Of a DNA stretch of 64,000 bases, positions 1 to 64,000 are shown one piece after another (positions within the stretch are counted from its first letter, which is position 1; each line of letters opens with the position of its first letter). The stretch comes from Rugalucina vietnamica. Lineage: Eukaryota; Mollusca; Bivalvia; Lucinida; Lucinidae. Under the pieces are notes generated by a model that was given only the letters and a program-made list of their open reading frames with translations, was not told where the DNA came from and searched no databases. The stretch covers positions 71,952,315-72,016,314 of the forward strand of contig OZ024869.1 of NCBI GenBank assembly GCA_964017185.1. Reading direction: 5' to 3'. The translations under genes were made by a program, and so were the position numbers.

Positions 1-145
1 GTTTTCGCTACACGGATAGTACATTTCCTCCTCTACTTATATCCAAATTTTCAAGATCCTGGGTTTCTTGTGTGACTGTACAGGCTGGTTTGTGTCAGAC
101 CTGGTCGGAACCCCAAATTGTTGGTTTTGTCACGCACAGGCTCAA
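1..145 (+). mobile_element. MITE family A, right half, cut by window edge
   Basis: This matches the right half of the family-A MITE best seen at 1280-1478: the ACACGGATAGTAC block, the GGTTTGTGTC block and an end reading GCACAGGCTC. The left half lies outside the window. No coding capacity. Confidence 0.8.
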
Positions 146-303
146 ATGTTAAAAAAGATAACGCAGAAGTGGAACTGTAATTTATTTATTTATTGAAGAT
201 ATCACGCATCGATTTAACCAAGATCTAAAAAAATAAAATGAGAAATAATATCACTGTGCAAAAGCGAAATAATGTACAAGAACTTCATTACAGCTTTGTT
301 TTA

Positions 304-920
304 AGGCCGAAAAAAGCCTGTTTTCGCTAACCCGACCGACCCTGATTTTCTGTGCCGACCCTGCAGTTTTTATTGCCATTTTGAAAGAAAATAAAAAGAT
401 TTTCATTCCTACCTACCCTTGAAATTTTCAGGTAAATGGACATATGACTTAAAATAAGTCAAAACTGCAAAAATAGTATTTAAAATCACTTTATTTAGCT
501 TTCTTTATATTTTAAACCTCAGGTCTGTCATTTTCTAGTATTTGAGATGAATTGAATTGCCAAGCTACATTTCTGTTTTTGTAGGGCTAGTGATAATGGA
601 TTTTCTCGCATTATTTCATTTGCTAATCTTTAATGAAAATAATGTTTTAATAACTTGTTGGTCTTTCACTTTAGATAGGTAATTGACCCAGTTCAAAGTT
701 CAAACTCTGCACAGCTTCCTGTAATTGAAAACCAATAAATAAATGTAGATTGCAGAAGCTACATTTCCTCAAAATGAGGGAAATTCTGAGCTTGCCGGGT
801 ATATAGTATATAATCAATTTTTACCTGTTTTCAACAAATAAAAATCAGAGAAAAAAAAATAGAAAGCGACCCTGATGTTTTTTCGGCATGTTAGCGGAAA
901 CACGGCTATTTTTTTACGCC
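304..920. mobile_element. MITE family C copy
   Basis: Inverted ends of about 35 bp carry CGCTAACCCGACCGACCCTG on the left and its diverged complement (TTAGCGGAAACACGGCTA then TTTACGCC) on the right. The interior is AT-rich without an ORF. A second, interrupted copy with the same ends lies at 47247-50050. Non-autonomous DNA element; superfamily not recognised. Confidence 0.7.
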
Positions 921-1275
921 TTATCACCATTTTGAATTATAATTAAAAACTTAATTTATAGCCTTTGTATACCGATTTAATTACCCATCCACATACTAAT
1001 AGTATTGACGGATCCAATGCGGTAATCGAGCTTTGTTTATTATCATTGACAACACGGACATTGTGTCTTTTTCATGATGCTGCCTTGGACTATTAGGGAC
1101 GGGAATGATCTTCTCCATTTTCTGATCTCATCTGCTTAAAAGTCAGATGACACTTTCCCTGTGAGGGCAAGGTACTATTTAACTCCTCAGTCAATGCCCA
1201 TCCTCTGGTGTGATATTGTCTGTTTAATTCAAATTTGCACAATTATATAGTGAGTATGAAGTATCCGGCTGAGAG
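921..1275. other. Intergenic, nothing recognised
   Basis: No ORF, repeat or RNA-like structure stands out here. Confidence 0.5.
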
Positions 1276-1279
1276 ATAT

Positions 1280-1478
1280 GAGCCGCCTCATGAGAAAACC
1301 AACAATCTGCATATGCGAAAAAAAGGCGCAGATCAGCTTCGCGGTACACGGATAGTACAATTCCTCTACTTTCTAAATCCAAAATTTCCAGTCTCTAGCC
1401 ATCTTCTGTGCTTGTACAGCCCGGTTTGTGTCGGACCTGTTCGGAAACCACATTGTTAGTTTTCCCACGAGGCGGCTC
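1280..1478 (+). mobile_element. MITE family A, intact ends
   Basis: The inverted ends start GAGCCGCCTC and finish GAGGCGGCTC, each continuing into an AAAACCAACAAT-type stretch. The copy is flanked by a direct ATAT at 1276-1279 and 1479-1482, which fits a 4-bp target duplication. The central hairpin seen in other copies (GCGCAGATCAGC plus complement) is here reduced to one arm. The short ORF over it is spurious. Confidence 0.85.
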
Positions 1479-1482
1479 ATAT

Positions 1483-2960
1483 TATTGTGGAATCTTGCTT
1501 CTGAGTACTTAATATTTTATGAAATGACAGTTGAGTTGCTTATTTTCCATTTTTAAATTGTGTTTGGTAATCATAGGATTGCCTTATCTCATAAAAGCTT
1601 TCAAATCGGCACAGTTTTTGCAATTATGTGACAAGCCTACAAGGAAATCTTGAGTATTTATTGGTTATAAGAAAGTGCATCTTTTAAAAGTATAAGTAAA
1701 GCTCAAACGGCTAATAAAAATTGTGCTAAATGACATTTTCTTTTTAAATCACAACAGGGACGTTTAAAACATCCATTAAATATCTTTGCTCATACAATTA
1801 AGCCGGTTTGATTGTGCTTTCGTTTGATTCGAGGTAAAACAAAGTCTTGTCATTTGAAATGCAGACACTTCAGGATACTTCAGTATTTTTCATGGCATAA
1901 TATTCATCTATCATTGCTACTGAAAACGGTGCTCTTAACAGCCGATTGCATTATATACCCAATCCTCGACAAAATGTCAGACGTTAACATCTTAATGTAT
2001 AGCGAAATGCAAGAATTTGGGTGCTCAACGAATGTTTGGTCCATAATTTCTCCAGCTGATCAAATAATTCCAACGAGAGAGGTGCCCTGTTTCAAATGTA
2101 AATTAGTTTTATTTTTGGATGATCTTCCTTCCAGAGTCTTCGATTTTTCGATTTCCTCCTCTAAATGTCAGATGATTAAAAAAATCTTATACTAAAACCG
2201 TGTTAGCTGACTAAAAAACTTAGTTCCTTTATTTCACCAGGGACAGTAGATTTACAGGGACCTGAAATTCGGTACTGCTATTATCATTTTCCAATATATG
2301 CGTGACTTGGAGTCAGGCCATGTTTTAGAATATGCCCAATAGATATTTACATGGAGAATACGTGGTCAGTTTCTACGAACTACTCCTTCTTCTATATTGC
2401 ATTTTCATTCAAGCAAAACATGTCATCTGTTTAAGCACATATTGGGCTGTTGTTTGATGTCAAGTTTGAATATATACACCAAAAATTACACCTAAGCCAT
2501 CTGTATAAAAATGAAGAAAAATTGTTTTCTTCCAGAAGAAGTTTTTTGCCTCTTTTGTAACAGCCTTTTTATATAAAAGTATTAAATCAATCTATTTGAA
2601 TTTTATATCAAACAATACTGGGACAGTTCATCTTTAGAATGGTATATTTCTTTTTAAGTTATGTTCAGTATGCTTGTAGGAGTATTTTGTAAAACACAGG
2701 CAGTGTTTGGAATATTTTGCCTTATTTAATTGCATAGTCAATTATTGGAATTCCTGTCCAGCCCAGTCCAAGTGGCAAGACACGCATATTCTATAAAATA
2801 GGGCTAGATTCCAATCACTTGTATTATAGATCACTGATTTCACTGAGTACACAATTAGCTTTTCTCCGATCATTATCAACTTTTACTGACAGCGATGCTA
2901 CAGCCAATGAAGGTACCTGAGGCTTGGCAATCGCTATACAATATAATGGGCAGTACTGTG
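1483..2960. other. Intergenic, nothing recognised
   Basis: AT-rich DNA. A 127-codon open frame at 1812-2195 has no recognisable domain, signal peptide or splice context and was not accepted as a gene. Confidence 0.5.
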
Positions 2961-2970
2961 TCTTGCATAA

Positions 2971-3467
2971 AACCCAGGGCCAGGGGTGGTCCCATGGATG
3001 GTCTCAGGAAGTGTTTGCCCCAGTGCGGTGGTTCCATGGACAGGGCTTTTCCCAGGGGGTGTTCCTAAGGACGACGGGTGGTCTTAGGGACGAGGATGGT
3101 CCCAGGGGCGTGGGATGGTCCCAGGGGCGTGGGATGGTCCCATGGGGTGTTCCCATGCGCGGTCCCAGTGACGGGTGGGGATGTTCCCAGGGAGGTGTTC
3201 CAGGGATGAGGGATGGCCCAAGAGACGGGGATGGTCTCATGGACGGGGAAGGTCCCAGGGACGGGTGTGGTCCCACTGAGGGTTGTTCCAGAGACGAGGG
3301 GTGGCCCAAGGGACGGGGATGGTCTCATGGACGGGGAAGGTCCCAGGGACGGGTGTGGTCCCACTGAGGGTTGTTCCAGAGACGAGGGGTGGCCCAAGGG
3401 ACGGGGATGGTCTCATGGACGGGGAAGGTCTCAGGGACGGGTGTGGTCCCACTGAGGGTTGTTCCAG
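2971..3467 (+). repeat. G-rich minisatellite with 88-bp higher-order unit
   Basis: Built on a short GGTCCCAGGGACGGG-like motif. From 3251 a regular 88-bp unit repeats (starts at 3251, 3339 and 3427). The + strand is strongly G-rich with many GGG/GGGG runs. Several overlapping ORFs on both strands are by-products of the repeat. It ends about 430 bp before the start codon of the first receptor gene. Confidence 0.9.
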
Positions 3468-3899
3468 CAATTATTCTTTTAAGTGCCGGCAGCAACGGTA
3501 TACAAGAAGCAACTTACTCGCAATAACCAAAGGACAAGTAATTGTCTTTTACTTTTTAATGTGTTGCAGAACGCCATAAATATTGACCATCTAGAGAAAT
3601 GGCCAGAGTAATTTCAGTAATTGATTTCGTCTAGCACTATAAATATGAAGAAAAAGGTGGCACTAAGCTATTATACCAAAGGTGGTGTACAGAGGCGCAG
3701 TAAGTTGCTGTCTTATTATTTCCATGTTTTTTTTTTCAACAAAACTACAATGTATTCGAAATTGCATGTACTTAACAAGGTATCGTCGCTAAATAATGTG
3801 TCCCTGATTTTCGACTTTAATGGGAAGTGCATATACAACGATCATTCTTTCAATAGTTCTGTTTCATTTTTACATTTGATTCTGGTTTGGCGTTTTCAG

Positions 3900-6800
3900 A
3901 TGAGAATGATGTTCGTTTTACCAACGCTATTACTTGCGTTTGTTCCAATAAAATCGTCGAGCCCCCAGTCACCATCATTCAACGAAGGGTGGTTCCCAGT
4001 TTTGAAATACTCCCATAATACAGCATGCATTCCCAAGAATTCGAAATGTGCCCTTCAGGACCAAATAAGGTTTCCTAGGGACATCAGGAAGCGTTTTCAA
4101 GAAAGACATAAGAGGGGTATTTTTGGTCCAAAGAGATATACGAGGGGTATTTTTGATCCCCTCCCCGTGCAGCGGAACCCAGGATTTTGCTGTGGCTATT
4201 GTTCCTGTGAGACAGATTGCTTCAAGTACGGTTCCTGTTGTCTATGGATGTACGAGAGCCTATCACACGCTAGGAAAGAGTCATCTGGAAGCAAGTAAGT
4301 TTTAATATATCTGTTATCATCTAATTTTAATGGTTGAATCTGGCACCGAAAATATTAATGCCAAAGGGCGTCAGACGTCTTACAGCTATTCATTTTGTTG
4401 GTTGGGGCCGGAGGGGTTCAACTGGTAGTTTTCTTTTGCTCCGGATTTCAGTAAGTTATTTGGCGCCGAAGGATTTCCATCTTCAGACAGCTAACTGAAT
4501 CTGTGAGTCCTCGTTTTTGATTCATCATGGTTGTTATCATGATTTTTTTGTTTGTCTTGGCTAATTTATTGACTAGCTAAAAGATTCACCACGAGGACCG
4601 AACAAGATCGTTCCAAGCCGAGGCGTCTGTTGTGTTTCTGTTTGTTTTGTGTTTTGGAGTCGAATTTTTGTGCTGTTTAAACATCGTGTACGTTTTCGTA
4701 TTTTAATTAAGTTCGGGTAACTGAGTGGCCACCTATTGGGAAATATCTGCTTCCTCGGCTTACGATATGTTTTCTTAGTATATGTACCTACTTGTCAATT
4801 TAGTTTTTTCCACCTCGGTTTTTTTAATGGGATTTTTTTCTGATTGCGCCTTTTCCTGATCATTGCCTACTTGTACCCTTTTCTGTAACCATTTTTTTAT
4901 GTTAATGTTGTTTTTGATGCTGGCAAAATTGACGGGTTCTTTTTGAAAAAAAGACAAAAAGTGATGTAGAACTGAATTCCTGATACCAATCTAAGTCATT
5001 TATAATGATCATCATTTTCCTTTGTTTGTTTGTTTTAAATTGTTTCATGCTTTAGTGCTGTACTTTTGTGCTGTTTGCGCATCCAATGTACGTTTTCTTT
5101 TTTGCGTTAAGTCCGGATGACAGAGTTGTCACCTTTAGGGAAATAGCTGCTCCATTTCCTGGTTTTTGCTTACATTTACATAAACTTCATATTTCATATT
5201 GATTCATGTGCACTCAAAGTATTGAATTCAGTTTTTTTTTTTCGCAAAGGTATGGCTGCGTGAATCCAGAGTTACTCTACGGAAACCGAACTAAACCAGT
5301 GAAACCAATCTGGATGATTACAAAGTGCGACTCCGAGATACAGAACCAGACATTAAAAGAATTGTGTGAAAATCAAAACACAGATGAGAGTATCTTATCA
5401 TTAATACCAGTGACGGTTGGAACTCTGACGTACAGAAATCGGTTTTGTGCCCTCTGCAATGGCGTTTCTGATTTGGACATGCTCTTGTACAGCTGGAAGG
5501 TAGAATTTCAATGTATGACCATTCTAAAACTACCAGATGACAATCTTCTACAAACAATAAAAGAGAAACAATGTAACATTCACTACATCAAGCCAGTCCT
5601 TGTTAAAGTTGATGAGTGTAAAATTGTTCCTTACGTAACGTCAGAATGTAACGTCACCGGCAAATGGGAACAATACGACCCATTGATCGAAGCTGGCTGT
5701 CACGCTTTCATAGACCCTTTCAACTTGACTTACGCAAACGTTTTCTGCTACCTCTGTAATACTGAACGCGCGGAGCAGTCGGAGCCGATGATGTGTAAAC
5801 TTCCGGCAAATGACTACTTGTCGGACGTGACTCCGCCGTTCGTGGCCATATTGACGCTTGATGCTATCATAAGTATGACGACGGTAGACACACTAGATTG
5901 CGACAACAACTCACAGTTCAAGGATGAGAAAATGGTAAGTATTCATAATTTTAAGCACTGAATAGCATTTTAGCTAGGGAGGTGGATTAATGTTGACGAA
6001 GCGGTTGTAGGACACGCAATGTTAGGGAACCCAGAAATTAATTTCATATTGCTATCAAGGGCTTGTGAAATTTGAAAAATAATTTTGATTTAGAATGAAT
6101 CGATGGCCATTGTTCAAACACTCAAACCCTTCTTGGACCCGCATGTTACACTAGCATGACTACAATTTGTTTCCACTGCAGATGATTTGTAGAGACATCC
6201 TTTGTGCTGAAGAAAGAGAGCTTGTCGACAATGCCTGCAGAATCAGACCGTCACAAAGCGACTCTTCTTGTTATTATATGCTCATCAAAATGACTTATGT
6301 CGGGGAAGTGGATTTACTTCAAGACAAAGTTGTTGAGGATACATTGATCGACAACTTGGAATTTCGACTGGCTGATTTGATTCCAGAGTTCTATGACGAA
6401 GCTATTAAAATGGATATTTTCATAAAAAGAAATGTCATGTCACATAATCAGTCACTTGAGTATATCATTTTACGAATTCTAATTGAACCAAATAATGTCG
6501 AAGGGCATGATATACAAAATGCAACAATACACAGTATTCACGAGAAAGAAATTGATATAAACTCTGACAAGTTCGTGGCGGAGCTAGTGTTGTACAACAT
6601 AACCACACAAGGAGATGGGATATTTATAACAGTTCCAAACCAGAATAGAGCATCACCTGACATTCTATTACTATCTAAGACAAAAATGGTTGGCAACAAA
6701 AGTGACACTATCTGTTCCATTGAAAATGTCATGCCTTTCAAAAAAGTAGACATGTGTCCTCATGTTAAGGCAACTTTTGACGAAATGGCCTTTGTTCTAA

Positions 6801-7789
6801 AAGACGATGGCTTGCATGGTCCTGGGGATGTAACACTTTCCTCGTGGGAATATGCCATTCTTGGAAAAGACATTCTAATTTGTTTGGATGCTTTTGAGAT
6901 TATGTATGAGAAAATAGCAAAGCTTGCAGCTAGAAATGATCAGTCCAAAGCCACGAAGACCGACAAAGTTCATCCAAAGCACTTGCTTTCTCTTGTATGT
7001 GTCTGTTTGTCCATGACTTGTCTTCTGATAACCATAGCAATCATTTCTACATTCTCTGAGCTGCATTCTCAGCCAGGTATCAATAACATAATGCTTTGCA
7101 CATGCTTGCTTTTGACCCAGGCGTTTTACCAATTTGGCGCAGGGCAAAGTTCTCTGAAGAGTTGGGCATGCGCATTGATTGGTGGCATATGTCACTTTCT
7201 CTGGCTTTCCGTGCTGTTTTCTATGAACGCTTGTTGCATACAGATGTTCAGAATTTTCACAAGTCGCACTAAATTGAAGTCTCGATTTGAGCTTAAACTG
7301 ACTTTGAAATATCTAACCTACATAATTGGCTCCTCTTTATGCTTTGTCATTGTAAACCTTGGCGTGTCATTGGGAACCAGTAATGGAATGGCGTCAGGTT
7401 ATGGCGGGAACCTGTGTTACATAACGTCTCCCATGATGCATTTATATACCTTTGTTATCCCGTTTGCTTTAGCGATAATTGTGAACCTGGGTCTATTTGG
7501 GTTCGTCATTTTAAAAATCAACCAGTCAAGAATTGCTTCAAGAGAACTGCACGGAGAAAGAAGCTACTTTGGCGCGTACGTTCGGCTGTCGACTTTGACC
7601 GGGTTGACATGGATCTTCGGCTATTTGTACGTCTTTCTGAAGGACGAAACCTTGGAATATTTATTCATCATTTGTAACGCCAGTCAAGGGGTCTTTATCA
7701 TGGTAGCTTTTATTGTAAACAGAAGGGTATTCAACTTGGTCCGCAAACGTAGTGGCATCCAGAAAACGGAGTCCACAAACGATGGATAA
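3900..7789 (+). CDS. Secretin/adhesion-type 7TM receptor with somatomedin-B-like domain (copy 1)
   Basis: Spliced model: exons 3900-4294, 5250-5934 and 6182-7789, giving 895 residues. The start is the ATG directly after a good acceptor (TTTTCAG), so a 5'UTR exon may lie upstream. It begins a signal peptide (MRMMFVLPTLLLAFVP). Residues about 98-125 hold a CCGYCSCETDC...GSCC knot, like the core of a somatomedin B domain. A long cysteine-containing ectodomain follows. The seven helices lie at about residues 625-875 and include LTGLTWIFGYL (TM6) and NASQGVFIMVAF (TM7), hallmarks of family B/adhesion receptors. No GPS cleavage motif is visible before TM1, so it is closer to Methuselah-like than to classic adhesion receptors. 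Ligand unknown; a plasma-membrane G-protein-coupled receptor is expected. Tandem paralogue downstream with the same exon layout. Confidence 0.88.
4375..4885 (+). mobile_element. Penelope-like element tail (in receptor intron 1)
   Basis: Shares the 3' noncoding region of the element at 14700-16745: the GGTTGGGGCCGGAG block, the GATTCACCACGAGGACCGAA block, the GAGTGGCCACCTATTGGGAA block and the end TTGCCTACTTGTA. It is 5'-truncated, starting near the end of the reverse transcriptase ORF. Confidence 0.75.
5048..5170 (+). mobile_element. Penelope-like element fragment
   Basis: A diverged piece of the same 3' region (TTTTGTGCTGTTTGCGC, then a GTTGTCACCTTTAGGGAAAT stretch), a second insertion or duplication in the same intron. 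Confidence 0.6.
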
Positions 7790-8051
7790 GATTCATTACG
7801 TAGGTCTATGGTTTTGTTTTTGTTATGTGTTACATGAGTGGACCAGAGATTTATTATTGTTTTGTGTTTAGAACATACATAAAATACCTTATTTTGTTTA
7901 GATTTGAATATCATGACGCTTTTTAATTTTTATTCTTGATTGTTTATTGCAGAAATGCATACAGTAAATACCATGCATATAATCTATTGGTTCCATGGTG
8001 TGAGGATCTTTGTGGAACACATATATGCTGTAAATGCTTTCAAATTAATAA

Positions 8052-8159
8052 CCCAGCGGGCACATGACATCAGAATGACGTCATATCAAAGTCGATGCGA
8101 CGTCATGACGTCGCGTCGACTTCGATCTGACGTCATTCTGACGTCATGTGCCTGCTGGG
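8052..8159. mobile_element. Short palindromic foldback element
   Basis: Near-perfect inverted repeat whose ends read CCCAGCGGGCACATGAC and GTCATGTGCCTGCTGGG. Both arms are made of overlapping GACGTC/TGACGTCA units. No coding capacity. Confidence 0.8.
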
Positions 8160-8244
8160 AAATGACCATGAGTGATTATGTAATGAAAATCATATCATGA
8201 TAACATGTGCGTGTATAATAATTACCTACTATTATAGAAAAATT

Positions 8245-8305
8245 GTGTGTACAGGGGTTTCTTAATTTTGCTTTAAAATATATATTGTGGGTACTCGTAT
8301 CTATA
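8245..8305 (+). mobile_element. Fragment of family G palindromic repeat
   Basis: Matches the ATTGTGGGTACTCG segment shared by copies at 9088-9200, 30475-30630 and 54475-54650. Confidence 0.5.
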
Positions 8306-8385
8306 CAATTAGAAACGATTACAAATATAAGAAAAATACTGAATGTAGGGTCTTGCTTTCTTATATTAATGCGTATAATGACCTG

Positions 8386-8653
8386 GGGCCAGTTGTTCAA
8401 AATTAACAATGTCGTTAGTTAACGATTGGTTAAAATTTCAAATGGCAATATTACAAATACAATGTTACTTTTTGTTGAAAAAATGTGAGAATCCTTTGCG
8501 TGAAAAAATGTGAGAATCCTTTGCATTGCAAAGGATTCTCACATTTTTTCAACAAAAAGTAACAGTGTATTTGCTTATGTAGTCGGCATTTACTTTACAA
8601 GTTGAGGTCTTAACGATGACATTAAGCTAACGAAGTTTTGAACAACTGGGCCC
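8386..8653. mobile_element. MITE with GGGCCAGTTGTTCAAA ends
   Basis: Ends GGGCCAGTTGTTCAAAA and TTTTGAACAACTGGGCCC are inverted repeats. Inside sits a second long hairpin (about 8466-8567) whose two arms carry AAAAAATGTGAGAATCC and its complement, with one arm partly duplicated. A second family member is at 54762-54929. Confidence 0.8.
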
Positions 8654-8659
8654 TGAATT

Positions 8660-9085
8660 CCTGCTATGTGCGAGTAAAGTATCATGATCATGACCTACAT
8701 AAGGTACTGTTGCACGAACCTCAGACTCGATAGAGGTGAACGGGACTAAGACGAATCAAACATTTAAGTATACTCTGAAATACAATAGCCAAGTACTCAC
8801 AAGCCTTGTAAAATGGCAATGAAATTTTGCTAATTTCATTTTTGAAGAGCTTACTGCGACAATTACCTTTATGCATCCCCTTGGACTTCTGTGAAATACT
8901 ATAATTGTAGATAAAAGACCGGCTTTATGGTGGCGTTAAAACAATACAGTATTAATTTTGTGGAATCATTTTATGTTATGGAAATAAAGTTTGCCACTCA
9001 TCACAATAAACCGAGCAAAAATACAATGCTAATTATCAACAGAAACACGTTAACGCCATCAGGAAAACAAGTCCGTGCAATGAAT
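8660..9085. other. Intergenic, nothing recognised
   Basis: AT-rich, no ORF with recognisable content. Confidence 0.4.
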
Positions 9086-9087
9086 AC

Positions 9088-9200
9088 CCACCAAACCCCA
9101 CTTTTGTATAGTAAAACTGGGGTATGCAGGGGTATACCTATTTTTCTTATTTTTGCTCCAAAACATAAATTGTGGGTACTCGTTAGAACCGCCTGAGAGA
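9088..9200 (+). mobile_element. Family G repeat, half copy
   Basis: Carries GGGGTATACCTATTTTTC and GTGGGTACTCGTTAGAACC. The full family (see 54475) continues into the complement of this segment; here only one arm is present. Confidence 0.65.
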
Positions 9201-9462
9201 TAAATAATACTTATTGCTATCAAACGCATATTCCTACTGTTTTATCAAACCTTGGAAGAAAACATCTCGTACTCTTTCGGTTACAATCGACAATAATTTT
9301 GTTTTATAACAACAAATTATGAGGTATGTTTGCAATCTAAAGGTGAGTCAACGTAATGTGCAGTTCTTAGAGTGACACGAATCAAGGAAATTCGTCATTG
9401 AAGGCATTATAGTTCCAACTGCAGTGACGGTAAGATACATAGAGGATATTTGCTTTTTTGAG

Positions 9463-9576
9463 GTGAATACCAAATATATTTCATCGAGTGAGTTGAAAAC
9501 ATCAGAATTTTCACGAGTGCGCAGCACGAGTGAAAATTTTGATGTTTTCAACTCACGAGATGAAATGTATTTGGTG
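9463..9576. mobile_element. Perfect-hairpin MITE
   Basis: Inverted arms from ATACCAAATATATTTCATCG to CGAGATGAAATGTATTTGGT, with GTGAGTTGAAAACATC repeated as its complement. The loop is only a few bases around GTGCGCAGCAC. Confidence 0.8.
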
Positions 9577-9604
9577 ATCACTGAAAAAAGGCAAATTTTC
9601 TTTT

Positions 9605-9780
9605 TATTTTATACTTTAAACTGAAAAAAGTAGTTCCTCTTCTACAGATATAGGCTTATATCAGTCACTAGTGATTTTTGATATCAGTGAGATTTGATAT
9701 CAGTGAAATTTCGCATCAATGAAAATACCAATTTTATCAAGTTTTGATATACATTGGTTTTCACTGTAAAGTATAAAATA
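9605..9780. mobile_element. Small MITE, TATTTTATACTTTA ends
   Basis: TATTTTATACTTTAAACTG on the left and CACTGTAAAGTATAAAATA on the right form imperfect terminal inverted repeats around a GATATCAGTGA-rich core. Confidence 0.6.
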
Positions 9781-10128
9781 AATGTATTTAGAATATTGTA
9801 AATTAGTGTTATTTGGAAGTGCTGTGGTGCATGTAGTAACTGCATTTCATTGATATTTTCTTCTCTTTAACATATGATACGATGTACCGTTCTCAACCAT
9901 GTAATGAAGTAAAATAAATTAAAACATAGCTATTCATATTCAGGTTTAGTTTTTGTATTTTCTGTTTAATTTCACCATCAAACCATATTTAAAGACTTGA
10001 GATTTAGTCTTGCATGTGCACAGTGGTGTACCTTTACACAAAATTAATGCTGATAGACTTTTTAATGAATTACGCTTCTCCGTTGGGCCCCCGTTGTGTA
10101 TGCATGTCTTAAATCCGTTTCAGGCAAA

Positions 10129-13100
10129 ATGGTGGATATTTTACACATTCTTGCGCCCATGTGCTTTCTGACTTTAAGGACGCATTCCCAATTACAGCCA
10201 TGGGAAATGTACAGTTTGTTAGTATATGCACACGAGCAGTCATGTATCCCTGAAGTATCGGAATGCTATCGGGCTTATGGTCCGCCAAGAACTTTTCCGC
10301 CATTACCAAAACCAACTGACCCGCCACCAAGGGAGACAAATCATTCACTTCCGCCTGACAACAGTCTGAGACTACCGAGAGATCTTACTGATCCCCTGAC
10401 CATGAAGCGAAGCCCGGGAATATGTTGTGGGTATTGTACTTGCGATTCGGACTGCAGAGAGCACGGTTCGTGTTGTTTATCGTGGTATGAGAGTCTATCA
10501 CATGGACGAATTCTGACTAAAAACAGTCGGTAAGGTCAACGCGTTCGTCGTTCCGCACCTTTCCCCCGTCCTGATTTAATCATAGTTTAAATATTTGCTT
10601 TTATCTTATATATTACTGTTGTTTTAAGATACATAAACAGAGTTTATGAGAGGAATACACACGTCGCATATTTATTGTTCACAACATTCGGATATAAGAT
10701 TGACATTATTGATATCGACATTTAGACCAGGCATGGGGTACCGACATTAAGATCAGACATGGGGTACCGACATTAAGATCACGCATTGGACAAAAAGGTC
10801 GAAAATGCACTGGATGCTTTTAATGATTATACATTCATTTTTTCTTGTAATTAATGGTATTTCACGAGTTACTAATACTGAACGCGGCTAATTTAGATTT
10901 CATTACTTAGGTCAAAATACGATAAATTAGTTGCAATTCCTCAAATTGTTGTCAAAAAGAAATTTCACCAATAGAAGCACATTTTTGAATATTAAATCAA
11001 AATCCTATTCTGCTTTAGTTACTTCCATTTCCAACATGGCAGCTCGTTTATCATATTGATTCCTATAATTAAATTACGTACAATTTGCTTTTGACCGTAA
11101 GGTGGCAGTACCATTTTCACTCGAGTTGAACAGGTATGAACAAAACTGCCGTGTTAAGTGACTCTATTTATCTTTAGATACAGCTGTGTTAAACCAGAAT
11201 CCTTGTTGGGTTCAAGATCAAAAATTGTCAAACCAGTTTGGATGATCACAAAATGTGACCCTTCATACGATAACAAAACCGTGATGGAATGGTGTACAAA
11301 CCCTGGAGCTGATGCCAAGTTCGATTCCCTTATTCCGCTAGGCAGCCCTGGTACTACTTATAGAAATAGGTTCTGTGCTATGTGTAACAATATTGAAGAT
11401 TTGTCATCTCTCAGCAGCTGGGACCTAGAAATTACTTGTGGTACGATACTTCAACTACCAGATAAAAACCTGTTACAATCAATAAAAGAAAGACAATGTA
11501 ACATAATATTCACACCGCCAAGAGATACCGATGTGTCCACCTGTGAGATTGTTTCATATTCGATATCGGAGTGTAACGTCACAGGCAATTGGGAAATGTA
11601 TGACCAAGTTTTAGAAGATGGATGTAGCTCCTTCGTTGATCCCTTTAACCAGACGTATGCTAATGTATTTTGTTATCTATGTAATACGCCAGTAGCAGAT
11701 CAGCTCGAGTCCAGTGTGTGCGTAAATCCAGAGGTCGACAACTTGGATAGCATTTCTCCACCTTTCTCCGCCATATTGGATCTTGACGTCATCAACAGCA
11801 TGGTCATGGAGGACACACTATACTGTAACAAATATACACAGTTTAGAGACGAAAAACTGGTAAGAGCATTATGCTTTCAAGTTCTGACAGTTTGTCTGAA
11901 TACTTGCCTGCTAAATCCACAGCCTCAAAATTCCCCGAAACATATTCTTGAATGTTAGTCAATATCTGCAGTGTGCTAGAGATTAACATGATCTGGTGCA
12001 GTCTGAACTAATGTACAATTCCCGTGGGACTTACGGCTATCCGGCTACGTATGTGTGTAGCTTCAATATAGATCTATATATGTTATCATAGACAATTAAA
12101 ATCCTTTGAGGACGTATAGGGTACAAGATACACGTAGAGCTATCTCATAGATTGACCATTTCATTTGTAATTTGCTCTCTCTTTCCAGATGAAATGCAGG
12201 GAACTAATGTGCGCTCCAGATCGTGAACGCCTAAATAGAATTTGTTTGCGTAGTTCAACAGTGCACAATAAGTGTGCAACTGTAGTCGTTAAAATGACGT
12301 ATATTGGTGAAAACGTGGACACACTATCCGATTTCGTTAATGGTAAAACATTTCTAGAATCTCTGACTACTCTCCTTGGTGACCTAATTGGTGGTTTCAA
12401 TGGAAGACTTTCTGGAATTGATGTTTTTATCAAAAGAAGTTCGACATTATCTGTGTCATTAGTTGAGTACCTCGTTGTTCAAATTGTAGTTATTCAATCG
12501 GCTAAGGGTCGTGATATACTGGGCAACATGGTGTCTGCATTACAGAAACAAATACTGAGTCTTTACTTCTTCGATATTCCTTTTCATTTCGACACGGAAC
12601 TAGTGGCGTACAATATAACTATGTCTGGAACTGAATTGACAGTTGAAATTCCTGGTAAAGACAGTAAACCGGCAAACATTCTGAAGGTGTCTCACTCAAA
12701 ACAAATTGACAACGGCAAAAACAACATTTGCGCACTGCAGGATGTTCACTCTCCCATGAAGAAAACCGATCTGTGCCTCTACCTTAAGACATCATTGGAA
12801 GAAATACCAGTGAGGCTAGAAAAAGGTATCATGTATGGGCCAGGAAATCTGACATTAACGCAATGGGAATATGATATCATTGGAAACGATGTTTTAATGT
12901 GTTTTGATGACTTCTTGATTCTATATGCGCACCTACAAGTGCCTCCCGCAGTAACAAATCAATCTGTGCGTAGCGAAAGTATCCATCCTAAACAAATATT
13001 GGCCTTTGCGTGCGTATGCTTGTCAATCGTTTGTCTTCTGGTCACCATTGCAATTTATTCTAAATTCGCTGAGCTTCATTCGCAACCAGGCGTAAATAAC

Positions 13101-13829
13101 ATCATCCTTTGCACATCTCTGTTATTGGCTCAGGTGTTTTACCAGTTTGGTGCAGGTCAGAGTTCACTTTCAACTTGGGCATGCGCACTTATAGGCGGTA
13201 TATGCCACTTCCTTTGGCTTTCCATGATGTTCTGTATGAATGTTTGTTGCATTCATATGTTTAGAATTTTCAAAAGTCCCGTGAGTCGACAAGCTAGTTT
13301 TGACATGAGACTTACTTTCAAATATCTCCTTTACATCACTGGATCATCTTCATCCCTTGTTCTTGTAAACCTTGGCGTGTCGCTGGGAACCAGTGATGGA
13401 ATGACGTCAGGTTATGGCGGGAATCTTTGCTACATATCTTCTCCCATGATACACTTGTACACATTTGTGATTCCCTCCGCTGTCACTTTAGCCGCAAACT
13501 TTGTACTTTTTGCATGCGTAGTTATCAAAATAAGTGAGACGAGTACCACTTCAAGGGAATTACACAAGGAGCGAAACTATTTCGGTGCCTATGTTCGTCT
13601 TTCATCTTTGACTGGACTAACTTGGATCTTTGGATATTTGTTTATCATTTTGAAAAATGAAACACTGGAGTATCTTTTCATTATTTGTAATGCCAGCCAA
13701 GGTTTCTTTATCATGGTGGCATTTATTTTTAACAAAAGGATATTTACTCTGATACGCAGAAGTACCGGTCTTGACAAGACAGGGTCGACAAATGATGATG
13801 GTAAAATTATTGATAATGTAAAATTATGA
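10129..13829 (+). CDS. Secretin/adhesion-type 7TM receptor with somatomedin-B-like domain (copy 2)
   Basis: Spliced model: exons 10129-10529, 11178-11859 and 12189-13829, giving 907 residues. The intron phases (2, then 0) match those of the upstream paralogue. The start ATG lies six bases after an acceptor-like TTTCAG and opens a signal peptide (MVDILHILAPMCFLTLRTHS). A proline-rich stretch (residues about 56-90) precedes the CCGYCTCDSDC...GSCC somatomedin-B-like knot. The ectodomain keeps the cysteines of copy 1. The seven helices lie at about residues 625-879, with TM6 LTGLTWIFGYL and TM7 NASQGFFIMVAF. No GPS motif is seen. The C-terminal tail is slightly longer than in copy 1. The two genes are clearly a tandem duplication. 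Membrane receptor, ligand unknown. Confidence 0.88.
10723..10781 (+). repeat. 26-bp tandem duplication in receptor intron 1
   Basis: The phrase CATGGGGTACCGACATTAAG occurs twice with a 26-bp period (10732 and 10758). Confidence 0.8.
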
Positions 13830-14690
13830 TGACCAGTGATAATGCATGAAGCAATTGCATTTGGAACTGTTTACTTTCAAAACTCGGTCATTGATGATGG
13901 ATTTGATCTTATAAATTCGAGGAAACTCGTTTTATTACTTTGATAATCCTACTCTACATGTCCGCTTTTCATCTTGCACTAAGCGTAACTCATATACAAT
14001 CTTTGATAAATTCGCTTCATTACATCTTTTTTTCTACTATATCCTAGGGCTTTGGGGGTATATTTTTGTACTACTGCTTGCATCTGTTAAAACACAGCTA
14101 CTGAGTTTTAAACACTTGTCACCCTCTGAAGTGCTTACGCTACAAACAAGAACTCTGATTCAAAATTATGTGGTCAAAATAAAATGCATGTGTATCGAGA
14201 CTTTTGGGACAAGCCAAGTATGCTCGGATGAAAGTTGAGCCAGCATATCATAGTAATGTTGGCTAATTTGTCATACAACGTGAATTGAATATCGAATAAA
14301 TTTTATATTACTTGGCTTGACTTGTAGTGACACCATTACAAGCATTACAATATAATCAAAAACAACAATTTGAACACTTTGACATAAAATTTGTCAAAAC
14401 TAAATAATTCTTTTGCTAGTGTCCAGGGTTAGTAGAAACCCTCCTAGTTTTCCGTAAAACATTGTTTGTGATGTGCTTTGCTTATATCGCTTTATGCCAT
14501 GCATATTTTTCATGCATTAAAAATAAAAATAAAAATAAATAAATAAATAAAAACAGCCATTCGTGCTTTCTCTATATTCAAGTGATTTCTATATCCCCAA
14601 GCTTCTATTCCATATGTTAAAATCGAGACTACGGTCTAAAAGTCGAATGGAGGATCAAAGGTTTACACTTATATTATAACCTGAAATGCT
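13830..14690. other. 3' flank of receptor copy 2
   Basis: Probably includes the 3'UTR. AATAAA occurs near 14295 and an AAAT-type microsatellite at about 14520-14551. Nothing else is recognised. Confidence 0.5.
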
Positions 14691-14699
14691 TAAAGAATG

Positions 14700-16745
14700 G
14701 AAAAGAAGTATCTTCACTATCGTGGATAAACGTATTATTCACAAAATACTAATCTTTTACCTCCTAAACCCAAATCGTCATTTAGGCATTTGAAGCAGGG
14801 TATCCAAGAATTTCATAGAAAGTATGTCTTGGTTCCGGCAGACACAGCCGCAAACAATGTTGTTGTCGTTTGTAGGCTTCACTACATTAACACCTTAAAA
14901 CAAGAGCTTGATGGTACAAGGGCTTATCTGGAGACAGATACTGATGAAGTGTCTGTAGTTAATGCCCACTTAAACGATTTACCTGTTAAGTTTTCTGTTT
15001 GTGTCAATGAAGGCGAAGACAAACTTCCTACGCTGTATTGGTTACCTAAGCTTCACAAAAGACCGTACAAAGCTAGAATTATTGCAAGTTCTAGCTCTTG
15101 TACTACCACTGAACTTTCTAAATTATCAACTTCCTTATCTTACTGCTATCAAATCTCATGTTATAAGATACTGTGAGACAGTGTATGAAACTTCAAATAA
15201 AAATTGGTTTTGGTCAATAAAAATTCAGGTGAGGTGCTCAGTAAATTGAAGTGTAGAGGGTTCCGTGCGACAAGCTTGTCCACATATGATTTTTCTACTC
15301 TGTATACAACATTACCACATAATCTAATAAAAGAAAAACTTCTGGATTTGATAGAGTGGACCTTCAAAAGGGCATTAAAAAACTATGGTTCACTTTATTT
15401 GGCATGTAATGACAGAAAGGCTTTTTTCACTTCCTCTGACCAAAGTCGGTATACACTTTGGTCATGTCAGAATGTGTGCGACGCCTTGTCCTATCTCCTT
15501 GATAATATTTATATTAGATTTGGGACCAAGTTATACAGACAAATTGTTGGAATTCCGATGGGTACAAATTGCGCACCTCTCGTAGCTGATTTATTTTTAT
15601 ACTGCTACGAAAGAGATTTCATGGATTCTCTTAACCATGATAATCAAGCTGATTTTATCGAGGCTTTCAATTCCACATCTAGGTACCTCGATGACCTTTT
15701 GAACATTGACAACCCTTATTTTGAAGGTATTGTCAATCAAATTTATCCACCTGAACTACAGTTGAACAAAGCCAATATCTCAGATACCGAAGCCCCCTTT
15801 TTAGATCTACATCTTTCTGTTGCAAATGGATTTGTTTCTTCTAAAATTTATGATAAGCGCGATGACTTTGATTTTGATATAGTAAATTTTCCTTTTTTTG
15901 GATGGCGACGTTCCTCGTCGTGCTTCTTATGGCGTATACATTTCGCAACTTATTAGGTTTGCTAGGGTCTGCAATCATGTTACAGACTTCAACGCTCGAA
16001 ATAAATGTTTAACGGCAAAACTTCTCCAACAGGGCTATCGGTATCATAAACTTCGAAAAACCTTTTCTAAATTTTATCGTAGACACTATGAATTGATTTC
16101 CAAATATAATGTTGGGTTAAAGACGCTTTTAAGTGAGGGCCTTTCGGAACCTGAATTTTATGGTGACTTGGTTTACAAAATTAAGAAACTTATAGGAATT
16201 AATGATTTTTCTTTTCAATTCAGAAAAATCATAACACGTTACAAACGTATAGGTTATAACTTGAATGTTATGCGACAGTCTGCATGCTTAGTTTTTAACC
16301 CAATCATGGTTGATAACTAGGCTGCCTTCTTTAATTGCACGCCGGTGGGTCGGGGTTCAGACTCTATGATGGCCCCGACTTAAAGCTATTCATTTTAGTT
16401 GGTTGGGGCCGGAGCTTCTTGTCTGTTGCTTGGCCCACCGGAGTCCAACTGGTGTTTTTCTTTTGCTCCGGAGTAAGTAGGTTATTCGGCGCCCAGGGAT
16501 CTCCATCGTCGGGCAGCTTACTCAATCTGTGAGTCCTGGGTTTTGATTCATCAGGATGTTTATCTTGATTTATATGTTTGTTCTTGATGATTCATTGACT
16601 AGTTAGAGATTCACCACGAGGACCGAAGAACTAACTAAATGTTATCGAACCACTGCAGAAGCTGAGGGTGAGGTTAGGCGCCTGTAAAACCGGTTTAAGC
16701 CCCCCAGTTATTACAACTGACCGTTCCAAGGCGGTACTTCTATTC
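14700..16745 (+). mobile_element. Penelope-like retroelement, broken reverse transcriptase plus 3' region
   Basis: Open stretches between about 14766 and 16320 encode a reverse transcriptase of the Penelope-like type: a GIPMGTNCAPLVADLFL block, the YLDD active-site box in SRYLDDLLNIDN, then a basic C-terminal part ending in RQSACLVFNPIMVDN. No GIY-YIG endonuclease is visible. The coding part is broken into about three pieces and the 5' end appears missing. The 3' noncoding region (16321-16745) is the part that recurs about a dozen times in the window. Family assignment is by motif recognition and is moderately sure. Confidence 0.75.
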
Positions 16746-18413
16746 TGGTTCAAATTTATCAAGGTTATTCCAATGATGTGTCTCATGTTGAATGACTTTG
16801 TGGCCACCCGAATATCATTCGGCTGTTCGCGTAGCCCTCTGCATTTACTTGTTCTGTCCAAGCTAGCACTGTGACCACCTGACCTTCAACAGCTGCTCAC
16901 CCTGCTTTCCGTTATACATGTTTTACGTTGGTACCTACAGTGGTGTTACGGCTAAAAACCCATTTTTGCACAGTTCGCGCTGATCACTTGTGATTTTTCG
17001 CGGCGAAACCACCGCGAAATTTCACCGGCCAAGGAAAATTTAAACGTTTAATCATTAATTTTTTCGCCGCGAAAATCCGATTTTCGCGGTGAAATTTCGC
17101 GGTGTTTCGCGGCGGAATTCATTTTTTAACGTTAACAACAGGTAAGTTTAAATTTCCTATTTCGCCGCGAAACTCGGCGAAATACCTGTAAATGTTAACA
17201 TAAAATTATTTACTTTTAATTTAATGACCACACTATGATTCATCTATTCCTAGTATAGATCCTGATTTACGTACACATTAATAGTATGATTCTACAATTA
17301 TGCATGTTGTGAAATGAACAACGTGCATAATGCGACTTTTCCATTGGTATTACATGGTACAATAGCGAGTTCACGGAAAGAAGAAAATATTTATAACGTA
17401 ATGAGCCAGCTCCTTTAATCTAACACTGTTTGTTTGTTTAATTAGATGCTTTACGTCCCAATCAACAGCAATGTTCATGTCAGGACGTTGCCTCCATTTT
17501 CATGATGTCCATCAAGTGTTTGAAATATAACCATCCCTCTAAGCCAATACTGCTTATATGTATTGATGATTTGACTTGAAACCTTTATTCATAGGCAGGC
17601 ACAGACCTGAGCGGTAAACCAGTAATCAAATGATCAGTCGATAGTTAGAGGCACAAACAGCCCATATATTTCTTTAGGTGCCAATGGGCAGGGGCCATCT
17701 TACTTTGTGCCTTGTTTTGTAGCACAAACATTGTCTAAAGGGTATTGCTCAATTAACAGTTAGATTCCTTGCTTTCTTTTTTTAATATTTTCCTCAATTA
17801 CTTCACTTTATAGCGTTTACGATGTGAACTACGATAATTCAATTTGAGCTCAACCATGTAAAACGACAAAACAAAAAGAGACATATTGACATTTGGGCTT
17901 GCTGGTTACCACTCTGATCACCCTCTATGAATGCCAGCACAAGACTAATCGCAATCATATCGATTTATATATTGTACTTGCCTTGTGAAGTACAACTAGC
18001 GAAGATCATCCTGAGTTCAGATTAATAGTATACAATGTTTGAGTCTCATGGCGACAACACTTTCAGGGTAATACATGTATACTGGTTTTGCTCAAGTACG
18101 AAACCCAACGAATATAGGAATCGAACACGCGGCATTTTGTTTCCGGTCAATTCCTACAATCCACCACTAGGCTTCTGCGCTCAACTTTGTTCTAATCAAT
18201 CTATTTACCATCGATTTATGCGACATGCGCTCATATTGCCACGGTGCGTACTCGTGGCCCTTACTGTATATATATATATGTATGTGTCCCGAAATAAACT
18301 GAAAGCTTCATATGACCCATTTCTTACACAAAATTAGTGTACAAGTATGAACTACAATACTTTGTTTTCAACACAGTATCCTCCCTTTTACTCGTGTATT
18401 GTGTCTTGTATAC

Positions 18414-18558
18414 ATACAATGAGGTTTTGACATTCGACATGTATGTACGTGTTCCAAGCCGTCCAAAACATGCTGTTTAACTCAAATACAATGAGGTTTT
18501 GACATTCGACATGTATGTACGTGTTCCAAGCCATCCAAAACATGCTGTTTAACTCAAA
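18414..18558 (+). repeat. 72-bp tandem duplication
   Basis: Two copies of a 72-bp unit starting ATACAATGAGGTTTTGAC differ at one base (AGCCGTCC versus AGCCATCC), so the duplication is recent. Confidence 0.9.
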
Positions 18559-18844
18559 ATGGTTAGCAAAAGAACCCCGTCAATTATTGACAATTTCGAC
18601 ACAGTTGTGTACATGTACGTTGCTGTACTGCTCGTATTTGATCGAATATCGTATCGACCCGGTGAAGGTCGTATGTCGTTTCGACTTAATTGATTTCAAC
18701 GAAACGGCGTCCACTTGACGTAATCGAAAATTCACTGATGCTTTTAGCAGTGTCATTACCACAGGCGATTGAATGTCTACAGAAGAGTTGAAGCCGATTG
18801 CTTCATCATGTTGAATCCAAAGACTTGTATACATATTGGGGTTG

Positions 18845-19055
18845 GGATCGTGGTGGCATAGCTGTAGTGCACCAGACTCCGAATCGAGAGGTCATGAGTT
18901 CGATCCGCACTGGCGACACCGTTTTGTGTCCTTGAGTAAGGCACATTAACTACCCACAGTACTACTTTATACCCAGGAAACGGTAGCTCCGTCCAGACAT
19001 GACCGAAAAATTGGTGACTGAGACGTTAAGCCTCAATACAAACAAAACAAATCTG
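18845..19055 (+). mobile_element. tRNA-derived SINE
   Basis: GGTGGCATAGCTG resembles an A box and GAGTTCGATCC a Pol III B box. A body with TAGCTCCGTCCAGACATGAC and an ACAAA-type tail follows. The same body occurs at 30126-30310 and, more diverged, at 59565-59765. Confidence 0.75.
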
Positions 19056-19444
19056 TGGCAATCATCCCATGAAAATTGCTTACGCCGCTATAAGCTTTTG
19101 TTATGTTAATAAAGCTAGATAATAGGATCTAACATTATCAGGTATGTCTGATTAATCTGAAAAAGAAGCATGAAAATAAACTAGGGTCTCAGAAACTTCA
19201 AAGCAGTTAAGACACGAATAAAACAAGTAACTTTTTTTCATACAAAATTGAAAAGAAAACAAATATTTATACTACTTGAAAGGAAATAAATGCATACAAA
19301 TTAAAATGAAATTTAAACAATTAAACTTTTGTGACTGTCGGGACTGAAACGATAATTATGCAGAATTGCCAATTGGAACAAAAACAAAACATTGATACGA
19401 CTTGAAATGATATAAAAACATCCAAATTAAAATTAAATTTTAAC

Positions 19445-19472
19445 AAAAAAAAAAAAAAAAAAAAAAAAAAAA
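19445..19472 (+). repeat. Poly-A tract (28 bp)
   Basis: Uninterrupted A run on the + strand inside the 2.8-kb element. Confidence 0.95.
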
Positions 19473-19792
19473 CTTTCGTGACTGCCATCTTTTTCGCCGC
19501 GAAACACCGCGAAACACCGGTCAATTGATTTTTATGCATAATGACAGGTATACTTTTTCGCCGTGTTCCGCCGCGAAATTTCGCCGCGAAATCCGGAATT
19601 CCGCGGCGGAATTTCGCGGCGAAATTACGCTCTGGCTTTTATTTTTCACACAATTTCGCCGCGAAATTTTACAATTAGCCGTTAACAAATTAGCCGTTAA
19701 AACGGCTAATTTGGGTTTTTAGCCATAACACCACTGTATGTATATTTTCTTAACATGATTTTCCTTATTTCTTGTTTATATTTGTGTATAAT

Positions 19793-20145
19793 AAAACCAC
19801 TGCAGAAGCTGAGGGCGAGGTTTGGCGCCTATAAAACTGGTTTAAGCCCGCCAGTAACTTTGTGTTACTGATCGTTCCAAGGCGATACTTCTGTGGAGGT
19901 TCTTTTTGTTTTATGTCTTGGTGTTTAATTTTTTGTGCTGTTGGCGCCTTATGTGTGTTTTCATAGTTTTAGTTAAGGTAACTGAGTGGCCACCTATTGG
20001 GAAAATAGCTGCCCATTCGGCTTACGATATGTTTCATGGTATAAGTACCTGATTGTTAGTTTGGTTTTTTCCCACCTCGGTTTTTGGGGTGGGAATCTTT
20101 TTCTGATTGCGCCTTTTCCTGATCTTTGCCTACTTGTACCTTATT
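19793..20145 (+). mobile_element. Penelope-like element tail
   Basis: Begins at CACTGCAGAAGCTGAGG and runs through GAGTGGCCACCTATTGGGAA to the end TTGCCTACTTGTA. 5'-truncated. Confidence 0.8.
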
Positions 20146-20261
20146 CTTGCTTGACTAGTTCAATTTTAATTTGCTTTAGAAAAAATGGATATTTGAAAAA
20201 CAATTCCCAAATACTTAATGTTATATCATACGACCATATTTGAACTACTTCCTCATTGAAA

Positions 20262-20335
20262 GTAATGAAAAAGGGAAAGGGCACAATCAGAAAGAAATTT
20301 CCACTCCAAAAACAGAGGTGGGAAAAAACTAAACT
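20262..20335 (-). mobile_element. Penelope-like element fragment, - strand
   Basis: The stretch AATCAGAAAGAAATTTCCAC followed by GAGGTGGGAAAAAACTAAAC is the complement of the last part of the tail. It lies tail-to-tail with the copy at 19793-20145. Confidence 0.65.
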
Positions 20336-20574
20336 GACAGTGTGGTATTCGTAAAATTTATTCAGCAGCTGATATAATTCTATTTTCATAACACTGTATC
20401 ATCGGCATAAAGAGTGTCTATGCCGAAACTATCGATCACGTTCAATACGGATACAGTGTCTTTCAGAAACATCAAAAATACAATATGTGGTAAAGCACAA
20501 TAACACATATAAAGTCGCGTTGATTTTATATCAAAATTTAATGAAGAATGACATAAATATCCATACATTAGTGT

Positions 20575-22143
20575 CTATGGTCTATACATCAAATTCCAAT
20601 CTGGATTTGCTGTGAATGGTGAAACATCACACTTTGTCAATGGAACTCCTCTTTGACACCACTCTGTGGGGGAAGTTGACAATCTGATGTCGTGCCCTTG
20701 GTAAAACACCGGCGAAGTTCCTCTTACGGGTGCCGAATTCTGTTGATAGCGACACTGGCTCTTCGTGACACTTTCTTCAAAAGAGTCTTCATCGGCATAG
20801 TTCGGCGAAGAAAAATGGCTTACTTCGGGACTGGCGATCAGCAGGTTTGAACTGTCGTCAGAATTTGGACTCTCAGGAGATTCATGCTTTTCGTTAATCA
20901 CGTGATCTTCTTGTTCTACTTCTGTTTTCCGTCTCTGTCGACGTTCCTTTGCACGACGATTTTGGAACCAGATTTTGATCTAGAATAAATATATTGTAAC
21001 ATAATGTATAAAATAAAGATTTGTTTCCGTCGAATGAAAGCAGTCATTTCTGCATGTGTTTTACATTTTTGAATGAAAGGAGTCCATGCCTTTTATATGG
21101 GCCGCCGCATGGGAAAACCAACAATCTGCATAGGCGAAAACGAAGACGCAGATAAGCTTCGCAGTATCTGCGAAGCTGATCAGCGCATTTGTTTTTCCTC
21201 CACTTTCTAAAACAAAAAATTCCAGCCTCTAACCATCTTCTGTGACTGTACAGCCCGGTTTGTGTCAGACCTGGTAGAAAACCCAAATTGTTGGTTTTCA
21301 CATGCACAGGCTCATATCTGACCTTTAGCCTCCGAAACATCGGTAACACGGCTGTTCATGATTTTGTGTTTACTGCATTTTTATTTATTTATTTTTTTTA
21401 CGGTAAATATATCAGAACGTCGCGACAGAACAACATCAAATAAATATTTGGAAGCTGGTGTGTACTTTTTCAGCATTAAAATTGCACAAATGTCATGTAA
21501 AAATTAAATAAATAATACTAAAAATTAGAAATAAGAAATAATCGCTTACTTGTCTCTCTGACAGGTCCAGTTCTTTTGACAAGACATTTTTCTCTTTCAT
21601 CGTGATAAACTTGTTGTCTTTGAACGCCTTTTCTAGTCCAATCCGTTGTTTCTCAGCGTAGACAACTCTGTACTTGTCTTTGGTTCTTGTCATCCCTTCA
21701 GCCGGGACTGAGTTACCTCGCTTTCTCCAGTAAAATGGATGGGTTGGTTTTGTACATTTTACTGGGTCGCTTGCAGCCATGAGTCCTGAAAAGTCGGTAG
21801 CCATCCGAAAAGCTGTTTGTGAAGTTGTATCGCCTACAAAGGCTTGTCGCTGTGAAGTTTCCTTTGTCATGTAGTCTGCAGGAAAACCAGTCGCACCGTT
21901 GCCTTGAAAATTAAGTTGAAGAAAGTTGGTTCTATGATTCGAAAGATGGCCGCTATATAACGAACTAGATTGCCCACTGAAACCATGCGCATAGTTCTGA
22001 TACGCTTCTTCGGAAACTCCAAGGGCAGATAGTCTTGCACTTGACGCATACAAAGAATACGGGTCGATGGAGTTGTACAGACAAGTATTCCAGTTGGTCT
22101 GTGTCATGTTCTTCGTAGACATGCAATGATTGAACTGAGCCAT
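20575..22143 (-). CDS. Caudal (Cdx)-like homeobox protein, paralogue 1
   Basis: Two exons on the - strand, 22143-21550 and 20979-20575, giving 332 residues. The homeodomain (residues 155-214) starts KDKYRVVY and ends IKIWFQNRRAKERRQRRK; both ends are typical of caudal/Cdx. The middle (EKQRIGLEKAF, then NKFITMKEKNVLSKELD) is strongly diverged. The intron falls after Gln44 of the homeodomain, the position found in Cdx genes. A hexapeptide-like FYWRKR precedes the homeodomain at about residues 137-142. The protein starts MAQFNHCMSTKNM and ends in a conserved tail (SLTKCDVSPF... LMYR) shared by its two paralogues. Expected role: nuclear DNA-binding transcription factor. A MITE lies in the intron. 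An independent divergent Cdx-derived family is likely; a standard Cdx orthologue is less so. Confidence 0.88.
21099..21313 (+). mobile_element. MITE family A in homeobox intron
   Basis: Direct ATAT flanks (21095-21098 and 21314-21317), an end starting GGGCCGCCGC, the GAAGCTGATCAGCGCA hairpin arm and the right end CAGGCTC. Oriented opposite to the host gene. Confidence 0.85.
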
Positions 22144-22267
22144 TGTTTAGATACTAAAGAAATTACGGAGATAGCTCGGAAGAAAGTAAACAATGCAAAT
22201 GCGTTAACTTCAGCTGTTTAGCCTTTGACCGTCTTGGTAAATATAACGAAAATCTATGGGATACGAG

Positions 22268-22276
22268 TTTATATAC
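22268..22276 (-). promoter_or_regulatory. TATA box of homeobox paralogue 1
   Basis: On the - strand GTATATAAA lies about 125 bp before the start codon. It is embedded in a block (CAAGTCG...AAATTTGTATATAAAC) that is aligned in the other two paralogues. Confidence 0.7.
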
Positions 22277-22299
22277 AAATTTTTCGACTTGGTTGATTT

Positions 22300-22625
22300 A
22301 TCATAAAATCAGATTTAAACGGAAATCTTAATCCAATTTCGCTTTCTGCAACTTAACTGCAAGATTGATATCATAGCAACTGTACGGCTTAATTGCTTAT
22401 TCAAGCCTCTACAATGCACGATAATAAAACTGTATCGATGACTTTATTACACATTTACCTAGAACGATACCGATTGTAATCGATCATCGCTGTCTATAAT
22501 CGATAATCGTCGATTAAACGGTCAGTTAAACATGTGTTTACCTGTGAACTGATCAATTTATTAGTGTTCACGATTGGGACATCTTAACTGCAATTAAGCC
22601 GACTGTCTGGCGTATCTCCGAGTCG
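22300..22625 (-). promoter_or_regulatory. Conserved upstream module of homeobox paralogue 1
   Basis: Read on the - strand it contains CCAGACAGTCGGCTTAATTG, TCACAGGTAAACACATG, GATTATCGATTATAGACAG and GATGATCGATTACAATCG. Nearer the gene come GGATTAAGATTTCC and GATTTTATGATAAATC, the latter holding a caudal-type TTTATGA site. The same order of blocks recurs upstream of the other two homeobox genes and, in part, at 25325-25560 and 30795-31050. Confidence 0.75.
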
Positions 22626-22936
22626 TGCCGTGTGTCTAAGACGGTACATAGCGGTTTACTTTTTTTGTTTTTACGAAAACACGCCAATGAAATGTACATT
22701 CAGGATTTTTACAGTTGCAAAATTTGAACATTTCTTTTTTCATTTTTTTTTCTTTATAAAATAGCTTTTTTTTCTTGGCGATTCAAACGATGCATACAAT
22801 TTATGTTTTCAAGCAAATTAAGTATATCATCTACAGCCAAGTTTTCTATGCAGAATATAATTGGTTTGCATTCACGAAGAACATACGGAGTCACTGATCA
22901 AAGTAAAAGTTGCTTATTGTTATTCTGATAGTGAAG

Positions 22937-22997
<61 letters not shown>

Positions 22998-23380
22998 AGT
23001 TATTGCGTTGTGAAGTAGTCGCACATCTAGGAAGATTTTTTTTGTAAGATTGCCCAAGCATTTTTCAAAATCTCAATGAAATGAAGTTTATTGCAAGTTT
23101 CTGTTGTATTTAGACATGTATTTATGTGTGTAAGTCAAGCAGAGGCTTCTTTAAAAATTGGACAAAATCTTTGAATTTAGTATAGTATCATATAGGAAAT
23201 TGGAAACATGGCCCCACCTCCATTGCCCCATCAAATTATTTTGAAAAGAACTGTGTTTTTGTAAATGACATATTATATCAAAATGCCACATTAGGGCAAG
23301 GATCAGCTCTATTATTTGAAATGTACCAAGGCTATGTGAATATACTGTATATTATGGTGTACCGAAAGGCTCATAAAGCG
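22626..23380. other. Intergenic with 60-bp poly-A tract
   Basis: A pure A run covers 22937-22996. The rest is AT-rich with no recognisable gene. Confidence 0.7.
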
Positions 23381-23384
23381 GAAT

Positions 23385-23705
23385 AAGGGTATACACCCTA
23401 ATTATTTAGGGTATACACCCTAATTAATTAGGGTGTATACCCTAAATAATTAATTTGGGTATATACCTTAATTCCAATTTTGAATTATGGCGTATTCAAA
23501 AATCGAATTAGGGTATATACAATAATTAATTTGGGTATATACCTTAATTTCAATTTTGAATTATGGCATATACCCAAATTAATTTGGGTCTATACCATAA
23601 ATAATTTAGGTATAGACCCCCCAAAAAAACTTTTGATCCTCTTGGTGCGCCTCAGTATAATTCAGAAGAAAAAAAAAGCGAATTATGGTATAGACCTAAA
23701 TTAAT
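23385..23705. repeat. Palindromic TTAGGGTATA array
   Basis: Repeated self-complementary units such as TTAGGGTATACACCCTAA alternate with AATTAATTTGGGTATATACC and ATTTTGAATTATGGC. The array can fold in many registers. It is not a telomere: TTAGGG is not in head-to-tail repeats. Confidence 0.85.
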
Positions 23706-23779
23706 TTTTGGGCGGAAAACCTATCGATTCTTCCTAGATCCTTATTTAACTTAAATGAAGAAATATTTGTGTCTTATTG

Positions 23780-23862
23780 TCAATTTTGTTTCTTCCCACC
23801 TTGGTTTTTGGAGTGGGAATGTCTTGCGGAATGCACCGCTTTCTGATCATTGCCTACATTGC
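23780..23862 (+). mobile_element. Penelope-like element fragment
   Basis: CCCACCTTGGTTTTTGGAGT and TCTGATCATTGCCTAC match the last ~80 bp of the tail. Confidence 0.65.
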
Positions 23863-24134
23863 CAACGCGATTAATTTTCCATGCAAAATAAGATTTGCAC
23901 ATAGAATTGCTATCATTGGTTGAAACATCATTAAAGGATACACTATTTAAATAGTTTGGAAGGCTGAATAAAAATGAGATGATTTTGTCATATTAAATCA
24001 TACAGGTACATGTATAAGGTGAAGACTTTTTAATGTTATGTTTTCGAACCAGACCTAGACTAAGTACAGGCGACGTATGCTTTTTGGCGGGTTCCGACAA
24101 GGCCAAAACTAGCCGGAACGGCAATGGACAGCAT

Positions 24135-24965
24135 CTTTATTCTACGAGGAACTTGAGTAGGCAATGATCAGGAAAAGGCAAAATCAGAAAGGAACTCCCA
24201 CTCCAAAAACCGAGGCGGGAAAAACAAATTGACAATTAGATACTTAGAGAACATATCGTAAGTCGAGTGAGCAGCTTTTTCTCAATAGGCGGCCACTCAG
24301 TTATCCGAACTTATCTAAAACTATGAACACGTACATAAGGTTCAAACAGCACAAAAAATCGACCCCAACACATAAAACAAATAGAGCCACAACAGAAGTA
24401 TCGACTTGGAACGATCAGCAATATATAACTACGGGGGGGGGGGGGGGCTTAAACCGGTTTTACAGGGCCCTAACCTCACCCTCAAATCAACATTTAGTTG
24501 TTCGGTCCTCATGGTGAATCTCTAACTAGTCAATGAATCATCATGGACAAACAAATAAATCATGATAACCACCATGATGAATCAAAAACGAGGACTCACA
24601 GATTCAGTAAGCTGTCCCTGGGCGCCGAATAACTTACTGAAATCCGGAGCAAAAGAAAAACACCAGTTGAACCCCGGTGGGCCGAGCAACAGAAGCTCCG
24701 GTCCCAAACAACTAAAATGAATAGCTTTAAGTCGGGACCATCATAGAGTCTGACGCCCGACCCACCGGTGTGCAATTTAAGAATGCAGCGTAGTTATCAA
24801 CCATGATTGGGTTAAAAACTAAGCATGCAGACTGACGCATAGCATTTAAGTTATACCCTATACGTCTGTAACGTGATATGATTTTTCTGAACTGAAAAGA
24901 ACAGTCATTCCCTCCTATCAGTTTCTTAAATTTGTAAACCAAGTCACCATAAAATTCTGGTTCCG
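24135..24965 (-). mobile_element. Penelope-like element, 5'-truncated, - strand
   Basis: On the - strand it starts in the C-terminal end of the reverse transcriptase ORF (RQSACLVFNPIMVDN-type residues at 24942-24727) and runs through the whole 3' noncoding region to about 24135. A run of Gs at 24434-24448 interrupts it. Confidence 0.8.
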
Positions 24966-25324
24966 AAAGGCTTTAAATACAGAATATAGAAAATGACCAC
25001 AGGACAGTTTTGCAAGAAAGTAAACACTGTATGCATATTATGCTCAAATTCGTTCAGAGATGAAATGGCATATAATGTGTGCTTTGAGAATGATAAATGG
25101 GCATAAATGATCAAAGGACTAGCCAGTGGCATCCACTTTTTCTTGGCAATGAGGTAAACCCTATATGATTCTTAATTCATTCAAACATTCTCCATGAAAT
25201 GAGTAAAATAAATTAACCCCTGTAAATGAGACGAGCATTTCTGTTTGTCACCAACAAACGAATTACCCTAAGACGTAATGATAGGCATACAGGTACACAC
25301 TGTATGTTCCCGATAGCGCATGCA

Positions 25325-25560
25325 CACTCAGATACACGGAAAGAGATGGACCAGACAGTCAGCCTGATTGCAATTGCTATGTCCGCTTCGTGAACGTAAA
25401 TAAATTTATCATTTCACAGGTAAACGTGTTTTAGTGGGCGTTAAATCGCTTATAATCGATTATAGACTGCAATGATCGATTGCAATCTGTAGATGCGCAA
25501 TGACTGAAATAATTATGATTCATATAATCGCCTATAATCGACAACCGTTAAAATGGCCTA
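25325..25560 (+). promoter_or_regulatory. Orphan copy of the homeobox upstream module (1)
   Basis: On the + strand it holds AGAGATGGACCAGACAGTCA, CCTGATTGCAATTGC, TTCACAGGTAAACGTG, AATCGATTATAGACTGCAAT and GATCGATTGCAATC, in the same order as upstream of the homeobox genes. It most resembles the module of the + strand gene at 36082. The proximal GGATTAAGATTTCC block, TATA box and coding exons are missing; transposon-derived DNA follows instead. Confidence 0.7.
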
Positions 25561-25574
25561 GCAAACTTTGAACC

Positions 25575-25720
25575 AAGGTACCAGCTTCAGCAGTGGTTCA
25601 CAGCCTCCAGTAAATCCCTAAATAGTAGTAAATAAACTATATCGGCCAAACATAGTATTTTTGATAATCAAAACGACATGAACAATCAAAAACGAGGAAG
25701 CACAGATTCTTTCAGAATAT
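25575..25720 (-). mobile_element. Penelope-like element fragments, - strand
   Basis: CAGCTTCAGCAGTGGTTCAC and AATCAAAAACGAGGAAGCAC match the complement of the element's 3' region, with divergence and gaps. Confidence 0.5.
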
Positions 25721-25902
25721 GAACAGCAATTTCCGTACAGAAAACGAAACTGAAACGTATATGAATCGAAGTAAATGGCGAATCACTAACACAACAACAC
25801 TGATAACCAAGAGCGAAATAAGTGCACTATTAGACTTTAAGGTCATTGCAAGAAGAAACGCAGACGTTTGAAAGACAGTTGGGGGGAGGGGGCAGAACAC
25901 TA

Positions 25903-26375
25903 CTGAGAACCACGTGGTATTGTATACATACAAACCGATAGATGATCGGTGACACACACTGCAATTGAGAACAAAGTTGAGGTTAAATTTTCGAGTTTTC
26001 TCCTAAAGCGTTTCTTCAACTGACTGATAGTAGGTGCAGTCAATGCAGAAATTGAACATTTATTGAAAGAAAAGTAAGGTAAGAAATCTCGGTTATTTCG
26101 TTTTTGCAAACACTTCAATGTTATTGTGTTGGAAGACCTATATTTTCATTTTTCTGAAAGTGTTTGCGAAAACGAAATAACCTGGATTCGTTATGTTACT
26201 TTCATTCAATAAATGTTCAATTTCTGCATTGACTGTACATGCTGTACCTATCTATCATTCAATAGAGTAACCGAAAGTAGGAGAAAACTCGCGGAATTTC
26301 TCATCTCAACTTCGAACAGAATTTCATTGTGCGTCACCCATTTCGTACCACGTGTTTCTCAGTTGTGCAGAAGGG
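25903..26375. mobile_element. Foldback element with ~215-bp arms
   Basis: The left arm holds ACCACGTGGTA, GTTTTCTCCTAAAG, TGCAGAAATTGAACATTTAT and GGTTATTTCGTTTTTGCAAA. The right arm holds their complements in reverse order (AAACGAAATAACC, AATGTTCAATTTCTGCA, GGAGAAAACTC, TACCACGTG). The loop is about 40-50 bp. No ORF of note. Confidence 0.8.
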
Positions 26376-26379
26376 TGTG

Positions 26380-27640
26380 CGCCAAACCATTTCTATATCA
26401 ATAACTTTCCAACTCTTTAAAGAAGCCCTTGACAGAGTTTGGTACATGTAGCCCATGACAGATTGGGAATTGGCCTTATGTTTGAGATTAAAAAAAATAA
26501 CGCGCATTAAGCTCAACCATTTTACCAAAAATCTTTTAATTAAAGAGTTATTTCACTAGCATTTTTGACTAGATCATGACTTTCATGACCTAGCCAATAG
26601 CCAATTAGAAAATCCAAAATCATTCTGAATTTCGCTTAAAATGACGTGAGTGATACGAGTATGATGTATCCGATTTTTGAGAAATAACTGGTAATTTTGA
26701 AAATCGGCATGATTACCATTATTGTACGAATTTGCGTGTTTTATTGGGACATTTTATTCAATTCTACATCAGATTCGCCCCTTGAATGTTTATTCGTGGT
26801 GCAAATTTCCATTCATGTTTGAGAACTTTTAGTTCAAAGTATTGTCATTTCTTCTGTAATAAAAAACAATAGTTTCAATCTGATAACATACAATGTTTCT
26901 TCAGTTCATGACATGGTACCATTCCGTAATTATGCAAACTGTAAATTTCTAAAGCCTATTTTAAAAATTTTGAGTTTTTTGGTTCAGAAACGCAGTGCGT
27001 TACGTTTTATGGACGGTATACAATTTATTCTTGTCATCGGATAAGCTCATCAATGTCGTATGCGCTTTCGGCCAGATATTTTTGCATATTTGCATAATCA
27101 CACCGGTTTTGCCATTTTCGGATACAATTATCATATTGAGTTTTAATAAAACCTCAAGGAGTATACACTGGTTCTAGGGACTTGCAAATATGTCCATTTG
27201 GTGTCAAAGAGCATTGTGAATTCGATAAAATAGCACAAATCAGATACAGCGTTGGGAAGTCTGTAAATGAAAGGATATGGGAACTTGATTACTCATTACA
27301 GTCATCCGTGAGCGGTTTTTCACTTTATGGGTACCTTTGCAAGACGAACAAAAACGTGGCGTCATGTGGGTGGAAATATTATGAAAATCAATCTATAGTT
27401 GAAAGGACAGACAAATTTAAGTATTTTGCAAGTTTGAAGTATTTTATAAAGTCCCAGTTATATAACATTGCATAGAGTTCTTTTAAGTGCATACCGTATT
27501 ACAAACTGCAGCTGACATTTTGATTGGCTTTTTAAAAGAAGCCAACTTGTTTTGTCAAATATACACTGGGTTCACTAGCAAGTTAAACTATACGTAGAAG
27601 AACAAGCAAGTTAAACTATACGTAGAAGAACAAGAAAACA
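26380..27640. other. Intergenic, nothing recognised
   Basis: AT-rich. The one longer open frame (27182-27475) has no recognisable domain. A short direct repeat, AGCAAGTTAAACTATACGTA, occurs twice near 27580-27625. Confidence 0.5.
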
Positions 27641-27747
27641 TAAACAAAGCCGCATTGATTTTATATAAAAATTTAATGAATAATATATACACAAAAAGGC
27701 ATAGATAATTATAATTATTATAAAAATGCATTCATGGTAATTAATGT

Positions 27748-28416
27748 CTATGATCTATACATCAAATTCCAATCTGGGTTTGCTGTGAAAGGCGATACAT
27801 CACACTTTGTCAATGAAACTCCTCTCTGATACCACTCTGTTGGGGAAGTTGACAATCTAGCGTTGTGTCTTTGGTTGAACACCGGCGAAGTGCCACTAAC
27901 TGATGCCGAATTCTGTTGATAACGACATTGGCTCTTAGTGGTAGTTTCTTCAAAAGAATGCTCATCTGCGAAGTTTGGCGAAGAATATTGGCTTATTTCA
28001 GGACTGGCATTCAGCAGGTTTGAAAGATCTTCAGAATTCGAACTGTCCAGTGAATCGTTTTCTTGCTCTTCGTTAATCACGTGATCTTCTTGTTCTACTT
28101 CCGTTTTCCGTCTCTGTCGGCGTTCCTTTGCACGACGATTTTGGAACCAGATTTTGATCTAGAATAAATATAATGTTTCAATTAAATAAAGATGCGTTTC
28201 TATCGAATGAAAGACGTCATATTGAGAAAAAAAATAAAGATGTGTTTCTTTCGAATGAGGTTAATCAGTCCTTTAATATTACGCCAGAACTATGCTTTTA
28301 TAAACGATATCAGAAACTTTGATCATGATAATACTACATCCAATCAATATTTGGAAGTTAAGATAATCTAGTTGCAGTCAGTCTTTTTTAGTGTTTAAGA
28401 TGATGAGAGTTTTATA

Positions 28417-28488
<72 letters not shown>

Positions 28489-29103
28489 GAGAAGAAACCA
28501 AATTACCTGTCTCTCAGACAAATCAAGTTCTTTAGATAAAACAGTTTTTTCTTTCATCGTGATAAACTTGTTGTCTTTGAACGCCTTTTCTAGTCCAATC
28601 CTTTGTTTCTCAGTATAGACAACTCTGTACTTGTCTTTGGTTCTTGTCATTCCCTCGGCCGGCACAGAGTTACCTCTCTTTCTCCAGTAAAATGGATGGG
28701 CTGGTTTTGCACATTTTACTGGATCGCTTGCAGCCACGAGTCCCGAGAAGTCTGTGTCCATCTGAAAAGCAGTCATCGAAGTCGCAGCGCCTCCAAAGCT
28801 TTGGTGGTGTGACGTGCTCTTCGTCTGGTATTCGGCAGATAAACCAGTCGGTCCATTGCCTCGAAAAGCAGCATGAAGAATGTTGGTTCTGGGGTACCAA
28901 AGATGGCCGCCGTATAAAGGATTCGATTGTTCGCTGAAACCGTTGGCATATTGCGGATAAGCCTCTCTAGGTACTCCGAGGCCGGATAGCCTTGCACTTG
29001 ATGCATACAAAGAGTATGGATCAGTAGAATTATACAGGCAGGGATTCCAATAATTTGCCTGCGTCATGTTATCCGTAGAAATGCAATTATTAAACTGAGC
29101 CAT
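27748..29103 (-). CDS. Caudal (Cdx)-like homeobox protein, paralogue 2
   Basis: Two exons on the - strand, 29103-28507 and 28158-27748, giving 335 residues. The homeodomain (residues 156-215) has the same split after Gln44 and the same KDKYRVVY start and IKIWFQNRRAKERR end as paralogue 1. The two genes are alike through most of their length, including the MAQFN start, FYWRKR before the homeodomain and the tail SLTKCDVSPFTANPDWNLMY. Similarity continues into the 3' flank (GATTTTATATAAAAATTTAA) and the 5' flank, so this is a segmental duplication with paralogue 1. Expected role: nuclear DNA-binding regulator. The intron holds a TTTA microsatellite. Confidence 0.88.
28417..28488. repeat. (TAAA)n microsatellite in homeobox intron
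   Basis: About 18 uninterrupted 4-bp units, close to the 5' splice site of paralogue 2. Confidence 0.95.
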
Positions 29104-29229
29104 AACTTAGCATAAAATAATGTAGATACTCGTCACTTGGAAAACAAAAAAGCAGGCCAAAAGTGAAACTGTAGTTTTTTTAGCTTTTGGCCGATTATGA
29201 AGAAGTGATGAACATCAATGCAACCTCAG

Positions 29230-29239
29230 TTTATATACC
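29230..29239 (-). promoter_or_regulatory. TATA box of homeobox paralogue 2
   Basis: On the - strand AAATTGGTATATAAACTGAG lies about 127 bp before the start codon, aligned with the TATA region of paralogue 1. Confidence 0.7.
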
Positions 29240-29259
29240 AATTTACGACTTGGTAAATT

Positions 29260-29585
29260 TATCACAAAATCAGAATTTAAAGGAAATCTTAATCCCATTT
29301 CGCGTTCTGCAACTTAACTGCAAGATTGATATCATCGACATTTTATGCTTTAATTATTTTTTCAAGCCTCTATAACGCACGATAATAAAACTATATCGAT
29401 CACTCTATTATACATTTACCTAGAACGAATCTGATTGCAATCGATCATCGCTGTCTATAATCGATAATCGTCGATTAAACGGTCAGTTAAACATGTGTTT
29501 ACCTCTAAACTGATTAATTTATTAGTGCTCTTCATTGGGACATCTTAACTGCAATTTGACCGGCTGTCTGGGCCATCTTTGTCCG
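29260..29585 (-). promoter_or_regulatory. Conserved upstream module of homeobox paralogue 2
   Basis: Nearly the same as the module of paralogue 1: GGGATTAAGATTTCC, GATTATCGATTATAGACAGC, GATGATCGATTGCAATC, GTAAACACATGTTTAACTG and the distal CAGACAGCCGGTCAAATTG. Confidence 0.75.
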
Positions 29586-30120
29586 TGTGTCTGAACGCAC
29601 GTATCGGCGAAGAGAACAGACCGAGGCTGAGTTCTGTAGAGGAGTCGGACCGAAATTTCCAATTTTGTGAATTTGAATATAATGTAGAAATGCTGGTTTC
29701 ATTAGTTTTCAATATAAAATGTGATGCAGCTTTTTATCATGTTTATATTCAGATATTGCATTGTCAGCCTCTCATAATGCTTAAATTGACATTTTTGTAA
29801 TATATCTGAGATTCCACAAATTTGATTCTCCCTGCAAAATAAGATTTGTACATTGGCAGTTTTGTTCGAACATTATTTAAAATAATATAACCGTGATTTT
29901 TAGTTTGGAGTTCGGGAGCATGGATACACTGAGGAAAGTGTTAAATAAATTTTACCTGTAAAAAGCAAAACTATTTGATCTGCCATATTATTAAAAGGAT
30001 CTAAATAAACGGGACAACGGCAACAGTAAGAGGCTTAGAATATAAGATTAAATACACTATGTATAGCATGTCCAACCAGATTGCATACGTTGCATGCATC
30101 GCGAATAATTAAGATAAATG
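29586..30120. other. Intergenic, duplicated flank
   Basis: CCTGCAAAATAAGATTTGTA near 29835 has a counterpart (CATGCAAAATAAGATTTGCA) near 23880, so the duplication that made paralogues 1 and 2 reaches at least this far upstream. No gene seen. Confidence 0.5.
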
Positions 30121-30125
30121 TAAAG

Positions 30126-30310
30126 TGAGGAGAGCGGTGGCGTAGTGATAGAGCGTCGGGCATTGAATCGAGAGGTATTAGGTTCGATCCCCACTGACGG
30201 TACCATGTTGTGACGCTGAGCAAGACATTTACTTCTCAAGAGTAATGGTTATGTACCTGTAGCTCCGTCCCAACATGACTCAAAAATGTTGACTGGGACA
30301 TTAAATTTCA
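30126..30310 (+). mobile_element. tRNA-derived SINE
   Basis: A-box-like GGTGGCGTAGTGATAG, B box GGTTCGATCCCC, body with GTAGCTCCGTCCCAACATGA and an ACAAA tail. Same family as 18845-19055. Confidence 0.8.
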
Positions 30311-30474
30311 ATTACAAACAAACAGAAATGTAAATGATCGAATGACTATCCAGGGACATCCAGGGTTTCTTCAAAATAGGGTACATCCTACATTTTCTTA
30401 ATTCATTCGTTGAAAGTGAAATAAAATAGTCCCAAGAGCCGAGCAAATTAAACTAATCAGGAAATCATGTCCAT

Positions 30475-30630
30475 GAAAAGTATACCCCCTTGAACACCAC
30501 TTTTATGTAGAAAAAATGCAGGGGTATACCTATTTTTCTTATTTTTTTTTCCAAAACATAGACTGTGGGTACTCGTTAGAACCGCCTCGGTTCTAACGTG
30601 TACCCACAGTGTATGTTTTGAGCAAAGATA
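30475..30630. mobile_element. Family G palindromic repeat
   Basis: GGGGTATACCTATTTTTC and GTGGGTACTCGTTAGAACCG are followed by their complement CGGTTCTAACGTGTACCCAC, forming a hairpin around GCCTC. Confidence 0.8.
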
Positions 30631-30794
30631 TAAAAAAAATATCATTTTTTTTCCCACGAAATTTTCAATTTTTGCTTCTGACAAAAATTCTGTAATATTG
30701 CATGGGCATGTTTTCGTAATGTGAAGCCATTTTTGCCACCAACCGAATTTTCCCAAGACATTAATCATAGCTCTAACAGGTACATGGATGCTCC

Positions 30795-31050
30795 ATTTGT
30801 GCATGGACCCTCAGACGCACTGAAAGAGACGAACCAGACAGTCTGCCTGATTGCAATTACGATGTCCTCTTTAGAACATCAATAAATTAATCAGTTCACA
30901 GGTAAAACATGTTTAACTGGGCGTTTAAATGGTCGATAATCGAATCTAAACTGCAATGATCGATTAAAATCGAAAGATGCAGAATGAAATAACGATAAAA
31001 TACTATAATCGTCAATAATCGATAACCGCTTTTTAAAAGTAACCTAGCAA
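30795..31050 (+). promoter_or_regulatory. Orphan copy of the homeobox upstream module (2)
   Basis: On the + strand it holds GAGACGAACCAGACAGTCTG, CCTGATTGCAATTACGATGT, CAGTTCACAGGTAAAACATG, TGCAATGATCGATTAAAATC and TCGATAACCG, in the order seen upstream of the gene at 36082. No homeobox exon, TATA box or GGATTAAGATTTCC block follows; an old Penelope-like fragment does. Confidence 0.7.
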
Positions 31051-31164
31051 ACGTCTAGCAGCCGCTTCGATCAAGTTATTTTATAACATAGTCTGTATTT
31101 CTATGAAGCGAGTTCTTTATAATATCAGAAAAAAACAATGACCAGGTTACAGCGCAAACAGAAC

Positions 31165-31450
31165 CTAAAAAGGCCCATCCCGAAAATCCACGCGGGAAAC
31201 AACAAAAGTGACTAACAGACATAATAACGCAAAAAATAATGCAAGGCAAGTCGAGAGAGCAGCCCGTCCCACAAGGTGGCATTTCAAATATCCGAAAACA
31301 ACCGGGTGTATGACTACGCATGCATTAGGTCCAAACAGAACTACAACATGAAATAAGTGGCGCCACAACAGAAGCACCGTCTTAGAACGACCAACAACAG
31401 AAAAACACTGGTGACTTAAAACTTGCATCACCAAGCACGTAACTACGGAC
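31165..31450 (-). mobile_element. Old Penelope-like element tail, - strand
   Basis: It keeps the order of the tail's landmarks on the - strand (for example TGGTCGTTCTAAGACGGTGC, GGCGCCACTT, TCCCGCGTGG) but is much more diverged than the other copies. Confidence 0.55.
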
Positions 31451-31769
31451 CAACCTCACACAAAATTACTTCAGTTATGAAGGAAAATAAATTGATGCAC
31501 TTGGTCTATATCTAAAACGAATTATAAACATGACAAGTATAAGCTTTTCTAAAAAGCTAGTGGGCGTTTAGCTAAATTTCGGTGTAAACAGACTTGCAGT
31601 GTTGTGAGTAGATACTTTGTTGAGTTTAACGCTGTTGTCAACATTATCTGAAATATCATGATGGCGTCTGGTTGTGACAGGGAGCTCAATGCTCACTTTT
31701 ACATTGACCTTACTTTTGTATCAGATCCCAGACACTTTACCTGATATTACACATAGTCACATTATATTG

Positions 31770-31915
31770 ACACAAAGGTCATCCCGAAAATCGTAGTGCC
31801 AAGGGGAGAGCAACTAATGCCGTTGCTATCGACTTTGGTATGTCGCGGCCCGGGATAGAACCCGGTACCTACTGATCCTGGAGCTGTTATTCTACCTATT
31901 GAGTTTGAGCAGATA
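31770..31915 (-). mobile_element. tRNA-derived SINE, second family, - strand
   Basis: On the - strand CTCAATAGGTAGAATAACAG resembles an A box region and GGGTTCTATCCC a B box. They are spaced as in a tRNA-like head. The overlapping ORF is spurious. Confidence 0.6.
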
Positions 31916-32094
31916 CTGTAATTTATATCCATTTGGGTTTGAGGAATGATGTTTGTGTTGGTCACTCTGCAACAGTTTGATAATATTTTGATAATACATG
32001 ATTCTTGGTATTGAGTTAAATTCACAAAGTTTTATGTTTTTTTTTTTTTGTTTTTTTTTTTCAGTCAATGGTTTTTGCTTGGCGCGACAGCGTC

Positions 32095-33480
32095 AAGCAA
32101 TTGAAAGAGACTTAGAAATTAAAAAATGACCTAAATGACTTTGACCTTAATTACTCAAATAACTTCAATAACTCTAGAAGTTGTCTTAAAGGTTACAGGT
32201 TTTATATAAAACATTCTGAATATCATGTTTTCACTTTTTCCATTAAAAAGCCTATGTGACCAAATTTGATCTTGCTGTAAATTAGGTCAAGGTCAACCCA
32301 AGGTCATGATTTATATAAACTATGATGGGCCAGAGCCCTTGATGCTACATAGTATGTTTCATTGAAATCGATCCATCGGTTCCCGAGAAGAAGATTTGTT
32401 CTAGGTTTTTGCTATTTATAGCCCTGGCGGCCATCTTGGTCATGTGACCTGGGCCATTTATACAAACTTTGATTTTCCGTCCCTAAGGATGCTCCACATG
32501 AAGTTTGGCTTTGATTAGTCAAGTGGTTTCTGAGAAAACTAAGGTTTAGATTTAATATGTAAATGACATTTGGCTAAAGTCAAGAAATGACCTTGACCTT
32601 GAATACTCACATCACTTCATTAAATCAATAAGTTGTCTGTATCTACCAACTTTCAGGTCATATGCTTTGAAACTTTCTGAAAAATTCAATGCTTTCACTT
32701 TTTTTCCATTAAAGAGCCTATGTGACCAAAATTGGCCTTGCTGTAAAATAGGCCAAGGTCAACCCAAGGTCATGTTTTATACAAATTATGATGGGCAGGC
32801 GTCCCCGATGTTACATACCAAGTTTCCTTGAAATCGGTCCACCGTTTCCAGAGAAGAAGATTTTTTAATTTTTTTTTGCTATTTACAGTGTATAGTCCTG
32901 GCAGCCATCTTGGTCATGTTACCTGGACCATTTACTCAAACTTTGGTTCCTCTTTCCTAAAGATGCCCCACATGAAGTTAGGCTTTGATTTGTCAAGTGG
33001 TTTCTGAGAAAATTAAGTTTTAAATTCAATATGTGAATGACCGTTGGCCAAGGTCAAGAAATGACCTTGACCTTGAATACTCACAACACTTCATTAAATC
33101 AACAAGTTGTCTGTATCTACCAACTTTCAGGACACAGTTTTCAAAATTTCCTGAAAAATTCAATGCTTTCACTTTTTTTCCATTGAAGAGCCTATGTGAC
33201 CAAAATTGACCTTGCGATAAAATAGGTCAAGGTCAACCCAAGGTCATAATTTATACAAACTATGATGGGCAGGCGTCCCGTATGATACATACCAAGTTTC
33301 ATTGAAATCGGTCCACGGGTTCCAGAGAAGAAGATTTTTTAAGGTTTTTACTATTTAAAGCCCTGGCGGCTATCTTGTTCATGTGACCTGGACCATTTAT
33401 ACAAACTTTGGTTTCCCCCATCCTAAGGATGCTCCACATGAAGTTTGGCTTTGATTGGCCCAGTGGTTTCAGAGTATTCA
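32095..33480 (+). repeat. Tandem repeat, ~470-bp unit, about three copies
   Basis: TGACCTTGACCTTGAATACT recurs near 32588 and 33060, with a diverged first instance near 32126. Each unit also has GAGCCTATGTGACCAAA, TAGGTCAAGGTCAACCCAAG, GAGAAGAAGATTT and CCACATGAAGTTTGGCTTTG. The third unit is cut near 33475. The units are rich in AAGGTCA half-sites. No conserved reading frame. Confidence 0.85.
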
Positions 33481-33648
33481 GTATACGCTGTTATACTGAG
33501 GTGACCCCAACTTGTGGTGCGCTACTATTGACTAAGACAGCGCTAAATCAGAGTAGGCCGGAAGTAGCAAGAATAAATTATGAACAAACACTCCCAGGTA
33601 TGGTCAAAATTGTGTAAGTGCTCCAGCGTACATATGACTTTTAGAGAA

Positions 33649-33670
33649 TGTGGGCGCCTAGGCGCCCACA
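33649..33670. repeat. Perfect 22-bp palindrome
   Basis: The two half-sites TGTGGGCGCCT and AGGCGCCCACA meet without a spacer. Confidence 0.9.
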
Positions 33671-33756
33671 ATAAAGTATTCAAACAACATTGCATATTTT
33701 CTTTTCATTTCTCTTACATCCCAACCCCTACCCTACACATCTCAGTCTAAGGCGTA

Positions 33757-34082
33757 TCTAAGCTGAGGGTGAGGTTAGGATCCTGTAAAACCGGTTTAAG
33801 CCCGCCAGTAACTTTGTGTTACTGATCGTTCCAATGCGATACTTCTGTGGTGGTTCTTTTTGTTTTGTGTCTTTTTGTGCTGTTGGCGCCTTATGTGTGT
33901 TTTCATATTTTTAGTTAAGTAAAGGTAACTGAGTGGCCACCTATTGGGAAAATAGCTGCTCATTCGGCTTACGATATGTTTCATGGTATAAGTACCTGAT
34001 TGTTAGTTTGGTTTTTTCCCACCTCGGTTTTTGGAGTGGGAATCTTTTTCTGATTGCGCCTTTTCCTGATCTTTGCCTACTT
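33757..34082 (+). mobile_element. Penelope-like element tail
   Basis: From GCTGAGGGTGAGGTTAGG through GAGTGGCCACCTATTGGGAA to the end TTTGCCTACTTGT. 5'-truncated, close in sequence to the copy at 19793. Confidence 0.8.
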
Positions 34083-34399
34083 GTCAATATGTACATATCA
34101 GTAAGGGTTGCGTTATGTCATAATGTTTCTGTATTGGCTGTTGCAATATTTTTCGCAACAATGCGGGCTCGTCTAGCAAGTCATGGCACACACAAATTGT
34201 GCTTTCACAATTCTGCTGTAAGCATATTGATCGATTGCTCAATCTTCGCCAAGGAGTTAGTTTTTGGAGGCTTGCATAGGAGGAGGCAATTTTGTTTCCT
34301 TATATTGTTGACTTTACGTAAATTACAATAAAATGACTGTTGTAACCGGCAAAACGTTTTATATGAGTAAAAGACAAATTTGCCATTCTGTGGGCTTTC
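34083..34399. other. Intergenic, nothing recognised
   Basis: No supported gene or repeat in this stretch. Confidence 0.4.
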
Positions 34400-34754
34400 A
34401 GCCGTTTCATATCAAATAAATAAAAAGTAAAGTAAGAACAGAGGACCAGGAATCGATACAATTAAATTCAAATTCCCAACATAGACACCAGGTATGAAAG
34501 AAAATATATAAAACACAATAAAAAAATTCCCGATAACACACACGAAGAGCAGAATGGAGCGGACTGGTGCAGTCGGTAGCACATCGGACTTTGGGCCGAG
34601 GGGTCCCCGGTTCGATCCCCGTCCGGGGCGTCGTCTGTTGTGGCCTTGAGCAAGTTACATTTCTACAGTGTACATATGTTCTTAAGATTGTCGCAATAAA
34701 AAGCTCTACATAGCTTATGTTAGTTGTTGAAATATGAAGCGACTTTAAATAAAG

Positions 34755-34790
<36 letters not shown>

Positions 34791-35180
34791 GAATGGCTAG
34801 CTCTTTCCCAGCAAGGTAGCCATCCGGCTACGTTTTAACCGAAACGAAAAGTAACGAGCACGACAGAGAGGCAGGCACAATAAACAGTAGTATATTGAAG
34901 CTGAACCACTTTTCCTGGGACTATACTACTGTTTATTGTGCCTGCCTCTCTGTCGTGCTCGTTGCCTTTCGTTTCGGTTGAAACAGCCGGATGGCTACTT
35001 TGTTTGGAAAAAGCTAGTCATTCTGCTCTTCGTGTGTGTTGTCGGAAAAAATGTTTCATTGTGTTTTATATAAATTTATTTTCTTTCCCATCTGGTGTCT
35101 ATGTTGTGACTTTAAATTTAATTGCATCGATTCCTGGTCACTCTACTCTTACTTTACTTTTTATTTAAAACTGAGATCCT
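34400..35180. mobile_element. Large foldback element with a SINE in its left arm
   Basis: Arms of about 260 bp face each other around a short loop near 34906-34922: AATAAACAGTAGTATA versus TATACTACTGTTTATT, CGTGCTCGTTGC versus its complement, and GGACCAGGAATCGAT versus ATCGATTCCTGGTC. The left arm is interrupted by the SINE at 34558-34789; the right arm is not. Confidence 0.85.
34558..34789 (+). mobile_element. tRNA-derived SINE with (ATT)n tail
   Basis: A-box-like TGGTGCAGTCGGTAGC, B box GGTTCGATCCCC, then a tail of about ten ATT units. The direct repeat AGAATGG flanks it at 34551-34557 and 34790-34796, a clear target-site duplication. Confidence 0.9.
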
Positions 35181-35569
35181 TTGCATTCCTGAAAAGGCCA
35201 CCATGTCACAACATGTTTGCCAAACAGCAGCTTCGTCATATTTCCGAAATTGTATCCATGGTCATAAGACGAAAAACAGGAACGACCACACAAATTTGCA
35301 TTAAATCTTTGTGGTAAACGTTGTGATGCAACAGTTCATAGAGTAACTGTTCAAAACGAATTTAAATTTACGAAAATAAATACATGTACAGTTATTTGTT
35401 TTAAGGTATGGAATTGGGAACATCGTAGTTAGTATTAAAATTCGGTCTCAATAAGTGAAAGAAGATCCTTGGATATTTGAAATAAGTAAGGTTTTAAGTA
35501 ACAAATCATTTGCATTTGCAAGAAAGTGGCCAACATGAGAAAACTAAGGGATCTCGGCTGCTGTTCAAC
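35181..35569. other. Intergenic, nothing recognised
   Basis: AT-rich; short open frames only. Confidence 0.4.
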
Positions 35570-35900
35570 CCAGAACACGGATAGAGATGAACCAGACAGA
35601 CGGCTTGATTGCAATTACGATGTCTCCTCATTGAACGGTTGTAAATTAATCAGTTCACAGGTAAAACATGTTTAAGTGACTGTTATATCGTCGATAATCG
35701 GTTATAGAGTGCGATGATCGATTGAAATCGATTAATTTTATTGAAACCATCGATAAACTCAAAACGATTGTCTAGTAGCGATAACCGTTAAAATAATCGA
35801 ATAGAAGTGACCATATTGTGGTGATCTGAATCTTGCTGAAGAATCAAGAAAGCGTAACACCAGGATTAAGATTTCCGTAAATTTACGATCTTATGATATG
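35570..35900 (+). promoter_or_regulatory. Conserved upstream module of homeobox paralogue 3
   Basis: GAGATGAACCAGACAGACGG, GATTGCAATTACGATGTC, TCAGTTCACAGGTAAAACAT, GTCGATAATCGGTTATAG, GATGATCGATTGAAATCG and the proximal GGATTAAGATTTCCGT occur in the same order as in the other modules. Confidence 0.75.
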
Positions 35901-35919
35901 GTCTTCGAGTAGAAAATTG

Positions 35920-35929
35920 GTATATATAT
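35920..35929 (+). promoter_or_regulatory. TATA box of homeobox paralogue 3
   Basis: AAAATTGGTATATATATCGA aligns with the TATA region of paralogues 1 and 2 and lies about 150 bp before the start codon. Confidence 0.65.
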
Positions 35930-36081
35930 CGAGCTCACTCTGCTGTTTCTTCACTCTCGCTTCAAATGAGCAAACACCAACATCAAGTCTGATATATTTG
36001 TGCTTTTTATTGCATAATTTTACTTTACAAAATCTTTATTTTTCGTGACAAGGATCTATATAAACGAGAGCAACAATTACA

Positions 36082-37636
36082 ATGGCTCACTTTCATCATG
36101 GTATCGCCTCTGATAGCATTATACAGGGAAGTTGGAATCCTTGTCTATACGCCTCTACGAATCCATATTCTTTGTATGCTTCAAGCGCTAGGTTGTCTCG
36201 CTACGGAGTTTCTGATGAGGGGTTTCCACACTATGCTAATGGTAACAGCGGAGTATCGAGTTCTTTGTTTAATGGCAACGTTTGGTATACCAATAACAGC
36301 CATCTTCAGACGCTAGGCCACGCTTATGAGTCAAACTGCGTTCCATCAGTTTCCATGGCAGCAATCACATCTGGACAACAAAACTTTGGAGAAGTGGCGA
36401 CTTCACTGACGGCATTGCAAATGGCAAGCGACTTTGCAGGATTCACGGAGGCTAGCAATCCAGCAAAATGCCACAAACCAGCCCATCCATTCTATTTGAG
36501 AAAGAGAGGTAACCCTGTGCCAGCCGAGGGAATGACAAGAACCAAAGACAAGTACAGAGTTGTCTATACTGAAAAACAACGGATTGGACTTGAAAAGGCG
36601 TTCAAAGATAACAAGTTTATCACGATGAAAGAGAAAAATGTCTTGTCAAAAGAACTGGACCTGTCAGAGAGACAAGTAAGGGGTTGTTTTATTATTTTTC
36701 ATCGATATTTCTCATTGGATCAATACTTGTTTATTATTTTGTTTGTTTTCCACCTTAATTGGTGGGGCGAGACTTGTGTCTGCTTTCTACTTTTTAAAAA
36801 TTCAAACAGCGTAAGGATAGTCCGATGTTCGATTATCGGCGACATAATAGTCATTAAAATGCCTTGGCGGTAGTTAAGAAACGACGGATTACATACACGT
36901 GCACTTGCAGTTAAGACTGTATCCAATGTAGACGAATAAACTATATAGATACACACACATGCATTTGGATCCACAATGCATTTAATGAAGTTTTATTTTG
37001 CATTTATATTCAGTTACACGGTTTGACGATCACATTTCATTATGTGTCATTAATATGCAGAAAGTATATCTGCACCGTAACTTGCAATCATTAAAGATGC
37101 ACAAAAACTGTGTTTAATAACACTCATGCTAAGTGTGTAAAGGTGCAAAAACTGTGTTTAATAACATTCGTGCTAAGAGTGTCAGTGTGTTGCTGAAGTA
37201 TGACATGGATTTACAGTTTTTCTATTTATTTTAGATCAAAATCTGGTTCCAAAACCGCCGTGCCAAGGAACGCCGACAGAGACGGAAAGCGGAAGTAGAA
37301 CAAGAAGACCACGTGATTAACAAAGAGCAAGAAAATGATTCACCAGACAGTCCGGATTCTGGAGACGTTTCAACCTTTCTTAATGCCAGAACATATGTCA
37401 CTCAGTTGTCTCCCGGGAACTATACCGAGGTACCGTCATTTGACGACGCCACAAAGAGCCAATGCCGTTATCAACAAAATGCCTCCTGCGTAAGCGCCAC
37501 TTCACCAGTGTTTTACCAAAGGCAAACCGAAAACTTTTCAACATCCCCTACGGACTGGAGTCAGAGAGGATTGTCGTTGACAAAATGTGATGTATCGCCA
37601 TTCGCAGCAAATCCAGATTTGATGTATAGATCATAG
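36082..37636 (+). CDS. Caudal (Cdx)-like homeobox protein, paralogue 3
   Basis: Two exons, 36082-36675 and 37235-37636, giving 331 residues. The homeodomain (residues 155-214) starts KDKYRVVYTEKQ and is again split after Gln44. Exon 2 opens IKIWFQNRRAKERRQRRKAE. Start MAHFHHGIASDS and the conserved blocks NPYSLYASSARLS, PFYLRKRGN (Leu where the others have Trp) and SLTKCDVSPFAANPD show common descent with paralogues 1 and 2. It is the most diverged of the three in the N-terminal half and lies on the opposite strand. Expected role: DNA-binding regulator. AATAAA at about 37848 may serve the transcript end. Confidence 0.88.
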
Positions 37637-38205
37637 ACATTTGAAGTATCAATTTATCAATGCTCATAATTATACTAATGCTCAAGAAACTAATGTGGCT
37701 TGATTTTGGCGCGAGCATTTCAGGTGTTACATGTATGAAATCTAAGCTTACTACTAAAAGTTTAGATTAAAAAAGAATACAAAAATGTTATTTTAGATGT
37801 ACATGTATATAGATCTATAGGATTGTTTATAAGATTAAGTTTTAATAAAAAATAGTACTTATACGGCTTTTGCAATTTTTTGTCGAAGGTAACGTAGTCT
37901 ATTCAGGCGAGAATTACATTTGTTGTTTTTGTATGTACTCAACAAATCATTCACTCTCTCACTACTTTAAGTTATTTTCTAATTGTATCGCCGATCCATA
38001 TCTTAGAACAGCATAGGGTCAGACTCTAGAGCGAGAGGTCGGCCGTGGGGTGTAAAATCTACTGAGAACCACTAGCAAGACATCTCGAGCACACAATAGT
38101 AGTCAAGGAATACAATGCATCAAAGAAGCGGTGGTCCCATCCCGATATGACCGATAATAAGCTAAGTTGACTTGGCGTAAAAAAGTTCATTTCTGAAAGT
38201 AATAT
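37637..38205. other. 3' flank and decayed SINE-like stretch
   Basis: After the 3'UTR of paralogue 3, a stretch at about 38010-38175 (AGCGAGAGGTCGGCCGTGGG, then CCCATCCCGATATGACCGA) looks like a decayed copy of the SINE at 18845. Confidence 0.45.
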
Positions 38206-38425
38206 GAGCCACCACATGGGAAAAACAACAATCTGCATAGGCGAAAACAAAGGCGCAGATCAGCTTCGCAGTGACTGCGAAGCTGCTCAATGCCTTTGTT
38301 TTTGCTACACGGATAGTACAGTTCCTCATCTTTCTAAATCTCTAACCATCTTCTGTGACTGTACAGCCCGGTTTGTGTCGGACCTGGTCGGCACCCAAAT
38401 TGTTGGTTTTCTCACGCACATGCTC
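38206..38425 (+). mobile_element. MITE family A
   Basis: Left end GAGCCACCACATGGG, hairpin CAGCTTCGCAGTGACTGCGA, right end ATGCTC, with ATAT on the left and ACAT on the right. Confidence 0.8.
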
Positions 38426-38986
38426 ACATAAAAGATGGGTAGTAGGGCATTGTGTCAATGTCTTGATTATTATTTTTGGCACTTTTTTCAAGATGAAAGA
38501 TAAACATACAAAAGTACGATATTGTCACTGGACATGCATTTGCTTTAAGACATAAACACAAATCTTGAATGTGTTGTAGAATCGCAGAGGCATAGCATGC
38601 GCCTTACAATATTATGGCAAATAAAGCGTAGGCAAGATAAATCAGGCCATATTTTGATAAGACAATGCGTAATATGACAACCACACGACTCAAATTTATG
38701 ATAATAAAATGTTAATTCAAATGCACTCTTATATTTTAATTGAAGTTGTAGATAAATTTAAGATAACATACGACGTGGATAGCAGCATCTTGAACTTATG
38801 TCGTACAGTGACCCAGTTTTTGTGATTCTTCACTTATGAGTTTTGAAAATGACTGAAAAATCCATTTTGAAAATCGCTTCAAGGAACAAATAAACGAATA
38901 GAGGAGTTGAATCTGATGACTGTTAGGAAGAACTGTAGGACAAACATTCAAAAAAGTGTTGTTTAATATTCCAAATTAAGCCAAAC

Positions 38987-40927
38987 ATGACGGAAACATT
39001 AGTGTGGGAGGACTACTTGACAGTAGGACTGTACTTTGCCGTCGTTTTAGCTGTTGGATTATGGGTAAAGTGGCCATTTTGTATTTATTTTGTTTAAACA
39101 ACCCCTCCCCCATTTTTAATAAATTTGTTAAATCACGTTATATGGCGCGCGCGCACGTGTGTGTGTATGTGTGTCAAACAGAGCGCCGCATTCCGTATAT
39201 ATGACATGTACACCGTGTGTATCCCAGAAGAAGATAAGTGCAACTTCTTGATGACTTGAGAAATGGAATTTCTGTTGCATATCGCCACGTCTCGACAGGT
39301 TCTCTATAGACAACCCGAAATAAAACTTTAGTGAATAAATATACTGACGTCAATAAAAAAACGCCTCATCGAAAAATGTTGCACAACTTGGCCAATAGAT
39401 ACACAGTATGAACGAAATTTGCATTTTCCTTACTTTAACGTTCTCTCTCATGGTGTAGCATAAACCGAATTTGGTTATAGACCTACAATTTCTACGGCCT
39501 CTAGAAAAAAAGTTTTGATGGCATTTTTCGTTAATGCTCGGCATCCATGCTAGAAATGTTCTTTGGGGTATGACAAAGTGTCCCAGGGCGGATGCCGCGT
39601 CTGAAACTTCGAATTAAGGTCACGGTAAGGTCAAAGGTCAACTAGGTGCATTTCCGTTCTAAAATATCTTGTTTTATTTTCTAATTTGTCACAAATGATT
39701 TATTTATCAGCCTAACTATGCTTTATACGCTAAAAACCTGACACACAGTAATAGAAATAATGAACAGAAGAATTTGAGCAATATACTATGATGGGATAGA
39801 TGCAAGTACAGCTTTTGCAAAAAACAATCAGTTCAGAGTTGATTACACAGTCTATGTAGTACGTTTTTGTTGTCATATATTTCAGATCCACTTTTCTTTA
39901 CAAATTTAAATGCAAGTATGGTATATTTAGAAGCCCCAATGCTCTTTCCTAGTAATACCAACACATAGCCGCACCACCGTAAATAATACGCTAAAAATAC
40001 TACACTTAAAACAATTTGTATTGTTGATATATATAAAACGTTCTAATTTATTGCAAATGAACATACCCTGTGGACTAAGTTGACCAGCTTTGAAACCCAA
40101 AGGACAATTTTTTCATGGATTTCCAATCGTTCATTGGGACCCCCGAAATGCAAAGCATTTTTTCTCAATGATAAACACATTTGCACTATGAAAAATGCAT
40201 GATTTCCATGACAACCATTAAATTGACTCATAAGCATGGGGGTATACCTACAAAATTTATCATATCTCTGCTATTACTAGACCTAGACCACTGAATCTGG
40301 TCTCAGATTAAAACTGAGGCATAGTCCTTTGATCATTTGCTAAGTAATGTAAATTATCTAATTTGTATATTCATGAATTTTAATGAAAACATTACAAATG
40401 GCTTAGAATTGTTAAAAACCCATGAATAAACCAATTCTATGCATAAATTATGATTATGACACTTTGTTATTGCACCAGTAATACAATATGACAAACGTAT
40501 TGATGTCATGGGAATATATGATAATTAACTCATTTGTATGTTCATGAATATTAATTAAAATGTTGAACATCGGGGGAATCAAGGGGGGAAACTATTACCG
40601 TTTAAGGGTTTGGAGTAGGTTATATAGATCATTTTTGCACTTTAGGACAAAGTCTTATGACTGACAGTTTGGTCAGACGGACCACCTTAATGTCATAGAA
40701 TATTGGCCTCAAAAATGAACACATTAGTATGTATGATGTAAAATTACATAGTTTCCACGCCCATCCCTATAAGGTGATTTTAAAGTATAGGATGAACTTA
40801 CAAACACACCTATATCCCACGAATTATATGCTCTAAGGTATTTGGATCGGTCTTATAGTAAAGCATGGGCATAGCAACTTATTATAAATACATGAGATAT
40901 AACTTGCTTATTAATGAATATTAACAA

Positions 40928-40979
<52 letters not shown>

Positions 40980-43900
40980 GGAGAAAAAATGTGAAAAAGA
41001 TAGGGAGTATACAAACCAAATCACTTGCATCAGAGCTGACAATAAATCTAGGATACTGAAAGAAGTATCAAATGAATGCTATGGCAATCGCACTGGTCTG
41101 GTAATAGAATAATCTGATCTTCTCATGAATATTAATGAAAAAAAATAGAAAAAAGAGATAAAAAAGGACAAATTAAACAGATAAACATACAAAATGACTT
41201 GTATCTCGGTAACCAAAAGCGCTAACTAAGGTGCTGAAAATGGTATCAAATGGTTGTTTGGGCAATACTTTAACCACCCTGTACTAAAATATATGTCATT
41301 GGATTTTTTTGTCATTACCAAATACAATCTTTAGAAAGTGGAGTAAAATGCGAAAGAATTAAGACGGAAACCATGTAAAAACCATGTATCTTGCTTACTG
41401 ATAGACATAGAAGGCTGTAATTGAAATCAAATGATTACTTGGACAATGTTCTATACTCATGCAATCAGATATATAAATTATTAGATATTTTTGTTGTATG
41501 GATATGAATGGGAACTTTATAGATTAGAAAAAGAATATCCCGAAAAATGAAGAGGGTATATCAACAAAATAACTTATACACATGTATCTAGGCTGCCAAT
41601 ACCTTTAAAGCCCTGAAAATGGTACCAATAGAATGCTGGTACAATGCACTATTGCCATATTGTCTTGCGTAGTCTTATAGATAAGCCATATTTTATTGAT
41701 TGTTGTGAATACTAAGTAAACACTCGAAAAATCATGAAAATAATAGAAAATTAAAGGTTGTGTTCCAATAAAATTGCCAGTCTTGGTTGCCAATATATAT
41801 GTTTTAAAAATCTGAACAAAGGCAATAAAGCATTCTCCTAGCAATTATTTGATGGCACTTTGAGCTTTCTAGGTCGAGATATATGGGGTTTTAATGGTAT
41901 AGCCCATTATTATTTAGTGATTGTTCTCTAAATATATCTTTCTAATATTCATACTACAAAAATATCAAAATATTTATATACCTAGATTATTTAGATTATT
42001 ATTTAGATAACAAAAATTATAGAACATTGTCCTAGCAATCAGTTGATACCATTTTCAGCACTTTAAGGCTTTTGGTTGCCGAGATACAAGTCATTTTGTA
42101 GGATTACCCGTTTAATTTTTTAATTTTTATTTCCTATTTCTAAAGTTTTCATTAATATTCATGAGACTGAAGATTAGATTGTTCTTGCATCAGACTTGCG
42201 GGTGATAGTTTGTTTCCCTAGCATTCATTTTATACCATTTTCAGCATCCTAGGTTTATCTTCAGCCCTGGTACAAGTGATTTTTGTACGTATATCCCCTA
42301 TTTTTCTATGATTTTTCTCTAATTTCATATGTCTTTTTTATTATTAATTCATGAATAAGCAAGTTCAATGGTTTGAATATTAGGTATTTATGTAAAATTA
42401 CAATGTCCATGCATTACTGTCAGACCAGACCAATCATAGTATATTAGCGCACACTGTTTTGGAATATGAGTATTTTTTTTATAAGAACAGCCAATTCTTT
42501 TTAATCACATTAGGAGTGGGCGTAAAAAATGTGTTATTTTACACCATGCCAATGTGTTCGTTGTTGGACAATGTGGGCATTTATGACAAGGTTTATTACA
42601 CAAGCAGGACTTATATTTCCCAAATGATACCATAAGTGCATTGAAAATGACATAACAACTTTGTAGGATCAGGTTGTATCAAGTTTAGTTGTAGCATTTT
42701 CTTTTGTATTGACACAGTGCGATTTTAGTTCAAACCTGGGGTGCTTATTAGCACAAATACGGTATGTTTACTACTTTAAACAAACGTAAATGTCAATCCT
42801 CAGCCCTCTGCATAAAACTATGTCTATTTACAATTGTTTCATTCATAATTAAATTAACAAATTGAGTTAAAGAAAGGAAGTGGTTATATGTGTAAGCATT
42901 TTCAGCATATTTGCACCAGTTTGACCTCTGACCTTTCTGTGTATTAACCCATGTGTCAATTTGATCCTTGTGGCAAGCTTCTGGGTCATTCTGTATGGAC
43001 TATCAGTTGTTTTATAACATTTTCGTGACAAAAAAGTACATATATTATGAAATTATGTTGATTTTTCTTACAAAATGCACTCAGTTGACCTTTGACCTCA
43101 CTGTGACCTTAAAACGCAAATTCACGCTTGGCATCCGGCACTATGTTGTTTGTAACTCTAGCTTGGATGCATAGCATTAACAAAAAATGCCATCATGGGT
43201 CATCGTAGGCATCAAGCATGGCCGACTATTAAGATGCGCGTGACTTTTCTCAAAACTTGTGTGGATGGCACCATTTTGTTTTTAAAATTGCATCCTGACG
43301 TCATGATACACACGTTATTGACGTGAAAATTCGTGACACCATGCAAAGTCGTTTTACAGACTCAAGAACATCAAAAGTTTGAAAAGTAACATTACCGGAC
43401 TACGTGAAGTTGATATACTGAATTTTAACATAGGGACTTTTCACAAGAAAAGAAACAGACGGAACGAAAAGAAAAAATGACACTGCTCGATTTCTGGCGT
43501 CTGAAGCGACTCCATAGTCCGGGAACATCTTTTACTTTGGTATAAGATTCCCTCTGTTGATTTTTGTTACCATAGCACTTTCGCTGAAGTTTCTATAGCA
43601 AAATCATTTCAGACGTCGACGTCTCTTATGCTTACGAGTTCTAAAGATGAAACATTTTCAAAAGCGATGCCGTCATATTTGGATGCACACCATAAGTCTA
43701 TTTTCGTAACGTAGTGGCATTATAAAAGCAGAGATAGGAGCAATGGTATTTTGAGGCTTATTTCACTAGACGTCAAAATCATGTTATTCGTAAAGACGTT
43801 CGTTTCGCCTTGAAAGGCAGGGAAAGTAACAATAGAAACCAGTCTTTGTCAAATAACCATGCCACGATAGCCTTTGAAAACACTTTTGACCATTTTGACG

Positions 43901-46879
43901 GCGATTACCATTTAAGCATTGATCATTTGCTGCAGTTATATAACTCTGATAGAAGAACGAATTCGGTTTTCAATGTGTTTCAACAACATATGGTGACGTA
44001 TGGATATCCCACTCTACGGGTTATGCGCTGGTATTGCAAGGAGACTTTCAGTAATCGAACGAAGTGATGCCTGATAGACCGGTTCATAAATGCAAGAGGT
44101 GTATGTTTTCAAGGGCATGCCATTTTTCAAGCAGCTGTCTAAATAATTTCATTTCAGCATTTCCGAATGCGTAAAAAGTTAACAAAAGATATTATCAATA
44201 CATTCAATAAATAAAATTGTTAATTTTGGCAGTATGACGTGTCAAACTTGACTGAGGCGTTTTTTGTTGACGTCAGTATACGACACATGATATATTTTGT
44301 TCTTTTTCAGTCAACTTTTCGGCAAAACAGAGGCAGTACAACTGGTTATTTCCTGGCAGGAAAGAATATGCTATGGCTTCCGGTAAGTAGTGACATCATA
44401 ATTACCCGTAAGAAATAGTTGAACACCGTATACCACATACGAGCGCTTATATTGACAGTTACAGATAGATAAATGGAACGTTGAGGGAATGGCACAATAA
44501 AATACCATGCAGTCTGTTCAGGACTTTCTCTTAAATGTTTCTGTTTTCTAAATGTGTAAATGTTGTTTCTGTTTGCAACAATGCCTCTATAGGTTAAGAT
44601 AAGTGATGTTATTGTTTTGTGGCACTCTTTGGGCTGTCCATATGATTGTTAATATGAAATAAAGGCACGCTGCCTTATCTGCAAACACACACGGAAAACC
44701 GTATGCTGGGATTTTTTGTCAATAAGTGTATCCAGCTATCCATTTTAGTAGACCTGAGTAAGTAGACCTTGTAGGTAAACCCAGGTAGGTAGATCTTGGT
44801 AAGTAGACCTTGGTAGGTAGACCTAGGTAAGTAGACCTAGGTAAGTAGACCCCGGACGTAGACCTTGGTAAGTAGACATAGTAGGTAGACCCAGGTAAGT
44901 AGACCTAGGTAGGTAGACCTTGGGAAGTAGACCTAGGTAGGTAGACCTAGGTAAGTAGACTTTGGTAAGTAGACATAGATAGGTATGTATACCTTGGTAA
45001 GTAGACCTAGGTAGGTAGACCTAGGTAAGTAAACCTTGGTAAGTAGACGTAGATAGGTAGACCTTGGTAGGTAGAAATAGGTTAGTAGACATTGGAAGTA
45101 GACTTAGTATGTAGGTTTTGGTAGGTAGACCTTGGTAGGTAGACCTTGGTAAGTAGATATTGGTTAATAGACCTAGTAGGTAGACTTTGGTAAGTAGACC
45201 TAGGTGGGTAGACCTTGGTAAGTAGACTTGGTAAGTAGACCATAGAAGGTAGACCTTGGTAAGTAGACCTTGTAGGAAGACCTTGGTAAGTAGACCCCCG
45301 GAAGTAAGACCTTGGTAAGTAGACCTAGTTCGATAGACTAAGGTAAGTAGACCTAGGTAGATAAACCTTGGTAAGTAGACCTAGGTATGTAGACATTGGA
45401 AGTAGACCTAGGTATGTAGACCTTGGTAACTTGACCTTGGTAAGTAGACCTAGATAAATAGACCTTGGAAGGTAGACCTAGATAGGTAGACTAAGACATA
45501 GGTAAGTAAACCTAGGAAAGGGAACCTTGGTAAGTAGACCCAGGTAGATAAACCTTGGTTAGTAGACTTAGGTAGGTAGACCTTGGAAAGTAGACCTAGG
45601 TAGGTAGACCTAGGTTGGTAGACCTAGTTAGGTAGGTAGACCTTGGTAGGCAGGTAGACCTTGGTAGTTAGGTAGACCTAGTTAGGTTTTTAGGTAGACC
45701 TAGGTAGGTAGCTCCCTTAAATGTTTTCCTTCTGTTCCTTCAAACCTCAAATATTGTCCCCCAAAAATAACCAGGCACGCTATTCACGGCGTAATTTCCG
45801 TCTGTTCGAAACGTCTCGATAATTTCGCCGGTTACCTGCTTTAAAGAGCAGTCACACATCAGCGTATAAGTGAAACGCGCGCCGGGCGTGTTGAAAAAAT
45901 AGCAAAATTCCTCACACGCCAGACGCACGTCGGAAACACGTTCAAAACTCGCTACAAGCGCGTTGGGTACGCTTGGTGTACGTCCGGCGCGCGTCGCTGT
46001 ACGTCGCTAAAAGTCGCTGGGACGTATCACAACCGTTCTCCAAAACTTTGAAATTTTTTATACGTCCGGCACACGCCCCAGTTGCGCGCTAATGTGTGAC
46101 TGCTAAAGCGTGTTAAAGGAACAAATTAATTTTTATACGCCCAAAGTCTTCAGCGTGTTGAGATTTTTCATACGCCCGGCGTGCGTTTGGGTTATACGCT
46201 ACAGTGTGACTGCTGTTTTAGGTACACCTCGCAGGCGCTTGTTTTTTCGAGCGTTTATTGCCTTGTTGACTGGTTTGCTATAATACGAGGATTTTAACGG
46301 TGTAATTTCGAAAAACCAATCTTCATCGTCGTCTGCATTTGTAAATTGTGTATTTATCTTTTATTTTTACATTTTGGAAACAAATATGATCTGAAATAGG
46401 ATATATTGAAATATGTTTGACAAAGAAAAATGTTCAGCCGAAAAAAGAAAAAGAAAGTACAAATTTCCCGACATCTGAACGACACATTGTCTGCGCATGC
46501 CCATATTCTTCAGGACAAAAATGTCTGCGCCCTAACATTAATGGCCGCCTAACCGTCGGTTTTGTTCGGTAAGGTATGTAGATTTTTTATTCTAAATTTC
46601 TTACGTGCGTTTATCGTTAAGCAAACACACATGTGTGTTTGCTATTATATATGCTTTTATAATTTTGCACGGTCACCAATACCAGATCATTCTGAAAACG
46701 GACATAATTATTTGCTAATTTTCCATAGACTAAATTATATTTCATGTTTATAAGAACAAAATGACCCTGGCTCTTCTTGTCCACATACATGTAAATTCAT
46801 GATTTTGGTGTCAACTGAAAGTTAAATGAATAAAGCAATAACCAAAGGTAATTTTATGAAGTTTCAGCAGTGCACAGCC

Positions 46880-46918
<39 letters not shown>

Positions 46919-49231
46919 AAAAAAAAAAAAAAAAAAACAAAAAAAAAAAAAAAAAAAAACAAAAAAACTTGACATCAACGGAGACGTTTCATAACTTAAA
47001 TTTAAAAATTGAAAAACTGTAACTTTGGAACGCATGCATGGAACTGAATGAAAATACCTCGTTCATTGCTTTATTAATTTACCTTTCAAATGACACAAAA
47101 AGCATAAAAATATGTTGACTACGAAAAACAACGCAATTTTTCTTGCAAATACACTTAAGGATATGGAGTGTCAATTGCCTGTATGTAGATCATACTTGAA
47201 TTCTTGAAAATTTTAAATAGCTGACTGAGTGAATGTCTTTGCCAATAAGGCGTAAACAAAAAATAGTTGTGTTTCCGCTAACCCGACCGACTCTGAGTTT
47301 TTGCGCCGACCCTGAAGTTTTTATTACCAATAAAAATAAAATAAAAATATTTTCATGCCCACCGACCCTCGACATTTGAAGTGGAAAACAGACAATGATT
47401 TAAAAAACTGCTGTAATTTCAAAAATACTAGGTCAACTCGCGTTCTTTATCTTCCTACTGCATGTTTGTTCCGAGTACTTATGATTAATTTTAGCACGTT
47501 TCTACCTTTTTACCCATTTTAATGTAGGCGTCATACCTAGCCGATGTCAACACGCGATGGACACACGATTATGAAAATTTTCAAATTCGGCGGGGAATCG
47601 TGAAGACATCGGGCTATTCGTGAGTCCATCGTTACCCATCGTATGTCCATCGGGAGATTTTTAAGCCTTCGGCAGTACCATCGCGAGCGGCATCAAAATC
47701 TTTGACATGCCAAAAAAATACAGGAAGGACACACGATGGTTCAATTTCGTGTTGAGTTCGCGAGTATTGCTTGGCCATCGTAAAGCCATCGTGAGGCCAT
47801 CTTCTCACATCGGGACTACATCGTACTTGTGTCGTGTGGTCATCGGCACCATCGGCTAGGTTTTGCTACACGATGGCACTACGAGGGACACACGATGCTG
47901 CCCGATAGTGTTACGAAGGCAACACGACATCGGGTGGCCTTCGCAACGCCATCGTATAAGCATCGTATTTGAAAAATCTAGAACACGATGGCACTAAGAT
48001 GGAAACACGATATTAACCAAAACTGTTATAATACTTCCCCGGATAACGTGGACATACAAAACAAAAACAATTAGCACCCACACAACATTTTCTCAGAAGC
48101 CTCAAGTGGAATACTTTTAAATCATGGCGTATTTCGATGAAAAAAAATTAGGAAAAAGAAGGTACAAGTAGGCAAAGACCAGGAAAAGGCGCAATCAGAA
48201 AAAGATTCCTACTCCTAAAACCGAGGTGGGAAAAAACCAAACTAACAATCAGGTACTTATACCATGAAACATATCGTAAGCCGAATGAGCAGCTATTTTC
48301 CCAATAGGTGGCCATTCAGTTACCTTAACTTAACTAAAACTATGAAGACACACATAAGTCTCCAACAGCACAAAAAATTTTAAACACCAAGACATAAAAC
48401 AAAAAGAACCACCACAGAAGTATCGCCTTGGAACAATCAGTAACACAAAGTTACTGGCGGGCTTAACCCGGTTTTACAGGCACCTAACCTCACCCTCAGC
48501 TTCTGCAGTGGTTCATAACATTTAATAGTTAGTTCTTCGGTCCTCGTGGTGAATCTCTAACTAGTCAATGAATCATCAAGAACAAACAAATAAATCATGA
48601 TAAACATCCCGATAGCACTGCTGCTATACATCAAGCTGGTGCATGACAAAAAAACTCCTGCAGGAGCAACATAGGTACATGTATTTGGCTTGTTCATTAC
48701 TCTGTCTTTAAAGCAGCGCCCGTTTTTCTGCTAACAGACAAACCCATTGCAGAGTTCGACAAACGAGCGTTTAAACAAGAACAGTTTTGTGCCAGTTTCA
48801 TGTGAAAGATGGATTTAAAGTACTAGAAAACTGTCACCATGAAGCTTGAACAGTGTTGTAAAGTTACTGATATTAATTAACTTATTACTATATGGACGTC
48901 AACAACGAAAGCATACAAAAATGCTTTCTCAAAAGAAACCATGTTTGCACGCAAATGAGGCTGGGGCTCGTTCAACCACCAGCCTGCAGTATATGTAGGT
49001 ACCGTGTATTTTATGGAGACATGGACTGCAGTGGAACTGCGGAGTTGAGAAGAAAACTATATCAAAACAAAACAGATAAACCGTTATTTTGGAGATGACT
49101 GTTAATGTCTTAGCACATCATTCATGTACATTTTGGTAGATCCTTATCTTAGATAATCTGTTTGATCATGGTATGGCTTTGATTGAAATGGCTATGATTG
49201 AAATTAACACCCATATCGGAAAGTTTCTTTG

Positions 49232-49273
<42 letters not shown>

Positions 49274-51585
49274 GTTCCTGTGCCACTCGCAACATTCCCT
49301 CCAGGGTTCCACTTCAAGAATCCACTCCAATACGGCAGCCTAAGACCACTCCAAGACTCCAAGCCTTGGCTCCAACCCATAAATAAAGATTAAAACTTGA
49401 GATCCTTTAAGAGCAGCTAGCACATTAATGAGAAAGGGATAGGCCATGCCGCGGGTCTCGTCAGTGACGCTTTAGCTATGGCAACATGGAGCCAAAAGAG
49501 AATTACTGAAATTTTGCAACTTTCAACAGGGTTGTCGATACAAAGACTAATATTATCTAAATGGGGCCAATCATATTAACCATTTATAAGAAAATGAATA
49601 TTTACCGATAATAAATTCCTGATTCACGTGATGCCTTCGGGACACAATCGGGAATACATTTAACACTTAACACGATGTCGTCAGGCCATCGTGAAGCCAT
49701 CGTGAGGCCTTCGTGTATCATTCGCAACAACATCGTATGCAAAACTGCCAGTTCCTCTATCTTCGCGAGTCCTTCGGGTATAATCGTGAGCTATTCGTGT
49801 GTCCATCGTGTGTCCATCGTGTTGCAATCGGCAGGCTTCGTGTATGTGTCGGCTCAATATTGGCTTTTTACCAAATTCGTGAAGAAAGTCGCGCGAAGTT
49901 GAAAATTTCATATTCGTGTGGCCATCGTGTGTCAAAATCGGCTAGGTATGACGCCACCTTAAAGAAAGAAAAAATACACGAAAAATAAAAAGATTTTCCG
50001 ACCTACCGACTCTTTGTTAGCGGAAACAAGGCTATTTTTATTTTACGCCTAACAGGTTGGCGCATCTATCTACGCCAGTAATGTTGGAGCCCCAATGTTT
50101 GTTGGTTTAGCTGGGACCGCGGCAGCGTCAGGGTTTGCTGTTTCAATATACGAGTGGCATGTAAGTGAATTGAGCTGCGTCATGAGAGAATCAAAGCATT
50201 GCATATGCGAAAACAAAGACGCAGATCAGCTGATCGACGACTTTGTTTTCGCTACAGGGATAATACAATGCCTTAAGTTTCTAAATACGAAATTTACGGC
50301 CTCTAGCCACCATCAGTAGCTGTAAAGCCTGGTTTGAGTCGGACCTGGTCGGAAACCACATTGCTGGTTTTCTCATGATTCAGCTCAATTATCTTCCGTA
50401 AGGCACCTGTTTTGCTCACAAAACGTCATATATATTTAGATTGCTAGTAATCTCAAATTGTCTGTGCAGTAACTCAAAGTTGACAAAACTATAAACATTA
50501 TAAACGTTGGGATAGACACTGTGTGCATTTGGAACTACTTAAATGGCAGCTACATGTATACACAGTGAAAAACATGATTTCATTCCTTATTGTGTATGAA
50601 AATAAAACGGTCAGACTGTTCAACGATGATCACGGCATTTTCGCTACATCATACTTGAATTTTCTTTGTTGCTCAGTCCTTAAACCTAGTCATTTTTACT
50701 GACATTTCTCGTTTTCTCAGTGACTCCCTATAAATATTCTTGTTAAATATCTCTGTCCCCAACTTGACCGAAAAAACAGTAACTGAGCCGGTCCTCGGGG
50801 TTTCTGACTAGGTCTGACACAAACCGGACACAAACCGGCCTTTGTAGCTACAGAAGATATATAGTTAGAAGCTTGACATATTGACGCATTTAGGAAGAAG
50901 AGGAATTGTGCTATCCGTGTAGCGAAAACAAAGGCGCTGATCAGTTGTGCAGTTACTGCACAGCTGATCTGCGCCTTTGTTTTCGCATAGTCAAAAATCC
51001 GATTGTCTTATGTTATCATTCCAGGCAGTGTATATCATAATATCTCTTGGCTGGATCTTTGTTCCAGTTTATGTGGCGTGTGGGGTAAGTCATTGTTTTT
51101 CAAAACGCTACCTGTCTGGTAACTCAGCGCTGCCCCATCCTTACATTACTAATTCATCATGACTTGAAGATTAATATTTATTATAAAATGCTTTCTATTG
51201 TAATTTTAACTATTGCTCACAATAAGTAGTATAGGGGCCACTTTGGTACCAAAGTCGCCATTCGATAACAGTAGAACATTTGGTAAAAACAAAAATCAGG
51301 GTCTTGTTGCATAAGCTGTCTTTAAAGCTTAAGCTGTTATAAATTAAAGACCATAATTAGTTAAGTTGACATTAATTTTCTGCTGCATAAAACAATTTTA
51401 AGGTGCCTCCTGAGCTACATTAACTAATTACAGATTTAAGTTGACGCTAATGTCGATTTACATACACATTTATGCAACAGGGGTAAAGCTGCCATAAGGT
51501 TAACCGAGTCTTGAACCTGCCATTAACAATAAACGGAGTTTAATGCAACAGGTAACAGGTGCAGGTCTTTCCCTTATCTTTTTTG

Positions 51586-51629
<44 letters not shown>

Positions 51630-54600
51630 TACCGATGAAATTTGGAAAATATTGTGCAATTTGGGGAAAAATTGTCTGATTTTAGCAAATTGGGAAAGTT
51701 TTAAACTTCGGATTTTCCTGCTATTTGGGAATAGAAGTATTGTTTTCAAATTGCAGGCATACACAATGCCAGAGTACTTAAAGAAGCGCTATGGTGGGCG
51801 TAGAATCAGAACTTATACATCTGTCTTAGCACTGATCATGTACATCCTTCGAAATATCAGCGTAAGTACAGTGAATATAGATCTACCTCATTTTCACCCC
51901 GCTACACTTTGGTAACTCATTACAATTTGTTAGATTGTTGTAAAATATACAAAAGATTCTTTTTGCAATGATTACAATATCAAACAGTGTCTTAAAATAT
52001 TGTGACATAATTCTTGGTTGAAGACATATGATTGTACAAATTTGGCGCATACTTCTTAATGCCCGTTCGTCAGCTTTTCACATGGAACTCATTCAAAAAG
52101 CAACACAATTTTATAAGTTTTATCAACACAATAACTTTTGAAATTAAAATCAATTTACGTGCTTTGGTCAAAATATATTCAAACGTATTCTATCATTCTT
52201 TATGCAGAGAGAGACAAAACTCATAAAAACCGACTCAAATATCAAATATCCTCAAATACATTTGTTTTATGTGAATAACATTATACGCATCTTTCTAGAA
52301 TTGAGCCGTCTCATGGGAAAACCAACAATCTGCATAGGCGAAAACAAAGACGCAGATCAGCTTCGCGGTAACCGCGAAGCTGATCAGCGCCTTTGTTTTC
52401 GCTACACCGATAGTACACTTCCTCTTCTTCTTAAATCCGAAATTTCAAGCTTCTAGCCTGCTTCTGTGCCTGTACAGCCCGGTTTGTGTCGGACCTGTTC
52501 GGAAACCACATTGTTGGTTTTCCCACGAGACGGCTCAATTATTGTAGGGTGAGATATTTTGTGGCGCTATATTCATGCAACAGCTGTTAGGGTGGAATCT
52601 TTACCTCTGTGTTGTCATCATACTAGCGATAGTTGCCATTTATACGGTAGTAGGTAAGGATTTACGTCAATTTTTCCTGGTCTTTTTTAAGAGAATCAAT
52701 GCTCAACCAATTACAAAATAACGAATCCTGCATGTATTCATGTACATAAGTAGTTTTTATCAGTAAGCTGTAAACCTTATGCTACAAATAGTAAATGGAA
52801 AGAAATTTTGTTATTATTTTGCTACCAAGTTTACCTTATTGCCAATTTCGGTTAAATTAATTTGTACTGTATGAAAACACCATTACCCCTGGTGTGGTAT
52901 TGCCAGTTTGACGTTTCACCAGTAAACTATTCTGATTCTGATTACCAGCTACTGCATTGCTATGCATCGTTTCTAACTGATATGGTTCCTTATGTTTACC
53001 ATGAACTCACAGCAAAGAAAAAAATCACATTGCGTCATCTGAAATTAATCATTTCACACCTTTAAATTTGCAATTGTTATGTTCCGAGTGGTCTAGTGAT
53101 ATTTACCTACACACTACATACATCTATTCTAGTAGCTAGTAATGATGTCTTTTTGTTATTTCACTTTTTTTCAGGTGGTTTGCGAGCAGTGATATTTACC
53201 GACACATTGCAGACATTCATTCTGGTAGCTGGAGCCGTCGTGGTCACCATTGTATGTATGTAAGATAAATTATACTTAGTTTGGTAGATCGAATGTATAA
53301 ATAAGATAAATAGAATTTAGCATAAAAAATATCGGGAAATGAGAATTAAATCTGAGTTCCCTTTTTATTCATTGTGTTGTTCTTTCAGTCTCTTTGCGTT
53401 TTTCGTTCCTGTGGTATTTTAAAAAGTGTGCAAAGCTAGTGATACCCATCCACGCGGTAGATACGGTGGTTTCCCTAGGTACTACGTTTTTTCCCACTAT
53501 GCGAGGACATTGAACGCCGACTTCAGCACCTTCTTGAATGCATACATTGAATGATTCAGTAGCAGGAGTCTTCATTTATTGAAATAAAATAATAACTGGA
53601 TTTTATCTGCAGCGTTCAACAAAATTGGTGGATACAATGCGATGATGGTGAAATACAAGGATGCAGCTACAAATTACACACTACACAACCAGACATTATA
53701 TGCCTGTGGTATGCCCCGGGAGGACGCCTACCACATCTTCCGGGACCCGGTCACAGCTGATATCCCCTGGACGGGCTCAACCCTGGGGTTGACCATACTG
53801 GCACTATTTGTCTGGTGTCAAGATCAAGTAGGTTAAATGCCGAGAAAAAAATATTTTTTAGTAATTGTAGGCACTGTAGTCAGGGTTGTTAATGGCATGA
53901 AGCTTGTATAAAATGGCATCATATGTTTTCACATTAATACCTGACCAGGTCTGACACAAAAGAATCTTTATAACGTCAAAAGCAAAATTGGAATTATGAA
54001 TAAAGCGTTACCAAACATCACTACATGTATATTGGTATCTATGTATATATGTATCTTAAAACAACAACACACAGACTTTATAATGTCAAACCATCAAATG
54101 CGGGACTTTGATCGGCGCCTTTAAAGCAGAAAGTCTTCTTATGCTTGCGAATCTACATGTAAGATAAATTGCCATTGTAGTCTTACAATCAACAAACCTA
54201 TATCCACGATGTATTCACTGAGTCTTGCAATTTTCCAGCTGATTGTACAGCGCTGCCTGTCAGCCAAGAACATGGTGCATGCAAAAGGGGGTACCTTGGT
54301 GGCATCGGGCCTAAAGTTTCTGAGTTTTCCATTGTTTGTATTGCCAGGAATGATCAGCAGGATCCTGTTTACCGGTACCCCATTACGAAAACTTGCCCAT
54401 GCAATACACAGTCATTTTATCATCTGTGAAAAATGTTAATTTTCCTTTGAAAATTTATGGTATTTTTCTTTCTTTAGCTCAAAACATAGATTGTGGGTAC
54501 ACGTTAGAACCGCCTCGCCGAGGCGGTTCTAAAGAGTACACACAATCTATGTTTTGAAGCATAAATAAGAAAACAGGTATACCCCCGCATACCCCAGTTT

Positions 54601-57600
54601 TGCTATATAAAAGTGGGGTTTGAGGCGGTATATATTTCACGGACACGTTTTCCTTATGCATACTTTATGTCATTGACTTACTCCAGGAAAATGGAGACCA
54701 TCATGTTTTCGGAAGTGAAAACAACAGATACAATTTTGTAACTTAATTCATTTGCATATCTGGACCCAGTTGTTCAAAGCATCGTTAGCTTAACGATATC
54801 GTTAAGACATAAATTTGTTAAGCAAATATCAGCAAAAGTAGCAAATAACAGTGTATTTGTAATATATATGTTTGAAATTTTAACGAAACGTTAACTAACA
54901 GCGTCGTTAGTTTTGAACAACTGGGCCCAGATCATCAAACATAAATGGGCTTCTGCCATCATCATATTCAGAAGCAAAAGCATTTCCACAAGAAAGCCAG
55001 TCATGTCATTGTCAAAATCCGTCGATACACTGAAGATCATTATCACCCATCATTGTGTTTCAGATGAAATTGCGTGTGCTGATCCTGACAAGTGTTATGA
55101 GATCTGTGAGAATAGAGCAGGCTGTGCCAACCTCGCATATCCATTACTGGTCCTCAGGGTGCTCCCGGCAGGTATACTCTACATAATATTATGCTCAACA
55201 TGCTCAATATGATACTATTAATGGATGGCTTTTTAAAAAAAAAAAAAAAAAAAAAAAATAAGATGTACACCTACTAAATGTGAACGTGGAAAATGGATTG
55301 CCATGACGAAAATCATTCGTGGTTTTGTTGTAGTGCAACTCGTCTTGTTCGTTCGCTTTATTTGCTTTCGGGCGAAAGTGAGAGCAGGGTCCCATCTAAT
55401 GACATCAGCGAAGGATAGAAGACGCATTTTAAATTTCACATCCAAGTAAAATCTCCTTTCTTCAATTTCAGGCCATTGACCAATTTTAAGTTCTCATTAA
55501 TTTTCTTCCCGTTTTCAGGAGTACGAGGTCTAATGCTTGCCGCTTTGTTGGCGTCACTGATGAGTACATTAACATCCGTCTTCAACAGCGCTAGTTCTAT
55601 AGTGACCCTTGACCTTTGGGGTCAGTTCAGAAAGAACGCTAAGCAAGCTGAGTTGATGATTGTAGGAAGAGTTACTGTTCTTGTAATGGTTGGAATAAGT
55701 ATTCTCTGGCTGCCGATACTACAGGCTCAGCAAGGGGGATTACTGTGGTTTTATATAGCTGCAATATGTGCCTATCTGAGCGTGCCATGGTGTATGGCTT
55801 TCCTGTTGGGTCTGTTTTGGAAACGTACATCAGAACCGGTAAGTGAAAGTGGTTAAATACACAAAGGTACAAGTAGGCAAAGATCAGGAAAAGGCGCAAT
55901 CAGAGAAAGATTCCCACTCCAAAAACCGAGGTGGGAAAAAACCAAACTAACAATCAGGTACTTATACCATAAAAACATTTCGTAAGCCGAATGAGCAGCT
56001 ATTTTCCCAATAGGTGGCCACTCAGTTACCTTAACTTAACTAAAAATATGAAAACATACATAAGGCGCCAACAGCACAAAATATTTTAAACACCAAGACA
56101 TGAAACAAAAAGAACCACCACAGATTTATTTCATGATCAGTAAAACGTTCCGTATTGTACGTTTAGGTAATTACCAAACACACGTATATTTTGGTTTATC
56201 AATATAAGCATTATAGTCAGGCGATTCTAGTCTCTATAGGGTATGACAATGGAACAGCATGACAGATGTTTTGAAGTTTTAAAACGTGTCAACATCAGAT
56301 ACATGGTAGAAGATGGCCACACAGGTGTATAATAACACACTAACTGTGCAACATGGCATATTAATTTCATGGTTATCTTTCAAAAATGAGGGAAACAAAT
56401 CATAATCTATGATAATTATAAGTCAAAACAATGGATGGTTTTTTTTACAAAGAACATTGTTTTTCAGGGTATATTCTGGGGCATGATGATAGGCCTCGTT
56501 GTGGGAGTGGTTAGAATGATCCTTGACATGATAATGCCTCCACCAGAATGTGGTAGTGGACAGACGGACGAACGACTGAGCATCATCTCGCGTGTAGATT
56601 TCCTTCATTTCTCTATTATCAACGCGATTATATGTGCGGTTGCTATGGTGACGATTAGTCTGTTCACCCAGCCACGAACAGCGGAGCAGGTAAAGCTTGA
56701 CATTTTACTAGTTAAAACAGTAACGAATAATAAAAAGCAGCAGAGGCACAAGTTTCTATGATACTGGCTCCTGTTTGGCAAACCAAAAGATTGGTTTCGG
56801 CAGATGCAGAACAAACTTTAATATCAAAACCGATATGGTCGTTTATTATTAATATAGGAATGTTGTGTTATTAAACACACAGAAGCAGGCTTGCGTTTTC
56901 ACTTATAGCAAAGACCAGTTTGATAGAAAATACCCTCTGCAAATATGAATCAGATTCTTAACTCATTTAAGCCTGGTGTCTTTTTATGGGACATAGGCAA
57001 ACAGCATAGCCCAAGATGTGACGCCGCAGAACGCGTTTTTCTGTTAGCTTGGAGGAATTTCATCGAAAATGAGATAAAAATTAAAAATCACTCCTAAGAC
57101 CCCTAATGATAATGATGGGAGAATCCATTCGTCAAATATGGGTTTATCTACAGCTTCACCGAGTGACATGGTGGACAAGACACGATAAAGACGAACCGCA
57201 ACTGACGGATGACGAAGAAGAGGTCGACAAACAAATAAAAGCTTTTGAAAAAGACCGGGACGGTATTGGAGAAATGGAGATAGATGAAAGTGAAATTGCT
57301 AGGAAAGAAAATACTTGTAAGTCAGGTGAATGACGCTCTTTGAATGTCGAAAATCAAGGAACTGGTGAAATGAAAATATGCAAAAATGGACTTATATATT
57401 ATAATTTCTAACTGTTGGTGACTATAAAACGAATAATAATAATAATAGCTAGAATAAATGATAAACAAAATGATGAATAAAATGATGACTATAAAATGAT
57501 GAATAAAAATAATTGTTAGAATTGAAGACATTATTACTATCTGACCAGCAATAATTAAGTTGCAGTCCATGTTCCACGACGACTAAATTTTATTGATAGT

Positions 57601-58051
57601 TTTAATCTTTGAAAACAATGTCCAATGGAGGGTATAATCTTCAAACAAAGCTTAACTTAATGTAAAAATGGTATTCTTTTGTAAACAATTAGCAGCGAAT
57701 TACTACTTTACCAAGTGCACTTGAGAATTCCAATTTACGTAGAAAAAATTCATCATGTTTTGGTTAAAATATTTACACATACATACATGCGTATATGACA
57801 CTTATATGGTGTGACCAAAATAAATCAAATAACATTTTTTTTCAGTTTCAGTGCGGTGTAAGCATGCCTTGTATACCTGGGTATGTGGCGATGTCAAGAA
57901 AGCTGAGGACCACATCAGTGCAGAGGAGAGAGAAATATTACGTCAGAAGATGACGTCACTACATCAAAACAGAAATGTGACAATATTGCTTAATGTGTCA
58001 GCATCAGTTATGATAATTGCCATAACATTTTTGTTTGGATTCTATGCATGA
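38987..58051 (+). CDS. SGLT-like (SLC5 family) sodium cotransporter, complete 14-exon gene
   Basis: Exons: 38987-39064, 44311-44382, 50056-50160, 51025-51084, 51757-51861, 52548-52653, 53175-53255, 53613-53827, 54239-54374, 55064-55171, 55519-55838, 56468-56689, 57154-57316, 57846-58051; 658 residues, the usual SGLT length. It follows human SGLT1 along its length: [94 protein letters not shown] and a C-terminal helix (about 633-655). It should move a solute with Na+ across the plasma membrane. The sodium-site serine region is kept. At the sugar site His83 of SGLT1 is Met (64) and Tyr290 is Val (269), while the Glu102 and Trp291 equivalents stay (83, 270), so the substrate is uncertain. AATAAA at 58056. 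A tandem paralogue starts 558 bp after the stop. Confidence 0.9.
39340..44280. mobile_element. 4.9-kb foldback element filling transporter intron 1
   Basis: Outer inverted repeats ATACTGACGTCAATAAAAAA / TTTTTTGTTGACGTCAGTAT bound it at 39341 and 44279. Inside, left-arm modules (AAAATGACTTGTATCTCGG, GCTGAAAATGGTATCAAATG) recur as complements in the right arm (AGATACAAGTCATTTTGTA, TACCATTTTCAGCA). A further pair of blocks near 39600 (GGTCAAAGGTCAACTAGGTG) and 43085 (AGTTGACCTTTGACCTCA) also face each other. About 1 kb near 43200-44180 has no obvious partner. No transposase ORF. Confidence 0.75.
40934..40977 (+). repeat. Poly-A tract (44 bp)
   Basis: Pure A run within the foldback element. Confidence 0.95.
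44755..45715 (+). repeat. GTAGACCTAGGTAA minisatellite in transporter intron 2
   Basis: About 65-70 imperfect units of ~14 bp alternate between GTAGACCTAGGTAA, GTAGACCTTGGTAA and variants. Many unit borders read GGTAAGTA, a strong 5' splice-site sequence on the sense strand. Confidence 0.95.
45847..46214. mobile_element. CpG-rich MITE, AGCAGTCACAC ends
   Basis: AGCAGTCACACATCAGCGTA (left) and TACGCTACAGTGTGACTGCT (right) are inverted ends. An internal GTGTGACTGCT near 46095 suggests a nested or partial second copy. The interior is rich in CGCGCG/ACGTCG, unlike the surrounding AT-rich DNA. Confidence 0.75.
46215..47246. other. Intron DNA with long A-rich tract
   Basis: 46886-46968 is almost all A with single Cs. 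The rest shows nothing recognisable. Confidence 0.6.
48165..48605 (-). mobile_element. Penelope-like element tail, nested, - strand
   Basis: On the + strand it begins TACAAGTAGGCAAAGACCAG and runs through TTCCCAATAGGTGGCCA to TCGTGGTGAATCTCTAACT. 5'-truncated, inserted in the CATCG element. Confidence 0.8.
49236..49270 (+). repeat. Poly-A tract (35 bp)
   Basis: Pure A run inside the first CATCG element. Confidence 0.95.
50172..50386 (+). mobile_element. MITE family A at the start of transporter intron 3
   Basis: Direct AATT flanks (50168-50171 and 50387-50390); ends GAGCTGCGTCATGAG and TGATTCAGCTC. It begins 11 bases after the exon-3 donor GT. Confidence 0.85.
50785..51000 (-). mobile_element. 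MITE family A at the end of transporter intron 3, inverted
   Basis: Reverse orientation: GAGCCGGTCCTCGGGG end, GACACAAACCGG block, hairpin GTGCAGTTACTGCACAGCTG. The far end is decayed (CAAAAATCCGATTGTC). It stops about 25 bases before the exon-4 acceptor. Confidence 0.8.
51586..51626 (+). repeat. Poly-A tract (41 bp)
   Basis: Pure A run in transporter intron 4. Confidence 0.95.
52303..52536 (+). mobile_element. MITE family A next to exon-6 acceptor
   Basis: Direct AATT flanks (52299-52302 and 52537-52540), full central hairpin (GCGGTAACCGCGAAGCTGAT), ends GAGCCGTCTC and GAGACGGCTC. Exon 6 begins 11 bases after the element, so its end lies where the pyrimidine tract should be. Confidence 0.9.
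53090..53155 (+). pseudogene. Decayed tandem copy of transporter exon 7
   Basis: GTGGTCTAGTGATATTTACC and ACACTACATACATCTATTCT mirror the start and middle of exon 7 (53175-53255: GTGGTTTGCGAGCAGTGATATTTACCG-like order, ACATTGCAGACATTCATTCT). It is shorter by about five bases, lacks a clean acceptor and cannot encode the [13 protein letters not shown] motif. It lies about 20 bases upstream of the real exon's acceptor tract. Confidence 0.65.
54475..54650. mobile_element. Family G palindromic repeat, full copy
   Basis: Hairpin built of GTACACGTTAGAACCGCCTC and its complement GAGGCGGTTCTAAAGAGTAC, then the shared GGTATACCCCCGCATACCCC segment. In transporter intron 9. Confidence 0.8.
54762..54929. 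mobile_element. MITE with CCCAGTTGTTCAAA ends, second copy
   Basis: GGACCCAGTTGTTCAAAG and TTTTGAACAACTGGGCCC ends, AACGATATCGTTAAG inside. Same family as 8386-8653 but without the long internal hairpin. Confidence 0.8.
55235..55258 (+). repeat. Poly-A tract (24 bp)
   Basis: A run in transporter intron 10. Confidence 0.9.
55865..56125 (-). mobile_element. Penelope-like element tail, - strand
   Basis: Starts GGTACAAGTAGGCAAAGATC, runs through TTTTCCCAATAGGTGGCCA and ends in AAGAACCACCACAGA. It begins about 25 bases after the exon-11 donor. Confidence 0.8.
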
Positions 58052-58608
58052 AAGAAATAAAATAAAATTGTATATTTTATCGAGCATTGTTGATAATCTA
58101 GATACAGACATATTTACTTCCTTTATTATTTTGGTTCCACAGTAATGAATTAATTTTCATGAACCTAACTGTACTAATTCGTGTAACTGATATCAATTAA
58201 TACAACAAAGTAAAAATGAAATACCACCAATACCAAGAACAAAAACATTTGCACGCTCTTTAGTTCATACTTATCGTTATCACTACCATTGCATTTTTAA
58301 ATATACTCTGTCCTGTATAATATTATTTGTTGCCAATATTTGTTACATCCCAAGCAACTATTTGGAAGAGAGCATTGTGGATTCTATACCTTACATGTAC
58401 CATCGTAAAACTACTATTAAAAATAAAAATAATAACAACATTATTATGTCACTGCACGAGCCCATCAGCATACAGATTTGAAATTAGTGGTAACTGAACA
58501 GCGAAGATAAAATATGAGTTCAAGTAATATAAAACAACAACAATTTTAACTCTAAGGTGTCAATGGTTTCAAAGGGACAACTAATCAGATTTTAAAAATT
58601 GCGTAAAA
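58052..58608 (+). other. Intergenic spacer between the two transporter genes
   Basis: Holds two overlapping AATAAA signals (58056 and 58061) for the first gene. It must also contain the promoter and 5'UTR of the second, unless an upstream exon exists; no TATA box stands out. Confidence 0.5.
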
Positions 58609-61600
58609 ATGACGGAATCGTTAGTTTGGGAAGACTATCTCACCGTTGGACTATATTTTGGTGTTGTGCTAGCTGTTGGAATATGGGTAAGGGGCTTTTT
58701 TCTTGATGTTGAAGACTTTCAAAGGAAATTCTTGTAGATATTGAAGATTTTTTTCAAGAGATGCTTCGTTGTTTATCGACCATTTAAAAAACGCAACTGG
58801 TGTTTGATATTGAGATTGTATGCTTTCAACATTCAGTGAAGAAACAGTTCGTGATTTTCCTGAATGAAACTTTTGCTTCCATTTTAGCCTATTTGTTGTA
58901 TTTATTCTCAAAATGATTAAGAAAATATATTGTAATGTAATTATGTGTTGTCTTTAATTTCAAGTCCACGTTTCGCCAGAACAGAGGGAGTACAACAGGA
59001 TACTTTCTGGCGGGAAAGAATATGTTATGGCTTCCCGTAAGTATAGAATTTAATCCAGTTGTATATAACAATTTTGATATTAAACATGAATAACTTGTCT
59101 TTTGGGAGGTTTAAAATATGCACTAAAACTTTCTAACTGAAAAATGGACTATCTGCGAATTGTATAAAAAAGGGAAAATCTGTTAACATAAATATAATCA
59201 CTGTTCCAGGTAGGAGCGTCTATCTACGCCAGCAATGTTGGAGCCCCGATGTTTGTGGGTATGGCCGGGACCGCGGCAGCTTCTGGGTTTGCTGTTACCA
59301 TATATGAATGGCATGTTAGTGCAATTATTATCTTTAAAGTTGTCATTGTTGCGACCAGAGTGATCTATAAATATACGTGTATGTCTGTCTGTCTCTTTGT
59401 TATCAACAGATTTACGTTAAGTTAATTGTTATGATGAAACACCATCATTTTGATGAGAATTTATGACAACGGGCTTCTATTCGAAAAGGAAACCTTTGAT
59501 ACTTTTGTTTACATGTTATCAGTGCTTTCAGAGCAGCTACGTAGTAAGCTTTAATTAAGGGAGAGCGCGGTGTCCTAGTGGCGTCGGACTGCGGATCGGG
59601 AGGTCATTGGGTCCAGATACTACTGGAACCGAGTTGTGCTCTTGAGCAGGACACATCAATTCTCAATTTTGCTGGTAAAGCAATTTCCAAGAAGCGATGA
59701 CTCCGTTCCGACATTAACGAACATTTGTGGACTAGAAAGCTAAGCCATAATACAAACAACAAAGAAATAAATAACTGTACATTTCAACAGGCTGTGTACA
59801 TCATTATATCTCTTGGATGGCTATTTGTCCCTGTCTACATTGCATCGGGGGTAAGAACATTCGATATTGTCTTTAATTCTTCGTGCATATGAGTATAAAT
59901 AAGGACATTGTTAATTCGCCCAACATATCAAGTCGATAAAAAGTAAGAAGTATGAAAATTTCATTTTTATTTTAATTTGAAACTAATATACCTATTGTTT
60001 TGAACTATTTATCTGTTGCCTTATTAATAAGCTCGAGTATGCTCACCATAGTGTTTATCTGATTTGAAAATCTCTAATTAAGGATGATACCGACAAAACT
60101 TTTCGGTGCAAGACCATCTTATATGCTGGCGTCATACCTAGCCGATTTTAACACGGTATGGACACACGATTATGAAAAGTTTCAATTTCGGCGGGGATCG
60201 TGAATACATCGGGCCAATCGTGAGTGCATCGTTACCAATCGTACATGTATGTCCATCGGGAGATTTTTTAAGCCATCGGCATCACCATCGCGACTTTGAC
60301 ATGCCAAAAAAATACAGGAAGGACACACGATGGTTCAATTTCGTGTTGAGTTCGCGAGTGCATCTTGCCCTTCGCAAAGCCATCGTGAGGCCATCTTAAG
60401 ACATCGGGACTACATCGTACTTCTGTTGTGTGGTCATCGACACCATCGGCTAAGTTTTGCTACACGAAGGCAATACGATGGAGACGCGATGCTGCCCGAT
60501 TATGTTACGAAGGGAACACGACATCGTATAGCCCTCGCAACGCCATCGTATAAGCATCGTGTCTAACAAAAATTAGAACACGATGGCATCTCGATGGAAA
60601 CACGATATTAACCAAAACTGCTTTTTCTGCGTTTCCAATATATCCCAAGGTAACGTGGACATACAAAAATCAGCATCCACACACACGGGGCCTTTTTCTC
60701 AGAAAATCTTAAGTTGAGTACTGTTGATTCTATTCTGACAAAAATCACGGCATATTTCGAAGACAAGACAAACAGGAAGAAGAAGACTGCAGTACTGCTT
60801 CTTTACACGCAATTGGAACATGATAAATTCATCTTGAAGGAGCAACACCATCTCTTACTGGAATTTGGTTTGTTTATATAAATTATTCTGTTGTCGTTCA
60901 AGCAGCACTCTGTTTTCTATCTAGTAGAGCAGTACCCACTGCAGTTTTTCGACAAAAAATTCCTTTATCTACTATAAAATCAAGACCTGTTGTATGTCAT
61001 TTTCATGCGAAAGATAGATTGAAATACAACCAAACTGTCACCGAGAAGTTTGAACAGTGTTGTAAAGTAACTGACAATACAGGCATGGTAGTATTTTTTA
61101 CCGTGGACGTCAACAACGAAATCATACAAATGAAATACCTTCTCTAAAGAGACCATGTTTGTGCGCGAATGAAATTGGGTCTCGTTCAATCTCCTGCCTA
61201 CAATATAGACACCGTGTATTTTATGAGTGGAACCTTGGAGGGAAGTTTCGGAGTAGAGCTGACAGGCGCAATCTTCTCACGCCCTCTTCCTGGTTTCGGT
61301 GGCATTTCCAATTTTATGTTTTAAAGAAAGAAACTGACAAAGCTGATGTTTTCTCAACATCACTTTTCATTCTCATTAATTGATTTTTACATAACATCGG
61401 GAAGTCACGTTATGCCTTCGGGACACTTTCGGGAATACATTTTACACCTAACGATGGCTTCACGATGGCTTCACGACATCGTCAAGCATTTGCATACCAT
61501 TTGCATCAACATCGAATGCAAAACTACCACTTCGTGAATCGTTCGTGACTGCTTCGGGTATAATCGTGTGTCCATCGTGTGTCCATCGCATGTCCACCGG

Positions 61601-61999
61601 TAGGCTCCGTACATGCTTCGGCTCAACATTGGCTTTTTACCAAATTCGTGACTAAAATCGCCGCGAAATTCAAAATTTCATATTCGTATAGCCATCGTGT
61701 GTCAAAATCGGCTTGGTCTGACGCCAGCAATAACAAGTAATTTGGTGAGAAAAAATCATGTGGTCAATGGAAAGAAAAAATACAACAGAAAACCCCTTTG
61801 ATTCTACTTTCGATTTTCGAGATAAATTGCATTGTAGATTCTAGACCATAATGATATACCTGAATGTGTAGCGCAATGATTCTTAGTTGATTCTTAGTTG
61901 ATATTCAGTAAACTTTGAGTTGAGAACATACTGCTTGCTTGTATAATTAAACATGCAGTTTTAATCAGCCCAGTGTCGCAAATTTTAAAGTCATGGCGC

Positions 62000-62058
<59 letters not shown>

Positions 62059-63363
62059 GCACGAAACAGATCAAAATGCAACTTAATACCGCCTTTATTA
62101 TGACGTCATTGGCGTCATTCCTATTTAAAACCTTTATCAAATTATCAAATTTAGACAATTATTTATTGAAGTAAGCTTGTTATACATAAATCCTCCATTT
62201 TCAACGTGACAACGCTTATGATTATAGATTTGTTCCACAGGCTTTTACAATGCCAGAATATTTGAAGAAGAGGTTTGGTGGCGTACGAATAAGAAGATAC
62301 ATGTCTATCCTGTCATTAATTATGTATGTTCTGAGAAATATTAGCGTGAGTACTTCCGCTTTTTATCTCCTTAAGCAGGATCATGCACACATGCCTACTC
62401 TGGTTGCACTTTTCACTTTGATTCAATCAGAATGTTTGTTTACATGTAATCAGCATTTTTTCCCAGGAACTTGATGTGTTGTTCTGGGAAATTCTGCTAT
62501 ATTTAGAAATACGGATGTTCTAATATTCCGTGTTCTCAACATGTTTTTTCGCGGCCAAGTTGATGCTAGCCCGATGACGCATATAATTGAGCCGCCTCGT
62601 GGGAAAACCAACAATGTGGTTTCCGAACAGGTCCGACACAAATCGGCCTGTACAAGCACAGAAAAGAGCTAGAAGCCTGAAATTTCGAATTTAAGTAGAA
62701 GAGGAATTGTACTATCCGAGTAGCGAAAACAAGGACGCTGATCACCGCTGATCTGCGTTTTTGTTTTCGCCTATGCAGATTGTTGGTTTTCCCATGAGGC
62801 GGCTCATATATGATTTCAGGAGGCTCACATTAACTAAGGGGATACATTTTCATACTTTAAGCCATGCTGGCTCGAGTTTCAAAGAGTGCGCTCCGATCGA
62901 ATCCCCGAAACCCATAAAATCTGCCACTGCAATGCTGGTATCGAAGAGCTAATCATCTAACTAGTTGGCTTTTTTTTGCTTGATTTTAAATCTCACTAGA
63001 ACTACCGACTTCTGATATTCACTTTTATAATTAAAAGGTAAAAGTAAACAATGATCAAAATAATGGTACAATTAGAAAGAAATTCCCACTCCACAAACCG
63101 AGGTGGGCAATAAGGTACTTATATTAATGGAACATATCGTAAGCCGAGGGAGCAGTAGTATACTAGTATTTTCGGCCCCTTTAATGAAGAACATGTTCAT
63201 TTTTTTTAGAAAATAAAACAACAGATCGATTGAGCACGTCTTCTGATTTTTTTTCAGGGTGAAATCTACAGCGGAGCAATATTTATGCAGCAGTTGTTGG
63301 GTTTGAACCTGTATCTGTGTGTAGTTACCATTCTTGCTGTAGTAGCTATCTACACAGTCATCG
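58609..63363 (+). CDS. SGLT-like (SLC5 family) sodium cotransporter, 5' part of tandem paralogue
   Basis: Six exons are visible: 58609-58686, 58965-59036, 59210-59314, 59791-59850, 62241-62345 and 63258-63363. They have exactly the same lengths and phases as exons 1-6 of the first transporter gene. The protein starts [18 protein letters not shown] and continues through [44 protein letters not shown] and [15 protein letters not shown]. Met again replaces the sugar-site His of SGLT1. Exon 7 (GGLRAV...) is not found before the window ends, so the gene continues to the right. Likely a Na+-coupled solute carrier in the plasma membrane; substrate unknown. Confidence 0.87.
59565..59765 (+). mobile_element. 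Diverged tRNA-derived SINE in intron 3 of transporter 2
   Basis: GGTGTCCTAGTGGCGTCGGA (A-box region), a weakened B box in GGTCATTGGGTCCAG, the TGACTCCGTTCCGACATTAA body and an ACAAACAACAAAG tail. Confidence 0.65.
60128..61725. mobile_element. CATCG-rich non-autonomous element, copy 2
   Basis: Ends GGCGTCATACCTAGCCGAT and ATCGGCTTGGTCTGACGCC. Subterminal CATCG/CGATG arrays and the core match copy 1 (47527-49955), without the Penelope-like insertion. Lies in intron 4 of the second transporter gene. Confidence 0.85.
62001..62055 (+). repeat. Poly-A tract (55 bp)
   Basis: Pure A run, preceded by CATGGCGCC. Confidence 0.95.
62589..62805 (-). mobile_element. MITE family A, inverted
   Basis: GAGCCGCCTCGTGGGAAAAC left, GAGGCGGCTC right, GTCCGACACAAATCGG block. 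The central hairpin is shortened (GCTGATCACCGCTGATC). Confidence 0.85.
63040..63165 (-). mobile_element. Penelope-like element fragment, - strand
   Basis: AATTCCCACTCCACAAACCG, AGGTGGGC and ATCGTAAGCCGAGGGAGCAG match the complement of the tail. Confidence 0.7.
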
Positions 63364-63373
63364 GTAAGAATTT

Positions 63374-63611
63374 GAGCCGCGTCATGAGAAAACCGACATT
63401 TTACATATGCGAAAACAAAAGGCGCAGATCAGCTTCGCAGTAACTGCGAAGCTGATCAGCGCCTTTGTTTTCGCTACACGGATAGTACAATTCCTCAAGC
63501 TTCTAAATTCAAACGTTCTAGCCTCTAACCATCCTCTGTGCTTCTTCAGCTCGATTTGTGTCGGACCTATACGGAAACCATATTTGAAATTGGTTTTCTC
63601 ATAACGCACCT
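63374..63611 (+). mobile_element. MITE family A just after exon-6 donor
   Basis: GAGCCGCGTCATGAGAAAAC end, perfect hairpin GCTTCGCAGTAACTGCGAAG, right end decayed (CTCATAACGCACC). It begins about ten bases after the donor GT of exon 6 of the second transporter gene. Confidence 0.85.
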
Positions 63612-63884
63612 AAGTTCTTTGTTTCTTTGTGTCATTGCTCAATGGTCAACAGGGAAGGTTATAATGGGACAGCCAGTAATCCTAACCACACTGTTCTTTG
63701 GCAAGTCTCCCAACGCCGGGTAGAATACAACTACTAAGAGCACATTTGTACCACCTCTTACTGACAGATACAAGTACAGCGGAAGCTGTCAAATAGCCAT
63801 GGTATATTTTTATGACCAAATATTAGTGAAATATACCCGAGACATCGGTACATGTATTTCACTGACAAGAAATGAACTTCGCTG

Positions 63885-64000
63885 TTCACTGCTAGGTACG
63901 ACACAAACCAGGTTGTGCAGACACAGAAGATGGCTACATGCTTAAATCTAGTATTGCATTGCAGAAGATTAATTGTGTAATCTATGTAGCGGCGTTTTGT
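63885..64000 (-). mobile_element. MITE family A, inverted, cut by window edge
   Basis: ACGACACAAACCAGGTTGTG, AAGATGGCTAC and TGTAGCGGCGTTTTGT follow the inverted order of family A; more diverged than the others. Confidence 0.55.

Follow-up and report, generated by a model that had tools for sequence, protein, structure and literature searches.

A probable lineage-specific array of three Cdx-related homeobox genes in the bivalve Rugalucina vietnamica

The gene Cdx helps to pattern the posterior of the body and is, as a rule, highly conserved; the presence of three neighbouring Cdx-like homeobox genes in the genome of Rugalucina vietnamica raises the question of what they descend from, when they were copied and whether they still work as Cdx genes do. 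The three were pointed out in an earlier note made from the sequence alone; in the window, by which we mean the whole 64-kb stretch of DNA that was analysed, all of them were found intact and as a local array, with the following spliced models (A, B and C; positions are those of the window).

20575..22143, minus strand: Cdx-like gene A, 332 aa (exon 1 22143-21550, intron 21549-20980, exon 2 20979-20575); Pfam Homeodomain E 5.6e-17
21550..21681, minus strand: A homeodomain residues 1-44 (remainder 20979-20932)
27748..29103, minus strand: Cdx-like gene B, 335 aa (exon 1 29103-28507, intron 28506-28159, exon 2 28158-27748); Pfam Homeodomain E 1.2e-17
28507..28638, minus strand: B homeodomain residues 1-44 (remainder 28158-28111)
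36082..37636, plus strand: Cdx-like gene C, 331 aa (exon 1 36082-36675, intron 36676-37234, exon 2 37235-37636); Pfam Homeodomain E 1.6e-18
36544..36675, plus strand: C homeodomain residues 1-44 (remainder 37235-37282)

Each gene consists of two exons and its spliced frame runs uninterrupted from ATG to stop; given the Pfam E-values, the homeodomain identity of the three is not due to chance. The introns, of 570, 348 and 559 nt in A, B and C, have a GT donor and an AG acceptor and lie in all three genes between homeodomain residues 44 and 45, as had been noted before; an intron at this place is a Cdx feature, although it occurs in other families too. A tblastn search of the window with A, B and C as queries, allowing E-values up to 10, gave no fourth copy: the best match outside the three genes pairs residues 132-179 of C with positions 21076-21222 in A's intron (E 0.002), falls mostly within a dispersed repeat and was left out of the copy count, and the remaining matches had E-values of 1.4 or worse. 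The array lies among repeats, copies of dispersed repeats being present in A's intron, and elsewhere in the window a SECIS adjoins a retroelement; among the literature matches listed for selenoprotein Penelope-like elements, none dealt with such elements. Linkage of Cdx with Gsx and Xlox is often lost in molluscs, and the portions of the literature at hand describe mollusc ParaHox clusters as often dispersed; no other homeobox motif or match was found in the 64-kb window, which is small relative to the linkage question. Searches for relatives of B gave three pattern matches in viral contigs and nine in genome contigs, none of them a relative.

The signatures at the two ends of the homeodomain are those of Cdx. 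WFQNRRAKERR, and with it the RAKERR end, is present in all three genes, as the earlier note had it, and KDKYRVVYT, which the note had also described as kept, is complete in B and C (9/9 residues) and altered to KDKYRVVYA in A (8/9). The hexapeptide-like motif was likewise read correctly: A and B have FYWRKR, C has FYLRKR, with L in place of W, and Cdx carries a hexapeptide according to the part of PMC2723086 available. Comparisons with hand-entered sequences of the human proteins were uneven. For the 30-residue linker, the score against CDX1 was reached by 5, 8 and 17 of 500 shuffles (A, B and C) and that against CDX2 by 224, 214 and 249 of 500. The N-terminal caudal activation region is a Cdx feature that is probably not universal in invertebrate Cdx, and the N-terminal regions of the three proteins had no Pfam match; when aligned to the first 60 residues of CDX2 and CDX1, their scores were reached by 125 and 0 of 500 shuffles for A, 12 and 17 for B and 193 and 282 for C, an N-terminal similarity that is weak and inconsistent among the copies and was not used as evidence.

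The homeodomain as a whole places the genes with Cdx. They share 36-37 of its 60 residues with human CDX2, and a PDB sequence search with B returned CDX-1 or CDX-2 chains as the best five, and six of the best seven, matches. The homeodomain phylogeny that the earlier note had proposed was run as an unrooted ML tree of 35 homeodomains over 60 columns, made of the three window genes and 32 hand-entered references (the PDB match sequences bear out CDX1 and CDX2) and without lophotrochozoan Cdx; in this sample, the split between Cdx plus the window genes and all others had support of 100/100. When the reference Cdx were constrained to stand apart from the window genes, both groups were still joined in the best tree, and a tree with the window genes outside the reference Cdx group was not rejected (p-AU 0.35), the two groups remaining neighbours there. 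By their sequences, A, B and C are Cdx-related genes.

Within the homeodomain, the change from canonical Cdx and the differences among the copies are of very different size. At positions 10-40, the window genes retain 12/31 identities to CDX2 vs 19/31 in pal-1. With CDX2 as the outgroup, relative-rate comparisons with hand-entered references gave 16 unique changes to 1 for the window genes against Drosophila cad (17 to 1 for A) and 7 to 4 against C. elegans pal-1; with HOXA5 as the outgroup, the ratios were 12:2 against CDX2, 11:3 against cad and 7:3 against pal-1. Between the copies, on the other hand, 58/60 residues are identical for A-B and 59/60 for both A-C and B-C. The copies are thus strongly diverged from canonical Cdx but, in the homeodomain, not from one another, and the helix 1/2 change came before the duplications, with the homeodomain held since. 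The description of helices 1 and 2 as departing strongly from the Cdx consensus was accurate; that of an array of fast-diverged copies is not supported in those words, the change being older than the copies.

What has held the homeodomain is visible in the substitution rates. Its dN/dS is 0.03 for A-B, 0.03 for A-C and 0.01 for B-C, and a lack of purifying selection on the homeodomain, which the earlier note had named, together with a lack of expression, as grounds for giving up its reading, is contrary to what was found. For whole genes, the values are 0.18, 0.27 and 0.23 for the same pairs, and across the six comparisons, with 999-1000 bootstrap replicates each, no replicate was at 1 or above. 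Outside the homeodomain, dN is 0.10-0.40 vs 0.007-0.014 inside, that is, 7 to 57 times higher; the outer regions are, on these estimates, diverging faster while still under purifying selection. Exchange between copies may have added to the uniformity in one place:

21550..21594, minus strand in A, with partner 36631-36675 in C: probable gene-conversion tract, homeodomain codons 30-44

Here, 10 successive polymorphic sites unite A and C against B, a run that 0 of 10000 shuffles reached; with synonymous codons only, the run is of 9 and was reached by 2 of 10000. In all, six tests were made (three pairs, each with all sites and with synonymous codons only), and the shuffles assume that sites are exchangeable; B-C (codons 149-164; 0.14 and 0.19) and A-B (0.90 and 0.64) did not pass. 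Gene conversion between A and C at these codons is probable from the pattern of sites, which would be explained equally well if B had been converted by a fourth copy that was not seen.

The similarity of the copies extends upstream of the reading frames:

22144..22618, minus strand: A upstream region, aligning to B and partly to C; ATCGAT at 22434, 22479 and 22499
29104..29593, minus strand: B upstream region, with 66 nt identical to A; ATCGAT at 29395, 29440 and 29460
35571..36081, plus strand: C upstream region; ATCGAT at 35717, 35727 and 35749

A has a TATA box about 130 nt before its ATG and C a GTATATA about 160 nt before its own. The conservation is patchy: the ~140 nt nearest the ATG of A are poorly conserved, identity being 0.45-0.58 in the final ~140 columns of the alignment, and in its middle C has an identity of 0.51-0.62 to A or B. 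Segments of 600 nt with at least three ATCGAT (165 of 6340 overlapping ones) form three groups, found only upstream of A, B and C; the motif was chosen after viewing the alignment and the three clusters, as copies of one another, count as one inherited cluster.

We consider it likely that the array is lineage-specific and that its three genes are functional Cdx (caudal) paralogues, copied after the helix 1/2 change. A single ancestral Cdx gene would first have altered its helix 1/helix 2 surface and then been duplicated together with its upstream sequence, the first split separating the ancestor of C from that of A and B; A and B would be a later tandem pair, and C lies the other way round, head to head with B. 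The predicted product of every copy is a homeodomain transcription factor. The DNA-binding residues of CDX2 and HOXB13 given in the available part of PMC5896879 correspond to homeodomain positions 2, 43, 46, 47, 50 and 51, and at these A, B and C have the same residues as CDX2 (D2, R43, K46, I47, Q50 and N51). R5, which we take to be another DNA-reading residue of Cdx, is also unchanged. With the DNA-reading residues intact, A, B and C most likely continue to recognise CDX-type sites, CAATAAA/TCGTAAA; the altered helix 1/2, the diverging N- and C-termini and the loss of the hexapeptide W in C would then change cofactor contacts and output while the target motif stays the same. The upstream sequence that the copies share, ATCGAT cluster and TATA box included, points to one regulatory input for all three, divided among them and probably active in posterior or hindgut tissue or in early embryos.

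Two other origins would undo this reading and both seem very improbable. A descent from a posterior Hox or other ANTP-class gene, made Cdx-like through convergence, could draw on HOXA13 and HHEX, which at 28/60 identities each are the closest references after the five Cdx (36-37/60), and on the SH test, which does not reject a grouping with HHEX (p 0.20); the AU test, however, rejects both that grouping (p 0.03) and one with posterior Hox (p 0.005; SH 0.046), and the KDKYRVVYT arm and RAKER end recur in the CDX chains among the PDB sequence matches. Together with those matches, the 100/100 split and the constrained tree, this upholds the Cdx affinity claimed in the earlier note. About as improbable is that the duplicates are decaying, or that haplotypes left uncollapsed or a similar artefact of assembly produced them: the repeat surroundings and the dispersed-repeat copies in A's intron would suit this, but dS between copies, at 0.6-0.9, greatly exceeds allelic difference, the frames are open with splice sites present, dN/dS is well under 1 in all pairs and even the upstream sequence is partly conserved.

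The reading as three functional paralogues divides into two branches, according to whether a canonical Cdx exists beside the array. In the first, A, B and C may be the sole Cdx genes of a lineage in which Cdx evolves fast, as in the nematode pal-1, and the array a plain amplification of a posterior-patterning gene without a new role. We regard this as quite plausible, if somewhat short of an even chance: the divergence from CDX2 is near that of pal-1 (37 vs 40/60 identities, besides the 7 to 4 relative rate), and purifying selection in all three pairs and a shared upstream sequence are consistent with it, but helix 1/2 is more altered than in pal-1, and the mollusc genomes of two oysters, the pearl oyster and Biomphalaria are, in the portions of their descriptions at hand, reported with a Cdx gene and without mention of a Cdx array. 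In the other branch, which has a slightly lower probability, the array could be a Cdx-derived family beside a retained canonical Cdx, its helix 1/2 re-engineered before duplication and kept uniform by selection and gene conversion, with a new role, as the earlier note suggested, in the early embryo or a lineage-specific organ through the shared ATCGAT-cluster promoter.

In an array of functional paralogues copied after the helix 1/2 change, the homeodomain would have changed in one burst and then nearly stood still in all three copies, the outer regions diverging and the upstream sequence being copied too. Such a locus would be a natural experiment on which homeodomain surface can vary when the residues that read DNA are kept, and on the way ParaHox duplicates split their work, and lineage-specific Cdx arrays in general show where the constraint on Cdx has relaxed.

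Compared with the Cdx/caudal family (CDX1, CDX2, cad and pal-1), the window genes have the same homeodomain arm, recognition helix and CDX2 DNA-binding residues, carry a W motif N-terminal to the homeodomain in two of the three (A and B) and fall on the same side of the tree split; they differ in helix 1/2 (19/31 positions changed vs CDX2), in N-terminal regions without a Pfam match and in the W to L change in the hexapeptide of C. Lineage-specific expansion of Cdx is already known from leech, earthworm and spider, and among the matches listed in the open-licence literature on Cdx and homeobox duplication, none describes a Cdx array of three genes comparable to the present one. The earlier note's statement that one or a few Cdx genes are the rule in animals is broadly right, but far larger expansions have been published: the leech Helobdella robusta has 28 Cdx-like homeoboxes in the available text of PMC4758240 and 14 in that of PMC5322547. 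It resembles our case in the lineage-specific multiplication and differs in having far more than three copies. Additional Cdx copies, two to four, are also found in the earthworm Eisenia (four), in Nais and Pristina, where Cdx1 and Cdx2 differ in the posterior tissues that express them, in phylactolaemate bryozoans (Cdxa and Cdxb, on separate scaffolds in Cristatella mucedo) and in the spider Dysdera silvatica, whose tandem pair forms a two-gene cluster. Outside Cdx, the lepidopteran Shx genes are tandem copies of a Hox-derived gene with an altered homeodomain and a new early role; they share with our array the tandem copies and the altered homeodomain and differ in their origin, which is zen/Hox3.

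Three homeobox genes, here A, B and C, occupy the array that the earlier note had described at 20575..37636, and are confirmed there: all are open from ATG to stop across common GT/AG splice sites, with the intron at homeodomain 44/45 in 3/3. The features of the window are as follows.

22143-20575, minus: gene A, spliced protein of 332 residues
29103-27748, minus: gene B, 335 residues
36082-37636, plus: gene C, 331 residues
3621-7789 and 10069-13829, plus: two tandem secretin-family receptor genes (Pfam 7tm_2, E 5.8e-12 and 1.1e-13)
about 51800-56800, plus: sodium:solute symporter (SLC5-like) gene of several exons (exon 55419-55856, Pfam SSF E 6.8e-30)
14730-16425, plus: putative Penelope-like reverse transcriptase remains, assigned by reading (frames broken; Pfam RVT_1 E 0.15, below cut-off)
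21134-21198, 38241-38305, 50922-50986, 52338-52402, 63410-63474: dispersed palindromic repeat, 65-nt core GCGAAAAC...GTTTTCGC
32235-33349: copies in tandem, at spacings of 466 and 474 nt and 83-85% similar across 175-300 nt
44734-45690: degenerate array of 14-nt period
33872-34084, 48150-48376, 55864-56081, 19968-20151: dispersed repeat, pairwise matches of 106-213 nt

Each gene matches Pfam Homeodomain (E 5.6e-17, 1.2e-17 and 1.6e-18 in A, B and C), and a tblastn search of the window with the three proteins found no fourth copy; the match of the C protein to the A intron (21076-21222, E 0.002) mostly overlaps a dispersed repeat and was not counted, and the remaining matches outside the genes had E values of 1.4 or worse. 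With receptor genes on one side and the symporter on the other, the array is flanked by non-homeobox genes within the window. The receptor pair repeats at an offset of 6013 nt, and ahead of each gene lies an ORF that carries a Cys-rich CCGYC...GSCC stretch; further symporter exons from about 51.8 kb were assigned by eye from frames, and exon 56390-56761, when searched, had no match. One palindromic repeat copy lies within the A intron, and the tandem copies at 32235-33349 fall in the B-C interval, between the two divergent promoters. The matches among 33872-34084 and its kin, at 95-98%, suggest recent activity of that repeat. From 38 nt past the last ORF of the Penelope-like remains, part of which recurs inverted at 24691-24971 (91%), there is a SECIS_1 match (RF00031; 39 bits, gathering 35, E 2.5e-4), and the element may be a selenoprotein-type retroelement.

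The affinity of the three genes is to Cdx. When the linker plus homeodomain of B was searched against PDB sequences, the best five matches and six of the top seven were CDX-1 or CDX-2 chains (69.9-77 bits), the sixth match being an engrailed construct aligned in two stretches (70 bits). The C homeodomain shares 37/60 residues with CDX2, CDX4, cad and pal-1 and 36/60 with CDX1, the next closest among 32 reference homeodomains (two confirmed by the PDB search) being HOXA13 and HHEX at 28/60. In a maximum-likelihood tree of these references and the three genes, 35 homeodomains in all, the split uniting Cdx and the window genes had support of 100/100. Forcing the genes to posterior Hox was rejected (AU p 0.005, SH 0.046), and forcing them to HHEX was rejected by AU (p 0.03) but not by SH (p 0.20). 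Placement outside the five reference Cdx genes was not rejected (AU p 0.35), the Cdx genes in the tree and constraint tests being CDX1, CDX2, CDX4, cad and pal-1, none of them lophotrochozoan; as the split is kept even in that forced tree, we infer that A, B and C either are Cdx genes or branch directly beside those sampled, as their sister.

Change within the homeodomain is concentrated. C differs from CDX2 at 23 residues, of which 19 fall within positions 10-40 (helix 1/2); positions 1-9 are unchanged, and V45I and the final three residues make up the other four. With CDX2 as outgroup, unique changes numbered 16 in C against 1 in cad (chi-square 13.2) and 7 against 4 in pal-1 (chi-square 0.8); with HOXA5 as outgroup, C gave 12:2 against CDX2, 11:3 against cad and 7:3 against pal-1. 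In helix 1/2, the window genes match CDX2 at 12/31 residues, whereas pal-1 matches CDX2 at 19/31; overall divergence is thus about that of the nematode gene, with helix 1/2 more diverged. Excerpts of PMC5896879 link Asp-187, Arg-228, Lys-231 and Asn-236 of CDX2 to DNA binding and give CAATAAA and TCGTAAA types as preferred sites. Since Asn-236 is homeodomain residue 51, the four correspond to positions 2, 43, 46 and 51; all are kept in A, B and C. So are I47 and Q50, which correspond to Ile-262 and Gln-265 of HOXB13, and by inference the proteins would still bind sites of the CAATAAA and TCGTAAA types.

Pairwise comparison of the three genes (A-B, A-C, B-C)
Homeodomain identity: 58/60, 59/60, 59/60
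Whole-gene dS: 0.62, 0.83, 0.90
Homeodomain dN: 0.014, 0.007, 0.007
N-terminal dN: 0.20, 0.40, 0.38
C-terminal dN: 0.10, 0.23, 0.19
Homeodomain dN/dS: 0.03, 0.03, 0.01
dN/dS outside the homeodomain, 95% intervals: 0.14-0.30, 0.20-0.40, 0.18-0.39

Purifying selection on the homeodomain is evident, and no bootstrap replicate of dN/dS reached 1 in six comparisons. Outer-region dN is 7 to 57 times that of the homeodomain, and over the N-terminal 124 codons protein identity is just 44-68%. Near-identical homeodomains despite such dS, together with faster outer regions, argue that the homeodomain changed first, in the common ancestor of the three genes, and was then held; "fast-diverged copies", as the earlier note put it, is apt for the outer regions but not for the homeodomain. 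The hexapeptide-like motif is FYWRKR in A and B and FYLRKR in C; the hexapeptide tryptophan of Hox proteins binds TALE partners, and its loss may set C functionally apart.

Over all 324 polymorphic sites, A-B is the closest pair, with agreement at 155 (A-C 65, B-C 74). In exon 1, ten polymorphic sites in a row (homeodomain codons 30-44) are nevertheless alike in A and C against B, a run reached in 0/10000 shuffles (with synonymous codons only, the run is nine sites long and is reached in 2/10000); the same test found no comparable run in A-B or B-C. Gene conversion is likely to lie behind this, either between A and C, which are inverted relative to each other, or with B converted by a copy not seen here.

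About 500 nt before the start codons can be aligned among the genes. A-B identity is 0.76-0.95 up to about column 380, a stretch that includes one 66-nt block without a mismatch; C matches A/B at 0.65-0.83 (columns 1-180), 0.51-0.62 (161-300) and 0.70-0.73 (281-380), and closer to the ATG (columns 401-540) all pairs drop to 0.45-0.58. Identical in all three are GTATATA, at TATA-box position, and GGATTAAGATTTCC. ATCGAT, a Cut/Onecut-type site that was picked after the alignment had been inspected, occurs 25 times in the 64 kb, and 600-nt windows with at least three lie only upstream of A, B and C (165/6340 overlapping windows, three groups). As copies of one, these clusters show retention and not three independent events; the genes probably have a common regulatory input. 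A second block is shared by the A and B loci (25244-25496 and 30732-30980, 77% alike over 257 nt), lying about 3.1-3.4 kb ahead of the A start codon and 1.6-1.9 kb ahead of that of B, with ATCGAT at 25455, 25475 and 30959; a distal enhancer copied along with the gene is possible. In naidid worms, Cdx1 is described as epidermal and Cdx2 as expressed in the posterior gut (excerpts of PMC10379933), and a division of labour on that pattern would be a reasonable model for the copies here.

The array is a further case of an already known multiplication of Cdx. Excerpted reports give 28 Cdx-like homeoboxes (PMC4758240), counted elsewhere as 14 (PMC5322547), in the clitellate Helobdella, four copies in the clitellate Eisenia (cited in PMC10379933), extra copies in phylactolaemate bryozoans (PMC10675955) and two tandem copies in the spider Dysdera silvatica (PMC10726417); for two oysters, a pearl oyster and Biomphalaria they name a Cdx gene, the ParaHox loci being dispersed to varying degrees (PMC7566022, PMC5322547, PMC4759782, PMC8848322). 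What sets the present array apart from the published extra copies is the altered helix 1/2, the homeodomain held since, and the common upstream sequence.
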